Of a stretch of 64,000 nucleotides of DNA, positions 1-64,000 are shown in pieces (the stretch's first letter is position 1; every line of letters starts with the position of its first letter). The position numbers and the translations under genes are program-made. The DNA is from Mytilus galloprovincialis (taxonomy: Eukaryota; Mollusca; Bivalvia; Mytilida; Mytilidae). The notes under the pieces are model-generated. The model searched no databases. It was not told the origin of the DNA and worked only from the letters and a program-made list of their open reading frames with translations. The stretch lies in the NCBI RefSeq assembly GCF_965363235.1, contig NC_134849.1:63383122-63447121 (forward strand), read 5' to 3'.

Positions 1-420
1 CTTTTATTAAGCATAAAGGAGGTAATGCATACACTTGATTTTTGTTCAAAATAAAGCAGTATACTGTTTCGAAAATTAAATTTTAGATTCTTTTCATAAT
101 TCCAAACTCACAAAAAAGTGCACTGAAACACAAGAAAATAGTTTTGTCAAGAAGAAACTCAAATTGGCTTTGTAACTTTCATGATATAATCATGATAACA
201 AAGCATTAACGTGCAGAAAATAAAATTTTCTTCCAATTATACATTATAAAAAAAAAACACAACTGAATTCAGTAATACTATGTATTTTCCAAAAGACAGC
301 AATTTGTTAATGGATCGAAATATTTTTCTTTGATGAATGCAACGAAATCTTCATTTGAAGCATAGTATAGTCAAAGGAATATATTAACAATTAAAAACCA
401 ATTGTTCAGAGAACAATTGA
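1..420. other. AT-rich stretch without a recognised gene
   Basis: I see no coding exon, RNA gene or clear repeat boundary here, only AT-rich sequence with short homopolymer runs. Confidence 0.5.
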
Positions 421-1587
421 AGGTCTTTCCATCAAAACAATGTATTTTGATATGAAAAGTTGTGAAACTAAGTTTAAAATGTCATTTCAATTGTCAAATG
501 ATAGCTCCTAGTAAGCTGATTCCAAAAATATATTGTTTCCATACATTTTTTTTTAAATAAGGGAGATAATTTGTTACTTCCGGTTTGAAAAATGTTACTT
601 CCGATTATATTTGAATATTTACTTGACAACGATTCCAAAAATATCTGGTTCTATATACTTTTATATTAATAAAGTACAAAAAATAGCTACTTCCGGTTTA
701 CAAAAGGTCACTTCCGGTTGTTTTTTTCAAGGTTAAATGGTTTGATACCTTTTTCTAAAAGTTGTATATCTTTATCATGTATACATATAGAATAAAAGCA
801 AAGGTCAAAATCTAGAACGTCAAATTAAGCTATGACCTTGAGATTAATTTCAAGGTCGTGAACCAAGGACCTCAAATCAAAAGACCATAGGTCTTAATTA
901 TATTTAGTTAATGAGTTATATCACCAAACGCGTATTTTTTAATACAAAAGGGGAGAAAACTCCCTTTTACATTCAACGTACGCTTGCAATCAAAATGTAC
1001 ATCTTACGACATGTCGCAACTAACAATTTAGTAAAAATAATTTGTTGATATCTTATACAGTCTTTGGATATAAGTGAAAATAAGCCAAATTCAAATATTA
1101 GAATATGACCTTGACCTGTGACCTTGACATAATTTTCATTTTTTGGGACCAAGGACCTCAAATCAAAAGTTCCTAGGTCTCTATCACTTATGATTTATAA
1201 GATAGAAATTCATATCACTTATATCAGATGCATAAGGGGAAATAACTCTCATATGGAGCGGTCATATCGCTCCGGTCAAAATAGGACAAATCATGCGAAG
1301 GATATAACGAGCAATTTTGTAAAATAAATTTGTCATAATCTTTTACGGTTGCGAAGCAGATACGATAACAAGGAAAACAGTGTTTGGGGAGATAACTCCT
1401 ACAAAGAAAAGTATTTGTTTACGCAGGGTAAATTTCAAAAGCGCATAAACTGTTCGATATCATATACAAAATATCTAAGCGACATATTGCGAAACAAATG
1501 TTTATCGCAAGAACAAAATTAGGCGGAAGAAAAAAAAATAATCAGAAGAAAAACAATAGGTCTTTCCACAGAAAAGTGGAAAGACCT
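421..1587 (-). mobile_element. HINE-like (Helentron-type, non-autonomous) element, family 4
   Basis: Read on the minus strand, the element begins with a hairpin (1558-1587) whose 12-base arms read AGGTCTTTCCAC and its complement around a 6-base loop. The body holds recurring phrases such as CTTCCGGTT and 'aaggac ctcaaatcaaaag'. The left limit is set where AGGTCTTTCC recurs at 421-430. The hairpin at one end and the non-coding, internally repetitive body match the plan of the elements at 53745, 63187 and 63857. The superfamily is inferred, and no open frame of interest was found. Confidence 0.45.
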
Positions 1588-1980
1588 AATAAGATTCCGG
1601 AATATGTAGGTAACAATTAAAAACCTGAACATAATTGATGCTATTTTGAGAAAACTGAGATGATTTTCGGTAATCTAACCTCATGTCATAATGAAGATTA
1701 ATATTGTTTAATGTGTCAGTTTAAAAACTGTCAATAATTTGAATATACTTTGCCTTAAGTAAGATTGTTTTTATGTTTTTCGTGTTAAAATAAAACCGTA
1801 TGCAATTATTATGACTGATAAATCTCACTGAAATGGAGACGGTAGACAGCACTATCAAATGAAAACCTAAAATGAATTTGTGTTCAGAATATATTGTAAG
1901 CCCACATTTTTTTAGTGTCGAGCACACAACGTATTTATTTTGTAAAGCACAAACTATATGTTGGAGCGAGCAATATAAAA
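1588..1980. other. Intergenic, nothing recognised
   Basis: AT-rich sequence without a supported gene. A weak open frame on the minus strand here has no recognisable motif. Confidence 0.4.
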
Positions 1981-2095
1981 AAGGAGATGTGGTATGATTG
2001 CAAATAAGACAACTCTCCACAAGAGACCAAATGACACATACATTAACAACTATAGGTCACCTTTACTACAGGTCATTCTTTACCCCGTTTCATTC
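1981..2095 (+). repeat. Dispersed mussel repeat ('gatgtggtatgattgc' family), fragment
   Basis: It carries the phrases 'tgtggtatgattgc', 'gagaccaaatgacac' and 'aacaactataggtcac'. The same phrases recur at 24180, 36690 (reverse), 37510 (reverse), 47545 and 62090, so this is one copy of a high-copy interspersed family. It is non-coding as far as can be seen. Confidence 0.7.
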
Positions 2096-2307
2096 TGTGT
2101 TTGCTTGTATAAAGTGAGGATCTTGATGTTCAGTGCTTGACAGTTGTTGGTGTATAATACGTTGTTTTTTTTTTTTTTTTTGTTCAATGTTTATTTGTAC
2201 TAACCATCTAACTTGAATTAAAGAAGCAATAGGTTTTTTTTTCAGAAAGACAACAGTAGGGGTAATAATATATTGTGTTAAGCTTAAAAAAGATAATGCA
2301 TTCAATT

Positions 2308-2834
2308 GATTTTCGTACATGTACCTTCTCAGACATGTGTGTTAAACTTTGTTCGTGCCTGTCATTTAATAATTTTTAGGAGAAAATCTGAGGGACTTGA
2401 GTTGCAATGTAAAAAAAAAATCTTATAGATTTCGATCAAAAGCAGAGTAATGCCGATAGAAGGCAGCACTGTCACCTGCAAAGTATAAAAGGATTAATAT
2501 AATAACTTGTTTCCCAGTGCACTATAAATAAATATAGTTTTAACTAATATGATTAGGTATAAAAACCGTATCAAATCATGCATGCGACATCTGTTTAAAT
2601 CGTACAGCAGTTTACTGTTACGAAAACTACATGTCATATCCTTTTAATAAGACCGAATCGATTGACTCAGAAATCATAAAAGCATCTGCAAAAATATTTC
2701 GTTCAGAAGAAACTCAAACCTGATGGTATGATTTTCGTACATGTACCTTCTCAGACATGTGTGTTAAACTTTGTTCGTGCCTGTCATTTAATAATTTTTA
2801 GGAGAAAATCTGAGGGACTTGAGTTGCAATGTAG
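2308..2834 (+). repeat. Direct duplication of a 105-bp segment, 422 bp apart
   Basis: Positions 2308-2412 and 2730-2834 appear identical by eye, beginning 'gattttcgtacatg' and ending 'gagttgcaatgta'. The first copy runs into an A-rich tract; the second runs into a LINE-like 3' fragment at 2835. The 317 bp between them are unrelated to either copy. The lack of differences suggests a recent duplication. Confidence 0.75.
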
Positions 2835-2964
2835 TTTTCTATGTTGTGTCGTGTGTACTATTGTTTTTCTGTTTGTCTTTTTTATTTTTAACCATGGCGT
2901 TGTCAGTTTGTTTTAGATTTATGAGTTTGACTGTCCCTTTGGTATCTTTCGTCCCTCTTTTATA
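2835..2964 (+). mobile_element. LINE-like retroelement, 3'-end fragment
   Basis: It contains 'accatggcgttgtcagttt' and 'gtttgactgtccctttgg', ending near 'cgtccctctttta'. The same 3' end recurs at 8955, 9570, 16120, 35690, and reversed at 33745 and 36405, with different 5' limits. Shared 3' ends with variable 5' truncation are typical of non-LTR retroelements. It has no coding content of its own. Confidence 0.6.
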
Positions 2965-3084
2965 CAAGTAGGATTAGGTGTTATGAATGCCAAAGAGACC
3001 AAATGACACAGAAATTAACAACTTTAGGGGCTGAAGTCATAAAACTTTGCTCAGTGCTCGGAGCACAAAAATCATGCTTGAAAC

Positions 3085-3652
3085 CAGACTTGGGGTAATT
3101 GTAATTGTAATCGTTAATCAGCTGTAATTGATTACAATTTTTCAAGTAATCAGTGTAATCATTAATCAGCCAAAAATCTGATTACATGTAATTTAATTTA
3201 ATCAATTACTTTTCAAAATACCCTGTAATCATGATTACTTTTTGATTACATTCTGATTACAATGAAAAAAATCTAAAATTATGTTTTTGGTTATTAAAAA
3301 TAATTTAGAGATCATTGGTGATAAAGTGTAATGTATATATATGTAGTGAAATTTGGTGTTTATTTATATAGATGACTTTAATTTGAAGTTATCATTTTAT
3401 AATTGAACCAAATAAAATACGTTCTCAAAAATGCTATAGTTATATTAAACGTTTATTCATCCACATCATTCAAATTTTTTTGTTTTTAAATTCATTGTAA
3501 TCAGATGTAATCATGATTACTTTGCCAATGTAATCATTAATTTAATCAGATACTTTCAGAAATGATGTAATCATTAATTTAATTTAATCGTACAAATGAC
3601 AAAGTAATTGTAATTTAATCAATTACATTGAAAGTAATCGGACCGATCTCTG
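3085..3652 (+). mobile_element. Non-autonomous hAT-like element with 8-bp target duplication (CTTGAAAC)
   Basis: The 568-bp element starts CAGACTTGGGG and ends CCGATCTCTG. It is flanked on both sides by CTTGAAAC (3077-3084 and 3653-3660), a perfect 8-bp target duplication as made by hAT transposases. Both halves are packed with GTAATC/GATTAC subterminal motifs, which it shares with the 2.4-kb element at 41851-44296. It encodes nothing recognisable and so must be mobilised in trans. Confidence 0.85.
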
Positions 3653-3757
3653 CTTGAAACATGAAATCCAGCATTTTGATTGGTTGATTTTGGAGTACGA
3701 ATAAAAAAAAGATAGACTCGAAAGTTTTCTCACGTCAAGGCCTGGTCACCGTAGGGA

Positions 3758-3830
3758 CTCAAACAATGAACAAAACCCATACAGTATAGTCAGCTATAAG
3801 GCCCCAAAATGACATACTTTGTCTATAAAA
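3758..3830 (+). repeat. Dispersed mussel repeat, fragment
   Basis: The phrases 'caatgaacaaaaccca' and 'agtcagctataaggcccc' match the middle of the family represented at 24180-24395 and 62090-62400. Confidence 0.55.
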
Positions 3831-4471
3831 AAAAACCTTTATTGGGTTCGAACCGATGTCTAGGAAAACCTTGTAAAATGTCTTCATACATTCTGACTTT
3901 CATGTGTGATGTGGATTTGAACGTTCAACGCTTTTAACTTATGATATTCTACACGGAATGATTTCGTAGGAATAAATTGAAAACTATAAGGACATGCTTT
4001 GAATACTCTATAAAACAGCAAAACTGTTAATGAGTTTCAGTCTCTGGACTTGAGAAAACTGACCTTATAAGCGAATGAAAATCTAAAATGGAAACAGAGA
4101 GAAACATTACAAGGTAGATTTTTGCTTAAAAGAGGGTGCCTTTTTAGCAGGTTTGAATGTGGTTTTTTTAATAATTGCAACAAATGTATGACTTGCAGAA
4201 GAAAATATTGTCACTGAAATTAGTGCCTTAATCGTCAGTCGCCTGAAAGTTTTCCTCTGATTTGTAAAATGCTTTGATATTCTCACAAGAACAGTATTGA
4301 ATATTCGAATTCAATATGTGTACTATCTTTAACTCGATTTACCAGTCATATGAATACGTCACATCATCAATCACTTTGTTATTATGTTCAATATTTGTTT
4401 CTTTTTCTTAAAACAAAGCTTCGATTATTTCCAAGGTGTAACAGACCAATCAGCACATACTACGCATTATA

Positions 4472-4479
4472 TGACGTCA
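4472..4479. promoter_or_regulatory. CRE-like palindrome TGACGTCA upstream of the exon-1 pseudogene
   Basis: A perfect TGACGTCA palindrome lies 79 bp upstream of the ATG at 4558, with a CCAAT motif at about 4447. The aligned segment upstream of the intact paralogue reads 'ataacgtcag' and has lost the palindrome. About 200 bp of 5' flank is alignable between the two copies, so this is probably the old promoter region. Any function is inferred. Confidence 0.35.
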
Positions 4480-4557
4480 TTGTATAGTAACCAGCTAAGT
4501 ATGTAAAGCAGAAACAATTGAGGAAATCATATCGGAATGCTTTGCGTACTGACGAGA

Positions 4558-4871
4558 ATGAATATATCTAATGTATTTCTAAGTATGCACACGATGTTCG
4601 TTGCTGGCCTAAGTGAATTAAAAACTAGATTGATCTCAGGGGACCATAAACCTGAATATGACAACAAGTATGAAGTAGAGAACGCCATTGGCACCTATCA
4701 TGTTAGATCTGTTGGGCTATGCGGTATACAATGTATATCAATGTTGTTTATCATTCTTCTACTACAATCTTACAGTGATATGTGTTTTACACTCAGATCC
4801 GTGCACCTATACCATGTATACTGTGATGTCATCTTCAAAGGAAGGTTGGAAATTTTACCTTTCACAGGACC
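4558..4871 (+). pseudogene. Broken exon 1 (signal peptide plus PAN/apple-like domain) of a PAN-CTLD lectin gene
   Basis: The exon aligns base for base with exon 1 of the intact gene at 25096. The start is MNISNVFLSMHTMFVAG, a signal peptide like MDISIICLCMHTMFVAV, followed by a segment with EYDNKYEVENAIGTYHVRSV and the first two PAN cysteines. Just after 4740 about five bases are missing relative to the intact copy. This shifts the frame, and the rest of the domain (CLSFFYYNLTVICVLHSD) continues in another frame. A 6-bp in-frame insertion follows near CTYTMYTVM. The splice donor has decayed from GTAAGT to GTCTGG. With the damaged last exon at 11312, this marks the whole copy as a pseudogene. 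Confidence 0.85.
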
Positions 4872-5108
4872 GTCTGGTAAACAAAACTTTTTAACGTAAA
4901 ATTTTATATTATTTGATTTATTTCACTTGACTGGGCGGGGTTTAACCGGTTCGCTAATTAAAAACCAATCCATCTATAGACAGGTGTTTTAGGATAAACT
5001 CATCAATGAAGTGTTCAGTTATTCGTCTCATATAAAACACTCAGTTATTTTGTTTATCCGTTCGGTCACACTGGTAGGTTATTATAAATCGCAAATTATT
5101 ATAAAGCT

Positions 5109-5821
5109 GGGGTCACACATTCACGATTTTTACTGCCGTCCTTGACAGGACCATTCCCGATTAAAATTTATCAAAAGTCTGATCAAGATCCTATAAATCG
5201 TGGATGTAAATTCAAACTTTAAAAATTTAATCACGACAACAATCAGATATTGTTCAGGAAGCGTCGATATTCAACCGTTTCCAAGCGAATCTATCCCGAT
5301 AATCCCGTTCTAAATCCGCTTCTAATCCGAATTTTATCTTTCGCCAGGTAAAATTCGACCGAGTCTGTCACGACTGCGTCCCGATTCTACCGAATGTAAT
5401 CCGACAGAGATCAGATAGTGACAAGACAGTGAACCGACGCTGACGGAAGTTATCCGTTCGAACCAATTTCTCCAGATCATTCCCGTTCCACAGGACACCG
5501 TCCCGAATACACAGAACATTGTTAGGAATTCGATCCAATACAGCAGAATCTGTCACGACATAGGCACGATTGTAATACGACTAGACAAAATCGCCTGAGT
5601 TTCCCCGAATGTTACGGGACGCACCTAACTGTCGGGGTGCTTTGCCGAACTATTCGGACCCTTCCCGACCAGAAGGAATCTGTTACGAACTAAAACGACT
5701 GCGTTCAGACAATATTAGGACATTCCAGATAATTGAGGATACTAATCCGACTTTTTCACTTTTCGTGTCGTATCGCTGTCTGATCTCAAACGGGAGTAAT
5801 AATCGGCAATGTGTGAACCCC
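5109..5821 (+). mobile_element. Terminal-inverted-repeat element of about 0.7 kb, superfamily undetermined
   Basis: The left end GGGGTCACACATTCACGATT is matched by the complement of the right end AATCGGCAATGTGTGAACCCC (first 20 bases compared, three mismatches). The interior is richer in GC than the flanks and contains loosely repeated phrases around 'ctgtcacgac'. No clear target duplication is visible, so I do not assign a superfamily. Two short minus-strand open frames inside show no domain. Confidence 0.7.
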
Positions 5822-5917
5822 GCATAACGGCAATCATCCTTATCGAACACATCCTCAAATAGACTGTCGTTAGACAAATTTAAACGTAAGCTCCGCCCAA
5901 TCAGATGACATCACATT

Positions 5918-6706
5918 CAGGGCTGGCAAAGTCCCGGGTTTTATGAGTATTTCCCCAGCCCAGTTGGAAATACTGGGCAAACCCGGGTTTTACTGGGTTT
6001 TAGTGGGTAATATTGGGCAATACTGGGTAATATAAAATACTGATTTGAATTTTATAAAGGATTCAGTGATCAAACACAAATGTAATACTTTTAAGATATT
6101 TATAACCTATTTGGTTTGTCTGGATTGGTAAAATTGGAAATATAAAGCAAAAAAAAAAAGTTTTTTTTTTCCAATAAATATAACTCCTATTAATTAAGAA
6201 TTTCCACATATAAGAAAAATAACATTCAAATGATGTATATGTACTGTCAGTAATTAAAAAGTAATTATTCAGATTAGAATGTAGATTTGTTTATGTAACA
6301 ATAATCTGCCCATTATATTCTATAAGTATTAATGGCATGAACCCTTAAGGTGTTTATTTAGCAAGATGAATGTATAATATTTAGAATTATTAATTCACAA
6401 ATTTTGGATTTTTGAAACAATGCTTGGTAATTAACAAGGTATCCTTAAATGTGCAAATCTTAGTATTCTGTCTACATAAAAAGAGAATGAAATTATTTTT
6501 TTCATTCTTCTAGAAATGACTGTCAATGGATATATGTATAAAAAGATAGATGTTATACTATGAAACTACACGGAGTCTTTATTATTTTATTTCAAAATGA
6601 GCTTAAAAATTCATAGTGCCCAGTAATGTCCAGTATTACCCATTTCTGGGAGAATTACCCAGCCCGGGAAATCACGGGTTTTCCCGCCCGGGAATTCCCA
6701 ACCCTG
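5918..6706 (+). mobile_element. Non-autonomous hAT-like element, 789 bp
   Basis: The ends are CAGGGCTGGCAAAG and the complement-matching CCCGGGAATTCCCAACCCTG. Flanking octamers ATCACATT (5910-5917) and ATCACAAT (6707-6714) differ at one base, as expected for an ageing 8-bp hAT target duplication. Each end carries clustered ACTGGG/CCCAGT and CCCGGG subterminal motifs. It lies in the old intron 1 of the pseudogene. No transposase is present. Confidence 0.82.
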
Positions 6707-6714
6707 ATCACAAT

Positions 6715-7900
6715 GGTAACTTATCATGTCAATGCCACTACTGCATGATGGGGGTTTCACTACTGATTGGATTTCCACTACTGATGGGGGTTCCTTCCTG
6801 TGAGTACCATACGCGAAGTAGTCTTCATTTATGTATTGGCATGCATTGTCTTTGTTAAGAACATCTTAAAATAAACTGTTGACTTCATGTTCTGATTTCT
6901 TTCGAGATATAATATTTTTTTTATTCTAATGTTAGCCTTGAACGCTTTTCAACTTTTTAATCTATTTTGCCTTTTAAAGACAATAACAATCAAAACCAAG
7001 GAGTAAACAAAGACTCACAAAACCAAAGGACATTTACATCAACAGTTATAAATAATAATTAAGAAACAACACGAACTCCACTAAAACCGGGAGTGAAGTC
7101 AGGTGCCCTGGAAGAGTAAGCATTTCCTGCACCGTATACGGCACCCGTCGTGTTATTTCTTTGTTCAGTTCGGTAATGATGTTTTTTTGTTTTTTTTTGA
7201 CTGAGGAAGAATATCAGATATGATTTCTGACACACTTTTGCTATGACCGAGGAAGAATATCAGATATGATTTCTGACACACTTTTGTCATAATGGCTAAT
7301 CAGCTCATGATGGCGACCGTAACATTTCTTGAGTGATGACCTTAATTTGATTGATTCATAGTCCTGTCTTAACAACTTTTAAGAAAGCAATATCCAGTAT
7401 ATGCAGTATATTTAAAGGTTTTTTATTCCAGTGGCGCATTCCAGTGTATACTCCGGAGTCTGTTGTAGGCAAAAAGAAAATCGAATGTAACAATATATTC
7501 CTGGTATCTATGATTAGTTAATTTATAAAGGTTTTCAATTTATTATATGTAACAAAGCAGACGGATTATCTTCTCTAGACACTAATTTATATTAACAATG
7601 TTTATGTTCTGGACCAAGGGAGTCGTTGGACCATAAACAGATACTCATATGGTTCGACCATACCCGTGTGTCGACCATATGAGAATCTAATTGTGTAATT
7701 GGTAACTGGTCGTACCATAGGAGTATTTGGTTATATAAATTTATTCTTAATAAATGCTGTTGATTATAACTTCCTCCGCAGGATATTCGAACCAAAATCG
7801 ACGCAAGTTATTAACTTAAATTATTTATCTTTTAAAAATTAGTTGAACCTGATAAAAAAAGGGTGATAATTACCCAATAAAGTTAGTGTATCTGCTATCT
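6715..7900 (+). other. Pseudogene intron 1, homologous to intron 1 of the intact paralogue
   Basis: From about 6790 ('gtgagtaccatacg') and again around 7625-7750 ('agatactcatatggttcgac', 'tcgaccatatgagaat') the sequence aligns with 25510-26170 of the intact gene. This shows that the two genes arose by duplication including introns. The insertion at 26176 is absent here. Confidence 0.75.
6968..7330 (-). mobile_element. LINE-like retroelement 3' fragment with a 45-bp internal duplication
   Basis: Read on the minus strand it aligns with the 3' part of the fragment at 28025-28500 (shared 'cgacgggtgccgtatacgg' and 'actccttggttttgattg'). A segment with 'gaggaagaatatcagatatg' occurs twice in tandem at about 7200-7286, once in the other copy. 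It is inserted in intron 1 of the pseudogene copy. It holds no intact gene. Confidence 0.65.
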
Positions 7901-7948
7901 AACTTGGCTAGGGTCAATACCGGACACATTATATATCAATTAGGTTAT

Positions 7949-8110
7949 AGATAATGCATATTTTAAGGTTTATCTTGTCGTAGAACACACCGAGGGGTCT
8001 CAGGATTGATCAAATGAAAGACCGACCGTAGGGGGGTCTTTCTTTGAGCAATCCTGAAACCCCGAGGTGTGTTCCTACGACAAGAAAAACCTTAAAATAT
8101 TCATTATCTG
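7949..8110. repeat. Foldback palindrome, arms of about 75 bp
   Basis: The left arm (with 'tatcttgtcgtagaacacac' and 'gggtctcaggattg') is nearly complementary to the right arm ('caatcctgaaacccc', 'gtgtgttcctacgacaag'). The arms meet around 8026-8036 between 'gaaagacc' and 'ggtctttc'. A transcript would form a long hairpin. It resembles a small foldback or MITE element; no target duplication was identified. Confidence 0.85.
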
Positions 8111-9569
8111 ATTTATATACCGTCAAAAAAATAATATTATTTTTTATAAAGATTTGCAAAACTTAGTATCATATTTTACCGACAACACTAAGTGGGATAT
8201 TCCTTTCTAATGCATTCAGGTTTTAATACGCCCTACGGCTCATTTAGAGTGTGAAATAAAACTCGCTAATGAATCTATATATATATAAACCTTTTAAAAA
8301 CTAGTATCCATACACAATAAAAATATTACTGTAACTGCATGAAGTAAGACACAAATGTATTGTTACCATCCGATAACGGTGTATGACAAATACAAGACAC
8401 ATTGTAAGTAATTTATTGTACCACTTAGTTTATGGAAAAGGGGGAGGGGTATGTTTTTTGTTCTATTTGTAATGTCATTTCTATCGCGGAAAAGTGGTTA
8501 TTTTTTTAACAATTTTAATTGAATCGAATGAAAAATTCAGAAAGATTGTCTTTTGATCGAAAAGCAATACATTTTATTAACAGATAATCAGGATATAATT
8601 ATATACCCTCCGCACCCGACCCTTTTCTGAGTTACGTTAATGTTATTCAATAGAAAATATAAGATTATCTTATTAGTTGATTATTTGAAAGAGTAAAAGG
8701 TATACATAAAATTAAAAAAGTTAAAGAACTGACACGAAGACGAATATAAATACATGTAGGTCACAGTATGATTTCCTATTCAGCGTTTATGTCCTGAACA
8801 TGCATTAAATATTTGCCACTGGACGTTAAGCAAGCAACCAAAAATCAATCAACCTATTCAGGACTCAATAAGGTTTTCAAAATCTAACACACGAATATGT
8901 TAAATCTGGCTTTTTATTTATGAAGGTCTATATTAAAACTCATCTCACATCTCATCTTTTGTTTTTAGCCATGACGTTATCAGTTTATTTTCAATCTATG
9001 AGTTTGACTGTCCCTCTGGTATCTTTCGTTCCTCTTTTAAAATATACGTGTTTCCGCTCTAACGATACATGCATCCCCGTGCATTAAACAAGAAGTGGCA
9101 TGTTTCTATTTCCTCCATCTTTTGTAACTGACAAATTGTCTCCACCAAATGAATTAACTGTTCAAAATTATAAAGTCATCCCTACCTATCAGTATATTGT
9201 AGTGTGTGGCTGTGGTATCTGTTATTGCAAACAGCTGTGTGGTCCTAATACACAGTATTTCAATGCATGATAAATATATAGTTTTGCGCAACCACTTAAT
9301 AGTTAAATTTGATGACCGTTTTAAGAAATCGTGTATGTTCCAGTTGACGTTTCCACAATACCGTCTTACTTACCTTAAACGGGACTTGCCGCATTATAAG
9401 AATTTTCACCGATTTTTACTTACTTGAGAAATTTTTAGTAACATGTTGCGCAGGATATGCTTACCCAACCAGGAATATCAGATATAACCAACGTTTTTTT
9501 AATGGGCTAGTTTTGCTTCGTGGTTAGTTTTCTGTGTTATGTTATATTAAATATAAGCCTTCTTGGAAA
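8111..9569. other. Intronic or intergenic stretch with one LINE-like 3' fragment
   Basis: Mostly AT-rich. A LINE-like 3' fragment lies at about 8955-9040 ('agccatgacgttatcagttt', 'tttgactgtccctctgg'). A 73-codon open frame at 9206-9427 shows no domain and no splice context, so it is not called a gene. Confidence 0.5.
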
Positions 9570-9860
9570 TCTTTCTTTCTTTCTTTTGCCATGGTTTGTC
9601 CGTTTATTTCTACTTATGAGTTAAATTATCCTGTTTTGTATCTTTTACCTCTTCTTTTGAATCATATGATATGATCATGATGACATTAAATATTTTCAAG
9701 AACTCATTAAAGATTTTAAAATCAACATATAATCAGGTGGCATGTTACGGAAGATACATTAAATTTATTCTCGATGATTTGTTGTTCATAAAATATCTTT
9801 TATTTCGTAGACAGTAGAAAACACAACTCAATCCATATCCAGAAAAATATAGTTTAACTA
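9570..9860 (+). other. Intron block homologous to the left flank of the 66-bp satellite
   Basis: Phrases such as 'ttttgaatcatatgatatgatcatgatga' (read in two halves) and 'gtagaaaacacaa' align with 16120-16370. The first 90 bp are a degenerate LINE-like 3' end. This is the sequence context in which the satellite later expanded in the neighbouring copy. Confidence 0.75.
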
Positions 9861-9862
9861 TG

Positions 9863-9937
9863 GTCTCTCTCATTGCTTAGTTGTACACAATTTGTTATCT
9901 TCCAACGTTCTCAGTCATGTTATCTCGAGACTTGGTT
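9863..9937 (+). repeat. Single, unexpanded unit of the 66-bp satellite
   Basis: It reads 'tctctctcattgcttagttg', 'tacacaatttg' and 'tcttccaacgtt' followed by 'cttggttggttgtt'. This is one unit of the repeat found about 104 times at 16371-23225. Both flanks match the flanks of that array, so this copy keeps the pre-expansion state. Confidence 0.85.
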
Positions 9938-10131
9938 GGTTGTTATTAATATTGAACCTGTATGAAATCCATGTTATATCCATCAACAGTTTTTCCTTAT
10001 CTTCAAATTTTAATGACCCTAGCAAAATTACACTTGTAACAAAAAAGTTCTGCAATATAGTATGGTGTTTTTTTACCTTTTCGTCGATTATTTTTTTTTT
10101 ATTACGAAACTATTTCAGCTATCAGTATTTG

Positions 10132-10147
10132 TTCAAGCTAGTTACAG
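10132..10147 (+). pseudogene. Remnant of lectin exon 2 (last 16 bases and splice donor)
   Basis: 'ttcaagctagttacag' followed by gtaata matches the end of exon 2 of the intact gene, where 'caagcttgtaacag' precedes gtaata. The preceding intron aligns with 23300-23440. The rest of the 171-bp exon is missing, so this copy could not encode the first half of the CTLD. Confidence 0.7.
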
Positions 10148-11311
10148 GTAATAACAAACTGAAAATAGGAAACTTAATGGTTTAAAATTTAAATGCGTAC
10201 AAAGGGCTATTTTGCGTTTACCGCCATCAAGACCACCAGAGCCGAATATTTGAGAGCCAATGATTTACCATACCGAACAGTTACTAAGAGTATTGAAAAA
10301 TTCTATGAATATTTATTTAAACCCCTCCATCTACCTTAGTATGTGTAAGTGATAAATCCGTATATATCCTTACATTGTCAATATGAAATGTTATAGAATC
10401 AATCAAATTGAATGGCTGTTTCTTTTTATATTGATGGAAACCCCAAAAAATATATAATACTTAAATATTATATCTTGACAGTGCAATATACTTGATACAA
10501 GTTTTCCAAATTAAAACTTAAATATCCTTAGTACAAGCATACCGTCATTAAGATATAAGTACCTGAGAACATTTACATGAAGAAGTAATTAATATTCATT
10601 ATCCCGATTCTATTGATTTAAGAATCATTTGCTCAAAGGTCAAGATAACAGTGGCTATGCCAGGACTCTTTTTGTTTTTTGTTTTTAGCAAAAGAAGGAT
10701 AGGTCATAATGTTTATCAGAGATCTTAACTGAAGTCATTGGATCGAATGTCAAAGTTGAATTTCGAAAGCATCACTTACATGTTTTCGGATAACATCTTC
10801 TGAACCGTTCGTTAAATCAACACTTTGATTTGATACAATATCTCGGTAACACTTCTATTGGTTATTGATAATATCCTTAAAAAAATTAGGATAATTATAT
10901 TTAGTTCAAGATAGTTATTTATTTTGAGGCAAATTTGTAAACGGTCAAGATCACAAAAGCAATTATTAAACTAAAATTTAAGCAAATAACGGTTTAATCG
11001 TCGCATCCATGAAGATCGGATATGTGGTTATGTAACCATGGTGCTTCTGTTGTTATCCAATTGTGGTTGATATAACTTTAACGTTCTTGAAGTTCTTACT
11101 AAATCAGATGACACATTTTCATCATCAGGAAAGCAAGTAGGGGAACCCTCCGAGTTCAAGCAAGAAAATATAAAAAATGTATGGGGGAGCTCGTCAAGAA
11201 CATACTCTATTACGTGCATCAACTAAATTAAGTCCTTCACGGATTACATAATAACTAGTAAAGGATTTCTATCCCTTATCTTTAATTAGTACACACATAC
11301 ATTTATTTCAG

Positions 11312-12395
11312 CTGACATCGGAAGAGTTTACCCTATTGGAATATGCATCCAAAGTAAAGAGACACAAGGAAACTGGACACATATCGATGGATCTACGATG
11401 GATTATTTCATGTGGCTACCAAATTAACCAAGTAGAGCATCAAATGTTATTCGCATGCTTCGGTCTCTAAACTACGGTTGGAAGTCTTCTAATCCCGAAC
11501 TAAATTGTACCAGCAGGGTTTCCGCTGGCGGTCGCCATTTTCGCAATTTGCGAAAAAATAATAATTGTGGCGATAAAAATTCGTCATTTGCGAAAGAATT
11601 TGGCGAAAGAAATATATAAACCGATTTATTTTCCTCCATCTTGTTTATTTACTTTTTTTCCAGTTTCTCGGACTTTACCTGATCAGACAATACTCGGAAT
11701 TCATCTTGACCTCATTAAGATTTAGACAGAAAATCAATAATCAGCTGATTGCATTTTATAGCTATCGACAACAAAGGACTAATTAATAAAGGTGTTGATT
11801 GAATTGTTTCACAAAATGATATGGTCAAATGGCTTCCGCTATAAATGTCACATACAGAATTTATTTACATCATTGCGACGCACGTGTTTGAAGCAAACTT
11901 TTGACATCTCTCCCTTTAAAGATAGTTTTGAAAAGAAAGCTGTTGTTGTGACGAAAATTGTTCAAAAGCAAGAAAAATCTCCGATTTAAAACTTTAATTC
12001 TTTTATCCTTTGACTTTAATAAAGTCGTTTGAGTGACACATGCACGTGTTTCAAGCATAGTTGTACATCTCAACTTTTTCATTTACGATGGTCAAGAAAA
12101 GAAAACTGTCGTTATGAAAAAATCTATCCAAAAGGCTGTGAACAACCCCTCGAATGAGAGTAACCCTTCAATGTAATGACTACACATGAAATGAGGGATC
12201 AATTTCATGTGATAAAAGCTTTTGTTTTGTTGTAAAAATTACTTCTTAGTACAAAAGGGCACAACAGGAAAAATATCTTTATGTTACTTGGCGAAAAAAA
12301 TAATAAAGTGGCGAAAAATATATTGTTTTGGCGAAAGAGGTGGCAAAAAAAATAATTGACCGAGGGGAAACCCTGGTACCTACATGTGTGATTAC
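11312..12395 (+). pseudogene. Broken exon 3 (C-terminal half of the CTLD), interrupted by an hAT-like insertion
   Basis: After the acceptor cag at 11309-11311 the frame reads ADIGRVYPIGICIQSKETQ and GNWTHIDGSTMDYFMWLPN, then an in-frame stop where the intact copies have GEPSG or NEPSG. Translation after the stop (PSRASNVIRML) still resembles the family as far as NCT at 11511. There an 862-bp element (11514-12375) is inserted. The tail YMCDYK resumes at 12381. Some 3' UTR sequence up to about 12545, including 'tagaataaac', matches the fragment at 38555. The nonsense change and the insertion are independent signs of a dead gene. Confidence 0.88.
11514..12375 (+). mobile_element. hAT-like non-autonomous element inserted in a lectin exon
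   Basis: The terminal inverted repeats are CAGGGTTTCC and GGAAACCCTG. GTACC is present on both sides (11507-11511, 12376-12380); the rest of an 8-bp duplication has diverged or is ambiguous. Subterminal 'tggcgaaa' motifs are clustered at both ends. Two diverged internal repeats share 'cacgtgttt' and a Lys-rich stretch (about 11880 and 12041), perhaps remnants of former coding sequence. No transposase signature is visible. Confidence 0.75.
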
Positions 12396-12545
12396 AAAAT
12401 TAAACGACGGTGACGCTATTCACGATAGGGAAAAACGTTTCTTTTTCTTTAAGTTTTACTTTTCTACTGTTCTTTGTCATGCAAATCAGATAAATTAATT
12501 TAGAATAAACTAATGTATAATATGTATCTATTACACTCCATTCAT

Positions 12546-13049
12546 AGACAAACTGGTATCGTTCTTAAAGGTTGTATTTGGACCTTTAACGAGCAAAGAT
12601 GCCGCCACAAAATCATTTTATCCTGTAAGATAAGTTCAAGACTTATAAATTCAAATTAGTCTCTAGTTAGTATGAATTATTTCTTAAAAAACTCTAGAAA
12701 ACATTGATTAATCTTGATTATTCCTAAAGCAGACATTGCAATTTTTAATTTACAATTGATCTTCGCTTGCTCCAATTTGACATCGAAACAACAGTTAACA
12801 TAAGTAACTATTTTACTTGCTGATAACCAGTATTGTGCGAATTATGCCCCAAAAAATTAAAAGAAACCTCAAAAATTCATTAAAAAGAAATATTTTTTTC
12901 AAAATTTGCTGCATTATAACATCATGTTTTGCCATGATGTTTATCCGGTGGTTAAAACAATCTATGGAATTTCGCGCAATATAATTTCATATGAATTTTA
13001 AACATTTTTAAAAGCTCTGCCGCACTATTTCGTTTTGTTATGCAGTGGA
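12546..13049. other. Intergenic, nothing recognised
   Basis: AT-rich sequence without a supported gene or repeat. Confidence 0.4.
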
Positions 13050-13360
13050 ATAAAAAAAAAATACCAGTTCAGGTTGTTTTTTATTTTAACTTTTACACGG
13101 CGAAATCAACAAATAAAGACAACAGTAGTATATCGGTGTTCAAAAGGCAGAATCGATCGAAGAAAACAAATCTGGGTTACAAACTAAAACCCAAGGAAAC
13201 ACATCAACTATTACGGGAAAACAAAGGACCAACAGGAAACTGAAGTGCGATACAAACAAACGTCAACATACATACAAACGAACTATTAGTATTTGATAAT
13301 AACTGCCACATTCCTTACTTTTTACAGGACATTTTAAGAGTACATTGTGGGTTGACATAA
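13050..13360 (+). repeat. Dispersed mussel repeat, second family
   Basis: Phrases such as 'tgggttacaaactaaaaccc', 'aaacacatcaa' and 'ggacattttaagagtac' belong to an interspersed family I recognise from mussel sequence. The open frame across it (MQWNKKKIPVQ...) is Lys/Asn-rich without a domain and is not called a gene. Confidence 0.5.
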
Positions 13361-13497
13361 AAAAAAAATAGAAGATGAAGAATAGTCAATGAAATAACTC
13401 TTACCAGAGTCCAAATGACACAGCATAGTCAGTTTTAAAGGGAAATGAATTGACAAAAGTAAGAATCTTAATTTTAGCTTCTTTTATATGTTTTAGT

Positions 13498-13660
13498 GTT
13501 TAGTATGACGTCCATTATCTCTGAATTAGTGCATAATTTTGTTTAGGGTCCAGCTGAAGCAAGTCTCCGGGTTCGGGATTTCTTCGCTGTATGAATGTCC
13601 ATTGGTGGCATTCGGTCGTGTTCTGCTATTTGGTCGGGTAGTTGTCTTTGTAACACGTCC
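13498..13660 (+). repeat. Dispersed repeat shared with 40555-40745
   Basis: 'gtttagtatgacgtccatt', 'ccagctgaag' and 'tgtccattggtgg' also occur, with changes, at 40555-40700 in the same orientation. A family of interspersed, apparently non-coding copies is therefore present. Confidence 0.65.
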
Positions 13661-14880
13661 CCCATTTTTTTCGCAATTTTATTGACTTCATGTTTACGGA
13701 CATAGTCTATAGAATACATCAAATATGAGCAAAACACTATGACCTTTATTTCAAACTTCAGAGAGGATTTTACCAAATTGTATATATTTAATCGATGAGA
13801 GTCAGATTTCGGGTAATGCTAAGCCGGCTGATATATTGAAGCAGTTGGATCCCCTCATAATTCTCATACAAGAAAAAATCATATTTGCTTTTCAATTGAA
13901 AAAGAAATAAAATCTGAAATACAAAGTACATTTGTAGGTCATTTTGTAACGTTATTTGTAATTGACATGTGTATGGTTCATTTAACACCTTAGATGATCG
14001 TTTATCTGTTGATCTCAGGTTAATTTGGGTCAGTACGTCTTATTTCAAGTAAGCAGCATTTAACATGTTTACCGAGACAATTCGTAAGCATAGCTTATAT
14101 CCGAAAGCAATTATTTTATCAAATATCCAATGATTGTTGTTATTAATAAAAGACGAAAAACATTTTTTTTTTTGCAATGTCCCCCCCCCCCCTTTCCAAC
14201 AAATCCATAGAAGACATAGTGTGCAAAAAAGCTGACATATTATAAATTTGAAAGTGTGCAACCTTGACCTTTCATCGTGATATGACAGAAATTGCATCGT
14301 ACGAGAAGTTGACGAGACCGGGCAAAAAAGATAGTACAGATGATATGCTTTCGAATGTTATATGATTTACCGTATGTTAGGTCTGTGCATTAAACACTAA
14401 ATGTTATGCTTAATGTCACACGTTTGATTATTTTGTCCCACAAATAAATATAAAACAGTTAAGTATTTTTATGAAAATTATTTTCGATAGGCTTCTTAAT
14501 TACACGAATTTAAGATTGTTGATCAAACCCGAAAATTGGTACCCACGAATAAAAGTACTTTCCTATAAGAAAACATGGAGTTACCAGTAAACATGGTAAA
14601 TGTAAGATATACAATGAGACAAATAAAAGAAATTTATGACATCTAATTAGAAAGATCAACAGTGTTAGTACCTAAAATAGATATAGCAAGATCATAATAA
14701 ATTCTTTGTGAAGTTCATACGTAATATTTATCAATAATATTTTAATATCTTCTAATGACTTTTAACAAAATTGTTTTCATGGACTGGTTTTGCATTTTAA
14801 TTATGTTTATAAGATTTCTCGTTAATCTGTACTCACATACTAAAAATAAACTACCAGACTGTCTTATGCTATTTTTAACA
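13661..14880. other. Intergenic, with a poly-C tract
   Basis: There is no recognised gene. A run of T/G bases followed by about 14 C residues lies at 14163-14194. Minus-strand open frames here have no motif. Confidence 0.4.
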
Positions 14881-15440
14881 GGTTTAATAAGCTGCAGGCA
14901 ATTTGTCTAGGTATCTTTGGATGTATTTGATTGCCGAATGTCATTGTGTCCGTCTATATGCACTGTGGAGAGGGCTTACATAGGCTATGCCTGTTGCCCA
15001 ATCCAATTCAATTTATTTGAATAAAATATTGTTAAAAACTATATGCACTGAAATACTAAAAATAAACTTCCAGACTGTCTGATAATATATTGAACAGATA
15101 TTAACAAGCTGCAATCTAATTTTTAATGGTATAGTTTTAAATTTAATAAAGAGAATACATCAGAATGATGAGGTATCAATGTGAACGGGTAAAACCCGCT
15201 CAACTGTCTTATAATATATTCAACAGATATAAATAAGCTGCAAGCGAATTTTACAAGGTAGTTCTAAATTCAATATAGAGAATATGTCAGAACGAATGAG
15301 GTATCAATGTGAACGGGTAAAATCCGCTCTACTATATATGTTATAATATATTGCAGAGATGTTTATAAGCTGCAAGCAAATTTCCAAGGTACATCTAAAT
15401 TTGTTATATAGAATGAGTCCGAGTGATGAGTGAAAGACTG
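14881..15440 (+). repeat. Tandem repeat of about 130 bp, three copies plus one diverged
   Basis: The phrase 'aagctgcaa' recurs at 15106, 15235 and 15367 (spacings 129 and 132), with a diverged copy at 14889. The units share 'ataatatatt', 'agagaata' and 'gaggtatcaatgtgaacggg' followed by a short GGGT/ACCC hairpin. It is non-coding. Confidence 0.75.
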
Positions 15441-16119
15441 CACATGACTTAAGAAGTCATTGTTTAAGAATTTTTGTGATCAAAACGGCCGTTTCAAGAG
15501 AAGTAGTAAAAAGTACAATAACAAAAATTCCGAACTCTAAAAATTCAAAATGGAAAGTCCCTAAATAGGTTTTTAGAAAGGAGTGTTTTAGTTGCATGTC
15601 ACTAATGGCTTTCTAACTGTCAATCAATAATTGAATATTATTTGATATTTATCTTGATACTAATTGGACAAATCCACCGCCACATAACCACCACATAATA
15701 AGTTTAATCAAAACGTTCAAACAAAACAATATTTAATATTGTTTCGTGTCGGTACATAATCGCACAAAAGGGACAAGGAGACGACAGGGTTTAACTATAA
15801 TCGTTTGTTATACACAACTTTGCATCAAAACTAACAAAAAAATATGAATGTTTACCAATTGTTTTTTTTTTTTGGAAAATTGAAGTGTTATGGATTATTT
15901 CGGAGAAAGTGTTATTCCCAATGAAACTGATTATATAAACTATTATAATTAATAGACCTAGCTTTAAAATTTAAGCATTCTATCTCTATTGCTTAGTATT
16001 TAGTTTCCTATATTGTGTAGGTGTTGTTTTCGTTTCACGTTTGAAGTTCACATGGCCAAGAGCTGTTTATTTGAGGTGTGTTGTCCGTCATCGTCTATCG
16101 TAAGTCAAGTATAATGTTT
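15441..16119. other. Intergenic, nothing clearly supported
   Basis: A short stretch near 15530 ('gaactctaaaaattcaaaat') recalls another interspersed mussel repeat. Otherwise nothing is recognised. I searched by eye for a PAN-encoding first exon for the copy to the right and did not find one. Confidence 0.4.
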
Positions 16120-16370
16120 TCTTTCTTTGAAAACTTTCATTCTTTTCTTCTGCCACGGCTTCTCAGTTTGTTTTCTACGAATGAGTTTAAAGATCCTTTA
16201 ACTATCTTTCAATTCTTTTTTTGAATCATATAACATGATCATGATGATAGTAAAACTGTTTTAAAACTTCTGGGTGATTTGTTGAACAAAACCTTATCTT
16301 TTAATTATTATATAGACAGGTAGAAAACACAATTCCATGCAAATACAGAAACACATAATTTTAACTCTGG
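16120..16370 (+). other. Left flank of the satellite array, homologous to 9570-9860
   Basis: 'ttgaatcatataacatgatc' and 'aggtagaaaacacaatt' align with the intron of the pseudogene copy at 9655 and 9820. This fixes the array inside what was intron 1 of a lectin-family gene. Confidence 0.8.
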
Positions 16371-19300
16371 TCTCTCTGATTAGTTAGTGGTACACAATTT
16401 AATCTCTTCCTACCTTAACAGCCATGACAACTCGGGTCTCTCTGATTAGTTAGTGGTACACAATTTAATCTCGCCCTACGTTAACAGTCAGGACTACTCG
16501 GGTCTTTCTGAGAAGTTAGTGGTACACAATTTAATCTCTTCCTACCTTAACAGCCATGCCAACTCGGTCTCTCTGATAACTTAGTGGTACACAGTTTAAT
16601 CTCGTCCTAAGTTAACAGTCAGGATTACTCGAGTCTTTCTGAGTGGTTAGTAGTACACAATTTATTTTCGTCCTACGCTAACAATCAGGACAACTCGGGT
16701 CTCTCTGATTGGTTCGTGGTACACAATTTAATCTCGTTCTACGTTAACAGTCAGGACTACTCGGGTCGTTTCGAGTGGTTAGTGGTACACAATATTCTCG
16801 TCCTACGTTAACAGTCAGGACAACTCGGGTCTCTCTGATTGGTTAATTGTACACAATTTAATCTCGTCCTACGTTAACAATCAGGAATACTCGGGTCTTT
16901 CTGATTGGTTAGTGGTACACAATTTATTCTCGTCCTACGTTAACAGTCCGGACAACTCGGGTCTCTCTGATAAGTTAGTGGTACATAATTTATTCTCGTC
17001 CTACGTTAACAGTCAGGACAACTCGGGTCTCTCTTAATGGTTAGTGGTACACAATTTACTCTCTTTCAACGTAAACAGTCAGGACAACTCGGGTCTCTCT
17101 GATTGGTTAGTGGTTCACAATTTACTCTCTTCCAACGTTAACAGTCAGTACTACTCGGGTCTCTCTGATTGATTAGTTGTATACAATTTTACTCTCTTCC
17201 AACATTAACAGTCAGGATAACTCGGGTCTCTCTGATTGGTTAGTGGTACAAAATTTACTCTCTTCAAACGTTAACAGTCATGACTACTCGGGTCTCTCTG
17301 ATTGGTTAGTGGTACATAATTTACTCTCTTCCAACGTTAACAGTCAGGACAACTCTGGTCTCTCTTATTGTTTAGTGGTACACAATTAACTCACTTTCAA
17401 CGTTAATAGTCAGGACAAATTTGTTCTGTTTGATTGGTTAGTGGTGCACAATTTACTCTCTTTAAACGTTAACATTTAGAACAACTCTGGTCTGTCTGAT
17501 TGGTTATTGGTCCACAATATTCTCTCTTCCAACGTTAACAGTCAGAACAACTCGAGTCTCTCTGATTATTTGCTGGTGCACAATTTATTCTCTTCCAACG
17601 TTTACAGTCAGGACTACTCGGGTCTCTCTGATTGGTAAGTGGTACACAATTTAATCTCTTCAAACGTAAACAGTAAAATCAACTCGCGTCTCTCTGATTG
17701 GTTAGTGGTTCACAATTTACTCTCTTCTAACGTTAACAGTCAGGACTACTCGGGTCTCTCTGATTGGTTAGTGGTACATAATTTACTCTCTTCCAACGTT
17801 AACAGTCAGGACAACTCTGGTCACTCTGATTGGTTAGTGGTACACAATTTACTCTCTTCCAACGTTAACAGTCAGGACAACTCGTGTCTATCTGATTGGT
17901 TAGTGGTACACAATTGAATCTCATCCAACGTTAGCAGCCATGAATACTCGGGTCTCTCTGATTTGTTAATGGTTCAAAATTTACTCTTTTCTAACGTTAA
18001 CTGTCTGGACAAATCTGGTATCTGATTGTTGAGTGGTCTACAATTTACTCTCTTCCAACGTTTACAGTCAGAACAACTCGGGTCTCTCTGATTGGTTAGT
18101 GGTGCACAATTTACTCTCTTTCAACGTTAACAATCAGGACTACTCGGGTCTCTCTGATTGGTAAGTGGTCCACAATTTAATATCTTCCAACGTTAAAAGT
18201 CAGGACAAATCTGATCTCTTTGATTGGTTAGTGGTGCACAATTTACTCTCTTCAAACGTTAACAGTCAGGACAACTCTGGTCTCTCTGATTGTTTAGTGG
18301 TACACAATTTACTCTCTTCCTACGTTAACAGCCATGACTATTCGGATCTTTCTGATTGGTTAGTGGTACACAATTTACTGTCTTCAAACGTTAACAGTCA
18401 GAACAACTCGGGTCTCTCTGATTGGTTAGTGGTACATAATTTACTCTCTTCCAACGTAAACAGTCAGGACAACTCTGGTCTCTTTGATTGGTTAGTGGTA
18501 CACAATTTACTCTCTTCCAACGTTAATAGTCAGGACAACTCGTGTCTATCTGATTGGTAAGTGGTACACAATTGAATCTCATCCAACGTTAACAGCCATG
18601 AATACTCGGGTCGCTCTGATTGGTTAATGGTACAAAATCTACTCTTTTCTAACCTTAACAGTATGGACAACTCTGGTATCTGATTGGTTAGTGGTCTACA
18701 ATTTACTCTCTTCCAACGTTAACAGTCAGAATAACTCGGGTCTCTCTGATTGGTTAGTGGTGTACAATTTACTCTCTTTCAACGTTAACAGTCAGGACTA
18801 CTTGGGTCTCTCTGATTTACTAGTGGTCCACAATTTAATCTCTCCAAACGTTAACAGTCAGGACAACTCTGGTCTCTCTGATTGGATAGTGGCTTACAAT
18901 GTGCCCTCTTTTAACGTTAACAGTCAGGACAACTCTGGTCTCTGATTGGTTAGTGGTGCACAATTTACTCTCTTCCAACGTTAACAGTCAGGACAACTCT
19001 GGTCTCTCTAATTGGTTAGTGGTGCACAATTTACTCTCTTCCTACGCTAACAGCCATGACTACTCGGGTCGCTCTGATTGATTAGTGGTACACACTTTAA
19101 TCTCATCATACGTTAACAGACAGGAAAACTCGGGCCTCCCCGATTGGTTATTGGTAAACAATTTACTCTTTTCTTACGTTAACAGTCAGGACAACTCTGG
19201 TCTCTGATTGGCTATTGGTACACAATTTACTCTCTTGCTACGTAAACAGTTTGGACAACTTGGGTTTCTCTAATTGATTAGTGGTACACAAGCCACTCTC

Positions 19301-22300
19301 TTCCTACGTTAAAAGTCTGGACACCTCGGGTCTCCCTGATAAGTTAGTGGTACACAATCCACTCTCTTCCAACGTTCAGAGTCTGGACAACTCGGGTCTC
19401 CCTGATTAGTTAGTTGTGCACAATTTATTCTCTTCCTACGTTAACAGTCAGAACAACTTTAGTCTCTCTGATTGGTTACTGGTACACAATCCACTCTCTT
19501 CCAACGTTCAGAGTCTGGACAACTCGGGTCTCCCTGATTAGTTAGTTGTGCACAATTTATTCTCTTCCTACGTTAACAGTCAGAACAACTTTAGTCTCTC
19601 TGATTGGTTACTGGTACACAATCCACTCTCTTCCAACGTTCAGAGTCTGGACAACTCGGGTCTCCCTGATTAGTTAGTGGTACACAATTTACTCTCTTCC
19701 AACGTTTACAGTCTGGACAACTCTGGTCTCTCTGAATGGTAAGTGGTACACAATTTAATCTCTTCATATCTTAACAGTCAGAACAACTCTGGTCTATCTG
19801 ATTGGTTAGTGGTGCCCAATTTACTCTCTTCCAATATAAACAGCCAGGACACCTCTGGTCTCTCTGATTGGTTAGTGGTACACATTTTACTCTCTTCCAA
19901 CGTTAACAGCCAGGACAACCCGGATCTCTATGATTGGGTAGTGGTGCACAATTTACTCTCTTCCAACGTAAACAGCCATTACAACTCGGGTCTCTCTGAT
20001 TGGTAAATTGTACACAATTTACTCTCTTCCAACGTTTACAGTCAGGACAACTCTGGTCTCTCTGATTAGTTAGTGGTACACAATTTACTCCCCCAACGTT
20101 AACATTCAGGACAACTCTGGTCTATTTGATTGGTTAGTGGTGCACAATTTACTCTCTTCAAACATTAACAGCCATGACAACTCGGGTCCCTGTCATTGGT
20201 AAGTGGCACACTATTTACTCTCTTCCAACGTTAACAGTCTGGACAACTCGGGTCTCTCCGATTGGTTAGTAGTACACAATCTACTTTCTTCATATATCAA
20301 CAGTCAGAACTACTCGGGTCTCTCTGATTAGTTGGTGATACACAATTTACTCTCTTCCTACGTTAACAGTCGGAACAACTCGGGTCTCTCTGATTGGTTA
20401 GTGGTACACAATCCACTCCCTTCCAACGTTAACAGTCTGGACAACTCGGGTCTCCCTGATTAGCTAGTTGTGCACAATTTACTCTTTGCCTACGTTAATA
20501 GTCAGATCAACATTGGTCTCTCTGATTAGTTAGTGGCACACAATTTACTCTCTTCCAACGTGAACAGTCAGGACTACTCGGGTCTCTCTGGTTAGTTGGT
20601 GGTACACAATATACTCTCTTCTAACGTTTACAGTCTGGACAACTCTGGTCTCTCTGATTGGTAAGTGGTACACAATTTAATCTCTTCATATCTTAACAGT
20701 CAGAACAACTCGGGTCTATCTGATTGGTTAGTGGTGCCCTATATACTCTCTTCCAATAAAAACAGCCAGGACACCTCTGGTCTCTCTGATTGGTTAGTGG
20801 TACACATTTTACACTCTTCCTACGTTAACAGTCAGGACAACTCGGGTCTCTCTGATTGGTTAGTGGTGCACAATTAACTCTCTTCCAACGTTAACAGCCA
20901 GGACAACTCGGGTCTCTCTCTTTGATTGGTTATTGGTACACAATTAACTCTCTTCCAACGTTAACAGCCAGGACAACCCGGATCTCTATGATTTGGTAGT
21001 GGTGCACAATTAACTCTCTTCCAACGTTAACAGCCAGGACAACTCGGGTCTCTTTGATTGGTTATTGGTACACAATTTACTCTCTTCCAAAGTTAACAGC
21101 CATTACAACTCGGGTCTCTCTGATTGGTAAATTATACACAATTTACTCTCTTCCAACGTTTACAGTCAGGACAACTCTGGTCTCTCTGATTAGTTAGTGG
21201 TACACAATTTACTCCCCCAACGTTAATATTCAGGACAACTCTGGTCTATCTGATTGGTTAGTGGTGCACAATTTACTCTCTTCAAACATTAACAGCCATG
21301 ATAACTCGGGTCCCTCTAATTTGTAAGTGTTACACAATTTACTCTCTTCCAACGTTAACAGTCTGGACACCTCGGGTCTCTCCGATTAGTTAGTAGTACA
21401 CAATCTACTTTCTTCATATATTAACAGTCAGAACTACTCGGGTCTCTCTGATTAGTTGATGATACACAATTTACTCTCTTCATACGTTAATAGTCAGGAC
21501 AACTCTGGTCTCTCTGATTGGTAAATGGTACACAATTTACTTCCTTCATATGTTAAAAGTCAGAACTACTCGGGTCTCTCTGATTAGTTGGTGATACACA
21601 ATTTACTCTCTTCCTACGTTAACAGTCAGAACAACTCGGGTCTCTTTGATTGGTTAGTGGTACACAATTTACTCCCCCAACGTTAATATTCAGGACAACT
21701 CTGGTCTATCTGATTGGTAAGTGGTACACAATTTAATCTCTTCATATCTTAACAGTCAGAACAACTCTTGTCTATCTGATTGGTTACTGGTGACCAATTT
21801 ACTCTTTTCCAATATAAACAGCCAGGACACCTCTGGTCTCTCTGATTGGTTAGTGGTACACATTTTACTCTCTTCCTACGTTAACAGCCAGGACAACTCG
21901 GGTCTCTCTCTTTGATTGGTTATTGGTACACAATTTACTCTCTTCCAACGTTAACAGCCAGGACAACCCGGATCTTTATGATTGGGTAGTGGTGCACAAT
22001 TGACTCTCTTCCAACGTTTACAGCCATTACAACTCGGATCTCTCTGATTGGTAAATTGTACACAATTTACTCTCTTCCAACGTTTACAGTCAGGACAACT
22101 CTGGTCTCTCTGATTAGTTAGTGGTACACAATTTACTCACCCAACGTTAACATTCAGGACAACTCTGGTCTATTTGATTGGTTAGTGGTGCACAATTTAC
22201 TCTATTCAAACATTAACAGCCCTGACAACTCGGGTCCCTATAATTGGTATGTGGTACACAATTTACTCTCTTCCAACATTAACAGTCTGGACAACTCGGG

Positions 22301-23225
22301 TCTCTCCGATTGGTTAGTAGTACACAATCTACTTTCTTCATATATTAACAGTCAGAACTACTCGGGTCTCTCTGATTAGTTGATGATACACAATTTACTC
22401 TCTTCATACGTTAATAGTCAGGACAACTCTGGTCTCTCTGATTGGTTAGTGGTACACAATCCACTCTCTTCCAACGTTAACAGTCTGGACAACTCGGGTC
22501 TCCCTGATTAGCTAGTTGTGCACAATTTACTCTTTTCCTACGTTAATAGTCAGATCAATATTGGTCTCTTTGATTAGTTAGTGTTACAAAATTTACTCTC
22601 TTCCAACGTGAACAGTCAGGACTACTCGGGTCTCTCTGGTTAGTTGGTGGTACACAATATACTCTCTTCTATCGATTACAGTCTGGACAACTCTGGTCTC
22701 TCTGATTGGTAAGTGGTACACAATTTAATCTCTTCATATCTTAACAGTCAGAACAACTCTGGTCTATCTGATTGGTTAGTGGTGCCCAATTTACTCTCTT
22801 CCAATATAAACAGCCAGGACACCTCTGGTCTCTCTGATTGGTTAGTGGTACACATTTTACTCTCTTCCTACGTTAACAGTCAGGACAACTCGGGTCTCTC
22901 TGATTGGTTAGTGGTGCACAATTAACTCTCTTCCAACGTTAACAGCCAGGACAACTCGGGTCTCTTTGATTGGTTATTGGTACACAATTTACTCTCTTCC
23001 AACGTTAACAGCCATTACAACTCGGGTCTCTCTGATTGGTAAATTGTACACAATTGACTCTCTTCCAACGTTTACAGTCAGGACAACTCTGGTCTCTCTG
23101 ATTAGTTAGTGGTACACAATTTACTCCCTTCATATGTTAACAGTCAGAACTACTCGGGTCTCTCTGATTAGTTGGTGATACACAATTTAATCTCGTCCTA
23201 CGTTAACAGGCAAGATGACTCGGGT
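16371..23225 (+). repeat. 66-bp satellite array of about 104 tandem units
   Basis: The unit reads roughly 'tctctctgattggttagtgg', 'tacacaatttactctcttcc', 'aacgttaacagtcaggac' and 'aactcggg'. The array is about 6.85 kb. Units near both edges carry 'ctcgtcctacg' where most interior units carry 'ctcttccaacg' or 'ctcttcctacg', so subfamilies are spatially sorted. Higher-order structure is visible: a 132-bp dimer occurs three times starting at 19351, and a longer block recurs around 19743, 20665, 21721 and 22713. Because 66 is a multiple of three and the consensus has one open frame, stretches of 60-131 codons with 22-residue repeats (SDWLVVHNLLSS...) appear. Stops, mostly TGG to TAG, interrupt them irregularly. 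The position within an intron and the single-unit paralogous sites indicate a non-coding satellite. Confidence 0.95.
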
Positions 23226-23496
23226 CTCTGAGATTGGTTGGTTGTTTTTATTATGGGTCTTGTTTTAAAAATGTAATCGTTTTATATCCGCAAACAGTTT
23301 TTCCTTACCTTAGAATTGTTGTGAACCTAACATAATCACACTTGTCCAAAAAAATATTCTGCAAAATAGTGTGTCGTTTTGTGGCTTTTTCGAAATTATT
23401 GTTATTAAATTAATAACTTTTTTTATTACGAAACTATTTACACAATTTGTATTTACTCCATAATAAGATACTTGCCGATAATTACCATTTTTGTAG
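23226..23496 (+). other. Right flank of the satellite and end of the intron
   Basis: 'gattggttggttgttttta' and 'cagtttttccttacctt', then 'ttattacgaaactattt', align with 9930-10115 of the pseudogene copy. The segment ends in the acceptor ttgtag of the following exon. Confidence 0.8.
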
Positions 23497-23667
23497 GTGC
23501 TGATTGCTTTTTGGTCAACTGCTTCTACTGCAGAGAGACGAACTTGTGCTATACATTGGAACCGCCAATCAAAGCATACGTTTTAAATGAAGATTGCGTG
23601 TATCCAGAAAGTGGGCTCATGCATTTCGATTCTGATATAAAACAAGATTACCTAAAGTTTGTTACTG
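23497..23667 (+). CDS. Orphan exon 2 of a PAN-CTLD lectin gene (first half of the CTLD)
   Basis: This is a 171-bp phase-1 exon of exactly the same length as exon 2 of the intact gene. It lies between an acceptor (ttgtag) and a donor (gtaataac). It reads ADCFLVNCFYCRETNLCY, then TLEPPIKAYVLNEDC and GLMHFDSDIKQDYLKFVTG. This matches the family's LCY...C...IDSD.+QDY pattern, the N-terminal half of a C-type-lectin-like fold. It has two extra cysteines (in NCFYC) compared with the intact copy. No first exon was found between the pseudogene's last exon and the satellite, and no third exon before the next gene starts at 25096. The exon is open but probably not part of a working gene, unless it is spliced to distant exons. 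Confidence 0.75.
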
Positions 23668-24179
23668 GTAATAACGACATGAAAAAAACCTACACGTCAT
23701 AAATCGTTATGCGTCCAAAGCGCTATTCTGCCTTTACCTTCAACTCCAGAGCAGAATATTTAAAAGCCAAAGATTCAAAATACCAAAAAGTTACTAAGGA
23801 TGACTGGGGGTCTACCTCAAACTTGAAATCTAAAATAGCAGATAGCCATTGGTCTGTATCTCTCTTAAAACGTGCAAATTTTCAGAGTATATATAGTATG
23901 TGATTCATGTGTAAGACTTTTCATATTGATATAAAAAAGTATGTGTATTGTATTCTATCAGGCTGTATTATAAAAAAATACATAAAGTTTTTGTTTGGAT
24001 TACTTTGGCACATAAGGGGAGAGAACTCAGATAGAGTATTTTTTGATATAATGTGTTGATATTGTTGCAAGAAGAAGACGAACCAAGTGAGCTCCTCTCT
24101 TGACTTTCTTATCTTTAAAAAATAATATAAAAGTTGTTTTTTCATATTCTGTATATCTTAACATTCTAAGATGTCTAAC
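23668..24179. other. Intron-like sequence after the orphan exon
   Basis: 'gcgtccaaagcgctattctg' and 'agagcagaatatttaaaagc' align with 10193-10260 after the exon-2 remnant of the pseudogene, so this is old intron 2. The open frame at 23709-23903 falls in this intron homology and is not called a gene. Confidence 0.6.
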
Positions 24180-24395
24180 AAAAAATAAGATATGGTACGA
24201 TTGCCCATAAGATAACTTTCAACAAGTGACCAACATGACACAAACATTAACAACTATAGGTCACCGTACGGCCTTCAATAATGAGCAAAGCCCATCTCGC
24301 ATAGTCACCTATAAAAGGCCCCGAAATGACAATGTAAAACAAGCCCAACGAGAAAACTAATGGCCTTATTTTTGTACAAAAATGAATAACATAGT
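24180..24395 (+). repeat. Dispersed mussel repeat ('gatgtggtatgattgc' family)
   Basis: It contains 'atatggtacgattgcccata', 'aacaactataggtcaccg', 'tacggccttcaa' and 'ataaaaggccccgaaatgac'. This is one of the longer copies in the window. Confidence 0.75.
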
Positions 24396-24401
24396 GGAAA
24401 A

Positions 24402-24560
24402 ATGCAGTTTTTGGCTTATGTCTCTTTATCAAAGCATTTAATGCAAATCTGGAAGATTAAAAAATGGTCATCAGGTGAAGATCTATCTGTCCGGAAATTT
24501 TTAGAACCATCAGACAACCACTTGTTGGGTTGCTGTAACATTAAAATAACAAAATTGAAA
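24402..24560 (+). mobile_element. Fragment of the 500-bp core repeat of the HINE-like element family 1
   Basis: 'cagtttttggcttatgtc', 'caggtgaagatctatctgtc' and 'cacttgttgggttgctg' align with the tandem core units at 53745-56065 ('caggtcaagatctatctgcc', 'cggttgttgggttgctgcc'). It is a single diverged core unit without the terminal hairpin. Confidence 0.65.
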
Positions 24561-25095
24561 TCAATTGTTATATATCAGTTAACGATATAAAATGATCTTT
24601 TTGCTTTTGTGTTTTTCTATCTCGAGAATTGTGCAACCTTCAATATCATCAGTATACAACTACTGAAAGGAGTGTAATTATAGAAAAAAAGTGTTTTGAT
24701 AACTTGAACATATAAAGTACTATCAGGAGACCGGTCTTTTAGATTAGTTGAAATTTAAAGAGATATTTATACCCTAAATGGGAGATCTTAAATATCGTTC
24801 GTGGATCATTGTTTCAGCTCTTGCATGAATAAAATATTATTTAATTTATTTTGCAGACGACAATGATAAATTGAAACATAACCGCATATGATATAAGTTA
24901 CACAATACCAAGGGCTCAAACTGTTAACAAAGAAAATATTTTCAATAAAAAAAGATTCGATTAATTAAAAGGTGAAACAGACAAATCAACATATAATAGG
25001 TCAACGTATAACGTCAGCTCATAGTAACCACATAATTATTCGAAGTACAAACTATTGAAGTCAATCATAGAAGAGAACTTTGTGAACTGATACGA
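24561..25095. promoter_or_regulatory. 5' flank of the intact lectin gene
   Basis: From about 24900 to the ATG the sequence aligns with the 5' flank of the pseudogene (shared 'aacagac.aatca' and 'catagtaacca'). It is therefore the likely promoter and 5' UTR. No TATA box could be placed with confidence. Confidence 0.4.
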
Positions 25096-25405
25096 ATGGA
25101 TATATCTATCATATGTCTATGTATGCATACGATGTTCGTTGCTGTCCTTAGTGAATCAAGAATTAGATTGATCTCAGCGCACTATAAACCTGAATATGAC
25201 AACAACTATGAAGTAGAGAACGCCATTGACACCTATCGTGTTAGGTCTGTAGGGCTATGCGGTATAAAATGTATGTCAAATGCGCGTTGTTTGTCTTTTT
25301 TCTACAACAATCTTACAGGAATGTGCATTTTACACTCAGATCCGTTCACCTATACTGTGATGTCATCTTCAGCGAAAGGTTGGAAATTTTACCTTTCACA
25401 GGAAC
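25096..25405 (+). CDS. Secreted PAN/apple-CTLD lectin-like protein, exon 1 (signal peptide and PAN-like domain)
   Basis: This is the first of three exons (25096-25405, 28924-29094, 30455-30681) that join in frame through two phase-1 introns into a 235-residue protein. Residues 1-19 (MDISIICLCMHTMFVAVLS) form a signal peptide, so the product should be secreted. Residues about 20-103 resemble a PAN/apple-like domain, with cysteines at 55, 59, 65 and 77 in SVGLCGIKCMSNARCLSFFY and LTGMCILHSDP, and one N-glycosylation sequon (NLT at 72-74). PAN domains bind proteins or sugars. The exon ends at a strong donor (GTAAGT) after Gln-Glu. The ATG is supported by the aligned start of the pseudogene at 4558. 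Ligand and tissue are unknown; a role in innate recognition or mucus is a reasonable guess for bivalve lectins, nothing more. Confidence 0.85.
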
Positions 25406-26175
25406 GTAAGTCTACATATAGCTAGTAATCTTCTATATTTTCTATAGTTTACAGAATTTTAACCCTATTACCGATACTGAGTGTATCAACAAGCATTGAG
25501 TTTTTCTTCCCGTGAGTACCATGAGCTAAGTAGTCTGTATTTCCGTGTTAACATGAATTGTCTTTGTTAAGATTATATTAAAATCAACTGTTGGCAATCA
25601 TTTTTATTTTTTCGAAATATTAAGTAATGTCAACTCCAATGTTGAGCACTCGGGGTTTTTCAACTTTTTACTTTATTTGGCCTTTTAACGTTATTTTATT
25701 CGAGTGTAACTGGTGAGTCTTTTTGAAGACAAAAAGCACAAGTGATGTAAAGCATAACATGATCTTTGTATCTATGATAAGTTTATTCATAAAGGGTATT
25801 AATGTATTATATATATAGTCAACAAAAACGGACGGACAATCTTCTCCAGACATGAATTTCTATTAACAATGTTTATGTTCTAGACAATATGAGTACTTGT
25901 ATATGGACCATGCACAGATACTCATATGGTCCGACCATACGCTTATGTCGACCATATGAGAATATAATTGTTTAATTGTTAACCGGCCAGGCCATAGGCG
26001 TATTTGGTTTTGTAAAATTATTCTTAGTTAATGCTTTTAATTCTATCTTCCTCCACATGAATACACAACTTGTTCTTCTAATAAAAACTGACAAAAGATA
26101 CAAACTTAAATTGTTTATCTTTTACAAATTAGTTGAATCTTTTAATAATAAGGAGATGAATATCAACCAACATTA
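25406..26175 (+). other. Intron 1 of the intact lectin gene, homologous to 6780-7885
   Basis: 'cccgtgagtaccatgag', 'cagatactcatatggtccg' and 'tcgaccatatgagaat' align with the pseudogene's intron. The homology is cut by the element starting at 26176 and resumes after 27803. Confidence 0.75.
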
Positions 26176-27800
26176 GAGACTTATCATTTTTAACCTGGGA
26201 GGGGGGTGGGGGCTGGTCAAAATGCAGGGGGGATCAAGTTTTTTTTCTGTAAGTGGAAAAGGGGGGTTCAATTTTTAGAAATTCAAAGAGTGGAGATAAT
26301 TTTTTGGGGGCAAATGGAAGTAAATAGTTTGCATTCTTCAAGAGACAAAATGTTAAGAAGAACATTACAAAAATCAAATAATTATATATTTTTACCATCA
26401 TTCATCAAATTTATTTCATTACCATATATTATAATAATTTGTGTCCTGTAAACATGGTATATGTACTGATTAAATTAGTTCACTGATCACACATCAATAT
26501 AACCCTCAGTACCTAAAAGCTTAACAGTTAAAAAGTCAAACACGTCAGACTCATCTCCTGTACCTTGCATGTCAAGAGCTTCATAAGAGTCTGATTCGGC
26601 TTGATTTTGATTTTCATCTGACTTTTCATGCCCATAAGAGTTTGGCATGACTTTTTATTGTAAACATTATTCCAAACATAAACTGCTTCCGTTGTAAACG
26701 AAAATCTAAAGTAGCGAGGTTTTTTTTAAAGCTGCCAATTTTTTCTTGGTCGAATTGATTTGAATATATATTTGTCTGGTTATTTCAAGTAAAACTGCCA
26801 TGTTGTATCATACTCACTAACTAAGCTTATTAGTTTAAGAGAAAATAAGTATGAATTAAAACAAAATCTACGATTTGTGTATAATTTCTTCAAAAGAAAT
26901 CCAAATTATACTGCATCATGAAAGAATATAGTTTTGACTAATAAATTCACCAATAAATGATCATATATTTATCTAAGCTGCATACAAACAGTTGAATTTG
27001 ATCCAAAGTTGATTAACACTACTAAATGTACATTTTTGTTTTCATTGGGTTCAATTATACTTCCCATTCCCTCAAAAGTTGTACTTTTTAGGCCAAAACA
27101 TTTGTTGGGGTTACTTACACTAGACATGCTAGACCAAATGTGAGATATGTGACAATAAATGAGTAAATGATTCGTTCAAGCTGAATGAACTATCCATATA
27201 TAAGTCTACCAATTCCATTGAGCTTTCAATATATAGCCATAAGTAAACTTAAGTTTACGAAGCGTTTAAGAAAGAGGTATATATATAACAGATCCCTTTT
27301 TATACTAAATAAAGTGTTGTTACTGTTTTTAAAAACATATACTTTTTACTGTATTTATTTTCTCCAAAACTGCCAAACAAGTGTTTTTTTTAGCCCAATA
27401 TGGGTAATTAGTGAAAAAAACGTAAGAAAAAGCATCCCAAAGCACAGGTTATGGCTTACGCTACCTACACATATTTCTTGGAAGAGCCCTATTTCAAGGC
27501 AACTTTCCCTCAAATAAATTTTTGAGACTCATTCCAATGAGAACTTTTCATGTTTGCAATATTTCCGTGAAATAACATGACAAGTGTTTTCTATTTTAAA
27601 ATGTTTAGTTAATCACAGAACAGTATATGATATCTAATATATATGTTCCTGGTTTAATAGAGGGGGGGATCACATTTTTTTTAAATGTTTTTAAGGGGGG
27701 ATCAAATAAAAAAAGTGAAATATTAGTTGGGATCAAGAAAATTTTATATGTTTGATTTCCAAATGACCAGCCCCCTCCCAGGTAAATAATGATAAGTCCC
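26176..27800 (+). mobile_element. PIF/Harbinger-like non-autonomous element, 1.6 kb, TTA target duplication
   Basis: The left end GAGACTTATCATTTTTAACC and the complement of the right end GGGACTTATCATTATTTACC form inverted repeats that continue into CTGGGAGGGGG. TTA flanks both ends (26173-26175, 27801-27803). The aligned pseudogene intron has a single TTA at 'aaagttagtgtatctgct' (about 7882) and no insert, so it serves as an empty site. A 3-bp TWA duplication is the mark of PIF/Harbinger transposases. Internal open frames of 81-114 codons show no transposase or Myb-like motif. It sits in intron 1 of the lectin gene. Confidence 0.8.
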
Positions 27801-28024
27801 TTAGTATATCTGCTATTTTGCTTCGCCGGGGTCATTACAGAACGCATCGTGTGAATTTGTGTATCTAAAATAATACAAAAATCATTTATACAAATTGTGT
27901 TATTATGTGTTTCTATAGGAAAACAACATATCGGTATCCTTTTAATCAAATCTAAATACCAAAATTAATGACAAACGCGATGATTTTAATTTTCCTATAG
28001 TCAACTTTCTATGTCTGTGTAGCA

Positions 28025-28500
28025 ACATCCCAGCGGCACCAGCATATGGAGTATATGTGTCTCAATTGATAAGTTACTCTAGAACTAGCTCAAAGTACGT
28101 TGATTTTGTTGAACGAGGAATACTGCTTTCTCAAAAGTTGCTAAGACAGGGCTATGAATCAATCAAGTTGAGGTCATTACTCAAGAAATTTTACGGTCGC
28201 CATAATGAGCTGATTGGCCATTATGACAAAAGTGTGTCAGAAATCATATCTGATATTCTTCCTCAGTCATATAACCTTCCATCATTACCGAACTAAACAA
28301 AGAAATAACACGACGGGTGCCGTATACGGTACAGGAAATGCTAACCCATCCGGAGCACCTGATTTCACTCACGGTTTTTTTGGAGTTCGTGTTTTTTCTT
28401 AATTATTATTATTGATAACTGTTGATGTAAATGTCCTTTAGTTTATTAGTCTTAGTTTACTCCTTGGTTTTGATTGTTATTGTCTAAATACAAAACTAAT
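28025..28500 (+). mobile_element. LINE-like retroelement 3' fragment (end of the polymerase frame plus 3' UTR)
   Basis: The frame from about 28045 carries VSQLISYSRTSSKYVDFVER and QGYESIKLRSLLKKFYGRH. I recognise this from memory as the C-terminal end of a reverse-transcriptase-bearing mobile element common in marine invertebrates. It is followed by 'cgacgggtgccgtatacgg', 'gcaggatct'-like sequence and a 3' UTR shared with 6968-7330 (reverse). It is a truncated, inactive copy inside intron 1. Non-LTR type is inferred from 5' truncation; I cannot exclude another retroelement class. Confidence 0.6.
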
Positions 28501-28755
28501 AATACGTAAATACATATTAATTAGTAAAAGATATAAAATGAACAGTTCGTTCAATATCGTTTCCACGATGACTTTTACATGGTCTGTTGAGCATAGTCCT
28601 GTCTCAGTAACAATGTTCTGTAACTAACTTACCTACTTTTTAACCACTGGACAGTAAAACAAAATAAACAGCTATATTTGAAATGCTGAAATATTCGAGG
28701 TACATGACATAAATAAGACATTCGATGCCTAGACGGGAAAATATCATTGTAACCA

Positions 28756-28806
28756 GGATTTGTAAGTGGTACACAATTTGATCTTTACGTGTTGATGAAA
28801 ACTCCT
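28756..28806 (+). repeat. Single diverged unit of the 66-bp satellite in the intact gene's intron
   Basis: 'gatttgtaagtggtacacaa' followed by 'tttgatctttacgtgttga' aligns with the satellite unit ('gattggttagtggtacacaa'). It lies about 120 bp before exon 2, the same place as the single unit in the pseudogene copy. It is one copy only and has lost several bases. Confidence 0.7.
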
Positions 28807-28923
28807 CATATGCCTCTATTCGTGATATTAGACTGGACATTATTTTTCTTATTTAAGAATTATTTCAGCTATAAGTGTTTCGTTCTATTATTTGGTATTT
28901 ACAGTGAATAAATATTTTACCAG

Positions 28924-29094
28924 GTGCCGGTCGCTGTTTGGTCAACTTCTTCTACTACAGAGAACTTGACTTGTGTTATAAATTCGAACCACCAATTCGA
29001 GTATCCGTTTTTCACACCGATGTTGTGTGTCCAGCAAGTGAACCCATGCGCATCGATTCTGATGAAAGACAAGATTATGTCAAGCTTGTAACAG
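28924..29094 (+). CDS. PAN-CTLD lectin-like protein, exon 2 (first half of the CTLD)
   Basis: Residues 104-160 read RAGRCLVNFFYYRELDLCYK, then VVCPASEPMRIDSDERQDYV and KLVTG. The CY pair at 121-122, Cys139 and the IDSD.RQDY helix are typical of the N-terminal half of a C-type-lectin-like domain. The acceptor is ttaccag and the donor gtaata. The split codon c|gt joins exon 1, and g|ct joins exon 3. The exon is the same length as the orphan exon at 23497. Confidence 0.85.
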
Positions 29095-30454
29095 GTAATA
29101 AAGACCTTGAAACCCTTACCAAGTCTCCCTAAAACCTTGGTGTTTTATAAAGGGACATGACAACACTATTAACGTTTATTGAAATAAGCCCCGCTTACTA
29201 GCCTTATTTGGAATATAAATGGTCTCCACAAGTTTGTGTGTAACCAATCATAGTCCTAGAAATGTATAAGAGGTGAGATAAACTTACATTCATTTTGAGG
29301 AAATTTGTAAAAGGTCAAAATCACAACAGAATTATTAATTTAAAACTGACATTGTAACAAAAAAAAACATTTATTCATCGTATGTTTTCTGTAATGTCTT
29401 ACGATAATATGGCTTTATTATTACATACTGAGGTTTAGTTTTAGGCAGATGTACTGTCTGTACACAAACAGAGATTGTTTCATCAAACTAAGTATTTTAT
29501 TATGTAACTAAAATATATTTTTAAATCTAGGAAAGTTTTTTCTATTGGTTTTAAATAATTACAAAAAAAAAGAATTTATAGATAAACATAAAACATTTAA
29601 AAGTCTTTAATAAACAAATGATCCATTGTATTCATTAATCTGGTAATAATATTAAATCAAATAGCTATACTGTAAGATGAAATTATGACCTTGTACAACA
29701 ATAAATGCTCGGATTCGATAAACCTTTCGGAATGAAAAATAAATAAACTCTTTAATTCAAATGACACTTCAAATGTGTGCTATAGCGGCAATGAAGATTC
29801 TAAATTATCAATATAATCGACCGTTTTGTTAATCTATAAGAAAGTGTCAGCTGACAGATACTAAAACACAGTAAAGTAAAATTGTTTTAAAGTTTTAAAT
29901 CATACTCTGACAAAAGCATTTACTGCGACGTCATAGCTCCTTTGTAACGTGTTTAAGCATAAATATAAGATTGTTGTTGAACATTGTATACTGTAACTTC
30001 AGAAATCATTGCGTGTATTTATAATTGTGATTTTGTCGTTTTAGAATCAAATGCGAATTTAATTTTTACGATTTTCATCAAAATCCTGATAAATTCATAT
30101 ACAAAATTTCAAATTGCGAGTTTAAATTATTGCGTTTACAACTCTGTCGCATTTTTTGCAATACAAAAAACCTCGCAATAATTTCTGAATTTACAGTACA
30201 TGTAACAGTATAAGACACAACAACACGTATTGTACATGTTGTATGATTGCACCAACCTATTCACATACATGTTTACTTAAAGCCTGAACATTTAGATATT
30301 GTTTTTTTTTTAATCCATGTCAGTATTTAACATAATCATGATTTCTGAAACACGCTACCTCAACTAAATAAAGTCATGCATGGGTTATACAAAAACATCT
30401 TAAAAATATCTTTTGCTAATCTATAATTAATACAGACATACAATTTTTTTTCAG
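29095..30454 (+). other. Intron 2 of the intact lectin gene
   Basis: AT-rich phase-1 intron. Parts near its 3' end ('cctcaactaaataaagtc', 'ctaatctataattaatacag') align with the introns before the last exons at 11312 and 39135 (reverse). The 65-codon open frame at 29984-30181 is not called a gene. Confidence 0.7.
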
Positions 30455-30681
30455 CTAACATTGGAAGAGTGTACTATATGCAAATATGTATACAAGGTAA
30501 AAAGACACAAGGAAAATGGAAGTTCAACGATGGAACTATGATGGAGTATTTTAGGTGGCGCCAAGGTGAACCAAGCGGATTATCTAACGTCATCATTATG
30601 AAGCGGTGGAATAACTACAACTGGCAAAATCCTCATCCAGATGATGAGAAGTGTACCTATATGTGTGAATATCGACCATAA
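30455..30681 (+). CDS. PAN-CTLD lectin-like protein, exon 3 (second half of the CTLD and stop)
   Basis: Residues 161-235 include CIQGKKTQGKW, NDGTMMEYFRWRQGEPSG and KCTYMCEYRP before the stop. The W..W..GEP and C...CE spacing match the C-terminal half of a CTLD. The usual calcium/sugar motif EPN (mannose type) or QPD (galactose type) is EPS here, and no clear WND follows (NYNWQNPHPDDEKC). Classical calcium-dependent sugar binding is therefore uncertain. The acceptor is ttttttcag. A polyadenylation signal AATAAA lies about 155 bp after the stop. Confidence 0.88.
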
Positions 30682-30835
30682 ATTTAAATATAGTGACGTT
30701 AACCAATATAAAGAAAAAACGTTGACTTCTTCTGTAAAGCTAACTCTTCTACTTTCCTTTTTAATTCATACCATATAGATTAATTTAGATTTTTTTTGTG
30801 TAAAATTTGTCTATAATACACTATGCATATACTGA

Positions 30836-30841
30836 AATAAA
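30836..30841 (+). terminator. Polyadenylation signal of the lectin gene
   Basis: AATAAA in 'ctgaaataaacataag', about 155 bp after the stop codon, is the first clear signal on the plus strand. Confidence 0.5.
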
Positions 30842-30849
30842 CATAAGTC

Positions 30850-32319
30850 ATGGTAAATCTTGTTAATGTACAAGTGCACATGACACCACAAGATCATCAA
30901 GACGTTTATATCTGAGTACTACTGCCACTAAGTCATTTATGCAAGCAATACATTTGTTTGAGATTTTCACATTTGTCAAAGCCATTTCCTTTTCCCCATA
31001 AAAAAAAATCCAAATTTGATGTGAGGTTCCAAATTCCAACAAGTTTACGTTTTGTATTTATTATCTATAAGTTCACCTCTAGAAACAGAATGTATTAAAA
31101 CCTAATAATTCTTACAAACTTGGCATTTTTTTTTATTTCCGATTTATTTTAGCTTACTCCAAATTACTTGCTATTCAACAGTTGACGTAGTTTAATGTTT
31201 ACTTGCATGTATCTGTTATTGTGCAAATAATGACGAAGAACAACAAAATAACAAAATAAATCAAAATCAAAACTTCATTTCAAAGATCGTTTTTCCGAAT
31301 TTGCAGCATGTTCGTTAATAGTTAATCTTCAGATTGGAAGTTTTTATTCGCATGCCATAATGTTTTGCTATGACGTTAATCTTTACACAACTATGAACGA
31401 CATCACGTGACTTTAATGACGTAATACTCCACCCTTTTTAGAACATTTTTCTACTCAACATTCAATGGGACTTTCAATAAACATAAGTAATTATCGACCA
31501 GCTTTGTTGTCTCACATGTTCAATCTGCTAGCCCTCAGTGTTCTGTTTGTTGTCTCACATGTTCAATCTGCTTGCCTTCAGTGTTCTGTTTGTTGTTTGC
31601 TTTTGTTTTATTTATTTGTTTACTTAAAACAAAATATGCTTTGATTATCTTTTAAGCTTGCTTGCTGTGATTTATGCATGTATTTTCAGCTATTACAGTC
31701 TGCATATGTTTTTTATGTATGTGTCGTCTGTCAAATGGTTGATATGTTAGTTTGTATATATCATGCCGGATAAAATTTACTTAGTACTTACTTACTTACT
31801 AACCACACATATCAAGAAATACAAAAAAAAATATACAGTTTAACAGGTTGTTTAACATTTCAATATTAACGAAGCGAAATCGAGAGTTTGCATAATAGTT
31901 TGTAATAATGATATGTGGAATTGTATGCGAGGTAATCTACAGCAGGAAAAGATATGTTCATGTCTGAATTTGAGCCTAATATTTTGAGCATTTTATTGGG
32001 CTTTTGATATCAAAATTTGTTATAATAAATGGCTGTGATATTCTCTGTCGTAAGAATCAAGGGCATTGACGGGTTGGTTTATATTCTTCTTTATTAGAAA
32101 ATTACTAAATCTGCCTATGCAGACAACCTGCCAATCCAATTTATGAATTATTATATTGTCTAATTTTTATATGACTCATATGTAATAAAACATCCACTCA
32201 ATAATGTGTTCTTATTCTACTAATTAATTGCAGATGTCCATGTACGTGTAAAGCATTTCTTATTGACTCGACTTTATGTTCTTTATTTGTGAACTTGAAC
32301 TTTAGAATATAACGAAGCG
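30850..32319. other. Intergenic, with a 43-bp direct duplication
   Basis: No gene is recognised. 'gttgtctcacatgttcaat' occurs twice in tandem with period 43 (from 31506 and 31549), each followed by 'ttcagtgttctgttt'-like sequence. The rest is AT-rich. Confidence 0.5.
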
Positions 32320-32752
32320 GTATGATGGCCAATGACACAATTTTTCAGTAGGGGCCAATTGACGCAAAAGCTAGCAACTATAGGTCATCATGAGGGTAAT
32401 GATCAAATTGTATACCGCTCAACAACCAATTAATGTCTTCATAATGAAAAGTGTGAAACAATTCATTTCAGAATCTTTTTATCGAATAAAGCCATTTCAA
32501 TTTATGTTTTATAGTGTGTCTTTTTTATGATGTGATGTTACACTATTGTTTCAGATAAGGGCGATGGTTTGGTACCTTATGACACATCTTAACTCGCTGC
32601 ATTAGTTTTCACCTGTCCTAAGTCAGGAATTTTATTTTCATTAGTGGTCGTTTGTTGATGTGGTTCATCGGTGTTTCTCGGTTCTTTTTTTTTATATCGA
32701 TTAGACTGTTGGTTTTCCCGTTTGAATGGTTTTACACACGTAATTTTTGGGG
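32320..32752. repeat. Dispersed mussel repeat fragments next to array 2
   Basis: 'agcggtatgatggccaatga' and 'gcaactataggtca' (about 32331-32390) recall the 'gatgtggtatgattgc' family. 'acctgtcctaagtcaggaat' and 'gtggtcgtttgttgatg' (32610-32660) recall its other half in reverse. Confidence 0.55.
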
Positions 32753-33530
32753 CAATTTACTCTCTTCCAACGTTAACAGTCTGGACAACTCTGGTCTCTC
32801 TGATTGGTTAGTGGTACACAATTTACTCTCTTCCAACGTTAACAGTCAGGACTACTCGGGTCTCTCTGTTTGGTTAGTGGTACACAATTTACCGTCTTCC
32901 AACGTTAACAGTCATGACAACTCGGGTCTCTCTGATTGGTTAGTGGTCCGCAATTTACTCTCTTCCAACGTTAACAGTCATGACAACTAGGGTCTCATTG
33001 ATTGGTTAGTGGTACGCAATTTACTCTCTCCTAACGTTAACAGTCAGGAAAACTCTGTTTTCTTTGATTAGTTAGTGGTACGCAATTTACTCTCTTCCAA
33101 CAGTAACAGTCATGACAACTCGGGTCTCTCTGATTGGTTAGTGGTACGCAATTTACTCTCTTCCAACGTCAATAGTCATGACAACTCGGGTCTCTCTGAT
33201 TGTTTAGTGGTACGCAATTTACTCTCTTCCAACGTTAACAGTCTGGACAACTCTGGTCTCTCTGATTGGTTAGTGGTACACAATTTACTCTCTTCTAACG
33301 TTAACAGCCAGGACAACTCGGGTCTCTCTGATTGGTTAATGGGACACAATGTACTCTCTTCTAACTTTAACAGCCAGGACTACTCGGGTCTCCCTGATTG
33401 GTTAGTGATACACCATTTACTTTCTTCCAACATTAACAGTCAGGACAACTCTGGGTTCTCTGGTTGGTTAGTGGTACACGATGTTCTATCTTCCAACGTT
33501 AACAGGCAAGATAACTCGTGATTCTGAGAT
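32753..33530 (+). repeat. Second 66-bp satellite array, about 12 units
   Basis: These are the same units as at 16371-23225, mostly the 'ctcttccaacgttaacagtc' subfamily. The last unit ends 'ggcaagataactcgtga' followed by 'gagattggttggttgttttt', the same unit end and 3' flank as array 1 (23205-23250). An open frame of 148 codons runs through 33075-33521, the longest in either array, because few stops have yet arisen. The 5' flank differs from that of array 1. Confidence 0.92.
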
Positions 33531-33600
33531 TGGTTGGTTGTTTTTAAAATGGAACCTGTTTTTAAAATCAATCGTTTTATAACCGCCAAATTACATTCCA
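33531..33600 (+). other. Lectin-intron flank after array 2
   Basis: 'ttggttggttgtttttaaaa' and 'aatcgttttataaccgc' align with 23240-23300. The homology ends near 33600, so array 2 travelled with a short piece of the original intron. Confidence 0.75.
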
Positions 33601-33744
33601 GCTCCTTCGTTCTACCAGGGGTGATCTGAGCCGGATATTCGGACAAGGTGTTAGATCACCCTCTGGTCTCCGGCATTATGTAAATAGTCATTTCTTTTGG
33701 GGCATCATTCTTTACAGACAGTCCCCTGAACATCATTATCATCA

Positions 33745-33870
33745 GACGAAACACAAAATGCCAAAGATATCAAGAGGATAATCAAACCATAAGTCGAAGT
33801 CGAAAACAAACCGACAACGCCATGACAAAAAACGAAAAAGACAAAAAGACTAAACAATACTATTAGTATA
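33745..33870 (-). mobile_element. LINE-like 3' fragment
   Basis: On the minus strand it carries the 'accatggcgttgtcggttt' type phrase and the terminal region of the family at 2835-2964, here more diverged. Confidence 0.55.
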
Positions 33871-34013
33871 CAAAAGATGTAACGAAAATACTTAAAGATT
33901 AAGCAAGACGAACCCGTTCAAAACCCATGCTTCAAAAGTGTTAGTAGATCCTGCTGCGCATGTGACATCCGTATATTTACGTCTATGGAATACCGCGATC
34001 AGCTATTACAATG

Positions 34014-34394
34014 ATGTTCGCTTGTCATGTTTTGGAATTTTTGTCAGATTTTCGCAATCCTCTGGTTTTATCCATTTGAATGTCTTCAAAAAGTTTGCCC
34101 ACTACCCCTATTTTTCTTTTTATAAATCTTTTGCATTGTATAATGATAAGCCATCTGTAAAAGTCTTACAAATTTTTTATTGTTTTTAATAGAATTTGAG
34201 AACTTACACTTGTCAAAGATAAAGCTATGAAAAGTCAAGAGAGAAAATTTTCCAGCCAAAACTGCAATGGATAATATCTCGATAACAAGCACATTAACCT
34301 TTTGCTCTTTTGGTTCCTTTATTACTCTCCTATCAATATAAACTAGTGTTTTGAAAAGCTAATTATTTTGAAACTGATAAGCGAACTCCCTTAA
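34014..34394 (+). mobile_element. MITE with TTAA end, copy 1 of an inverted pair
   Basis: It begins 'gttcgcttgtcatgttttgg' and ends 'gataagcgaactcccttaa'. Its body ('aggttttatccat'-type phrase 'ctggttttatccatttg', 'aaaggaaccaaaagagc' reversed) is shared with copy 2 at 34655-34996 in the opposite direction and, more distantly, with the element nested at 43446-43845. It is non-coding. Confidence 0.72.
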
Positions 34395-34654
34395 TTGATA
34401 AAACATCATACATTAACCGATTAGTATTCGACTCTTATCTTACCATAAGACTTCTTTGTAAACCATCGATCAAGTGCATTTCTAACCCTGAAATTGAACG
34501 AGTGTAAATTATTAAATTGAAACGTTTATGAAAAAAATAAATAAGACTTATACCATTGTATATCGGTATAAACACAGACAAAGACAAATTAAAAAGCACT
34601 AAGAACAACACTTAAAACTCGAGTAAGATCATTATGAACCTCCTTTAAAGAGGT

Positions 34655-34996
34655 TGGCTTCTCAGTTTCAAAATAACAAACTTTTCATAACACTAGTATA
34701 AATTGCTAGGGGATTAATAAAGGAACCAAAAGAGCAAAAATAAAATATAAGGGCAATGTGCTTGTTTTCAAGATATAAGCCATTGAAATTTTGGCGGGAA
34801 AGTGTTCTCTCTAGACTTTTCATAGCTTAATTATTATCAAGTTTAATTTCTCAAAAACTATTGAAAATAACAATATTTATAAAAAGGAAAAGTGGGGGTC
34901 AATTGGCAATTTTTTTTAAGACATGCAAATGGATAAAACCAGAGGATTCCGAAAATTTGCCAAGAATTCTAAAACATGACAAGCGAACTTCCTTAA
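34655..34996 (-). mobile_element. MITE, copy 2 of the inverted pair
   Basis: It reads 'ggcttctcagtttcaaaata', 'aaaggaaccaaaagagc', 'gcaaatggataaaaccagag' and ends 'acatgacaagcgaacttcc' plus TTAA. It is homologous to 34014-34394 read in reverse. Together the two copies form a large imperfect hairpin with a spacer of about 260 bp. Confidence 0.72.
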
Positions 34997-35160
34997 ACAA
35001 AACTATGGGTGATCTCAGGTGCTCTGAACGGGTATCTTGCTCCACATTTGGAACTCGTCGTGTTGCTGATGTAAGTACAAATCTGGTGATAAGTATAATT
35101 TGGTACGTCACATTCGAGGAAAAGAGGATGGAATTGTGGTTTCAACTTTACCACTTAGAA
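34997..35160 (-). mobile_element. LINE-like retroelement fragment
   Basis: 'gggtgatctcaggtgctctg', 'cttgctccacatttgg' and 'actcgtcgtgttgctgatg' are the complement of the 3' region seen at 35690 ('agagcaggatctgcttaccc', 'ggagaacctgagatctcccc'). It is an inactive fragment. Confidence 0.6.
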
Positions 35161-35689
35161 CTCTATTCTTAATATTTGGTTAAAGAATATCCCAGGGCAT
35201 CAATAATATATACATATATTATATTGAGAGTATTCCATTAGGGCATCATTTCTGATTTGTTTTGACCAGAGACAAAATATATAAGAACAGGTTTATGTTT
35301 AAGTATTGACCTATTTGATCAAATAATAATAACACTTTATTACAAAAGCAAATAAAATTGAGAATGGAAATGAGGAATGTTTAAAGAAAACAACTATTGC
35401 TACCCGACCAAAGTATTCGTATTTTCAATTGAAAGGAACAAAGACTGCAAATACATGTTTTCTATAGCCATGTCACATGTCACATTGTAATTGATACCAC
35501 CTCAGGTTTTTATATAAAAAGGACTATTTGTGAGTGCGGCTTTAAATAGTTTATATTTGCGGGATACGAATGAATTCACAGGAGAACAAACTGGAGTATA
35601 TTTTATCCTCGAGCGAAATCTGACTTTCATAAACCGAATTCGACTTATAACCCAAGTTTTTACTAACCTGAGCAACACGACTGATACCA
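35161..35689. other. Intergenic, nothing recognised
   Basis: AT-rich with no supported gene. Confidence 0.4.
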
Positions 35690-35915
35690 CATGTAGAGCA
35701 GGATCTGCTTACCCTTCCGGAGAACCTGAGATCTCCCCTCCGAAGTTATAAGTGGGGTTCGTGTAGCTCAGTCTTTTGTTTTCGATGTTATGTTATATGC
35801 ACTGTCGTTTGTCTGTTTGTCTTTTCTTTTTTTAACCATGGTGTTGTCAGTTTATTTTCGATACATGAGTTTGAATGTCCCTTTGGTATCCGTTGCCTCT
35901 TTTTCTCTAACTGGT
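35690..35915 (+). mobile_element. LINE-like retroelement 3' end
   Basis: This is the longest plus-strand copy of the 3' end in the window. It runs from 'tgtagagcaggatctgctta' through 'gtggggttcgtgtagctcag' and 'accatggtgttgtcagttt' to 'ctttggtatccgttgcctc'. It links the fragment type at 34997 with that at 2835. Confidence 0.65.
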
Positions 35916-36404
35916 CATATATTTGTGAATGATGTAGTGTTCCTCAAACATTTCAGAATTGCACGTATAGCTGTTTCTTTTTTTTCTGTCCAAGAGTTGC
36001 AATATTCATTTTGTTTTTTGTTAAGTAACAGTAACAGTATTGTGTATTAAAACTTTTCAGTCTTTATACTGGTCCAAGTTTAAGACATACATCTGGGTCA
36101 TTTCAACATACCTTATAAGTAACACTATTTGTTTTACCGGTTCATGTAATGAACAAAAAAAAAGAACGGAAATCATTTATTTGATATACGTGTACAATTT
36201 TCTCACAATCAATTTGGAAATAAAAGCTTGCAGAATAAGTAACGATAAAACTTTTACCAATCTTCCTTGAAATTAGAGATACAGTCATGTATAAACAAAC
36301 ATCCAGAAATAATAAAAAGTATATTTCTTAAATTCGTTTTTAGAGAAAAATACAGGTTTGCCTTTCGTATTGAATGGCAATACAATACAATTTTACAATA
36401 AAAA

Positions 36405-36600
36405 AAAGTGTCGGAAGATACCAGAGGAACAGTCAATCTCATAAATCGAAAATGAACTGACAACTCATGGATAAAAATGAAAAAAATAGATCCCTAAAGA
36501 TTGAGCAACACGAACACCATCACAAGATGGAAGTAGAAAATGGTGGATTTAACCTGGTTTTATAGCTATCCTTACCTTTAACTAAGAACGTTAATTAATT
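36405..36600 (-). mobile_element. LINE-like 3' fragment, followed by another dispersed repeat
   Basis: 'gataccagaggaacagtcaa' and 'aatgaactgacaactcatgg' are the complement of the family 3' end. From about 36535 'ggtggatttaacctggttt' belongs to the repeat also seen reversed at 40225. Confidence 0.55.
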
Positions 36601-36689
36601 TATCAAGCTTTTTCAAAATATGTGTGAGGAGTATGACAATCGCATAGAGTTCTATCAAATCTACAGAATTGAGAAAGATCGATTTCATT

Positions 36690-36890
36690 TTTTGTACATA
36701 AATAAGGCCGTTAGTTTTCTCGTTTGAATTATTTAACAATGTCATTTCGGGGCCTCTTATAGCTGACTATGTGGTATGGGCTTTGCTCATTGTTAAAGGC
36801 CGTACGGTGACTTATAGTTGTTAATTTCTGTGTCATTTTGGTCTCTTGTTGACAGTTGTCTCATTGGCAATCATACCACATCTTTTTATA
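36690..36890 (-). repeat. Dispersed mussel repeat ('gatgtggtatgattgc' family), reverse
   Basis: On the plus strand it reads 'ataaggccgttagttttctc', 'tttcggggcctcttatagct', 'gccgtacggtgacttatagt' and 'ggcaatcataccacatc', the reverse complement of the copies at 24180 and 62090. Confidence 0.78.
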
Positions 36891-37509
36891 TTTAGCTCAA
36901 CTTCGATATGTCATTTTGTCATTTCGTGTGGACACAGGCCGTTACGTTGCATTGGTGAAAAGATACACGAGAGCCAGTGCGGTCTATGTAAAAGCAAAAA
37001 GGTTACAATTTTTAAATTTTTAAATATACTAGTACCTAAATGTGAACAGTTAATTTAATTGATTTTATATTTTCCAAGACAATCTTCAAAATGTCTATGC
37101 AAAGCTTTTACAAAACGCAGACACTTCCTTCACAACAACACGTAACTGTACTACTTTGTTTATTTTTTGTTTATGCTAGTTTCATTGAAGTGACATATAA
37201 GCCCAATGGTTTTCTATCTTTTTTGTGATGTAATGTTAAATAAATATAAGGTAAAACAAAACTTAGTATTGCATGTCATATGAATTCAAAGTAAAGTTTT
37301 ATATATTTTATATGCTGTTATATAAATTTTTAGAAAATCCGGAAATTTTCATATGAAAGTCTTTGATATAATATGACCATTTTATCTTGTTACACTATAT
37401 TTCATAGAAGGTATTCAACAATCAGCTATAAATTGTTACAATAAAACTCTAACTATCTTCTGATAAGATGTATTGTAAACCAAAACAGAAGCAATGACTG
37501 TGATAAACA
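36891..37509. other. Intergenic, nothing recognised
   Basis: AT-rich; no supported gene or repeat boundary. Confidence 0.4.
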
Positions 37510-37850
37510 TTCTTATGTTGTACTGTTATACCACTGTCCCAGGTAAAGGGAGGGTTGTTATCCCGCTCAAATGTTTAACCCCGTCACATTATATATGTAT
37601 GTATGTGCCTGTCCCAAGTCAGGAGCCTGTAATTCAGTGGTTGTCGTTTGTTCATGTATTACATATTTGTTTTCGTAAATTTTTTGTACATAAATAGGCC
37701 TTCGAGACCTTTTTTAGCTAACTATGCGGTATGGGCTTTGCTCATTGTTTAAGGCCGTACAGTGACGTATAGTTGTTAATTTATGTGTCATTTTGGTCTC
37801 TTGTGGAGAGTTGTCTTATTGGCAATCATACCACACCTTTTTATATGTAT
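37510..37850 (-). repeat. Dispersed mussel repeat, long reverse copy
   Basis: On the plus strand it begins with 'ttgtactgttataccactgt' and 'gtgcctgtcccaagtcagg'. It continues through 'gtatgggctttgctcattg' and ends 'ggcaatcataccacacct'. It covers about 340 bp of the family and is among the longest copies here. Confidence 0.78.
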
Positions 37851-38193
37851 ATTGTACTATTGTTCACAAAAATAGATGGAGTTCAAAGATGAGTGAATAT
37901 TGTGTGATAGGCGCTATACATGCGTTATAAAAGTCATGCTTATACAAATGACAAACTGTAGAGAGATTACATATTAACTTACGATTGTTAAGGATGGTCG
38001 TGTTGTCATGTCGATCATGACAGTACATTACATAATTTGGAAATAAACGCACGTAATCGATAACAAAAAGTAGAATTTTAAATGTTAATTCCAAGTCATT
38101 TACAAATCCCTATAAATATTATTCTTTTAATCAGTGTTTATGTATTGCATACAACAGCTACAGCGTTAATGGAGACATTAAATTTCCATCAGC

Positions 38194-38482
38194 TTAAGGT
38201 GGTACCTAACACAACAGGGAGATAACTCTATAAAATCAGCTACACGTTTTTATTACTTTGCGTTGTTAAGTGAATATTAAGCTTCTCAATGATCAAAATT
38301 AGTGTTTGTCAAATTGCTATATAACCAGTGCAATTTTTCTGATAAAATGGTTGGTTCAAAATTTGGAAATTTTTATATTTTTGTCAACATGGTCAAAGGG
38401 TCAAAGTTGATACTTTGTCAAAATTTTATGAAATTTAAACGAGCCAAATTTATTTTAGTGAAGGTGGTGGGTACCGCCTTAA
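38194..38482 (+). mobile_element. MITE with TTAA ends, 289 bp
   Basis: The ends TTAAGGTGGTACC and GGTACCGCCTTAA are near-perfect inverted repeats including the TTAA, the target of piggyBac-type transposases. The interior is AT-rich and non-coding. Assignment to piggyBac is inferred from the target alone. Confidence 0.75.
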
Positions 38483-38554
38483 AATTGACAATTGTCAGCG
38501 ATGCTCATCAACATTGAAATAAGAGTTTTCGAATGTTCTATTATTTGATCTAAA

Positions 38555-38690
38555 AGTTTACTTCTTCTTTAACATTAACTATTCTACTTTTCTATTTGAT
38601 ACTAATCATAAGAATTAATTTAGAATAAACTGATGTACAAAATATATCTATTATACCCTAATCATACACTTAAATACACAAGCTGTTTTA
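38555..38690 (+). other. Lectin 3' UTR fragment in plus orientation
   Basis: 'gtttacttcttctttaac', 'attctacttttctattt' and 'ttaatttagaataaactgat' align with the 3' UTR of the intact gene (about 30720-30800) and of the pseudogene (about 12450-12530). It lies next to an exon 3 that points the other way, so one of the two has been inverted. Confidence 0.65.
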
Positions 38691-38910
38691 CCTGGTTATT
38701 GTGATTACTGAGTTGATGAAAGAGTACTCTTATATTAAAATTCATAATTTTGAAATACATTGCGAACGAGCTTCAATTAAGATTTAATTTCACGTGCTCG
38801 TAGTAATTGTGCGTTTTGTTTAACTTTTGTGTACAATATCTGCTTTTTGAGGTTAAGTGACACAGACAATAAACAATTCTTGATATTGAATAGCGTCACA
38901 ATCTTTAATT

Positions 38911-39135
38911 TTATGATCGATTTTCACACATATAAGAACAATGTAGTCTAGGATAAGAAACCATCCACCTGTAGTCGCTAAACCGAGTCATGCGGATAAC
39001 GGTAGATGATCCACTTGGTTCATTTGGTAGCCATCTGAAATATTCCATCGCAGTTCCATCGTTGTGCGTCCATTCGCCATGCGTCTTTTTACCTTGTATG
39101 CATATTCCGAGTTTTTTACACTCTCCCGATGTCAG
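38911..39135 (-). pseudogene. Lectin exon 3 on the minus strand, frame disturbed near its start
   Basis: After the acceptor (ttatttcag, complement of 39136-39144) the exon reads ADIGRV in the family phase. One extra base relative to the other copies then gives an immediate stop. From LGICIQGKKTHGEW onward, in the shifted frame, the rest is intact: NDGTAMEYFRWLPNEPSG, RFSDYRWMVSYPRLHC, YMCENRS and a stop. EPS replaces EPN as in the intact gene. The intron before it (39136-40100) aligns with introns of the other copies. No exon 2 or 1 for this copy was found to the right. It is either a pseudogene or would need a shifted acceptor. Confidence 0.8.
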
Positions 39136-40110
39136 CTGAAATAAATGCATGTCTGTAATAATTGTAGATAAGGGATAGAAATCCTACAGGAGTTATTGTA
39201 TAATCCATGCTGGATTAAATTTAGTTGATGCATGTAAAATGTTCCTGTCGAGCTTTCCCGTCAATGACATGTGTTTCGCCCTTCCTTGATGTCGGACTGA
39301 TGTCAGATACGTCCGCCTTGATTCCGTCTTGATAACAATTGATTTGATAAGAACTTCAAGTAGGTGAAGTTATATTACATTCAATTAACCAAAATGTCAT
39401 ATCCACAAAAGCAGAAATGTTGCATAAGGCGAGTGCCAGTCTTTGAAAATATGAAGGAAGAGAACCACTTTTCGTTAACATTAAAGTTTAATGATTAATT
39501 TTGTTGACCTTTCAAAAATAAGCCTGAAAAACGAATTTAACTATCTCACACCAAAGCTCTTTAGCTTTCATGATTGATACATACTAAAATAAATTATACT
39601 CTCTGGAAGACGTTTGCTCTCCGAAATATGAATAATCAATAGAAATTGTACAAAAAATAAAGCTTTGATTGGAGGAATGGTTCAGAACATGTTTTTCGAA
39701 AACATTTAATGCAGTTGAAAATTTCACTTTGACATTTTATCCATCCCTTCAGTTAAGACCGTTTTTATTCATAGGTGATTAAACCAACAATTATTCATTG
39801 TTATTGTTTTATTTATCTGATTAACACCATGAAATATATGTTTTTCAATGCCATTCACTTTGACCTTTGCTACACTGACTCAAACATCAATAGAATAGGT
39901 AGTATAGACCAGTAAGTTCTCCTTCTTGTTAATGTTGTCAAGAAGTCATATCTAAATGATGGTATACCAGTAATAAAGATATTCATAAGGACTAGTGGTT
40001 ATACCTAGTATTATTCTGGAAAACTTTAAGCAATTAAGTGGCACTGACTGAAAGGTGTCCAAAATAAAGTTGTTGTAAGATTGTCTGTGTTAAACAGTAT
40101 AGGAAAACCA
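39136..40110 (-). other. Intron sequence of the minus-strand lectin copy
   Basis: The reverse complement contains 'ggatttctatcccttatct', 'gtcttaactgaagggatgg' and 'atgttttcgaaaaacatg', which align with 11255-11280 and 10725-10795 of the pseudogene. The homology fades beyond about 40100. Confidence 0.7.
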
Positions 40111-40199
40111 CTATTGTTGAATTATCTTTTCACAATTTTTACCTAGTGTGTTTGTTTGTTTTGTTCACGCATCGTTGACAATGTAATGCAATTTGATGC

Positions 40200-40745
40200 G
40201 TCTGTCATACAACTGAGAGGTTAAGCTAGCTATAAAACCAGGTTCAATCCACCATTTTCCACATAAGGAAATGCCTGTACCAAGTCAGGAATATGACAGT
40301 TGTTTTTCATTCGTTTGATGTGTTTGAACTTTTGATTTTGCCATTTGATTTTGCCATTTGATTCCTTTTTGAATTTTCCTCGGAGTTCAGTTTTTTTGTG
40401 ATTTTACTTTTTCCAAGGTCGTGAAAGAAATTATATAATGTTAACGCTTGATTGAAAAAATTTCAAACCGAATCAATTTTGCGCCTGTCCCAAGTCAGGA
40501 GCCTCTGGCCTTTGTGAGTCTTGTATGATTTTTAATTTTAGTTTCTTGTGTATAATTCGGAGTTTAGTATGACGTCCATTATCATTGAACTAGTATACAT
40601 ATTTTTTAAGGGGCCAGCTGAAGGACGCCTCCGGGTGAAGAAGTTTATCGATACATTGAAGACCCATTGGTGGCCTTCGCCTGTTGTCTGCTCTATGGTC
40701 GGGTTGTTGTCGCTTTGACACATTTCCTTTCTCAATTTTAGGTTG
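40200..40745 (-). repeat. Cluster of dispersed mussel repeats
   Basis: 40225-40440 ('ataaaaccaggttcaatcc', 'tgaattttcctcggagttc') and 40485-40745 ('gcgcctgtcccaagtcagg', 'tttagtatgacgtccatta', 'gaagacccattggtggcc') are pieces of interspersed families also seen at 13050, 13498 and 36535. The minus-strand open frame within is a shadow of these repeats. Confidence 0.6.
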
Positions 40746-40865
40746 CGTTAATGTAAGAAAATACCCAACATGCTACATTTCGGATGACGAATTCATAGTC
40801 TAGGAAGAAAGTGATAGAACTGAAGTATTAGTTAATGTAAAGACAGGAACCTTGTGTATATAAAC

Positions 40866-41095
40866 TCATCATAGATACCAGGATTGAAATTTTATATTTA
40901 CACCAGACGCGCGTTTTGTCTACAAAGGTCTCATCAGTGACGCTCGATTCAAAAAATGATAAAAAAAAAAAACAAATAAAGTACGAAGTTGAAGAGCATT
41001 GAGGACCAAAAATTCCTAAACGTTTTTTCCAAATACAGCTAAGCTAATCTATTCTTAAGGTAGAAAAGCCTTAGTATTTAAAAAGATTCAAAGTT
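40866..41095 (+). repeat. Dispersed mussel repeat, 'cagacgcgcgttttgtctac' family
   Basis: 'catagataccaggattgaaa', 'agacgcgcgttttgtctaca', 'tcatcagtgacgctcgattc', 'agtacgaagttgaagagcat' and 'gtagaaaagccttagtattt' follow in order. I recognise this as a very common interspersed repeat in mussels. It is non-coding. Confidence 0.7.
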
Positions 41096-41249
41096 TAGTT
41101 AACAGTTAAACTATTTACCAGTGCCGTCAATCAATGCGTGAAATATGTATAGTTTAAATAAAAGGCTTTTGAAATTTTTTTATATAATCTATCATCAATT
41201 TATGTGTTCGGGCAGAGACATATGTGTATATGTTACAATGAATTCTTAT

Positions 41250-41395
41250 AATCAGTGATTATGTAGAATTCCTGGAATTTTCAGGGATTATGTAGAATCA
41301 CTGACCAGTTTAGGGATTATATATAATCACTAAAATTTTCAGGGATTATGTATAATCACTAGATAAAACGTCAGTAATTATACATAATAACTGAA
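41250..41395 (+). repeat. Short tandem repeat, four to five units of about 32-35 bp
   Basis: The phrase 'cagtgattatgtagaattc', then 'cagggattatgtagaatcac', 'tagggattatatataatcac' and 'cagggattatgtataatcac' recurs. The units are partly palindromic (GATTAT/ATAATC). Confidence 0.75.
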
Positions 41396-41528
41396 ATGAA
41401 GAAATAGTTTTATTTATAAGGAAAATGAATAAAAGTCAAATAATTTATGCTATAAAATCTTATTAAATCAGCATTACACTGTACAAACATAAATTGTTAC
41501 GTAAAATGTTATGCACAAAATATGTTAT

Positions 41529-41650
41529 AGTTATTGACTAAGCAAGTCGGTATATTGGATTTAATCTGCACGGCTTGGGTGACCCTGATTAAAGGGTCAC
41601 ACAAGACGTGCAGATTAAATCCAATATACCGATTTGATTGGCCAATAACT
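41529..41650. repeat. Foldback palindrome of about 120 bp
   Basis: The arm 41547-41572 ('tcggtatattggatttaatc' plus 'tgcacg') is perfectly complementary to 41607-41632. The inner 'gggtgaccct' and 'agggtcacac' pair again around a 5-base loop, and the outer 'agttattg' and 'caataact' extend it. Nearly the whole segment can fold into one hairpin. Confidence 0.9.
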
Positions 41651-42469
41651 GTTTTAACACATGACGCCATCAATTTACGTGAACGTTTTAGAAATATGCA
41701 AACAATATTTCACAATCCACGGCTCCTAGTAAAGCTTCTTGTAGAGTAAATAAAGGGGAAAACACGCCTGTATATAGTAAGAGGTTGGTAAGTTTTAAAT
41801 ATCTTTTTTTTTTATATTTAGGCTTCTTCCTAAATTGTTACATTATTTGCCAGGGATGGGGTAATCGTAATCTGTAATCGTAATCGATTGTAATTGATTA
41901 CATTTTTTCCAGTAATCGACAGTAATCTGTAATCAAAGACATTTTCGATTACATGTAATCGTAATTTAATCGATTACAGCAAAAATCATGATGTCATCAT
42001 CGATTATTTTCGATTACATTTCGATAACTTCAGTAAAATAGTTTGATGAAATATAACATATTTTAAATGAAAACATGTATGTATTCATCATTTTGAAGTA
42101 CTGATATGGCTTACGAGTTTATCAACTGCCTTTATATTTCTATCTATTGTCTCAAGCTGCATTATGATCAACAAGACTCCTACCATAATTTACTTTATAT
42201 CTACCCTTTGAAACAAATGGATTAATGTGCTTGTCAATAAGTCAACACCTTTTATATTAAAATAAGAAAATATATTTGGAATAAGAAAATAGATTCAAAT
42301 AAGAAATGTGTCTTAAGTTAAGTTCTGTATTTCTTTAAAGTAGTGAGCTTATTTGTACAGTCTATAATACTAAAATTACGAGGTCCAATTTGTCAGCCGT
42401 CATCACGTAAAAACGACGAATCACAGAATTCAACTTTATATATAACTAATATAGTACAAAGGTGTAGAT

Positions 42470-42885
42470 TAAAAATTACACCACTCCAGGCCCTTTTGTT
42501 TTCCACGTAATTAATATTGCCAATAATTAAGAAGTTCCGGGTCGAGTCCGATACCGATACCAATAGTATATTCACCTGTTACCTATTACCTTATCTGTAC
42601 GTTCCGCATCTGACAGGCGCACCACCAAACGGTGTATTCAGGATTAATATGCTGTATACACGGGTCATAATGGTGCAGATTAAAAATTACACCACTCCAG
42701 GCCCTTTTGTTTTCCACGTAATTAATATTGCCAATAATAAAGAAGTTCCGGGTCGAGTCCGATACCGATCCCAATAGTATATTCACCTGTTACCTATTAC
42801 CTTATCTGTACGTTCTGCATCTGACAGGCGCACCACCAAACGGTGTATTCAGGATTAATATGCTATATACACGGGTCATAATCAC
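42470..42885 (+). repeat. 211-bp tandem duplication within the hAT-like element
   Basis: 'ccactccaggcccttttgtt' occurs at 42481 and 42692. The two units, through 'ggtgtattcaggattaatat', differ at only a few bases. A diverged third copy of the same region, with 'tactccattccaggacc', lies at about 43012-43150. Short open frames repeat with the unit and are not genes. Confidence 0.88.
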
Positions 42886-43445
42886 AGGGTTGACATTACT
42901 AAATTGTCAAATTGTTACCTATTGTAATATTTTAATCAGTAAGACTTTCTAAGATAACAATACGAATACTAAAAATCTGTATAGGTACAGTTTTCAATTT
43001 GTTAGTGGCCATGACGTAAAACAGCGAATCAAAGAATTCAACTTTATTTATAACTATTATAGGACAATGCTGTTGATTAAAAAATACTCCATTCCAGGAC
43101 CTTTTGTTTTCCAAATTAATAATATTACCAATAATTGATAAGTTCCAGTTCGACGGGTTCAAACAGAAAGATTTGAAAGCAGAGAAAAACTGTGTATCTT
43201 ATAATTGGCATGACTTTATCAGATGACAATACCACAGTGTAGATACTATTCTGTACGCTATCCGGAAGTCGCGATTTTCGAAGCGAGGATTTCCAACTGG
43301 CTAACAGGACGGTTTTGCCTACGGTAACTTTTCTCATCATTTGTTTACTCCTATATCTACAAAGTCCTCATGGAAAACTTCCAACTTTGTAAATAACTAT
43401 GCTAAAGTATAACTGCTTTTAATGAATAAAAACAAAAAAGCTAAC

Positions 43446-43845
43446 TTAAGGATGTCTGCTGGTCATGTTTTTGAATTCTTGTCATATTTTCGATTTTCTC
43501 AGGTTTTATCCATACAAATGTATTAAAAATAAAAATTTCACGAGACCCCACTTTTGTCTTCATAAATCTGTTCAATAGATCATTTATGACCATTTGAATT
43601 TTTGTCATGAAATCCTTGTTATTTTTTCTTGGTTTAAAGGGTAAAAAACAATTCCAATGTTAACAAATAGTAAAGTCTGAAGAAAACCCTTTTCCCGCCA
43701 TCTTCTAAATGTCTCGTATTTTGAAAACTACACACGAGACTATCGATTTTATTACTTTATTTTGTTTAAATATCAAAGTTGTTTTCATTTTAAGCAATCA
43801 CATGAAATCCTTGTTATTTTAAATTAGAGCAGCAGACATCCTTAA
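43446..43845 (+). mobile_element. MITE with TTAA ends, nested in the hAT-like element
   Basis: TTAAGGATGTCTGCTG and CAGCAGACATCCTTAA are perfect 16-bp inverted repeats at the two ends. The body shares 'tcaggttttatccat' and 'gtcatgtttttgaattc' with the pair at 34014 and 34655. It must be younger than its host element or have moved with it. Confidence 0.85.
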
Positions 43846-44304
43846 GTCAGTATGAAAGCAAAATTATTGAAAAAAACTTAAACATATATAAGTGATTGAA
43901 GGAATGCGTTGTCATCTCTAATTCATGTTGAAAGACAAATTGTTCTCAAGATTTTTTTTTTAATAATTCTGATTCTCAGTAAGAGATTCTATTTAGATAA
44001 CAACTGTCAACTTATAATTTGGAAATAATGCTTTAAATGCTGTTTTTTGGTAAAGTTCTAAACTTCCACTACACAAACATTGATCAACATAATTGTGTAA
44101 AACTTACTTTATTGATTTTTTTTCAAATTTTTAACTATGTAATTGACAGTAATCGAAAAGTAATGTAATTACTTTTGATAAAGTAATCGATTAAATACAA
44201 AAATCTGAGAAATCGATTATTAATCGATTACACAAAATACCTTCATGTAATCGATTATTAATCGATTACATTTGTCAGTAATCGTGCCCGTCCCTGTTAT
44301 TTGC

Positions 44305-44744
44305 GATTTAATTGCAATTTTTTCTATCGTTTCTGTTGAATTTACTCCAATTTTTTTTTTGCAATCAGTGACGATTAATACTTTGACATATTGTACTTTC
44401 AAATCGGTGTTATTGAGTAAAGATTAATTGCTTTTCTTTCCTTAATGACATGCTTAGAGGAAAATGAACCGAGGAAGATGTTTGTAGTACATAATAATAA
44501 ATATGCAAAAAAATCGTAATGAATTTCTTTGAGTCTAAAATTTATTCAAATCAGATTTCATTTATCTGAATATTCATAAATACAGGATTTCTTTTTTGGC
44601 AGAAACTACAAAAAAATCGTTATTATCTGTTCTGACTTTATTTAAGAATTACATTATGTACACAAAATAAAATAAAATATTTTATGTCCCAGTTTAGATA
44701 ATAAAGAAAGGAGGGTGAAACCTCTCTTTTTTCATCAGGAGCCA
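44305..44744. other. Intergenic, nothing recognised
   Basis: AT-rich with no supported gene. Confidence 0.4.
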
Positions 44745-45160
44745 CGTTTGCAAAGAAGTCTAAGTAGTTTTTCTTGACAGTCAACACTGAGGGTTTTAGG
44801 GCGAACTCCGCCCCTGGATTTGGGGGGGGGGGTGGGGTGGAGGGGATGGGGGGTCGACTCCATTATTAATGTATTAATTGATTAAAAACTGTCAGTTTTC
44901 CTATCAAAGGTGTGTTGGATTTTTTTTTGGGGGGGGGGCACTCTGGCTCCCTCTACCAATAAAAACTGGGCGCCACGAAATAGCCCAAATGACGTTAAAA
45001 AACGAAAAATCGATCTATCAATTTTTTGGTCTTATTTTGAAACTACGATTTTGTACAAGGTGTTTCGTTAATCAACTTTATCGTAACTTTGAGTGAGATG
45101 GCCGGTTCGTTTATTCTTTTGTCGTTTTTTTATATTTTTTTCTGGGGGGGAGGCGAATAG
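44745..45160 (+). other. G-rich region with possible G-quadruplex runs
   Basis: Runs of 13, 4, 4 and 6 G's occur within about 35 bp at 44821-44855, and further runs lie near 44929 and 45145. Four G-runs with short loops satisfy the usual G-quadruplex pattern. No gene is called; the open frame at 44878-45096 spans this simple sequence. Confidence 0.5.
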
Positions 45161-45408
45161 GTTGTTCATCCTTAAATTGAACAACGTATTATTTTTCGTC
45201 TCCATACAATCGTTGATATTTTATAATTTTATAGAATAAATGTAACACATCCAGGAAACGCCCCTAAAGGTAAAAATATATTTGAACTGTGCAGTATATC
45301 TGAGGTAGTTAATGCACACCTTAGCTGTACATTATTCAAATTATAGCACAGTAAGAACAAATAGATTTTACCCATTTCATGTGTTAACAAAATGATAACC
45401 CTATTTTT

Positions 45409-45777
45409 TTAAATGTTAGGCACAATATATTGAAATGTTAAACACAATATATCAAACTGATATGCCTCACATCTGTTTTTACCACAATATCCACATTTTT
45501 GAAAACATTTTCCTTCACATATTGAATCAGATTTTATGACCCGTTTAAGATATAAAGTTTTCAGTAAAAACATCTGTAGGTACTCCCCAAAAAAGAGAAT
45601 TAGCAACCTTGAACTAGCAAGATACCATTTTTTTTCCAGGTAATATCCTTTTTCAGACTTTTGGTGAACAATTACCATTGTGTTTTTTGTGAATCCCTTT
45701 CCTTTTTTACCATGTGGAATTGCTATGAGAGTATTACACCAAATGTCAGCTCCCTCTAAAAAAAATCTAATTGTCAA
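45409..45777 (-). other. Unassigned 122-codon open frame
   Basis: The predicted peptide starts MTIRFFLEGADIWCNTLIAI and ends in a cysteine-rich segment (CEGKCFQKCGYCGKNRC). I do not recognise the family. No splice context, promoter or paralogue in the window supports it, and the surroundings are repeat-rich. It could be chance or a remnant exon. Confidence 0.25.
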
Positions 45778-45888
45778 TCCTTAGTTTTTCTATACATTTA
45801 AATGCGTAAGTTCTCTCAGTTTGAATTTCTTGTTCATTTGAACAAAAAAAACAAACAAACAAAAAACAGTTATTCCATAATCTTCTTC

Positions 45889-45993
45889 CGAAAAAATACA
45901 CAACTTCAAGAGTGACGACCTAATAGGGAATACGTTCATATGATTGGTCGAGAAGACTTCCGGTCGTCACTCTTGAAGTTGTTTATTTTTTCG
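45889..45993. repeat. Foldback palindrome, 32-bp arms and 41-bp loop
   Basis: 45889-45920 and the complement of 45962-45993 differ at one base (core 'acaacttcaagagtgacgac'). Confidence 0.9.
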
Positions 45994-46110
45994 ATAGACG
46001 ACATTGACGGAACTACTTTTTTTGTAACCAATGGCGGCTAAAATAACACTGTCAGGCTCGACGTTAAAAAAATACTTATTTTCACTTATCCGTGTTGTTA
46101 AAGAATTTTA

Positions 46111-46260
46111 AGGATTAAATGGCTTTAAAAAGGAATTTATTGGTGTATAAACTGGACCAAGTCACTCACAAACATATCATAAAGTCCTTCGGACTTTATT
46201 AGTAAGTGAATTGGTCCCCTTTATACACCAAAAAATTCCTTTTAAAAGGCGTTTAATCCT
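46111..46260. repeat. Foldback palindrome of 150 bp
   Basis: The left arm ('aggattaaatggctttaaaa', 'ttggtgtataaactggacca') is mostly complementary to the right arm ('tggtcccctttatacacc', 'aaaaggcgtttaatcct'). The centre contains 'ataaagtccttcggactttat'-type dyad symmetry around 46179-46199. Confidence 0.85.
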
Positions 46261-46264
46261 ATAA

Positions 46265-46400
46265 AAAATGAACAAAAAATAAATATATAACACAGCAACA
46301 AACAACAACAACTGAATTACAGGCTCCTGACTTGGGACAGGCACATACATATATAATGTGGCAGGGTTAAACATGTTAGTGGGATCAAGTCTTCTGTTTA
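46265..46400 (+). repeat. Dispersed mussel repeat, fragment
   Basis: 'attacaggctcctgacttgg', 'gacaggcacatacatat' and 'ggttaaacatgttagtggga' form the second half of the 'gatgtggtatgattgc' family. It is the reverse complement of 37550-37640. Confidence 0.75.
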
Positions 46401-46673
46401 GTTATGTTAAGAATTTTAATATAGAATGGAAAAATACTTTAAAATAATTTAAAACAGGAACAAACAATAAAAGCTGAAAATGAGCAAAACAAACCCACCC
46501 AAAAACTGTAGTGGGCTAGAATGCTCATGAAGAGTAAGCAGTTACTGCTCCACTAGTGGCACCAGTTCTGCTACTCCTTAAAATGAACAGATGGTGATGA
46601 CAATATATGAATTGATTAATACTTTCTAAATGTGTATAGATTAAAACTTGAACATTCTTTTATTAACTTTCAG

Positions 46674-46896
46674 TTCCTAGACTCACAGTCACAAAGTTTG
46701 TCACAAATTTCTTCTTGGAGTCAGGAAAATATGGAAACATCTTTATCTGACCTAAATAAAGGAATTGACATCATAAGTAGAGGCCATTCAAGTCCTGTCA
46801 AATTTCAAGTGAGAAGTGATATAAGTAGCCTAAAACCTTCCACGAAAAGAACTGTGAAACGTAAAGTAGTTTCAGCCATTGACACTGTCCTTAATG
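46674..46896 (+). CDS. Exon 1 seen of the DDE-like gene
   Basis: It encodes a Ser/Gln-rich, probably unstructured segment beginning FLDSQSQSLSQISSWSQEN and ending in a basic stretch (STKRTVKRKVVSAIDTVLNG). Acceptor ctttcag, donor gtaagc; it enters in phase 0 and leaves in phase 1. An upstream start is not visible. Confidence 0.75.
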
Positions 46897-47259
46897 GTAA
46901 GCTCATTTATTTTTATTAAATAAATTATTATGAAGCTGACTCTCACTGATAAAAATAATATAGAGTTATGTCCCTTTTTAACTTGATATGACAGCCATTC
47001 TCATATATTATATTTTACTTATATATTATAAACAAATTATACATAAACACATGACATGATATAACTTATTAAATTTTCTTTTAAATGCAATTGCAAGGAA
47101 GGACAATAACATTTTATTTACAGTCATTCACTGTTCAAAAAACTTTTGAGAATGAGTTATCTCCCTTAGTAAATGACCATTTTAGCAAAAAATGGCAAGC
47201 CATTAACAGTACTATGGTTTGAAAACTGTAGACTATTAAATTAATCTATAAATTTAAAA

Positions 47260-47640
47260 ATAAGAATATGTGGTAAAATTACCAATGAGATATATTGCCA
47301 TCCAATGCCAAATGTCATATATGATCAATTATAGATCACAGTATTGGCCTTCAACCTGGAGCATTGACTCACATTGCAAGGTAAAATATAAAAGGACCCA
47401 GAATGACCAGTGTAAAATAATTCAAAAGATACAATCCAATTGCCAGATGTACATAAAAAATTAATAAGGAGACTGTTGTTCTGTATAATTGTGCCCCTAA
47501 TAAGTGGTGAATATCCAAAATTGTAACCTTAAAATATAAAAAAGAAGATGTGGTGTAATTGCCAATGACACGACTCTTCACAAGAGACAATATGACACAG
47601 AAATTAAAAACTATAGGTCGTTATACAGTCATTTCTTTTT
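47260..47640 (+). repeat. Two dispersed mussel repeat copies in an intron
   Basis: 47265-47420 is a diverged copy ('gtggtaaaattaccaatg', 'ggacccagaatgaccagtg'), and 47545-47630 a better one ('gatgtggtgtaattgccaat', 'acaagagacaatatgacac', 'aactataggtcg'). Both lie in the first visible intron of the DDE-like gene. Confidence 0.65.
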
Positions 47641-47775
47641 TACTGTGCCCTCAGTAAAAAAACTTTGAAGGGTTAAACATTTGGAATATTTACTTTGCCT
47701 GAGCATGCTGAGGGTCATAATTGTATAATAATATTCATAACATAAAAATCACTAACTGAATTGGTTTCTCTTCAG

Positions 47776-48027
47776 GTATAGCTCCAGGTCAAAGTCAGGC
47801 ACTTTTTAAGATGATTCAAGATAAAGACCCAGAATCTGCCAACTCATCTGAACTTCAAGAGATCATTGTAAAGATTCATCAGGAGAGTACAGACAGAAAC
47901 ACAAAACAGCAACTTTTGTCATTGATTGCCTTGTCACATACTAAGAAAGATCTTCAACAGCTTATACCTGGGCTGACAGTGTATGCAATAAATGATGCCA
48001 GGAAACATGCTAAAACTAATGGCCATG
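47776..48027 (+). CDS. Exon 2 of the DDE-like gene
   Basis: 84 codons, phase 1 to phase 1: GIAPGQSQALFKMIQDKD, then helical Gln/Lys-rich sequence (KQQLLSLIALSHTKKDLQQL) ending KTNGHG. Acceptor cttcag, donor gtaatt. A helical, perhaps DNA-binding or dimerising, N-terminal segment is possible, but no named domain was recognised. Confidence 0.78.
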
Positions 48028-48702
48028 GTAATTTTAATATCCACATATTATATATTTACCATAACTTGAAGTTGAAAAATTATTGAGATTTTCAATTCAT
48101 TAATAAAAAATAGAATAATATTTTTTGCACAAAAAGATTTACTTACTCTATTATAGAGCATTTCTTAAAGATTATGGTCACAGTTAAAAACAAAAACAGC
48201 TAAGTTTATTTCAGTCAGACACAGCTTTTTCCCATAACTCAAAAACTGTATCTTGATCTTGACCAAAGGTCAGATGTTGAGAGTTAAGGTCACAGTAAGA
48301 AAACTATAATAACAATTGTTTCTAGGCATTACTGCATTGTTTTATTCCAGAATTTGACCCCCAAAGGTCATATCATTTAGGTCAAAGTCACATTCAGAGA
48401 ATGATTTCAATCATATTTAGTCCAAGTACTTACTCCTTTTGATTATTATCATCATTCTTTGTTTATTGATTCATTGATACAAATGTTATTATCATAAAAA
48501 AAAAAGAAATTGCAAAATGTGCTAAGTAAGCATATGAATACCTTTTAGCAGAATAAATTGTTTTGAAAGTGTTAACTACCAGATTTGTTTCTTTGCCTTG
48601 TGGAATGTAAGGAAACAGTAATATGCGAACTAAAATGTTATGAAAATAAAATGTCTGAAGTCTTTCCACTAGTGATTTATAAAAATATTTGCTTTTATTC
48701 AG

Positions 48703-48803
48703 GTGCTATAATACCTAAACAGCTCCCAGTCTTTCGACATAGGATGGATAAAGACAAGTTAGACCATGCCTTAGATTTTTTCTTCAGTCCATCATTTCAC
48801 CAG
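48703..48803 (+). CDS. Exon 3 of the DDE-like gene
   Basis: A 101-bp exon, phase 1 to 0: GAIIPKQLPVFRHRMDKDKL and DHALDFFFSPSFHQ. The phrase (K/R)hR.r.....HhldFl.s....Q is typical of this family from memory. Acceptor ttattcag, donor gtaaaa. Confidence 0.78.
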
Positions 48804-48810
48804 GTAAAAA

Positions 48811-49335
48811 AATATTGATATTGATGAAACTGAATATTCTTACCGTACACAACCTGAGAATATGCATGAGGGAAATTAGTCTTGGTCCAATTATTTCAAG
48901 GGAGATAATTGAACTATTGAGTTTAATATTGCAATATGTAGTAACAGGTCTCGTAAGTGCGACTTCTTATTAACAGCTTGATCAATATTGATGAAACTTT
49001 ACACACTTGCAGTACATAATCCGAGAATGTGCATAAAGGGAAAAAAACCTGGTCAAAAATATTTCAAGAGAGATAATTGAAACTAATTTAGTTTATTGAA
49101 GTTTATGGGTAGTTGGGATATCATTTTAGTGAGTTCTATGCAACTCTTAGATTGCCAGATATTATCCACACAGGTATGTGTCCATTTGTGTTTAAATATA
49201 CCCTAAAAAGCGGGGGTATATAGTGATAGAGAAGTCCATCAATCTGTTTGTTCGTCCGTTTATTCGTCTGTCCATTCGTCCCAGATACTTTGTATCTGCA
49301 ACTCCTTATTAACCACTTATCTGAAAGAAATGAAA
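48811..49335 (+). repeat. Tandem copies of a roughly 140-155 bp repeat, followed by a GTC-type repeat end
   Basis: 'ttgatgaaactttacacac' and 'tttcaagagagataattgaa' type phrases occur twice (about 48815-48960, 48970-49095) and again at 56560-57010. At 49208-49280 'agcgggggtatatagtgata' followed by 'cgtccgtttattcgtctgtc' resembles the end of a microsatellite-bearing interspersed element. Confidence 0.65.
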
Positions 49336-49838
49336 CTTTCTCAGATTCTTTATGATATAATGCCATTGTGCACCTCCTTTTTTGTTTTTGTTTAAATTGA
49401 TTTTTGGGGTTTCCAATACAATAACATGAACTTTGCAAGATGCAGGGGTATAATTTTGTGAAAATAGTGCTCTTACACTATGATTTTGTTAATCAAACTT
49501 TGATTAAGATACTTTAGATATTTAAATGTTTTTTTTTCTATGAGAAAATGGGCTCATAATATTCAGCTGCAACTGCAACTGTTGGTCAGTGAAACTTCTC
49601 TGAAACCATAAAACAGAATATCATGAAACTTTATAGATGATTAGGACTTTTTGTTAAGATTTGTATACACACACAGATTTTGATCAACTAACTTTTTGTA
49701 TGAGTTATGAGTCTTTCAACTATTGAATCTGATAAGATTTGTTTGACTAGTGACAATTATTTGGGCATGGTAATGCGAGTTTTCTCTTTACGGTTCTTGA
49801 ATTATCTAATAATAGCTTAAACCTTTTTTGATTTCTAG

Positions 49839-50385
49839 GTCTCATCCTTTGGTGTAAAGGAAATGAAGTTGGACAATGGAAATACAGTAACAATACCTGA
49901 AGTAGTGAGAACTGCATGTCATGCCACTCTTATAAACGTGTATACAAAATTTTGTACAGAAACTGAATTCCTGCCTTTATCAAGATCCACTTTATTCAAA
50001 ATTCTAAATGCATGTCCATCTTCAAGACGAACAAACCTGAAAGGCCTCGACAATTGTGCCGCTGATGGTGGTGCATCATATGAGACATTGTTAACAACAG
50101 TCAAGGAAATGGGTAACTATGTTGTTGATGAGGAAGTGCAAGTAGAGTTGCGTGACTGCAAGGACAGTTTAAATGCCAGTAAAATTTACTTGAAGACAGA
50201 CTTTAAAGCACACCTCAGGAAATGTGATAAATGTCCAGATCACTGTATCAATTATTCTTTGAGTGATCCAACAGACCAACATCTGCAACAGCACTGTGTC
50301 GACCATCAGCATGACATGGTATGTGAGAGATGTAATTTACTTCCACAAGCAGTCTCCACCATCAAAAGACGTCTTTCTGAATTAG
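49839..50385 (+). CDS. Exon 4 of the DDE-like gene, with a Cys/His-rich segment
   Basis: 182 codons, phase 0 to 1. It starts VSSFGVKEMKLDNGNTVTIP and includes LSRSTLFKILNACPSSRRTN, LKGLDNCAADGGASYETL, and a metal-binding-like cluster CDKCPDHC ... HCVDHQHDMVCERCN. Fully open over 547 bp, the longest convincing exon in the window. Acceptor tttctag, donor gtattt. Confidence 0.85.
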
Positions 50386-50827
50386 GTATTTATTGCAACC
50401 TTAACAAATTTAAATCACTGTTTATTTTGTAATTTGATTTGAATAGATAAACTTTTCTCAGTTTATGCATTAGGTGCACATTACTGTTCAATATAAAAAG
50501 AGAACAATAATACTAGTGTTTTTCATTATTGCTAGTGTCATCAAATAATAAAACATAGTACGATTATAATCATGATTTTTAAGTTTTCTTTGATTTAGAA
50601 AATACACTTTCTTGAAAACAAAGAAAAAGTTAATAAAAAGCAAGGAATTTAATTTTTTAATTTTTTTTCAAAGAGACAACAACCCAACCAAAACATACAA
50701 AACAACTCAAGGCAACCAATGGGCCTTCAACATGCAAGAAATCCTGCACCCAGAGGAGGTCTTAATCAGGCCCATATCTATTTTACTAAAGGCATACTAT
50801 ATCTAGTTGACATTATTTATTTTGCAG

Positions 50828-51117
50828 ACATACCAGATGAAGTTAGAAATGATCTGCTGGCCAGTATAGATGTAGCTGAGGCTAAGATTCTTGAATGGAA
50901 GAGTCATATTGTAAGAGGTGTCAACCAAGATCTAGCAAGGATCCTACTATTAGAGGAATTGAAAGATGGAGAATGTCTCATAATCATGGACTGGGCTATG
51001 AAATTCCTTCCTTTAGCATTTCGTGAGAAACAGAGTGATTGGTTTAGGTTTGGCCAAAAGGAGTTAACTGGCATGTTTCAGTGTGTATTTTTAAAGATGA
51101 AAATCAGAATTTAATTT
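50828..51117 (+). CDS. Exon 5 of the DDE-like gene, frame broken
   Basis: After acceptor ttttgcag it reads DIPDEVRNDLLASIDVAEAK and ILEWKSHIVRGVNQDLAR, then CLIIMDWAMKFLPLAFREKQ and SDWF. Near 51045 the frame shifts: the expected continuation (KGVNWHVSVCIFKDENQN) is present in another frame. D in MDWAMKF would be the first acidic residue of a DDE triad. No good splice donor was found at the end of the exon. Confidence 0.75.
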
Positions 51118-51199
51118 TAATTTCCTTATTCAAAATGCATATAGTCAGTTGAACTTCATAGACCTCACCTATGTTTTATTTCATTTTTTTTTCCTTTGT

Positions 51200-51360
51200 G
51201 GTGTGATTGCCAATTATAGACAATTCTCCATCCAAGACCAATTGTTGTTAATGTAAGCAATTATAGGCTACTATAGCCTTTAACAGAGTCTTAGCCACCT
51301 CAGCAAAGTAAGCTGAAAAGGGTCCCAATATGGCCAATGTAAAACAATTCAGAGGAGATA
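51200..51360 (+). repeat. Diverged dispersed mussel repeat in an intron
   Basis: 'gtggtgtgattgccaattat', 'caattctccatccaagacca' and 'aatgtaaaacaattcagagg' match the order of the family at 24180 and 62090 with many changes. It is an old copy. Confidence 0.6.
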
Positions 51361-51738
51361 AACAAACTGTGTGTTTAAAAAAAAAATCAAGATTATTGAA
51401 GGGGCCAATTTCAACAAAATTTTGAGAAACCTATGAATACATGCATGTAATAAACTACCACATTTAAGGTTGATGACCCCAGTACCTATTAAAAATGGTC
51501 ACCACCAATAACTATTGCTTAAATTTGTCAAAAATATCAGATAAATGATATATAAAGCACCTTTGTTTGTCTCACACAAAATATGTATGTGTTGCCTAGT
51601 AAAATTTAAAAATATTGCTATAAACTGGAAGTTTTTATTCAATACTATCGGTGAAAGATTACAAGCTCTTAGGAGCCTCTTTATAGAATTATCTTTTTAG
51701 TAAAATATTTTTTTAGATTCCTTTTATTTTACTTGCAG

Positions 51739-51934
51739 CAAAGAACATATACACATACAATGGATGCAGTTAAACAAGATTGGGTTGCAGTAGCTTCCGT
51801 GTTAGAGCACACTTTAAGAACAATAAAAATTCAGCTTCCCAGAATCAACACAGTATACTTGAGAAGTGATAATGCAGGATGGTACCATTGTGGCAGTCTT
51901 TGGTTGGCTATACCTAAGATCACTGAAACAACTG
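51739..51934 (+). CDS. Exon 6 of the DDE-like gene
   Basis: QRTYTHTMDAVKQDWVAVAS, VLEHTLRTIKIQLPRINTVY and LRSDNAGWYHCGSL, then TETTG. The motif RSDNAG.YHCG is the most diagnostic of the family; the usual Cys after G is Trp here. Acceptor cttgcag, donor gtaaga, phase 0 to 1. Confidence 0.82.
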
Positions 51935-52580
51935 GTAAGAGAAATAATGTCATTTTGCACTTAAATTCAGATAGACAAACTCCACAACACTATAATCATC
52001 TACTTTAAAAAGCTGGGTTTTAAAGTATATAATTTACTTTAAAATCCCAGGGTATAAATACCATTTATAATTTCATTGGTAATCTATTATACACTATAAG
52101 AATAACCATTGTCTATCTGTGCATGTATGAGAACCTTGCAAGGTACGCACATACAAAATAAAGTTAACCTATTACTAATATGCTGCCAGATCACTATATC
52201 CATAAGTCTTGCTTTTTGGGACAGAAATTATTATGTCACACAATGCATTGCCTATATTTTTAGTGATACAGTCAGTACATTGATATTTGAAAATATAAGC
52301 CAGTTGGATCAAAGGGAAATATACAAATTGCCAGAAATAACCGTAATATATATATAGCTAGTTCATTGATGACTTTAAAAGTGTTATTTGTTTACATACA
52401 AGTGTCTCAAAATTTGAACTATCATCTACTGCATACTATACTATAAACACATAATATGGAGATAGTTATGCTTTGAAAATTTGTGTGGAAGTTCTCTGTT
52501 ATGTTGAAGGCTTGTCAACACAATTCAACTCTGGTGTCATTAAGTTGAATTAATGTACATGTATATTTTTATTTTTTTAG

Positions 52581-53586
52581 GCATAACAATTGCACGGTAT
52601 GACTATAGTGAGCCACAAAATGGTAAATCATATTGTGACGCAAAGATTGCCCATATGAGAGGGAAAATCAGAAGATCAGCTGCATCTGGTAGTGATGTTT
52701 TAACTGCCTCAGATATGAAAATGGCCATTGACAAACATGGTGGAGTAACATCCTGCCAAGCAGCATATGTAGCTGTAGATCCTAATTCTCTCGTTAAGAA
52801 GATCGCCTGTCCTATTAAGGCAATTACAAAGATTTCAAATGTCAGATTCAACAACGATGACACAATAACAGCCTGGAAGGCATTTGAAATTGGAAATGGG
52901 AAGAAGATTTCTATAAATAGTACTTTAAATGATGTAGAATTGAATGTTGATGTCCATGCAAACTTTACAATTCCTACACAACCTGATGGTATTATAAAAA
53001 AAACAACTATGCCAAAACAGACAGATTCAGAGTCATTTAACATCAGTTGTCCAGAAATTGGCTGTATACTGTATTTTGAATCGTACAGTGACATGAACAA
53101 CCATTGTCTGCTAGGCAACCATGAACACCAAGATCATAAAGGAAGCACCTTTAATGATATTAAATTGAGATGGAAGGAGTCTGCTTTAACCTAACTGAAG
53201 ACACAATCAAATTCAGATGTGAGACTGGGTTAAAGCAAGGCTCCAATGAACAAATAATGGGATGGGCCTTAAAGAAGGAAAGAAAGGTTGTAAGATTTTC
53301 AGACAATGTAAAATCTTACTTGAGCAACATTTTTGAAGAAGGTGAAAGAAGTGGAATTAAAGCTAATCCTTCAACTGTTGTCAGGAACATGAGAGTGGCA
53401 AGGGATGAAAATGGAAACAAAAGGTTCACCCCTAAAGAATAATTAGAACTTGGACAGATTACATCCTTTTTCTCCAGATTGGCTGTTATGCAGAGATGTA
53501 AAACACCAATTGCAGATATTGACCAAGATCTTGATGCTGTTATTCTTGCTTTAAACAAGGCTGATGCTGTTGAACAATTATTGTGA
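52581..53586 (+). CDS. Exon 7 of the DDE-like gene, with SEPQ motif and C2H2-like finger, disrupted
   Basis: GITIARYDYSEPQNGKSYCD, ASGSDVLTASDMKMAIDKHG, and later a C-x4-C-x12-H-x5-H finger (CPEIGC ... NNHCLLGNH). Near 53176 one base appears missing and the frame changes, continuing with VCFNLTEDTIKFRCETG. A TAA at 53440 interrupts the C-terminal part, which then runs on (LELGQITSFFSRLAVMQRC) to TGA at 53584-53586. The acceptor is tttttag. This exon alone shows that the gene is no longer intact. Confidence 0.82.
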
Positions 53587-53744
53587 AAAACTTTTTTAAT
53601 CATGTAGTTTAGGCCCCTAATTTGCTTGTGCCATATTTTTGCTGTTAATCACTTTTGGTTAGATAACATGCTATGATAAATCAAAGTTTAATGGGTTTTT
53701 TCTGAAATACTGATCCATGGAGCAAAACTATTTACCTTCATTTT

Positions 53745-56065
53745 TAGCTCACCTGGCCCGAAGGGCCAAGTGAGCTTTTCTCATCACTTGGCGTCCGTCG
53801 TCCGTCGTCGTCCGTCGTCCGTCGTCCGTCGTCCGTCGTCCGTCGTCCGTCGTCGTCGTCCGTCGTCGTTAACTTTTACAAAAATCTTCTCCTCTGAAAC
53901 TACTGGGCCAAATCAAACCAAACTTGGCCACAATCATCATTGGGGTATCTAGTTTAAAAAATGTGTGGCGTGACCCGGTCAACCAACCAAGATGGCCGCC
54001 ACGGCTAAAAATAGAACAAAGGGGTAAAATGCAGTTTTTGGCTTATAACTCAAAAACCAAAGAATTTAGAGCAAATCTGACATGGTAAAAATGTTTATCA
54101 GGTCAAGATCTATCTGCCCTGAAATTTTCAGATGAATCGGTCAATCGGTTGTTGGGTTGCTGCCCCTGAATTGGTAATTTTGAGGAAATTTTGCTGTTTT
54201 TGGTTATTATCTTGAATATTATTATAGATAGAGATAAACTGTAAACAGCAATAATGTTCAGCAAAGTAAGATCTACAAATAAGTCAACATGACCAAAATG
54301 GTCAGTTGACCCGTTTAGGAGTTATTGCCCTTTATAGTCAATTTTTAACCATTTTTCATAAATTAAATTAATCTTTTACAAAAATCTTCTCCTCTGAAAC
54401 TACTGGGCCAAATTAATCCAAACTTAGCCACAATCATCTTTGGGGTATCTAGTTTAAAAAATGTGTGGCGTGACCTGGTCAACCAACCAAGATGGCCGCC
54501 ACGGCTAAAAATAGAACAAAGGGGTAAAATGCAGTTTTTGGCTTATAACTCAAAAACCAAAGCATTTTGAGGAAATCTGACGGGATAAAAATGTTTATCA
54601 GGTCAAGATCTATCTGCCCTGAAATTTTCAGATGAATCAGTCAATCGGTTGTTGGGTTGCTGCCCCTGAATTGGTAGTTTTGAGGAAATTTTGCTGATTT
54701 TGGTTATTATCTTGAATATTATTATAGATAGAGATAAACTGTAAACAGCAATAATGTTCAGCAAAGTAAGATCTACAAATAAGTCAACATGACCAAAATG
54801 GTCAGTTGACCCGTTTAGGAGTTATTGCCCTTTATAGTCAATTTTAACCATTTTTCATAAATTAAATTAATCTTTTACAAAAATCTTCTCCTCTGAAACT
54901 ACTGGGCCAAATTAATCCAAACTTGGCCACAATCATCTTTGGGGTATCTAGTTTAAAAAATGTGTGGCGTGACCTGGTCAACCAACCGAGATGGCCGCCA
55001 CCGCTAAAAATAGAACATAGGGGTAAAATGCAGTTTTTGGCTTATAACTCAAAAACCAAAGCATTTTGAGGAAATCTGACAGGGATAAAAATGTTTATCA
55101 GGTCAAGATCTATCTGCCCTGAAATTTTCAGATGAATCGGTCAATCGGTTGTTGGGTTGCTGCCCCTGAATTGGTAATTTTGAGGAAATTTTGCTGTTTT
55201 TGGTTATTATCTTGAATATTATTATAGATAGAGATAAATTGTAAACAGCAATAATGTTCATCAAAGTAAGATCTACAAATAAGTCAACATGACCAAAATG
55301 GTCAGTTGACCCCTTTAGGAGTTATTGCCCTTTATAGTCAATCTTTAACCATTTTTCATAAATCTAAGTAATCTTTTACAAAATCTCCACTGAAACTACT
55401 AGGCCACAATCATCTTTGGGGTATCTAGTTTGAAAAATGTGTCCGATGACCTGGCCATTCAACCAAGATGGCCGCCACGGCTAAAAATAGAACATAGGGG
55501 TAAAATGCAGTTTTTGGCTTATAACTATGAATTCAAAGCATCTAGAGCAAATCTGACAAGAAGTTAAATTGTTAATCAAGTCAATATCTATCTGCCCTGA
55601 ATTTTTCAGATGAATTGGACAACTGGTTGTTGGGTTGCTGCCCTCCAATTGGTAATTTTTAAAGAAATTTTGCCGTTTTTGGTTATCTTGAATACTATTA
55701 TAGATAGCGATAAACTGTAAACAGCAATAATGTTCAGCAAAGTAAGATCTACAAATAAGTCAACATGACCTAAATGGTCAATTGACCCCTTAAGGAGTTA
55801 TTGCCCTTTATAGTCAATTTTTAACAATTTTCATTAATTTGGTAAATATATGTAAATTTTTACCAAATATAGTTCTCTGTTACTAATGGGCAAAGTTCAT
55901 TATAGATATAATTGTAAGAAGCAAAATCGTTCAGTAAAGTAAGAACTTCAAACACATCACCATCACCAAAATACAATTTTGTCATGAATCCATTTGTGTC
56001 CTTTGTTTAATATGCACATAGACCAAGGTGAGCGACACAGGCTCTTTAGAGCCTCTAGTTTATAT
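53745..56065 (-). mobile_element. HINE-like element family 1: terminal hairpins, CGTCC microsatellite and four tandem 500-bp core units
   Basis: At the left is a hairpin (about 53746-53776, 'gctcacctggcccgaa' pairing with 'gggccaagtgagc'), then a (cgtccgt)n microsatellite at 53788-53870. Four tandem core units of about 500 bp follow, starting near 53873, 54374, 54873 and 55373; the last is more diverged. The right end ('ggctctttagagcctc') is a second short hairpin. Read on the minus strand this gives core repeats, microsatellite and 3' hairpin next to a T-rich target, the plan of Helentron-associated elements (DINE-1/HINE and bivalve pearl-type elements). No coding capacity is seen. Confidence 0.65.
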
Positions 56066-56559
56066 TTAAAAAAACTCTAACCTAATTCACAGAAGAAATT
56101 CATGAATAAAAGACAAGCCAAATACAATGAATATGGGCACTCTGCCTTTTAAAAATAGTAACTTGTTTATTTAAAAAAATACACCTGCTTTTAAGTAAAA
56201 CAAGTCTATAATGAAACATTTTTTTATCTACAATAGTGTATTTGTTTGATTTTCCATCCCACATCAAGTTTTAGTTTTTGGTCAAGGTGGTTTTTGATGA
56301 AGTTAGAGGCACATCAATTTGAAACTTAGTACACATCTTCCTCATGATGTGATTTTTGTGTCGCCTTCATCTCAAGTACAGTTAATTAATGCTTGTGGTA
56401 TACAATGCTTTTTTATACTTTCAACATACATTATATTATGAACACTAGAACAGGCGAGACATTTCAGTGTGTCCACTCTTGTTCAGAATTCGTTTTTTTT
56501 TTTTTTGGGGGGGGGGTGTATACATCTGATAAGTCTCGTATACATGCACAACATCTTCC
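56066..56559. other. Intergenic with poly-T/poly-G tract
   Basis: A run of about 14 T followed by 10 G lies at 56490-56515. No gene is recognised; the open frames there are products of this simple sequence. Confidence 0.45.
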
Positions 56560-57095
56560 TAATGGATGGACCAATATTGATAAAACTTGATACGATTGTA
56601 GTACACAACCTGAGGATGTTCATGAAGGAAAATATTTCTCGTCGAAATTATTTCAAGGGAGATAATTGAATTGACTTTGTTAAATATAGCAATAAATGGC
56701 AACAAGTCTTGTAAGCACACCTTCTTCTAAATGGATTAATCAATGTTGATGAAGCTTTACACAGATGTTGTATACATCTTTAGACATGAGGAAGGAGGAT
56801 ATTTCTTATCAGATGTTTTTTTCAAGGGAGATAATTGAAATTATTAAGTTTAAATATCACAATATGTCGCATTAGGTCTTGTAAGCACAACTCCTTCTAA
56901 ATGACTGTAGCAATATTAATGAAACTTTACACAGTTGAAGTACATGACCATAGAATGTGCATAAAGGAAGATATTCGTGATCTGAAATATTTAAAGGGAG
57001 ATAATTAACTTACTTGATATAGATGTAGTTACTTTATTTTGTTTCCATATACTTCCTTAAAATATGCAAGGGGAGATAACTCTAATCATTTTTTA
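56560..57095 (+). repeat. Tandem copies of the 140-155 bp repeat, three to four units
   Basis: 'tttcaagggagataattga' recurs at about 56650 and 56819, with a variant near 56990. Each is preceded by a 'gaaactttacaca' type phrase and followed by 'caagtcttgtaagcaca' type sequence. It is the same family as 48811-49095. Confidence 0.75.
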
Positions 57096-58680
57096 TTTTA
57101 ACTGTACTTTCAGTTTAATATAGCAATATGTAAATGTATGTGTATTCCTTTTATTATTAATAGAAGTTACACATTCATCTGTGTCAAACCACAATCCAAA
57201 TCCAAGTATAGTGTGTATTTTTTCTTATTATCTGTGTTATTTAAAGCAAGTAAGTTTTAAATTTGAATTAAAAAACCTAAAATGTATGCCAATAGGCATA
57301 TATCAAGTGACTAGATTAAAAAAGCTGGTTTCAGGAAGGGAAAATGGTCGTCTTACTCACGATGTAAATTGCATTCTGTTTTAATAAAACAAAGGTAAAT
57401 TATTAGGGTTAAATAAGCAGTATATAAATTGTGTTTATATATGTAACTAATCCAAATGAGTCGTACATAGGCCCTGTGTGGAAAATCTATTTGTAGTTAT
57501 TTTGTCACAAATAAATGTTTTGAAACTGGATGACTGCTATTATGGTTTACTTTTTAATTAAAATTCACAGTCATCAATACCTGTTTTGCTGAATATAAGG
57601 TGTTCCAAATAAAGGTTATATTGGAATTAATCTGCTGTGTGTTGTGTAGATATAACAGTAGAAACAAGGTTTCTCAAAGGTGACAGAAAAAAATATTTTT
57701 AGAATATATTGTTTGATGGCTGGGACAAACTCCCACAGACATATAAATCAACCATATAGGTACCGCTAGGTGACAAGGCATTAAATTTAACCATGTTGAT
57801 CTATATTAACATAAGTCTGTACATCAAAAAGTTGGTAACTGTTATCTTCTTAGTTTTCCTCAACCAATTGTTATGAAACTTATACACATTGCTTTATAAT
57901 ATTACCATAAATCACAGATCATGTTTGACTTTTGGTTGTGCCAGCTTAATTGGTCATCAGTTATGCCAGTTTATAACGTTATATGGGGGGATTCTCCATT
58001 TATGTTCTTTTGTGTGCAGTCTTTTGTGTAAGGTCATGTTGGCAGAGGTGCAAAACAAGTTATAAGAAAGTCGTTAGATTGCAAATATCAAAAACCTGCA
58101 CAAAATCAAGATATTTCTGCTGGAAGAGTGTCATATTAAAAAAACAAAATAATTTGACCTTTAAGTCAAAGGTGAAGGTGATATATAGCTGCAAGCCATG
58201 TTCACAAAAATAATTTATTATAACACACATGATATTGAGAATAGTTGAAAAGTTGTAAACAAATCTGTCAAAAAGGCTTTCAAAACTCTAAAAAGTCCCA
58301 AAAAAAATGATGTTTCCTATTTTTTTAATTTTTTTTTTTGTACATGAACATTTATAATGTACTTACTGTCGATACACACATATTTATATTATTTTTTTTC
58401 ACCCATGTGAATACCACTGTCCTTCTTATATATTTATAGTTAATTTAACTATTGTCAGTTTATTGTCTTAATCAAGGATTTGTATAGTACTACACAAATC
58501 CTTCAGTCTTAATACTGTATATGCCATAACCATTCAATGTAAAATGTGTTTGTGGTAATAAAAAGTGTTTATTGTCTAATGTCCGCTATTTATTTTTTAC
58601 TAATTTATGTGTTTTAAAATAAAAATTGTGATGTTCAAACGTCAATGTGTCTAATAAAATATTAATATATTGGGGTGGCT
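57096..58680. other. Intergenic between the DDE-like gene and the Rab20-like gene
   Basis: AT-rich. Open frames at 57181-57384 and 57983-58213 show no domain or splice context. Nothing else is recognised. Confidence 0.45.
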
Positions 58681-58809
58681 GGTGACATACTGTTACGCTT
58701 AACATACGTGTGGTATTTAACTTAACCAGATCGCAATCAATAAAAACTTCCGGTTTAGTTTCCCAGCTGGGTGTGATGATTCAAAGATTCTTGATTATGA
58801 CACCCACGT

Positions 58810-58820
58810 CTATAAATATA
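58810..58820 (+). promoter_or_regulatory. TATA-like box before the Rab20-like gene
   Basis: 'ctataaatata' lies only about 30 bp before the ATG at 58848. If it is used, the 5' UTR would be nearly absent, so the true start may lie upstream or this is chance AT-rich sequence. Confidence 0.3.
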
Positions 58821-58847
58821 AACTGACACCCCAAAGTGAAAGGGAAA

Positions 58848-58876
58848 ATGGCAACCCCAGAAATAAAGAAGAAAGC
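58848..58876 (+). CDS. RAB20: Rab20-like small GTPase, exon 1
   Basis: ATG GCA ACC CCA encodes MATPEIKKKA up to a strong donor GTAAGT after GC (phase 2). With the exons at 60142-60235 and 62564-62620 it makes the first 60 residues of a Rab protein: the basic N-terminus, the P-loop GEYSVGKT (18-25) and the switch I region (TIGAAFFLKQW, 42-52). Rab GTPases cycle between GDP and GTP on membranes and direct vesicle traffic; vertebrate Rab20 acts on endosome/phagosome maturation. The pattern of TVGGAFYLKQW after the P-loop exon in vertebrate Rab20 is the basis of the name. The remaining exons (WDTAG, NKxD, C-terminal cysteines) lie beyond the window. Confidence 0.75.
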
Positions 58877-59145
58877 GTAAGTTTTTCTTATCACACAACA
58901 ATTCGCCGTATTCAAAATAAAAGACAACTTAAAAAACAAACAACATGAAATTGAAGTTGCATCAACTTCAGTTTGATAAGATCAGATAATTCTATGAAAG
59001 GCTTGACAATTAGAATTCTAAGAATAATAAAGATTTCATATCTGCAAAAAAATTACATGCTTTATCAATCTATATTCGTATATATGTGATGATGGATATT
59101 CAGCATGCTGTAAATAAGTTAATAGTTGCATGTGTAGTGATCTTA

Positions 59146-59614
59146 CGGTATCTCGAATGACCGAATAACACTGTTAATATCTGAATAACACTTGTAATGA
59201 CCGAATGACACTTGAAATTTTAATATTAGCCCATATTGGTGACTTTTTAAACATTGATCATTAAATAATGATATATTATCGATGTATTTTATAACTTATA
59301 AATGATTTACAGAAAGCAGATAAGTTCGTACAAAACTTTTTAAATTTAGCGTGTACATCCAATATGGTGACCACGGAAATCACAATGGCCGCCATGTTCG
59401 ATTTACTCGCTAAATTTAAAATGATCTTTATGAACTTATCTGCTTTCTGTAAATCATTTTAAGATATAAAATACATCAACAATATATTATTATTTAATAA
59501 TCAAAGTTTAAAAGTTACCAATATGTGCTAATAATATTAAGATTTAAAGTGTTATTCGGTCATTACAAGTGTTATTCGGATAATAACAGTGTTATTCGGT
59601 CATTCGTGTTACCC
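59146..59614. mobile_element. Foldback/MITE element with arms of about 210 bp and a 9-bp target duplication
   Basis: The left end CGGTATCTCGAATGACC and the complement of the right end GGGTAACACGAATGACC match at most positions. The arms stay complementary for about 210 bp, with 'tcagataagttcgt'-type sequence near the inner ends, around a short centre. GTGATCTTA flanks both ends (59137-59145, 59615-59623). The outer arms repeat 'gaccgaataacac' several times. It lies in intron 1 of the Rab20-like gene. A transcript would fold into a long double-stranded hairpin. Confidence 0.88.
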
Positions 59615-59703
59615 GTGATCTTATTTCACTGGCTATGACACTAACAGTATCAGTAACAACAACTGTAACAGCAGAGATTCTACATGTACATACAAAATCA
59701 TAT

Positions 59704-59776
59704 TTGTCTCCCTGGGGACTGGAACCTGAGACCTCTGTGTTACAAGGCAACTCATATGCTGACTAAGCCATTTACA
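59704..59776 (-). ncRNA. tRNA-like sequence (possible SINE head or tRNA pseudogene)
   Basis: On the minus strand an A-box-like TGGCTTAGTCAG (59759-59770) and a perfect B-box GGTTCCAGTCC (59716-59726) have tRNA spacing. The anticodon stem pairs badly and the acceptor stem is not convincing, so a functional tRNA is unlikely. Confidence 0.35.
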
Positions 59777-60141
59777 ATTTAGCATACATAAAGAAGGGCT
59801 GTCTTAGCTCGACTGCTTACGACTGACTAAGTCATGTATCTACCACATTTAGAAAATGAGAGAAGCAATGCAATCCACTCTCAATTACAAGAAGCTTATT
59901 GTTAACTTGAACACTTATTAGATATACTATATGTAGGTTGGGTTGGAATTTAATAAATTACAATGATTGAGAAGCTTTTATATTTCCTTACAACATGTAC
60001 AAACAGAATGTGATCAAAACAGTCAGCTGATTTTACAGAGTTATTTCCCTGTATACAATGTGTTATGTACCACCTTAACATGCTTTAATAAGAAACCAAA
60101 AAGTCTTATAAATAATTGCTATTTCAATATTTGAATTGCAG

Positions 60142-60235
60142 AGACCTTAAGGTTATCATCCTTGGAGAATACAGTGTTGGGAAGACCTGTTTTGTTAACC
60201 GTTATATAGAAGGGAAGTTTGGTAAAACAGAAGCG
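60142..60235 (+). CDS. RAB20: Rab20-like small GTPase, exon 2 (P-loop)
   Basis: It reads DLKVIILGEYSVGKTCFVNR and YIEGKFGKTEA after completing the split codon GC|A. GEYSVGKT is the G1 nucleotide-binding loop, with Lys24 and Thr25 contacting phosphate and magnesium. Acceptor aattgcag, donor gtatgt, phase 2 to 0. Confidence 0.85.
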
Positions 60236-60323
60236 GTATGTTTTAAGGTCGTTTTTATTGTATCAAAGAAGAAAATGCAACTTGAGCATGTGTATGTTGT
60301 GATGGCTACTGATTACTGTATAA

Positions 60324-60978
60324 CAGTCAGGGGTGCTACTTGAACAAGTGATTACATTATCACCTATTTCAGTGATTGTTTAATTTCAGTTATCACCTAT
60401 TTAAGTGATTTTGGTGTTTTCTTTCATCTTCAAATGCTAATTTCATTGATTTTCCATACTTTCACAAACTTTTCTATAATTGTCCTACATAAATCAATTA
60501 TCCCTTTATCTTTGGATATCAATTTCACCAGTGGGCAGTAAGTTAGTGCCTAAAGCTTTTAAAAGTACCCTTGGGAATTGTTCTGTAATCAAATATTCAT
60601 TAACTACTCTTACTTTCAGTCAAAGGTCAACAATATTAGGTGACCTGATTGGTTTTCTTTAGAATTAGAATGATTTATTTTAAGGTTATGTCCTGATCTA
60701 CAAATTATTCCAGGCTTATCAAGTAAATGACAATTTCTGCATGTACATAGTTGTTTTTTCAATGTAATTCTGGTCTTTTTACAAATAAAAAAATCAAGCT
60801 TGTGGGGAAAATATCCAAAAAATGTTATAAACACTTATTGTAGTGATTACATTTTAACTTTTCAAATTACTTGTTTCATTGATTTTGAAAAGTCTGTGTG
60901 AAAATTTTAAATATTTCCCAGCCAAAATCACTAAAGAAGTGATTTTGAAATCACTTGTTTAAGTAGTACCCCTGACTG
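60324..60978 (+). mobile_element. Terminal-inverted-repeat element of 655 bp in Rab20-like intron 2
   Basis: The ends CAGTCAGGGGTGCTACTTG and CAAGTAGTACCCCTGACTG-type complement (right end 'aagtagtacccctgactg') form inverted repeats of about 28 bp that include 'caagtgatt'. Repeated 'aagtgatt' motifs fill both subterminal regions. CAGT...ACTG ends next to TA would fit Tc1/mariner, but the left flank reads TAA rather than TA, so the superfamily is open. Confidence 0.78.
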
Positions 60979-61069
60979 TATAATGCATTGTAATGGCACC
61001 TCTGTTAAAATTTTCAATCAAACACATTATTTTGTGGAAATTATGCATTCATGCAATAGATAAACATTT

Positions 61070-61140
61070 AGAATGGAAATGGGGAATGTGTCAAAGAGAC
61101 AAACCCGACCATAGAACAGTCAACAGCCGAACTAACATTA
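61070..61140 (+). repeat. Dispersed mussel repeat, short fragment
   Basis: 'atggggaatgtgtcaaagag' and 'acaaacccgaccatagaaca' are the start of a repeat I recognise as common in mussels; the complement of part of it occurs at 40690-40735 ('ctctatggtcgggttgttg'). Confidence 0.55.
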
Positions 61141-61230
61141 CATGTATGTGTTGCAATATATATTTTGCAATTAAGTATTAGTAATGTTTTGAAACTTTCA
61201 AATCAATCAGTTTATAGTGTAAGCACCTTG

Positions 61231-62042
61231 TTAGGCAACTTGGTTAAAGAATCTTTATATTGTAGTAACATTATGTTAGGCAACTTGGGTTCTTTATATT
61301 GTAAGAACACCATGTGCATGATGTTTGGCAAATTAGACTCTTTATATTGTATGAACACCATGTTAGGCAACTTGGGCTCTTTATATTGTATGAACACCAT
61401 TTTCATGATGTTTGGCAACTTGGACTCTTTATATTGTATGAACACCATGTTAGGCAACTTGGGCTCTTTATATTGTATGAACACCATTTTCATGATGTTT
61501 GGCAACTTGGACTCTTTATATTGTATGAACACCATGTTAGGCAACTTGGGCTCTTTATATTGTATGAACACCATTTTCATGATGTTTGGCAACTTGGACT
61601 CTTTATATTGTATGAAAACCATGTTAGGCAACTTGGGCTCTTTATATTGTATGAACACCATGTTAGGCAACTTGGGCTCTTTCTATTGTATGAAAACCAT
61701 GTTAGGCAACTTGGGTTCTTTATATTGTATGAACACCATGTTCATGATGTTTGGCAAATTGGACTCTTTATATTGTATGAACACCATGTTAGGCAACTTG
61801 GGCTCTTTATATTGTATGAACACCATGTTAGGCAACTTGGGCTCTTTCTATTGTATGAAAACCATGTTACGCAACTTGTTTTATATTGTATGAAAACCAT
61901 GTTAGGCAACTTGGGCTCTTTCTATTGTATTAAAACCATGTTATGCAACTTGCTTTATATTGTATGAAAACCATGTTAGGCAACTTGGACTCTTTCTATT
62001 GTATGACCATTATGTTAGACAATTAGGTTCTGCATATTGTAT
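61231..62042 (+). repeat. Intronic minisatellite with 39- and 48-bp units and an 87-bp higher-order repeat
   Basis: Units of 39 bp ('ttaggcaacttgggctcttt', 'atattgtatgaacaccatg') alternate with 48-bp units that add 'ttcatgatgtttggcaa'. The pair repeats with an exact 87-bp period at 61361, 61448, 61535 and 61622. All lengths are multiples of three, so long open frames exist on both strands (242 and 217 codons forward, 152 reverse). They repeat low-complexity peptides (MLGNLGSLYCMNT) and lie inside an intron, so they are not called genes. Confidence 0.92.
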
Positions 62043-62089
62043 GAAATACAACAATGTATAAATATACCATTGATTTTTAACAGTTATAT

Positions 62090-62400
62090 GAAAGAAAGCA
62101 GATGTGTTATGATTGCCAACGAGACAACTTTCCACCAAAGACCAAAATTAGATAAAAGTCAACAAATATATACCGGTAGGTCACTGTATAGCCTTCAACA
62201 ATGAGCAAAATCCATACCACATATATAGTAAGCTATAAAAGCCCCGAAATGACAAATGTAAAACAATTCAAACCAGAAAACTGACAGCTCAATTTATGAT
62301 CATGACAATAAACAAAAAAACAAATATTATTGACAGAAACAAATAACAACTGGTCACTGAACTACTGGCTCCTTACTGGTACCCTATAGGTCTACAAGTA
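62090..62400 (+). repeat. Dispersed mussel repeat, long copy in Rab20-like intron 2
   Basis: 'agatgtgttatgattgccaa', 'gagacaactttccaccaaag', 'tataaaagccccgaaatgac', 'aaaactgacagctcaattta' and 'actactggctccttactggt' follow the family order for about 300 bp. Confidence 0.78.
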
Positions 62401-62563
62401 CCTTCTTTTGTTGATTTGCGTACCAGCTTGAACATATCTATGCATATTCATGATATTCTACATCATTCATGTTTATGGTTGTGAATTACAATTACTTTAC
62501 ATTATCAAAGTTCTTGTCTTGCAATTAGTGACTTTTGTTATTTTATGTCATGTCTTTTTTTAG

Positions 62564-62620
62564 ACCATTGGAGCAGCTTTCTTTTTAAAACAATGGGGAC
62601 CATATAATGTTGCTGTTTGG
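62564..62620 (+). CDS. RAB20: Rab20-like small GTPase, exon 3 (switch I)
   Basis: A 57-bp exon, phase 0 at both ends: TIGAAFFLKQWGPYNVAVW. Thr42 is the switch I threonine that senses GTP. The AFFLKQW stretch closely resembles AFYLKQW of vertebrate Rab20 and is unlike most Rabs. Acceptor ttttttag, donor gtaagt. The next exon should begin with the DTAG motif, outside the window. Confidence 0.85.
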
Positions 62621-63186
62621 GTAAGTCTAATTTCTATTTAAGACAAGAAATTTTAATCTTTTTTATATGAAAATATACATGATATACATACATGTACCCT
62701 TACAACATGAACAAAGTTCTTGGACATGATGAAGCTGGATTTTGTCTAGCTTGATAATTAGGTTAAATATCCAATGCTGACTCAAAATTTATCAGATTAG
62801 AGGGAGTCCTGATCGGGGCTTAAAAACATGAAATCCAGAGGTCCCAAATGTAAAGAAATTTAAATCCCTACATCCAGAAATTCAGAAAAAGATTGCTAGA
62901 TCACGAAACAATCAATCCCGAAATACCGAGCTTAAAAACACCAGATCCTGGAGTCCTGATAAAGGTCTGACCCCTCAGAGTAGGCTTAAATAACAGATTG
63001 AAATATGAATCTCTGTTGATTGATTAAATAAAAGATTAGAGCCTAGACATGCTAGATGGTTTTTTTTTATTTATGTATTTTTTTTTTTATTTCTAGGCTA
63101 TTTTTCTAAGACTATTCTTTATAAAATTTGCCTGTTATTCTCACACCCCATTGTTCTTTATTTCTCTATTTTTTATGCCTATTTTT

Positions 63187-63850
63187 GTCGAGCCTGCAAC
63201 TTTTGTTGAAGAAAGCTCGACATAGGGATAGTGATCCGGCGGCGGCGGCGTTAGCTAACTTCTTAAAAGCTTCATATTTTAGAAGGTAGAAGACCTGGAT
63301 GCTTCATACTTTGTATATAGATGCCTCATGTTACAAACTTTCCGTCAGTCACATGACCAATGTCCTTGACCTCATATTCATGGTTCAGTGACTACTTGAA
63401 AAAAAAGTTAAGATTTTTTGTAATGTTAAATTCTCTCTTATTATAAGTTATTGGATAACTATATTTGGTATGTGCGTACCTTGCAAGGTCCTCATGCCTG
63501 TCAGACAGTTTTCACTTGACCTCAACCTCATTTCATGGATCAGTGAACAAGGTTAAGTTTTGGTGGTCAAGTCCATATCTCAGATACTATAAGCAATAGA
63601 TCTAGTATATTCGGTGTATGGAAGCACTGTAAGGTGTACATGTCCATATGGCAGGTGTCATCTGACCTTGACCTCATTTTCATGGTTCAGTGGTTATAGT
63701 TAAGTTTTTGTGTTTTGGTCTGTTTTTCTTTTACTATATGCAATAGGTCTACTATATTTGGTGTATGGACTGATTGTAAGGTGTACATGTCTAGCTGACA
63801 GTTGTCATCTGACCTTGACCTCATTTTCATGGTTCAGTGGTCAAAGTTAA
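63187..63850 (-). mobile_element. HINE-like element family 2
   Basis: The left hairpin at 63187-63221 ('gtcgagc' pairing with 'gctcgac') follows a T run and is followed by (ggc)n at 63238-63252. The body repeats a unit with 'tgaccttgacctcatttt' and 'catggttcagtg' (about 63367, 63518, 63662, 63812). The plan is like that at 53745. It lies in the intron after exon 3 of the Rab20-like gene. Confidence 0.55.
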
Positions 63851-63856
63851 GTTTTT

Positions 63857-64000
63857 ATACGACCGCAAATTTTGAAAAAATTTTCGTCGTATATTGCTAT
63901 CACGTTGGCATCAGCGTCGTCGTCGTCGTCGTCGTCGTCCGGCGTCCGAATACTTTTAGTTTTCGCACTCTAACTTTAGTAAAAGTGAATAGAAATCTAT
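63857..64000 (-). mobile_element. HINE-like element family 3, cut by the window edge
   Basis: The hairpin 63857-63892 ('atacgac' with 'gtcgtat', and 'caaatttt' with 'aaaatttt') follows 'gttttt' and precedes a (cgt)n microsatellite at 63915-63940. The sequence continues past the window. It has the same plan as families 1, 2 and 4. Confidence 0.5.

Follow-up and report, generated by a model that had tools for sequence, protein, structure and literature searches.

The array and its host intron

The window analysed here is a 64,000-nucleotide stretch of the Mytilus galloprovincialis genome (C12:63383122-63447121), and its main array, A1, together with the flanking intron was studied in this one genome (assembly 1.385 Gb). 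TRF delimited A1 at 16363-23239 with a period of 66 bp, 104.3 copies, 82% matches and 0% indels, in agreement with the approximately 104 tandem 66-bp units of the original prediction (16371-23225). A wrap-around parse recovered 104 full units followed by a 29-bp partial one, extending the array to 23245, with 706 mismatches to the consensus among 6866 aligned bases (10.3%) and an exact length of 66 bp in 90 of the 104 units. A minisatellite is defined in PMC3389668 by head-to-tail units of more than 10 and fewer than 100 bp, and A1, with its 104 units of 66 bp, falls within that definition. A second array, A2, which the original prediction does not mention, carries 11.6 copies of the same repeat (TRF limits 32753-33518) and is a fragment without an exon. 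Its 3' end and approximately 50 bp beyond match those of A1, including the incomplete last unit, whose score was equalled by 0 of 2000 shuffles in A1 and by 7 of 2000 in A2. The many-copy repeat remnant directly behind A2 (720 first-look candidates, 40 scored) is probably a terminal-inverted-repeat element, judging mainly from one copy (L028) with two inverted ends.

Both flanks of A1 align with the intron of a pseudogene in the window, as had been proposed, over 9560-10115 and with E values from 2e-22 to 3e-7. On the 5' side, 16123-16254 matches 9560-9690 (78.9%, E 2e-22) and 16268-16361 matches 9768-9855 (74%, E 3e-7), and on the 3' side 23282-23439 matches 9974-10115 (72%, E 2e-16). The first ~120 bp of the 5' flank, which also match sites free of family exons on C3, C6 (67.9 Mb) and C8, probably represent an old dispersed repeat. 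Three loci (L019-L021) match this first part of the flank only, and neither a family exon nor the 66-bp unit was found in them.

The exon that follows the 3' flank, designated MID, has 11 matches in the genome, itself included, and in paralogue B and others it sits between a PAN exon and a lectin-like exon. Lectin_C matched four of four queries (one of them a chimera) at 16.4-22.1 bits, all under the curated cut-off of 22.6; the single lectin-like exons of the C10 and C6 copies gave E values of 0.015 and 2.6e-4, and in the window neither the MID nor the lectin-like exons, taken singly, had a Pfam match at E 0.1. It is reasonable, on these comparisons, to regard the host as a PAN plus C-type-lectin-like family, for which the earlier label of lectin family is not firm.

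The placement of the array in an intron of this family stands, as the flanks align, but its assignment to a gene does not, as only one exon was found in what is probably a relic. Using five exon queries, tblastn found neither a PAN nor a lectin-like exon for the array copy in the window, leaving MID as the sole exon found, and it is mainly because of these missing exons that the copy appears to be a gene relic. The protein branch of its MID exon is 0.62, compared with 0.06-0.24 for nearer copies and 0.55-0.87 for L017 and L016. Its dN/dS is 0.80-1.06 against C10, C6, C12b (C12:54.72 Mb) and C12a (C12:19.6 Mb, L010), 0.94 against L012, and 0.49-0.54 against B, L014 and L015; values near 1 occur in other pairs too (C10-C12b 1.04, C12b-C12a 1.20, L014-L015 1.10).

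Table 1. Features of the array locus and its gene copies, in window positions.
Feature	Position	Strand	Basis or remark
PAN-like exon of pseudogene	4525-4873	+	matches PAN exon of B in two frames (frameshift); no Pfam match
66-bp unit in pseudogene intron	9856-9941	+	one unit, possibly with remnant of a second; E 8e-12
Lectin-like exon of pseudogene	11264-11511	+	tblastn
5' intron flank of A1	16123-16362	+	homologous to pseudogene intron 9560-9855
Array A1	16363-23239	+	104 full 66-bp units, TRF limits; TRF and unit parse
Two identical adjacent 132-bp blocks	19389-19652	+	units 47-48 = 49-50; latest visible duplication
11-unit block inside A1	20245-20974	+	second copy at 22293-23018 (lag of 31 units); 96.6% mean identity
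Incomplete last unit of A1, 29 bp	23217-23245	+	junction is that of A2; parse and shuffle test
3' intron flank of A1	23246-23480	+	homologous to 9974-10115 and to C10, C6 and C12b introns
MID exon of array copy	23496-23699	+	first half of C-type-lectin-like domain, judging by position; without Pfam match by itself
PAN exon of paralogue B	25036-25422	+	Pfam PAN_1, E 2e-6, 28 bits, above cut-off
Half unit in intron of paralogue B	28757-28785	+	E 0.0064
MID exon of paralogue B	28923-29126	+	exon search
C-type-lectin-like exon of paralogue B	30475-30678	+	without Pfam match by itself; joined to MID, Lectin_C E 0.0038, 18.4 bits (cut-off 22.6)
Array A2, 11.6 units of the A1 repeat	32753-33541	+	5' end cut mid-unit; 3' end with same incomplete last unit; TRF, parse, shuffles
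3' flank of A2	33542-33589	+	homologue of A1 3' flank (82% identity of 33536-33589 with 23240-23294); cut off by inserted repeat
Many-copy repeat remnant	33590-33674	+	directly behind A2
Further lectin-like exon	39183-38914	-	tblastn

Distribution of the unit in the genome and in paralogous introns

Searches of the 1.385-Gb assembly, in which all match counts are lower bounds, located the 66-bp unit only in introns of the family and in the array fragment A2, apart from two pattern matches taken as chance. A 133-bp query returned at least 66 matches, of which the two window arrays account for 64 and C10 and C12 (19.6 Mb) for one each; a query built with the C10 units further detected C6 and C12 (54.72 Mb). 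When up to 3 mismatches were allowed, a 23-base pattern was hit at least 91 times and its reversed control 3 times. The pattern matches at C12:54742293 and C13:22658396 (3 mismatches), around which there is no family exon or homologous intron flank, were set aside as chance; among these loci, L033 has no more than a 144-bp segment in common with the C6 intron, in a different part of it. As a positive control, a 257-bp unit returned at least 608 matches on many chromosomes, indicating that a dispersed satellite is detectable by such a search. The same searches overlooked known units, however, as those of the pseudogene and C5 escaped the 133-bp, C10-unit and pattern searches and that of C5 was found only by a local profile after flank matches pointed there, and single units that have diverged may likewise have gone unseen elsewhere.

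Growth inside an intron of the family, as originally predicted, is thus supported both by the confinement of the unit to family introns and A2 and by the family-intron identity of the two A1 flanks. The accompanying description of the repeat as a satellite had to be abandoned: two arrays lie within 17.2 kb and none was found elsewhere, against the 257-bp control, and the A1 repeat lacks the abundant arrays at many or heterochromatic loci of a classical satellite. A1 is instead a minisatellite of a single locus.

The intron or the sequence around it was examined in 14 copies, of which eight carry units and six have no detected unit. Whether other introns of the family hold one unit or many, a question posed with the original prediction, has a mixed answer: C10, C6 and C12b have two each, C12a and C5 (C5:37.7 Mb) one each, and six none that could be detected. 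Within the window, A1 has 104 units and a partial one, the pseudogene has the single unit ascribed to it, possibly with the remnant of a second, and B has half a unit. For this intact paralogue the prediction of one diverged unit at the matching spot was correct as to place, with surroundings that align with the C5, C6 and C10 introns, but only about half a unit is present. The six copies in which the unit went undetected are L012, L014, L015, L016, L017 and L031; alignable intron remnants (dispersed repeats aside) occur in L012 and L031 only, and in L012 and L015 the PAN exon was not reached, with intron coverage possibly incomplete.

The two-unit introns bear directly on the seed of the array. 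Within C10, C6 and C12b the first and second units differ at 43 of 188 bases, and intron flanks compared between loci differ at 144 of 758 (p 0.14 for greater); because the divergence of the two units is not below that of the flanks, the unit pairs look no younger than the gene copies. The C12a unit is nearest to the second units of C10 and C12b, which are themselves 84% identical, and the C5 unit is 81% identical to the second unit of C6 and 59% to the first. By these resemblances, the single units of C12a and C5 look like losses of the first unit from a pair. The ancestral state was likely a pair of units, a single unit being possible, and the intron tree, with supports of 19-88 below the root, is too weak to polarise the change.

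The alternative in which a single intronic unit was ancestral and retained in the pseudogene and B, the array grew from it, and the pairs arose as separate small duplications is unlikely. It draws on the alignment of the flanks, on the existence of single-unit introns and on the comparison of registers, as between loci same-register pairs (84 of 377 bases different) are no more alike than cross-register pairs (80 of 368). However, it must contend with pairs in C10, C6 and C12 that share their period and whose units are as diverged as the genes, with C5 and C12a singles that resemble the second member of a pair, and with a half unit in B that is most simply explained by deletion. A partial second unit in the pseudogene is not significant alone (321 of 2000 shuffles score as well). 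By eye, the altered 3' junction of A1 seems to recur in the pseudogene, which for this reason may be a contracted sister of the array rather than its ancestor. The origin of the array from one unit, as first proposed, is therefore disfavoured by the three two-unit introns and by single-unit introns that look like losses from a pair. The proposal that the window preserves the before and after states of satellite birth fares no better, since the before state was probably not a single unit and A1 is old.

Internal structure and age of the array

Unit sub-types are laid out in order along A1. C at position 39 occurs in 80 of the 104 units, though in none of units 1-10 and not in the last, G at position 44 is confined to units 2, 4-10 and the last, and T at position 48 is found in all of units 1-10, in the last two and in 25 units between. 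The units checked in the C10, C6 and C12a paralogues have A at position 39, so C39 of the A1 core is the newer state; G44 of the end units also looks new. The 3' half of the array contains block copies at lags of 14, 15, 17, 29, 30, 31 and 45 units, the longest being an 11-unit block at a lag of 31 (units 60-70 against 91-101, 96.6%), and the 5' half contains one, at a lag of 10. Such a pattern is consistent with repeated events of unequal exchange, of gene conversion or of slippage, among which the data do not separate, and the exact 132-bp duplicate suggests recent change.

Units have an average identity of 0.819 within A1, 0.865 within A2 and 0.834 between the two arrays. With a mean unit identity of 82%, A1 is an old array that also bears traces of later multi-unit duplication. 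Its 3' flank and that of the pseudogene agree at 151 of 187 sites, and by such comparisons the array is about as old as the split of the gene copies.

Age also bears on whether arrays were once long in every copy and collapsed to one or two units except in A1 and A2, a scenario that we consider less probable still than a single-unit ancestor. Losses are probable in C5, C12a and B, and both window arrays are old, with mean unit identities of 82% and 87%. General collapse would nevertheless require independent shrinkage to exactly two units in C10, C6 and C12b, and the checked units of C10, C6 and C12a show A39 in contrast to the prevailing C of the array units.

Origin of the array and behaviour of the intron

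Taken together, we interpret A1 as a non-coding intronic minisatellite grown from an ancestral pair of units in an intron of a PAN plus C-type-lectin-like family, a reading to which we assign a probability of roughly 0.8. The family ancestor would have had two 66-bp units in the intron that precedes the MID exon, as suggested by the pairs in three paralogues. A rearrangement on the 3' side, in the lineage leading to the window copies, would have left the run ending in the 29-bp incomplete unit seen in A1 and A2. The pair would then have expanded to 104 units by slippage, unequal exchange or gene conversion, partly via the multi-unit runs whose block copies are visible in the array. Growth would have taken place in a gene copy without its other exons, probably free of constraint, and the other copies would have remained at two units or been reduced to one or half.

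A function of the array is neither needed nor indicated. That the units are a functional element (an enhancer, a CCAAT/NF-Y-like site or a coding repeat) whose copy number was selected is highly improbable, although the consensus holds CTGATTGGTTAG, which we take to be NF-Y-like, and most units keep their exact length. The conservation of this motif (0.900-0.911) is hardly above the unit mean (0.897), and the units are no better conserved than the flanking intron (0.812, 0.812 and 0.704 against 0.812, 0.831 and 0.785), diverging as the flanks do. A coding repeat is contradicted by the sole open consensus frame (+0, of six), which has a stop in 49 of the 104 units, and the array copy itself looks like a relic. 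A structured RNA or hairpin-driven growth was rejected as well, with no Rfam match at the gathering threshold in 15500-34500 and folding z-scores of +0.70 to +1.13; there was no hairpin excess, the folding of the unit (one strand) and of the dimer (both strands) being no stronger than that of shuffled sequences, a comparison that addresses structure and not replication pausing at the seed.

Just as improbable is an origin as mobile-element cargo, for which Pacific oyster Helentron or MITE elements carrying satellite-like arrays (described in PMC7492417) offer a precedent and a MITE-like remnant touches the A2 3' flank, but the flanks on either side are family intron, the remnant cuts the A2 flank whereas the A1 flank continues into the exon as in C10, and neither a dispersed unit, at the search sensitivity used, nor the constant element ends at dispersed loci of a transposon-borne tandem repeat were seen.

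A1 clearly illustrates one way in which a minisatellite can arise, though by an ordinary mechanism. The model of Taylor and Breden (2000), as described in PMC3389668, has minisatellites born by slipped-strand mispairing at non-contiguous repeats, with an incomplete terminal unit as its key feature. A1 resembles it in that a short pre-existing direct repeat would have seeded the array and in ending, as A2 also does, in an incomplete unit; it differs in that short and long states occur here in paralogues of one genome and that the seed was probably already a full pair. Minisatellite copy number likewise varies between human segmental-duplication paralogues (as reported in PMC2812944), but there units averaging 30 bp in four copies modify gene structure, whereas here 104 units lie in the intron of a probable relic. 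The Helentron arrays described in PMC7492417 are also satellite-like tandem arrays in a bivalve genome, although they spread by transposition and the A1 repeat was found only in the intron of one family and a fragment. CharSat01-52, in the account of PMC8210747, is similarly an old repeat that is short in most carriers and amplified in one (one fish species), but that comparison concerns a satellite between species and ours paralogous introns and a single locus. No earlier description of A1 was recognised in the open-access literature as screened by listings, most subscription papers lying outside this scope.

The value of the locus lies in the range of states found in one genome, where copies of one intron hold no detectable, half, 1, 2, approximately 12 and 104 units and an unrelated 73-bp array was born in that intron of another copy. 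Seed size, direction of change, block growth and indel purging thereby become measurable without a population sample, with the caution that a single-unit paralogue is not automatically ancestral.

The 73-bp array comprises 9 copies in the C12a intron (L010 3212-3861; C12:19645811-19646460, minus strand), and the 66-bp profile does not match its unit. Of the 73-bp sequence, C6 holds approximately 1.6 copies, and C10, C5 and B each have a single or incomplete one; searching the genome at E 0.001 returned at least 7 matches, all in C12a, C6 and C10, and missed C5 and B. Because this unrelated element rose to 9 copies in the same intron, array formation is not particular to the 66-bp sequence; it is a property of the intron, or else a matter of chance in a genome rich in repeats.

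Indel events are scarce relative to substitutions in A1 (22 to 706, 0.031) and A2 (2 to 56, 0.036), and more frequent in the 73-bp array (7 to 51, 0.137), a 67-bp array (10 to 51, 0.196) and the remaining arrays scored (0.27-0.71). The intron flanks show 60 gap events to 144 substitutions between paralogues, a ratio obtained with a different aligner from that of the arrays, whose units are non-independent. The deficit is not unique to A1, as the 257-bp satellite has a similar ratio (8 to 193, 0.041). Tentatively, and with the odds against it, the family intron may be a repeat nursery, in which unrelated neighbouring 66-bp and 73-bp sequences each became arrays in different paralogues, and unit exchange in the long-lived 66-bp array may purge indels approximately tenfold while substitutions build up. 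If so, recombination would exert a length-locking effect on array units that is testable across paralogues.

Other tandem repeats lie near copies of the family and in the window. The 257-bp repeat forms an array upstream of a paralogous exon in L012 (3018-8201; C12:54.687-54.692 Mb), which was considered as a third array birth and rejected, being a dispersed satellite by its genome matches. The 67-bp array, with approximately 10 copies and a higher-order period, is situated upstream of the C6 paralogue (L011 7320-7990). The window itself also contains a compound 39/87-bp tandem array with many indels at 61252-62045 and a 500-bp tandem repeat of four copies, 92% alike, at 53869-55839.
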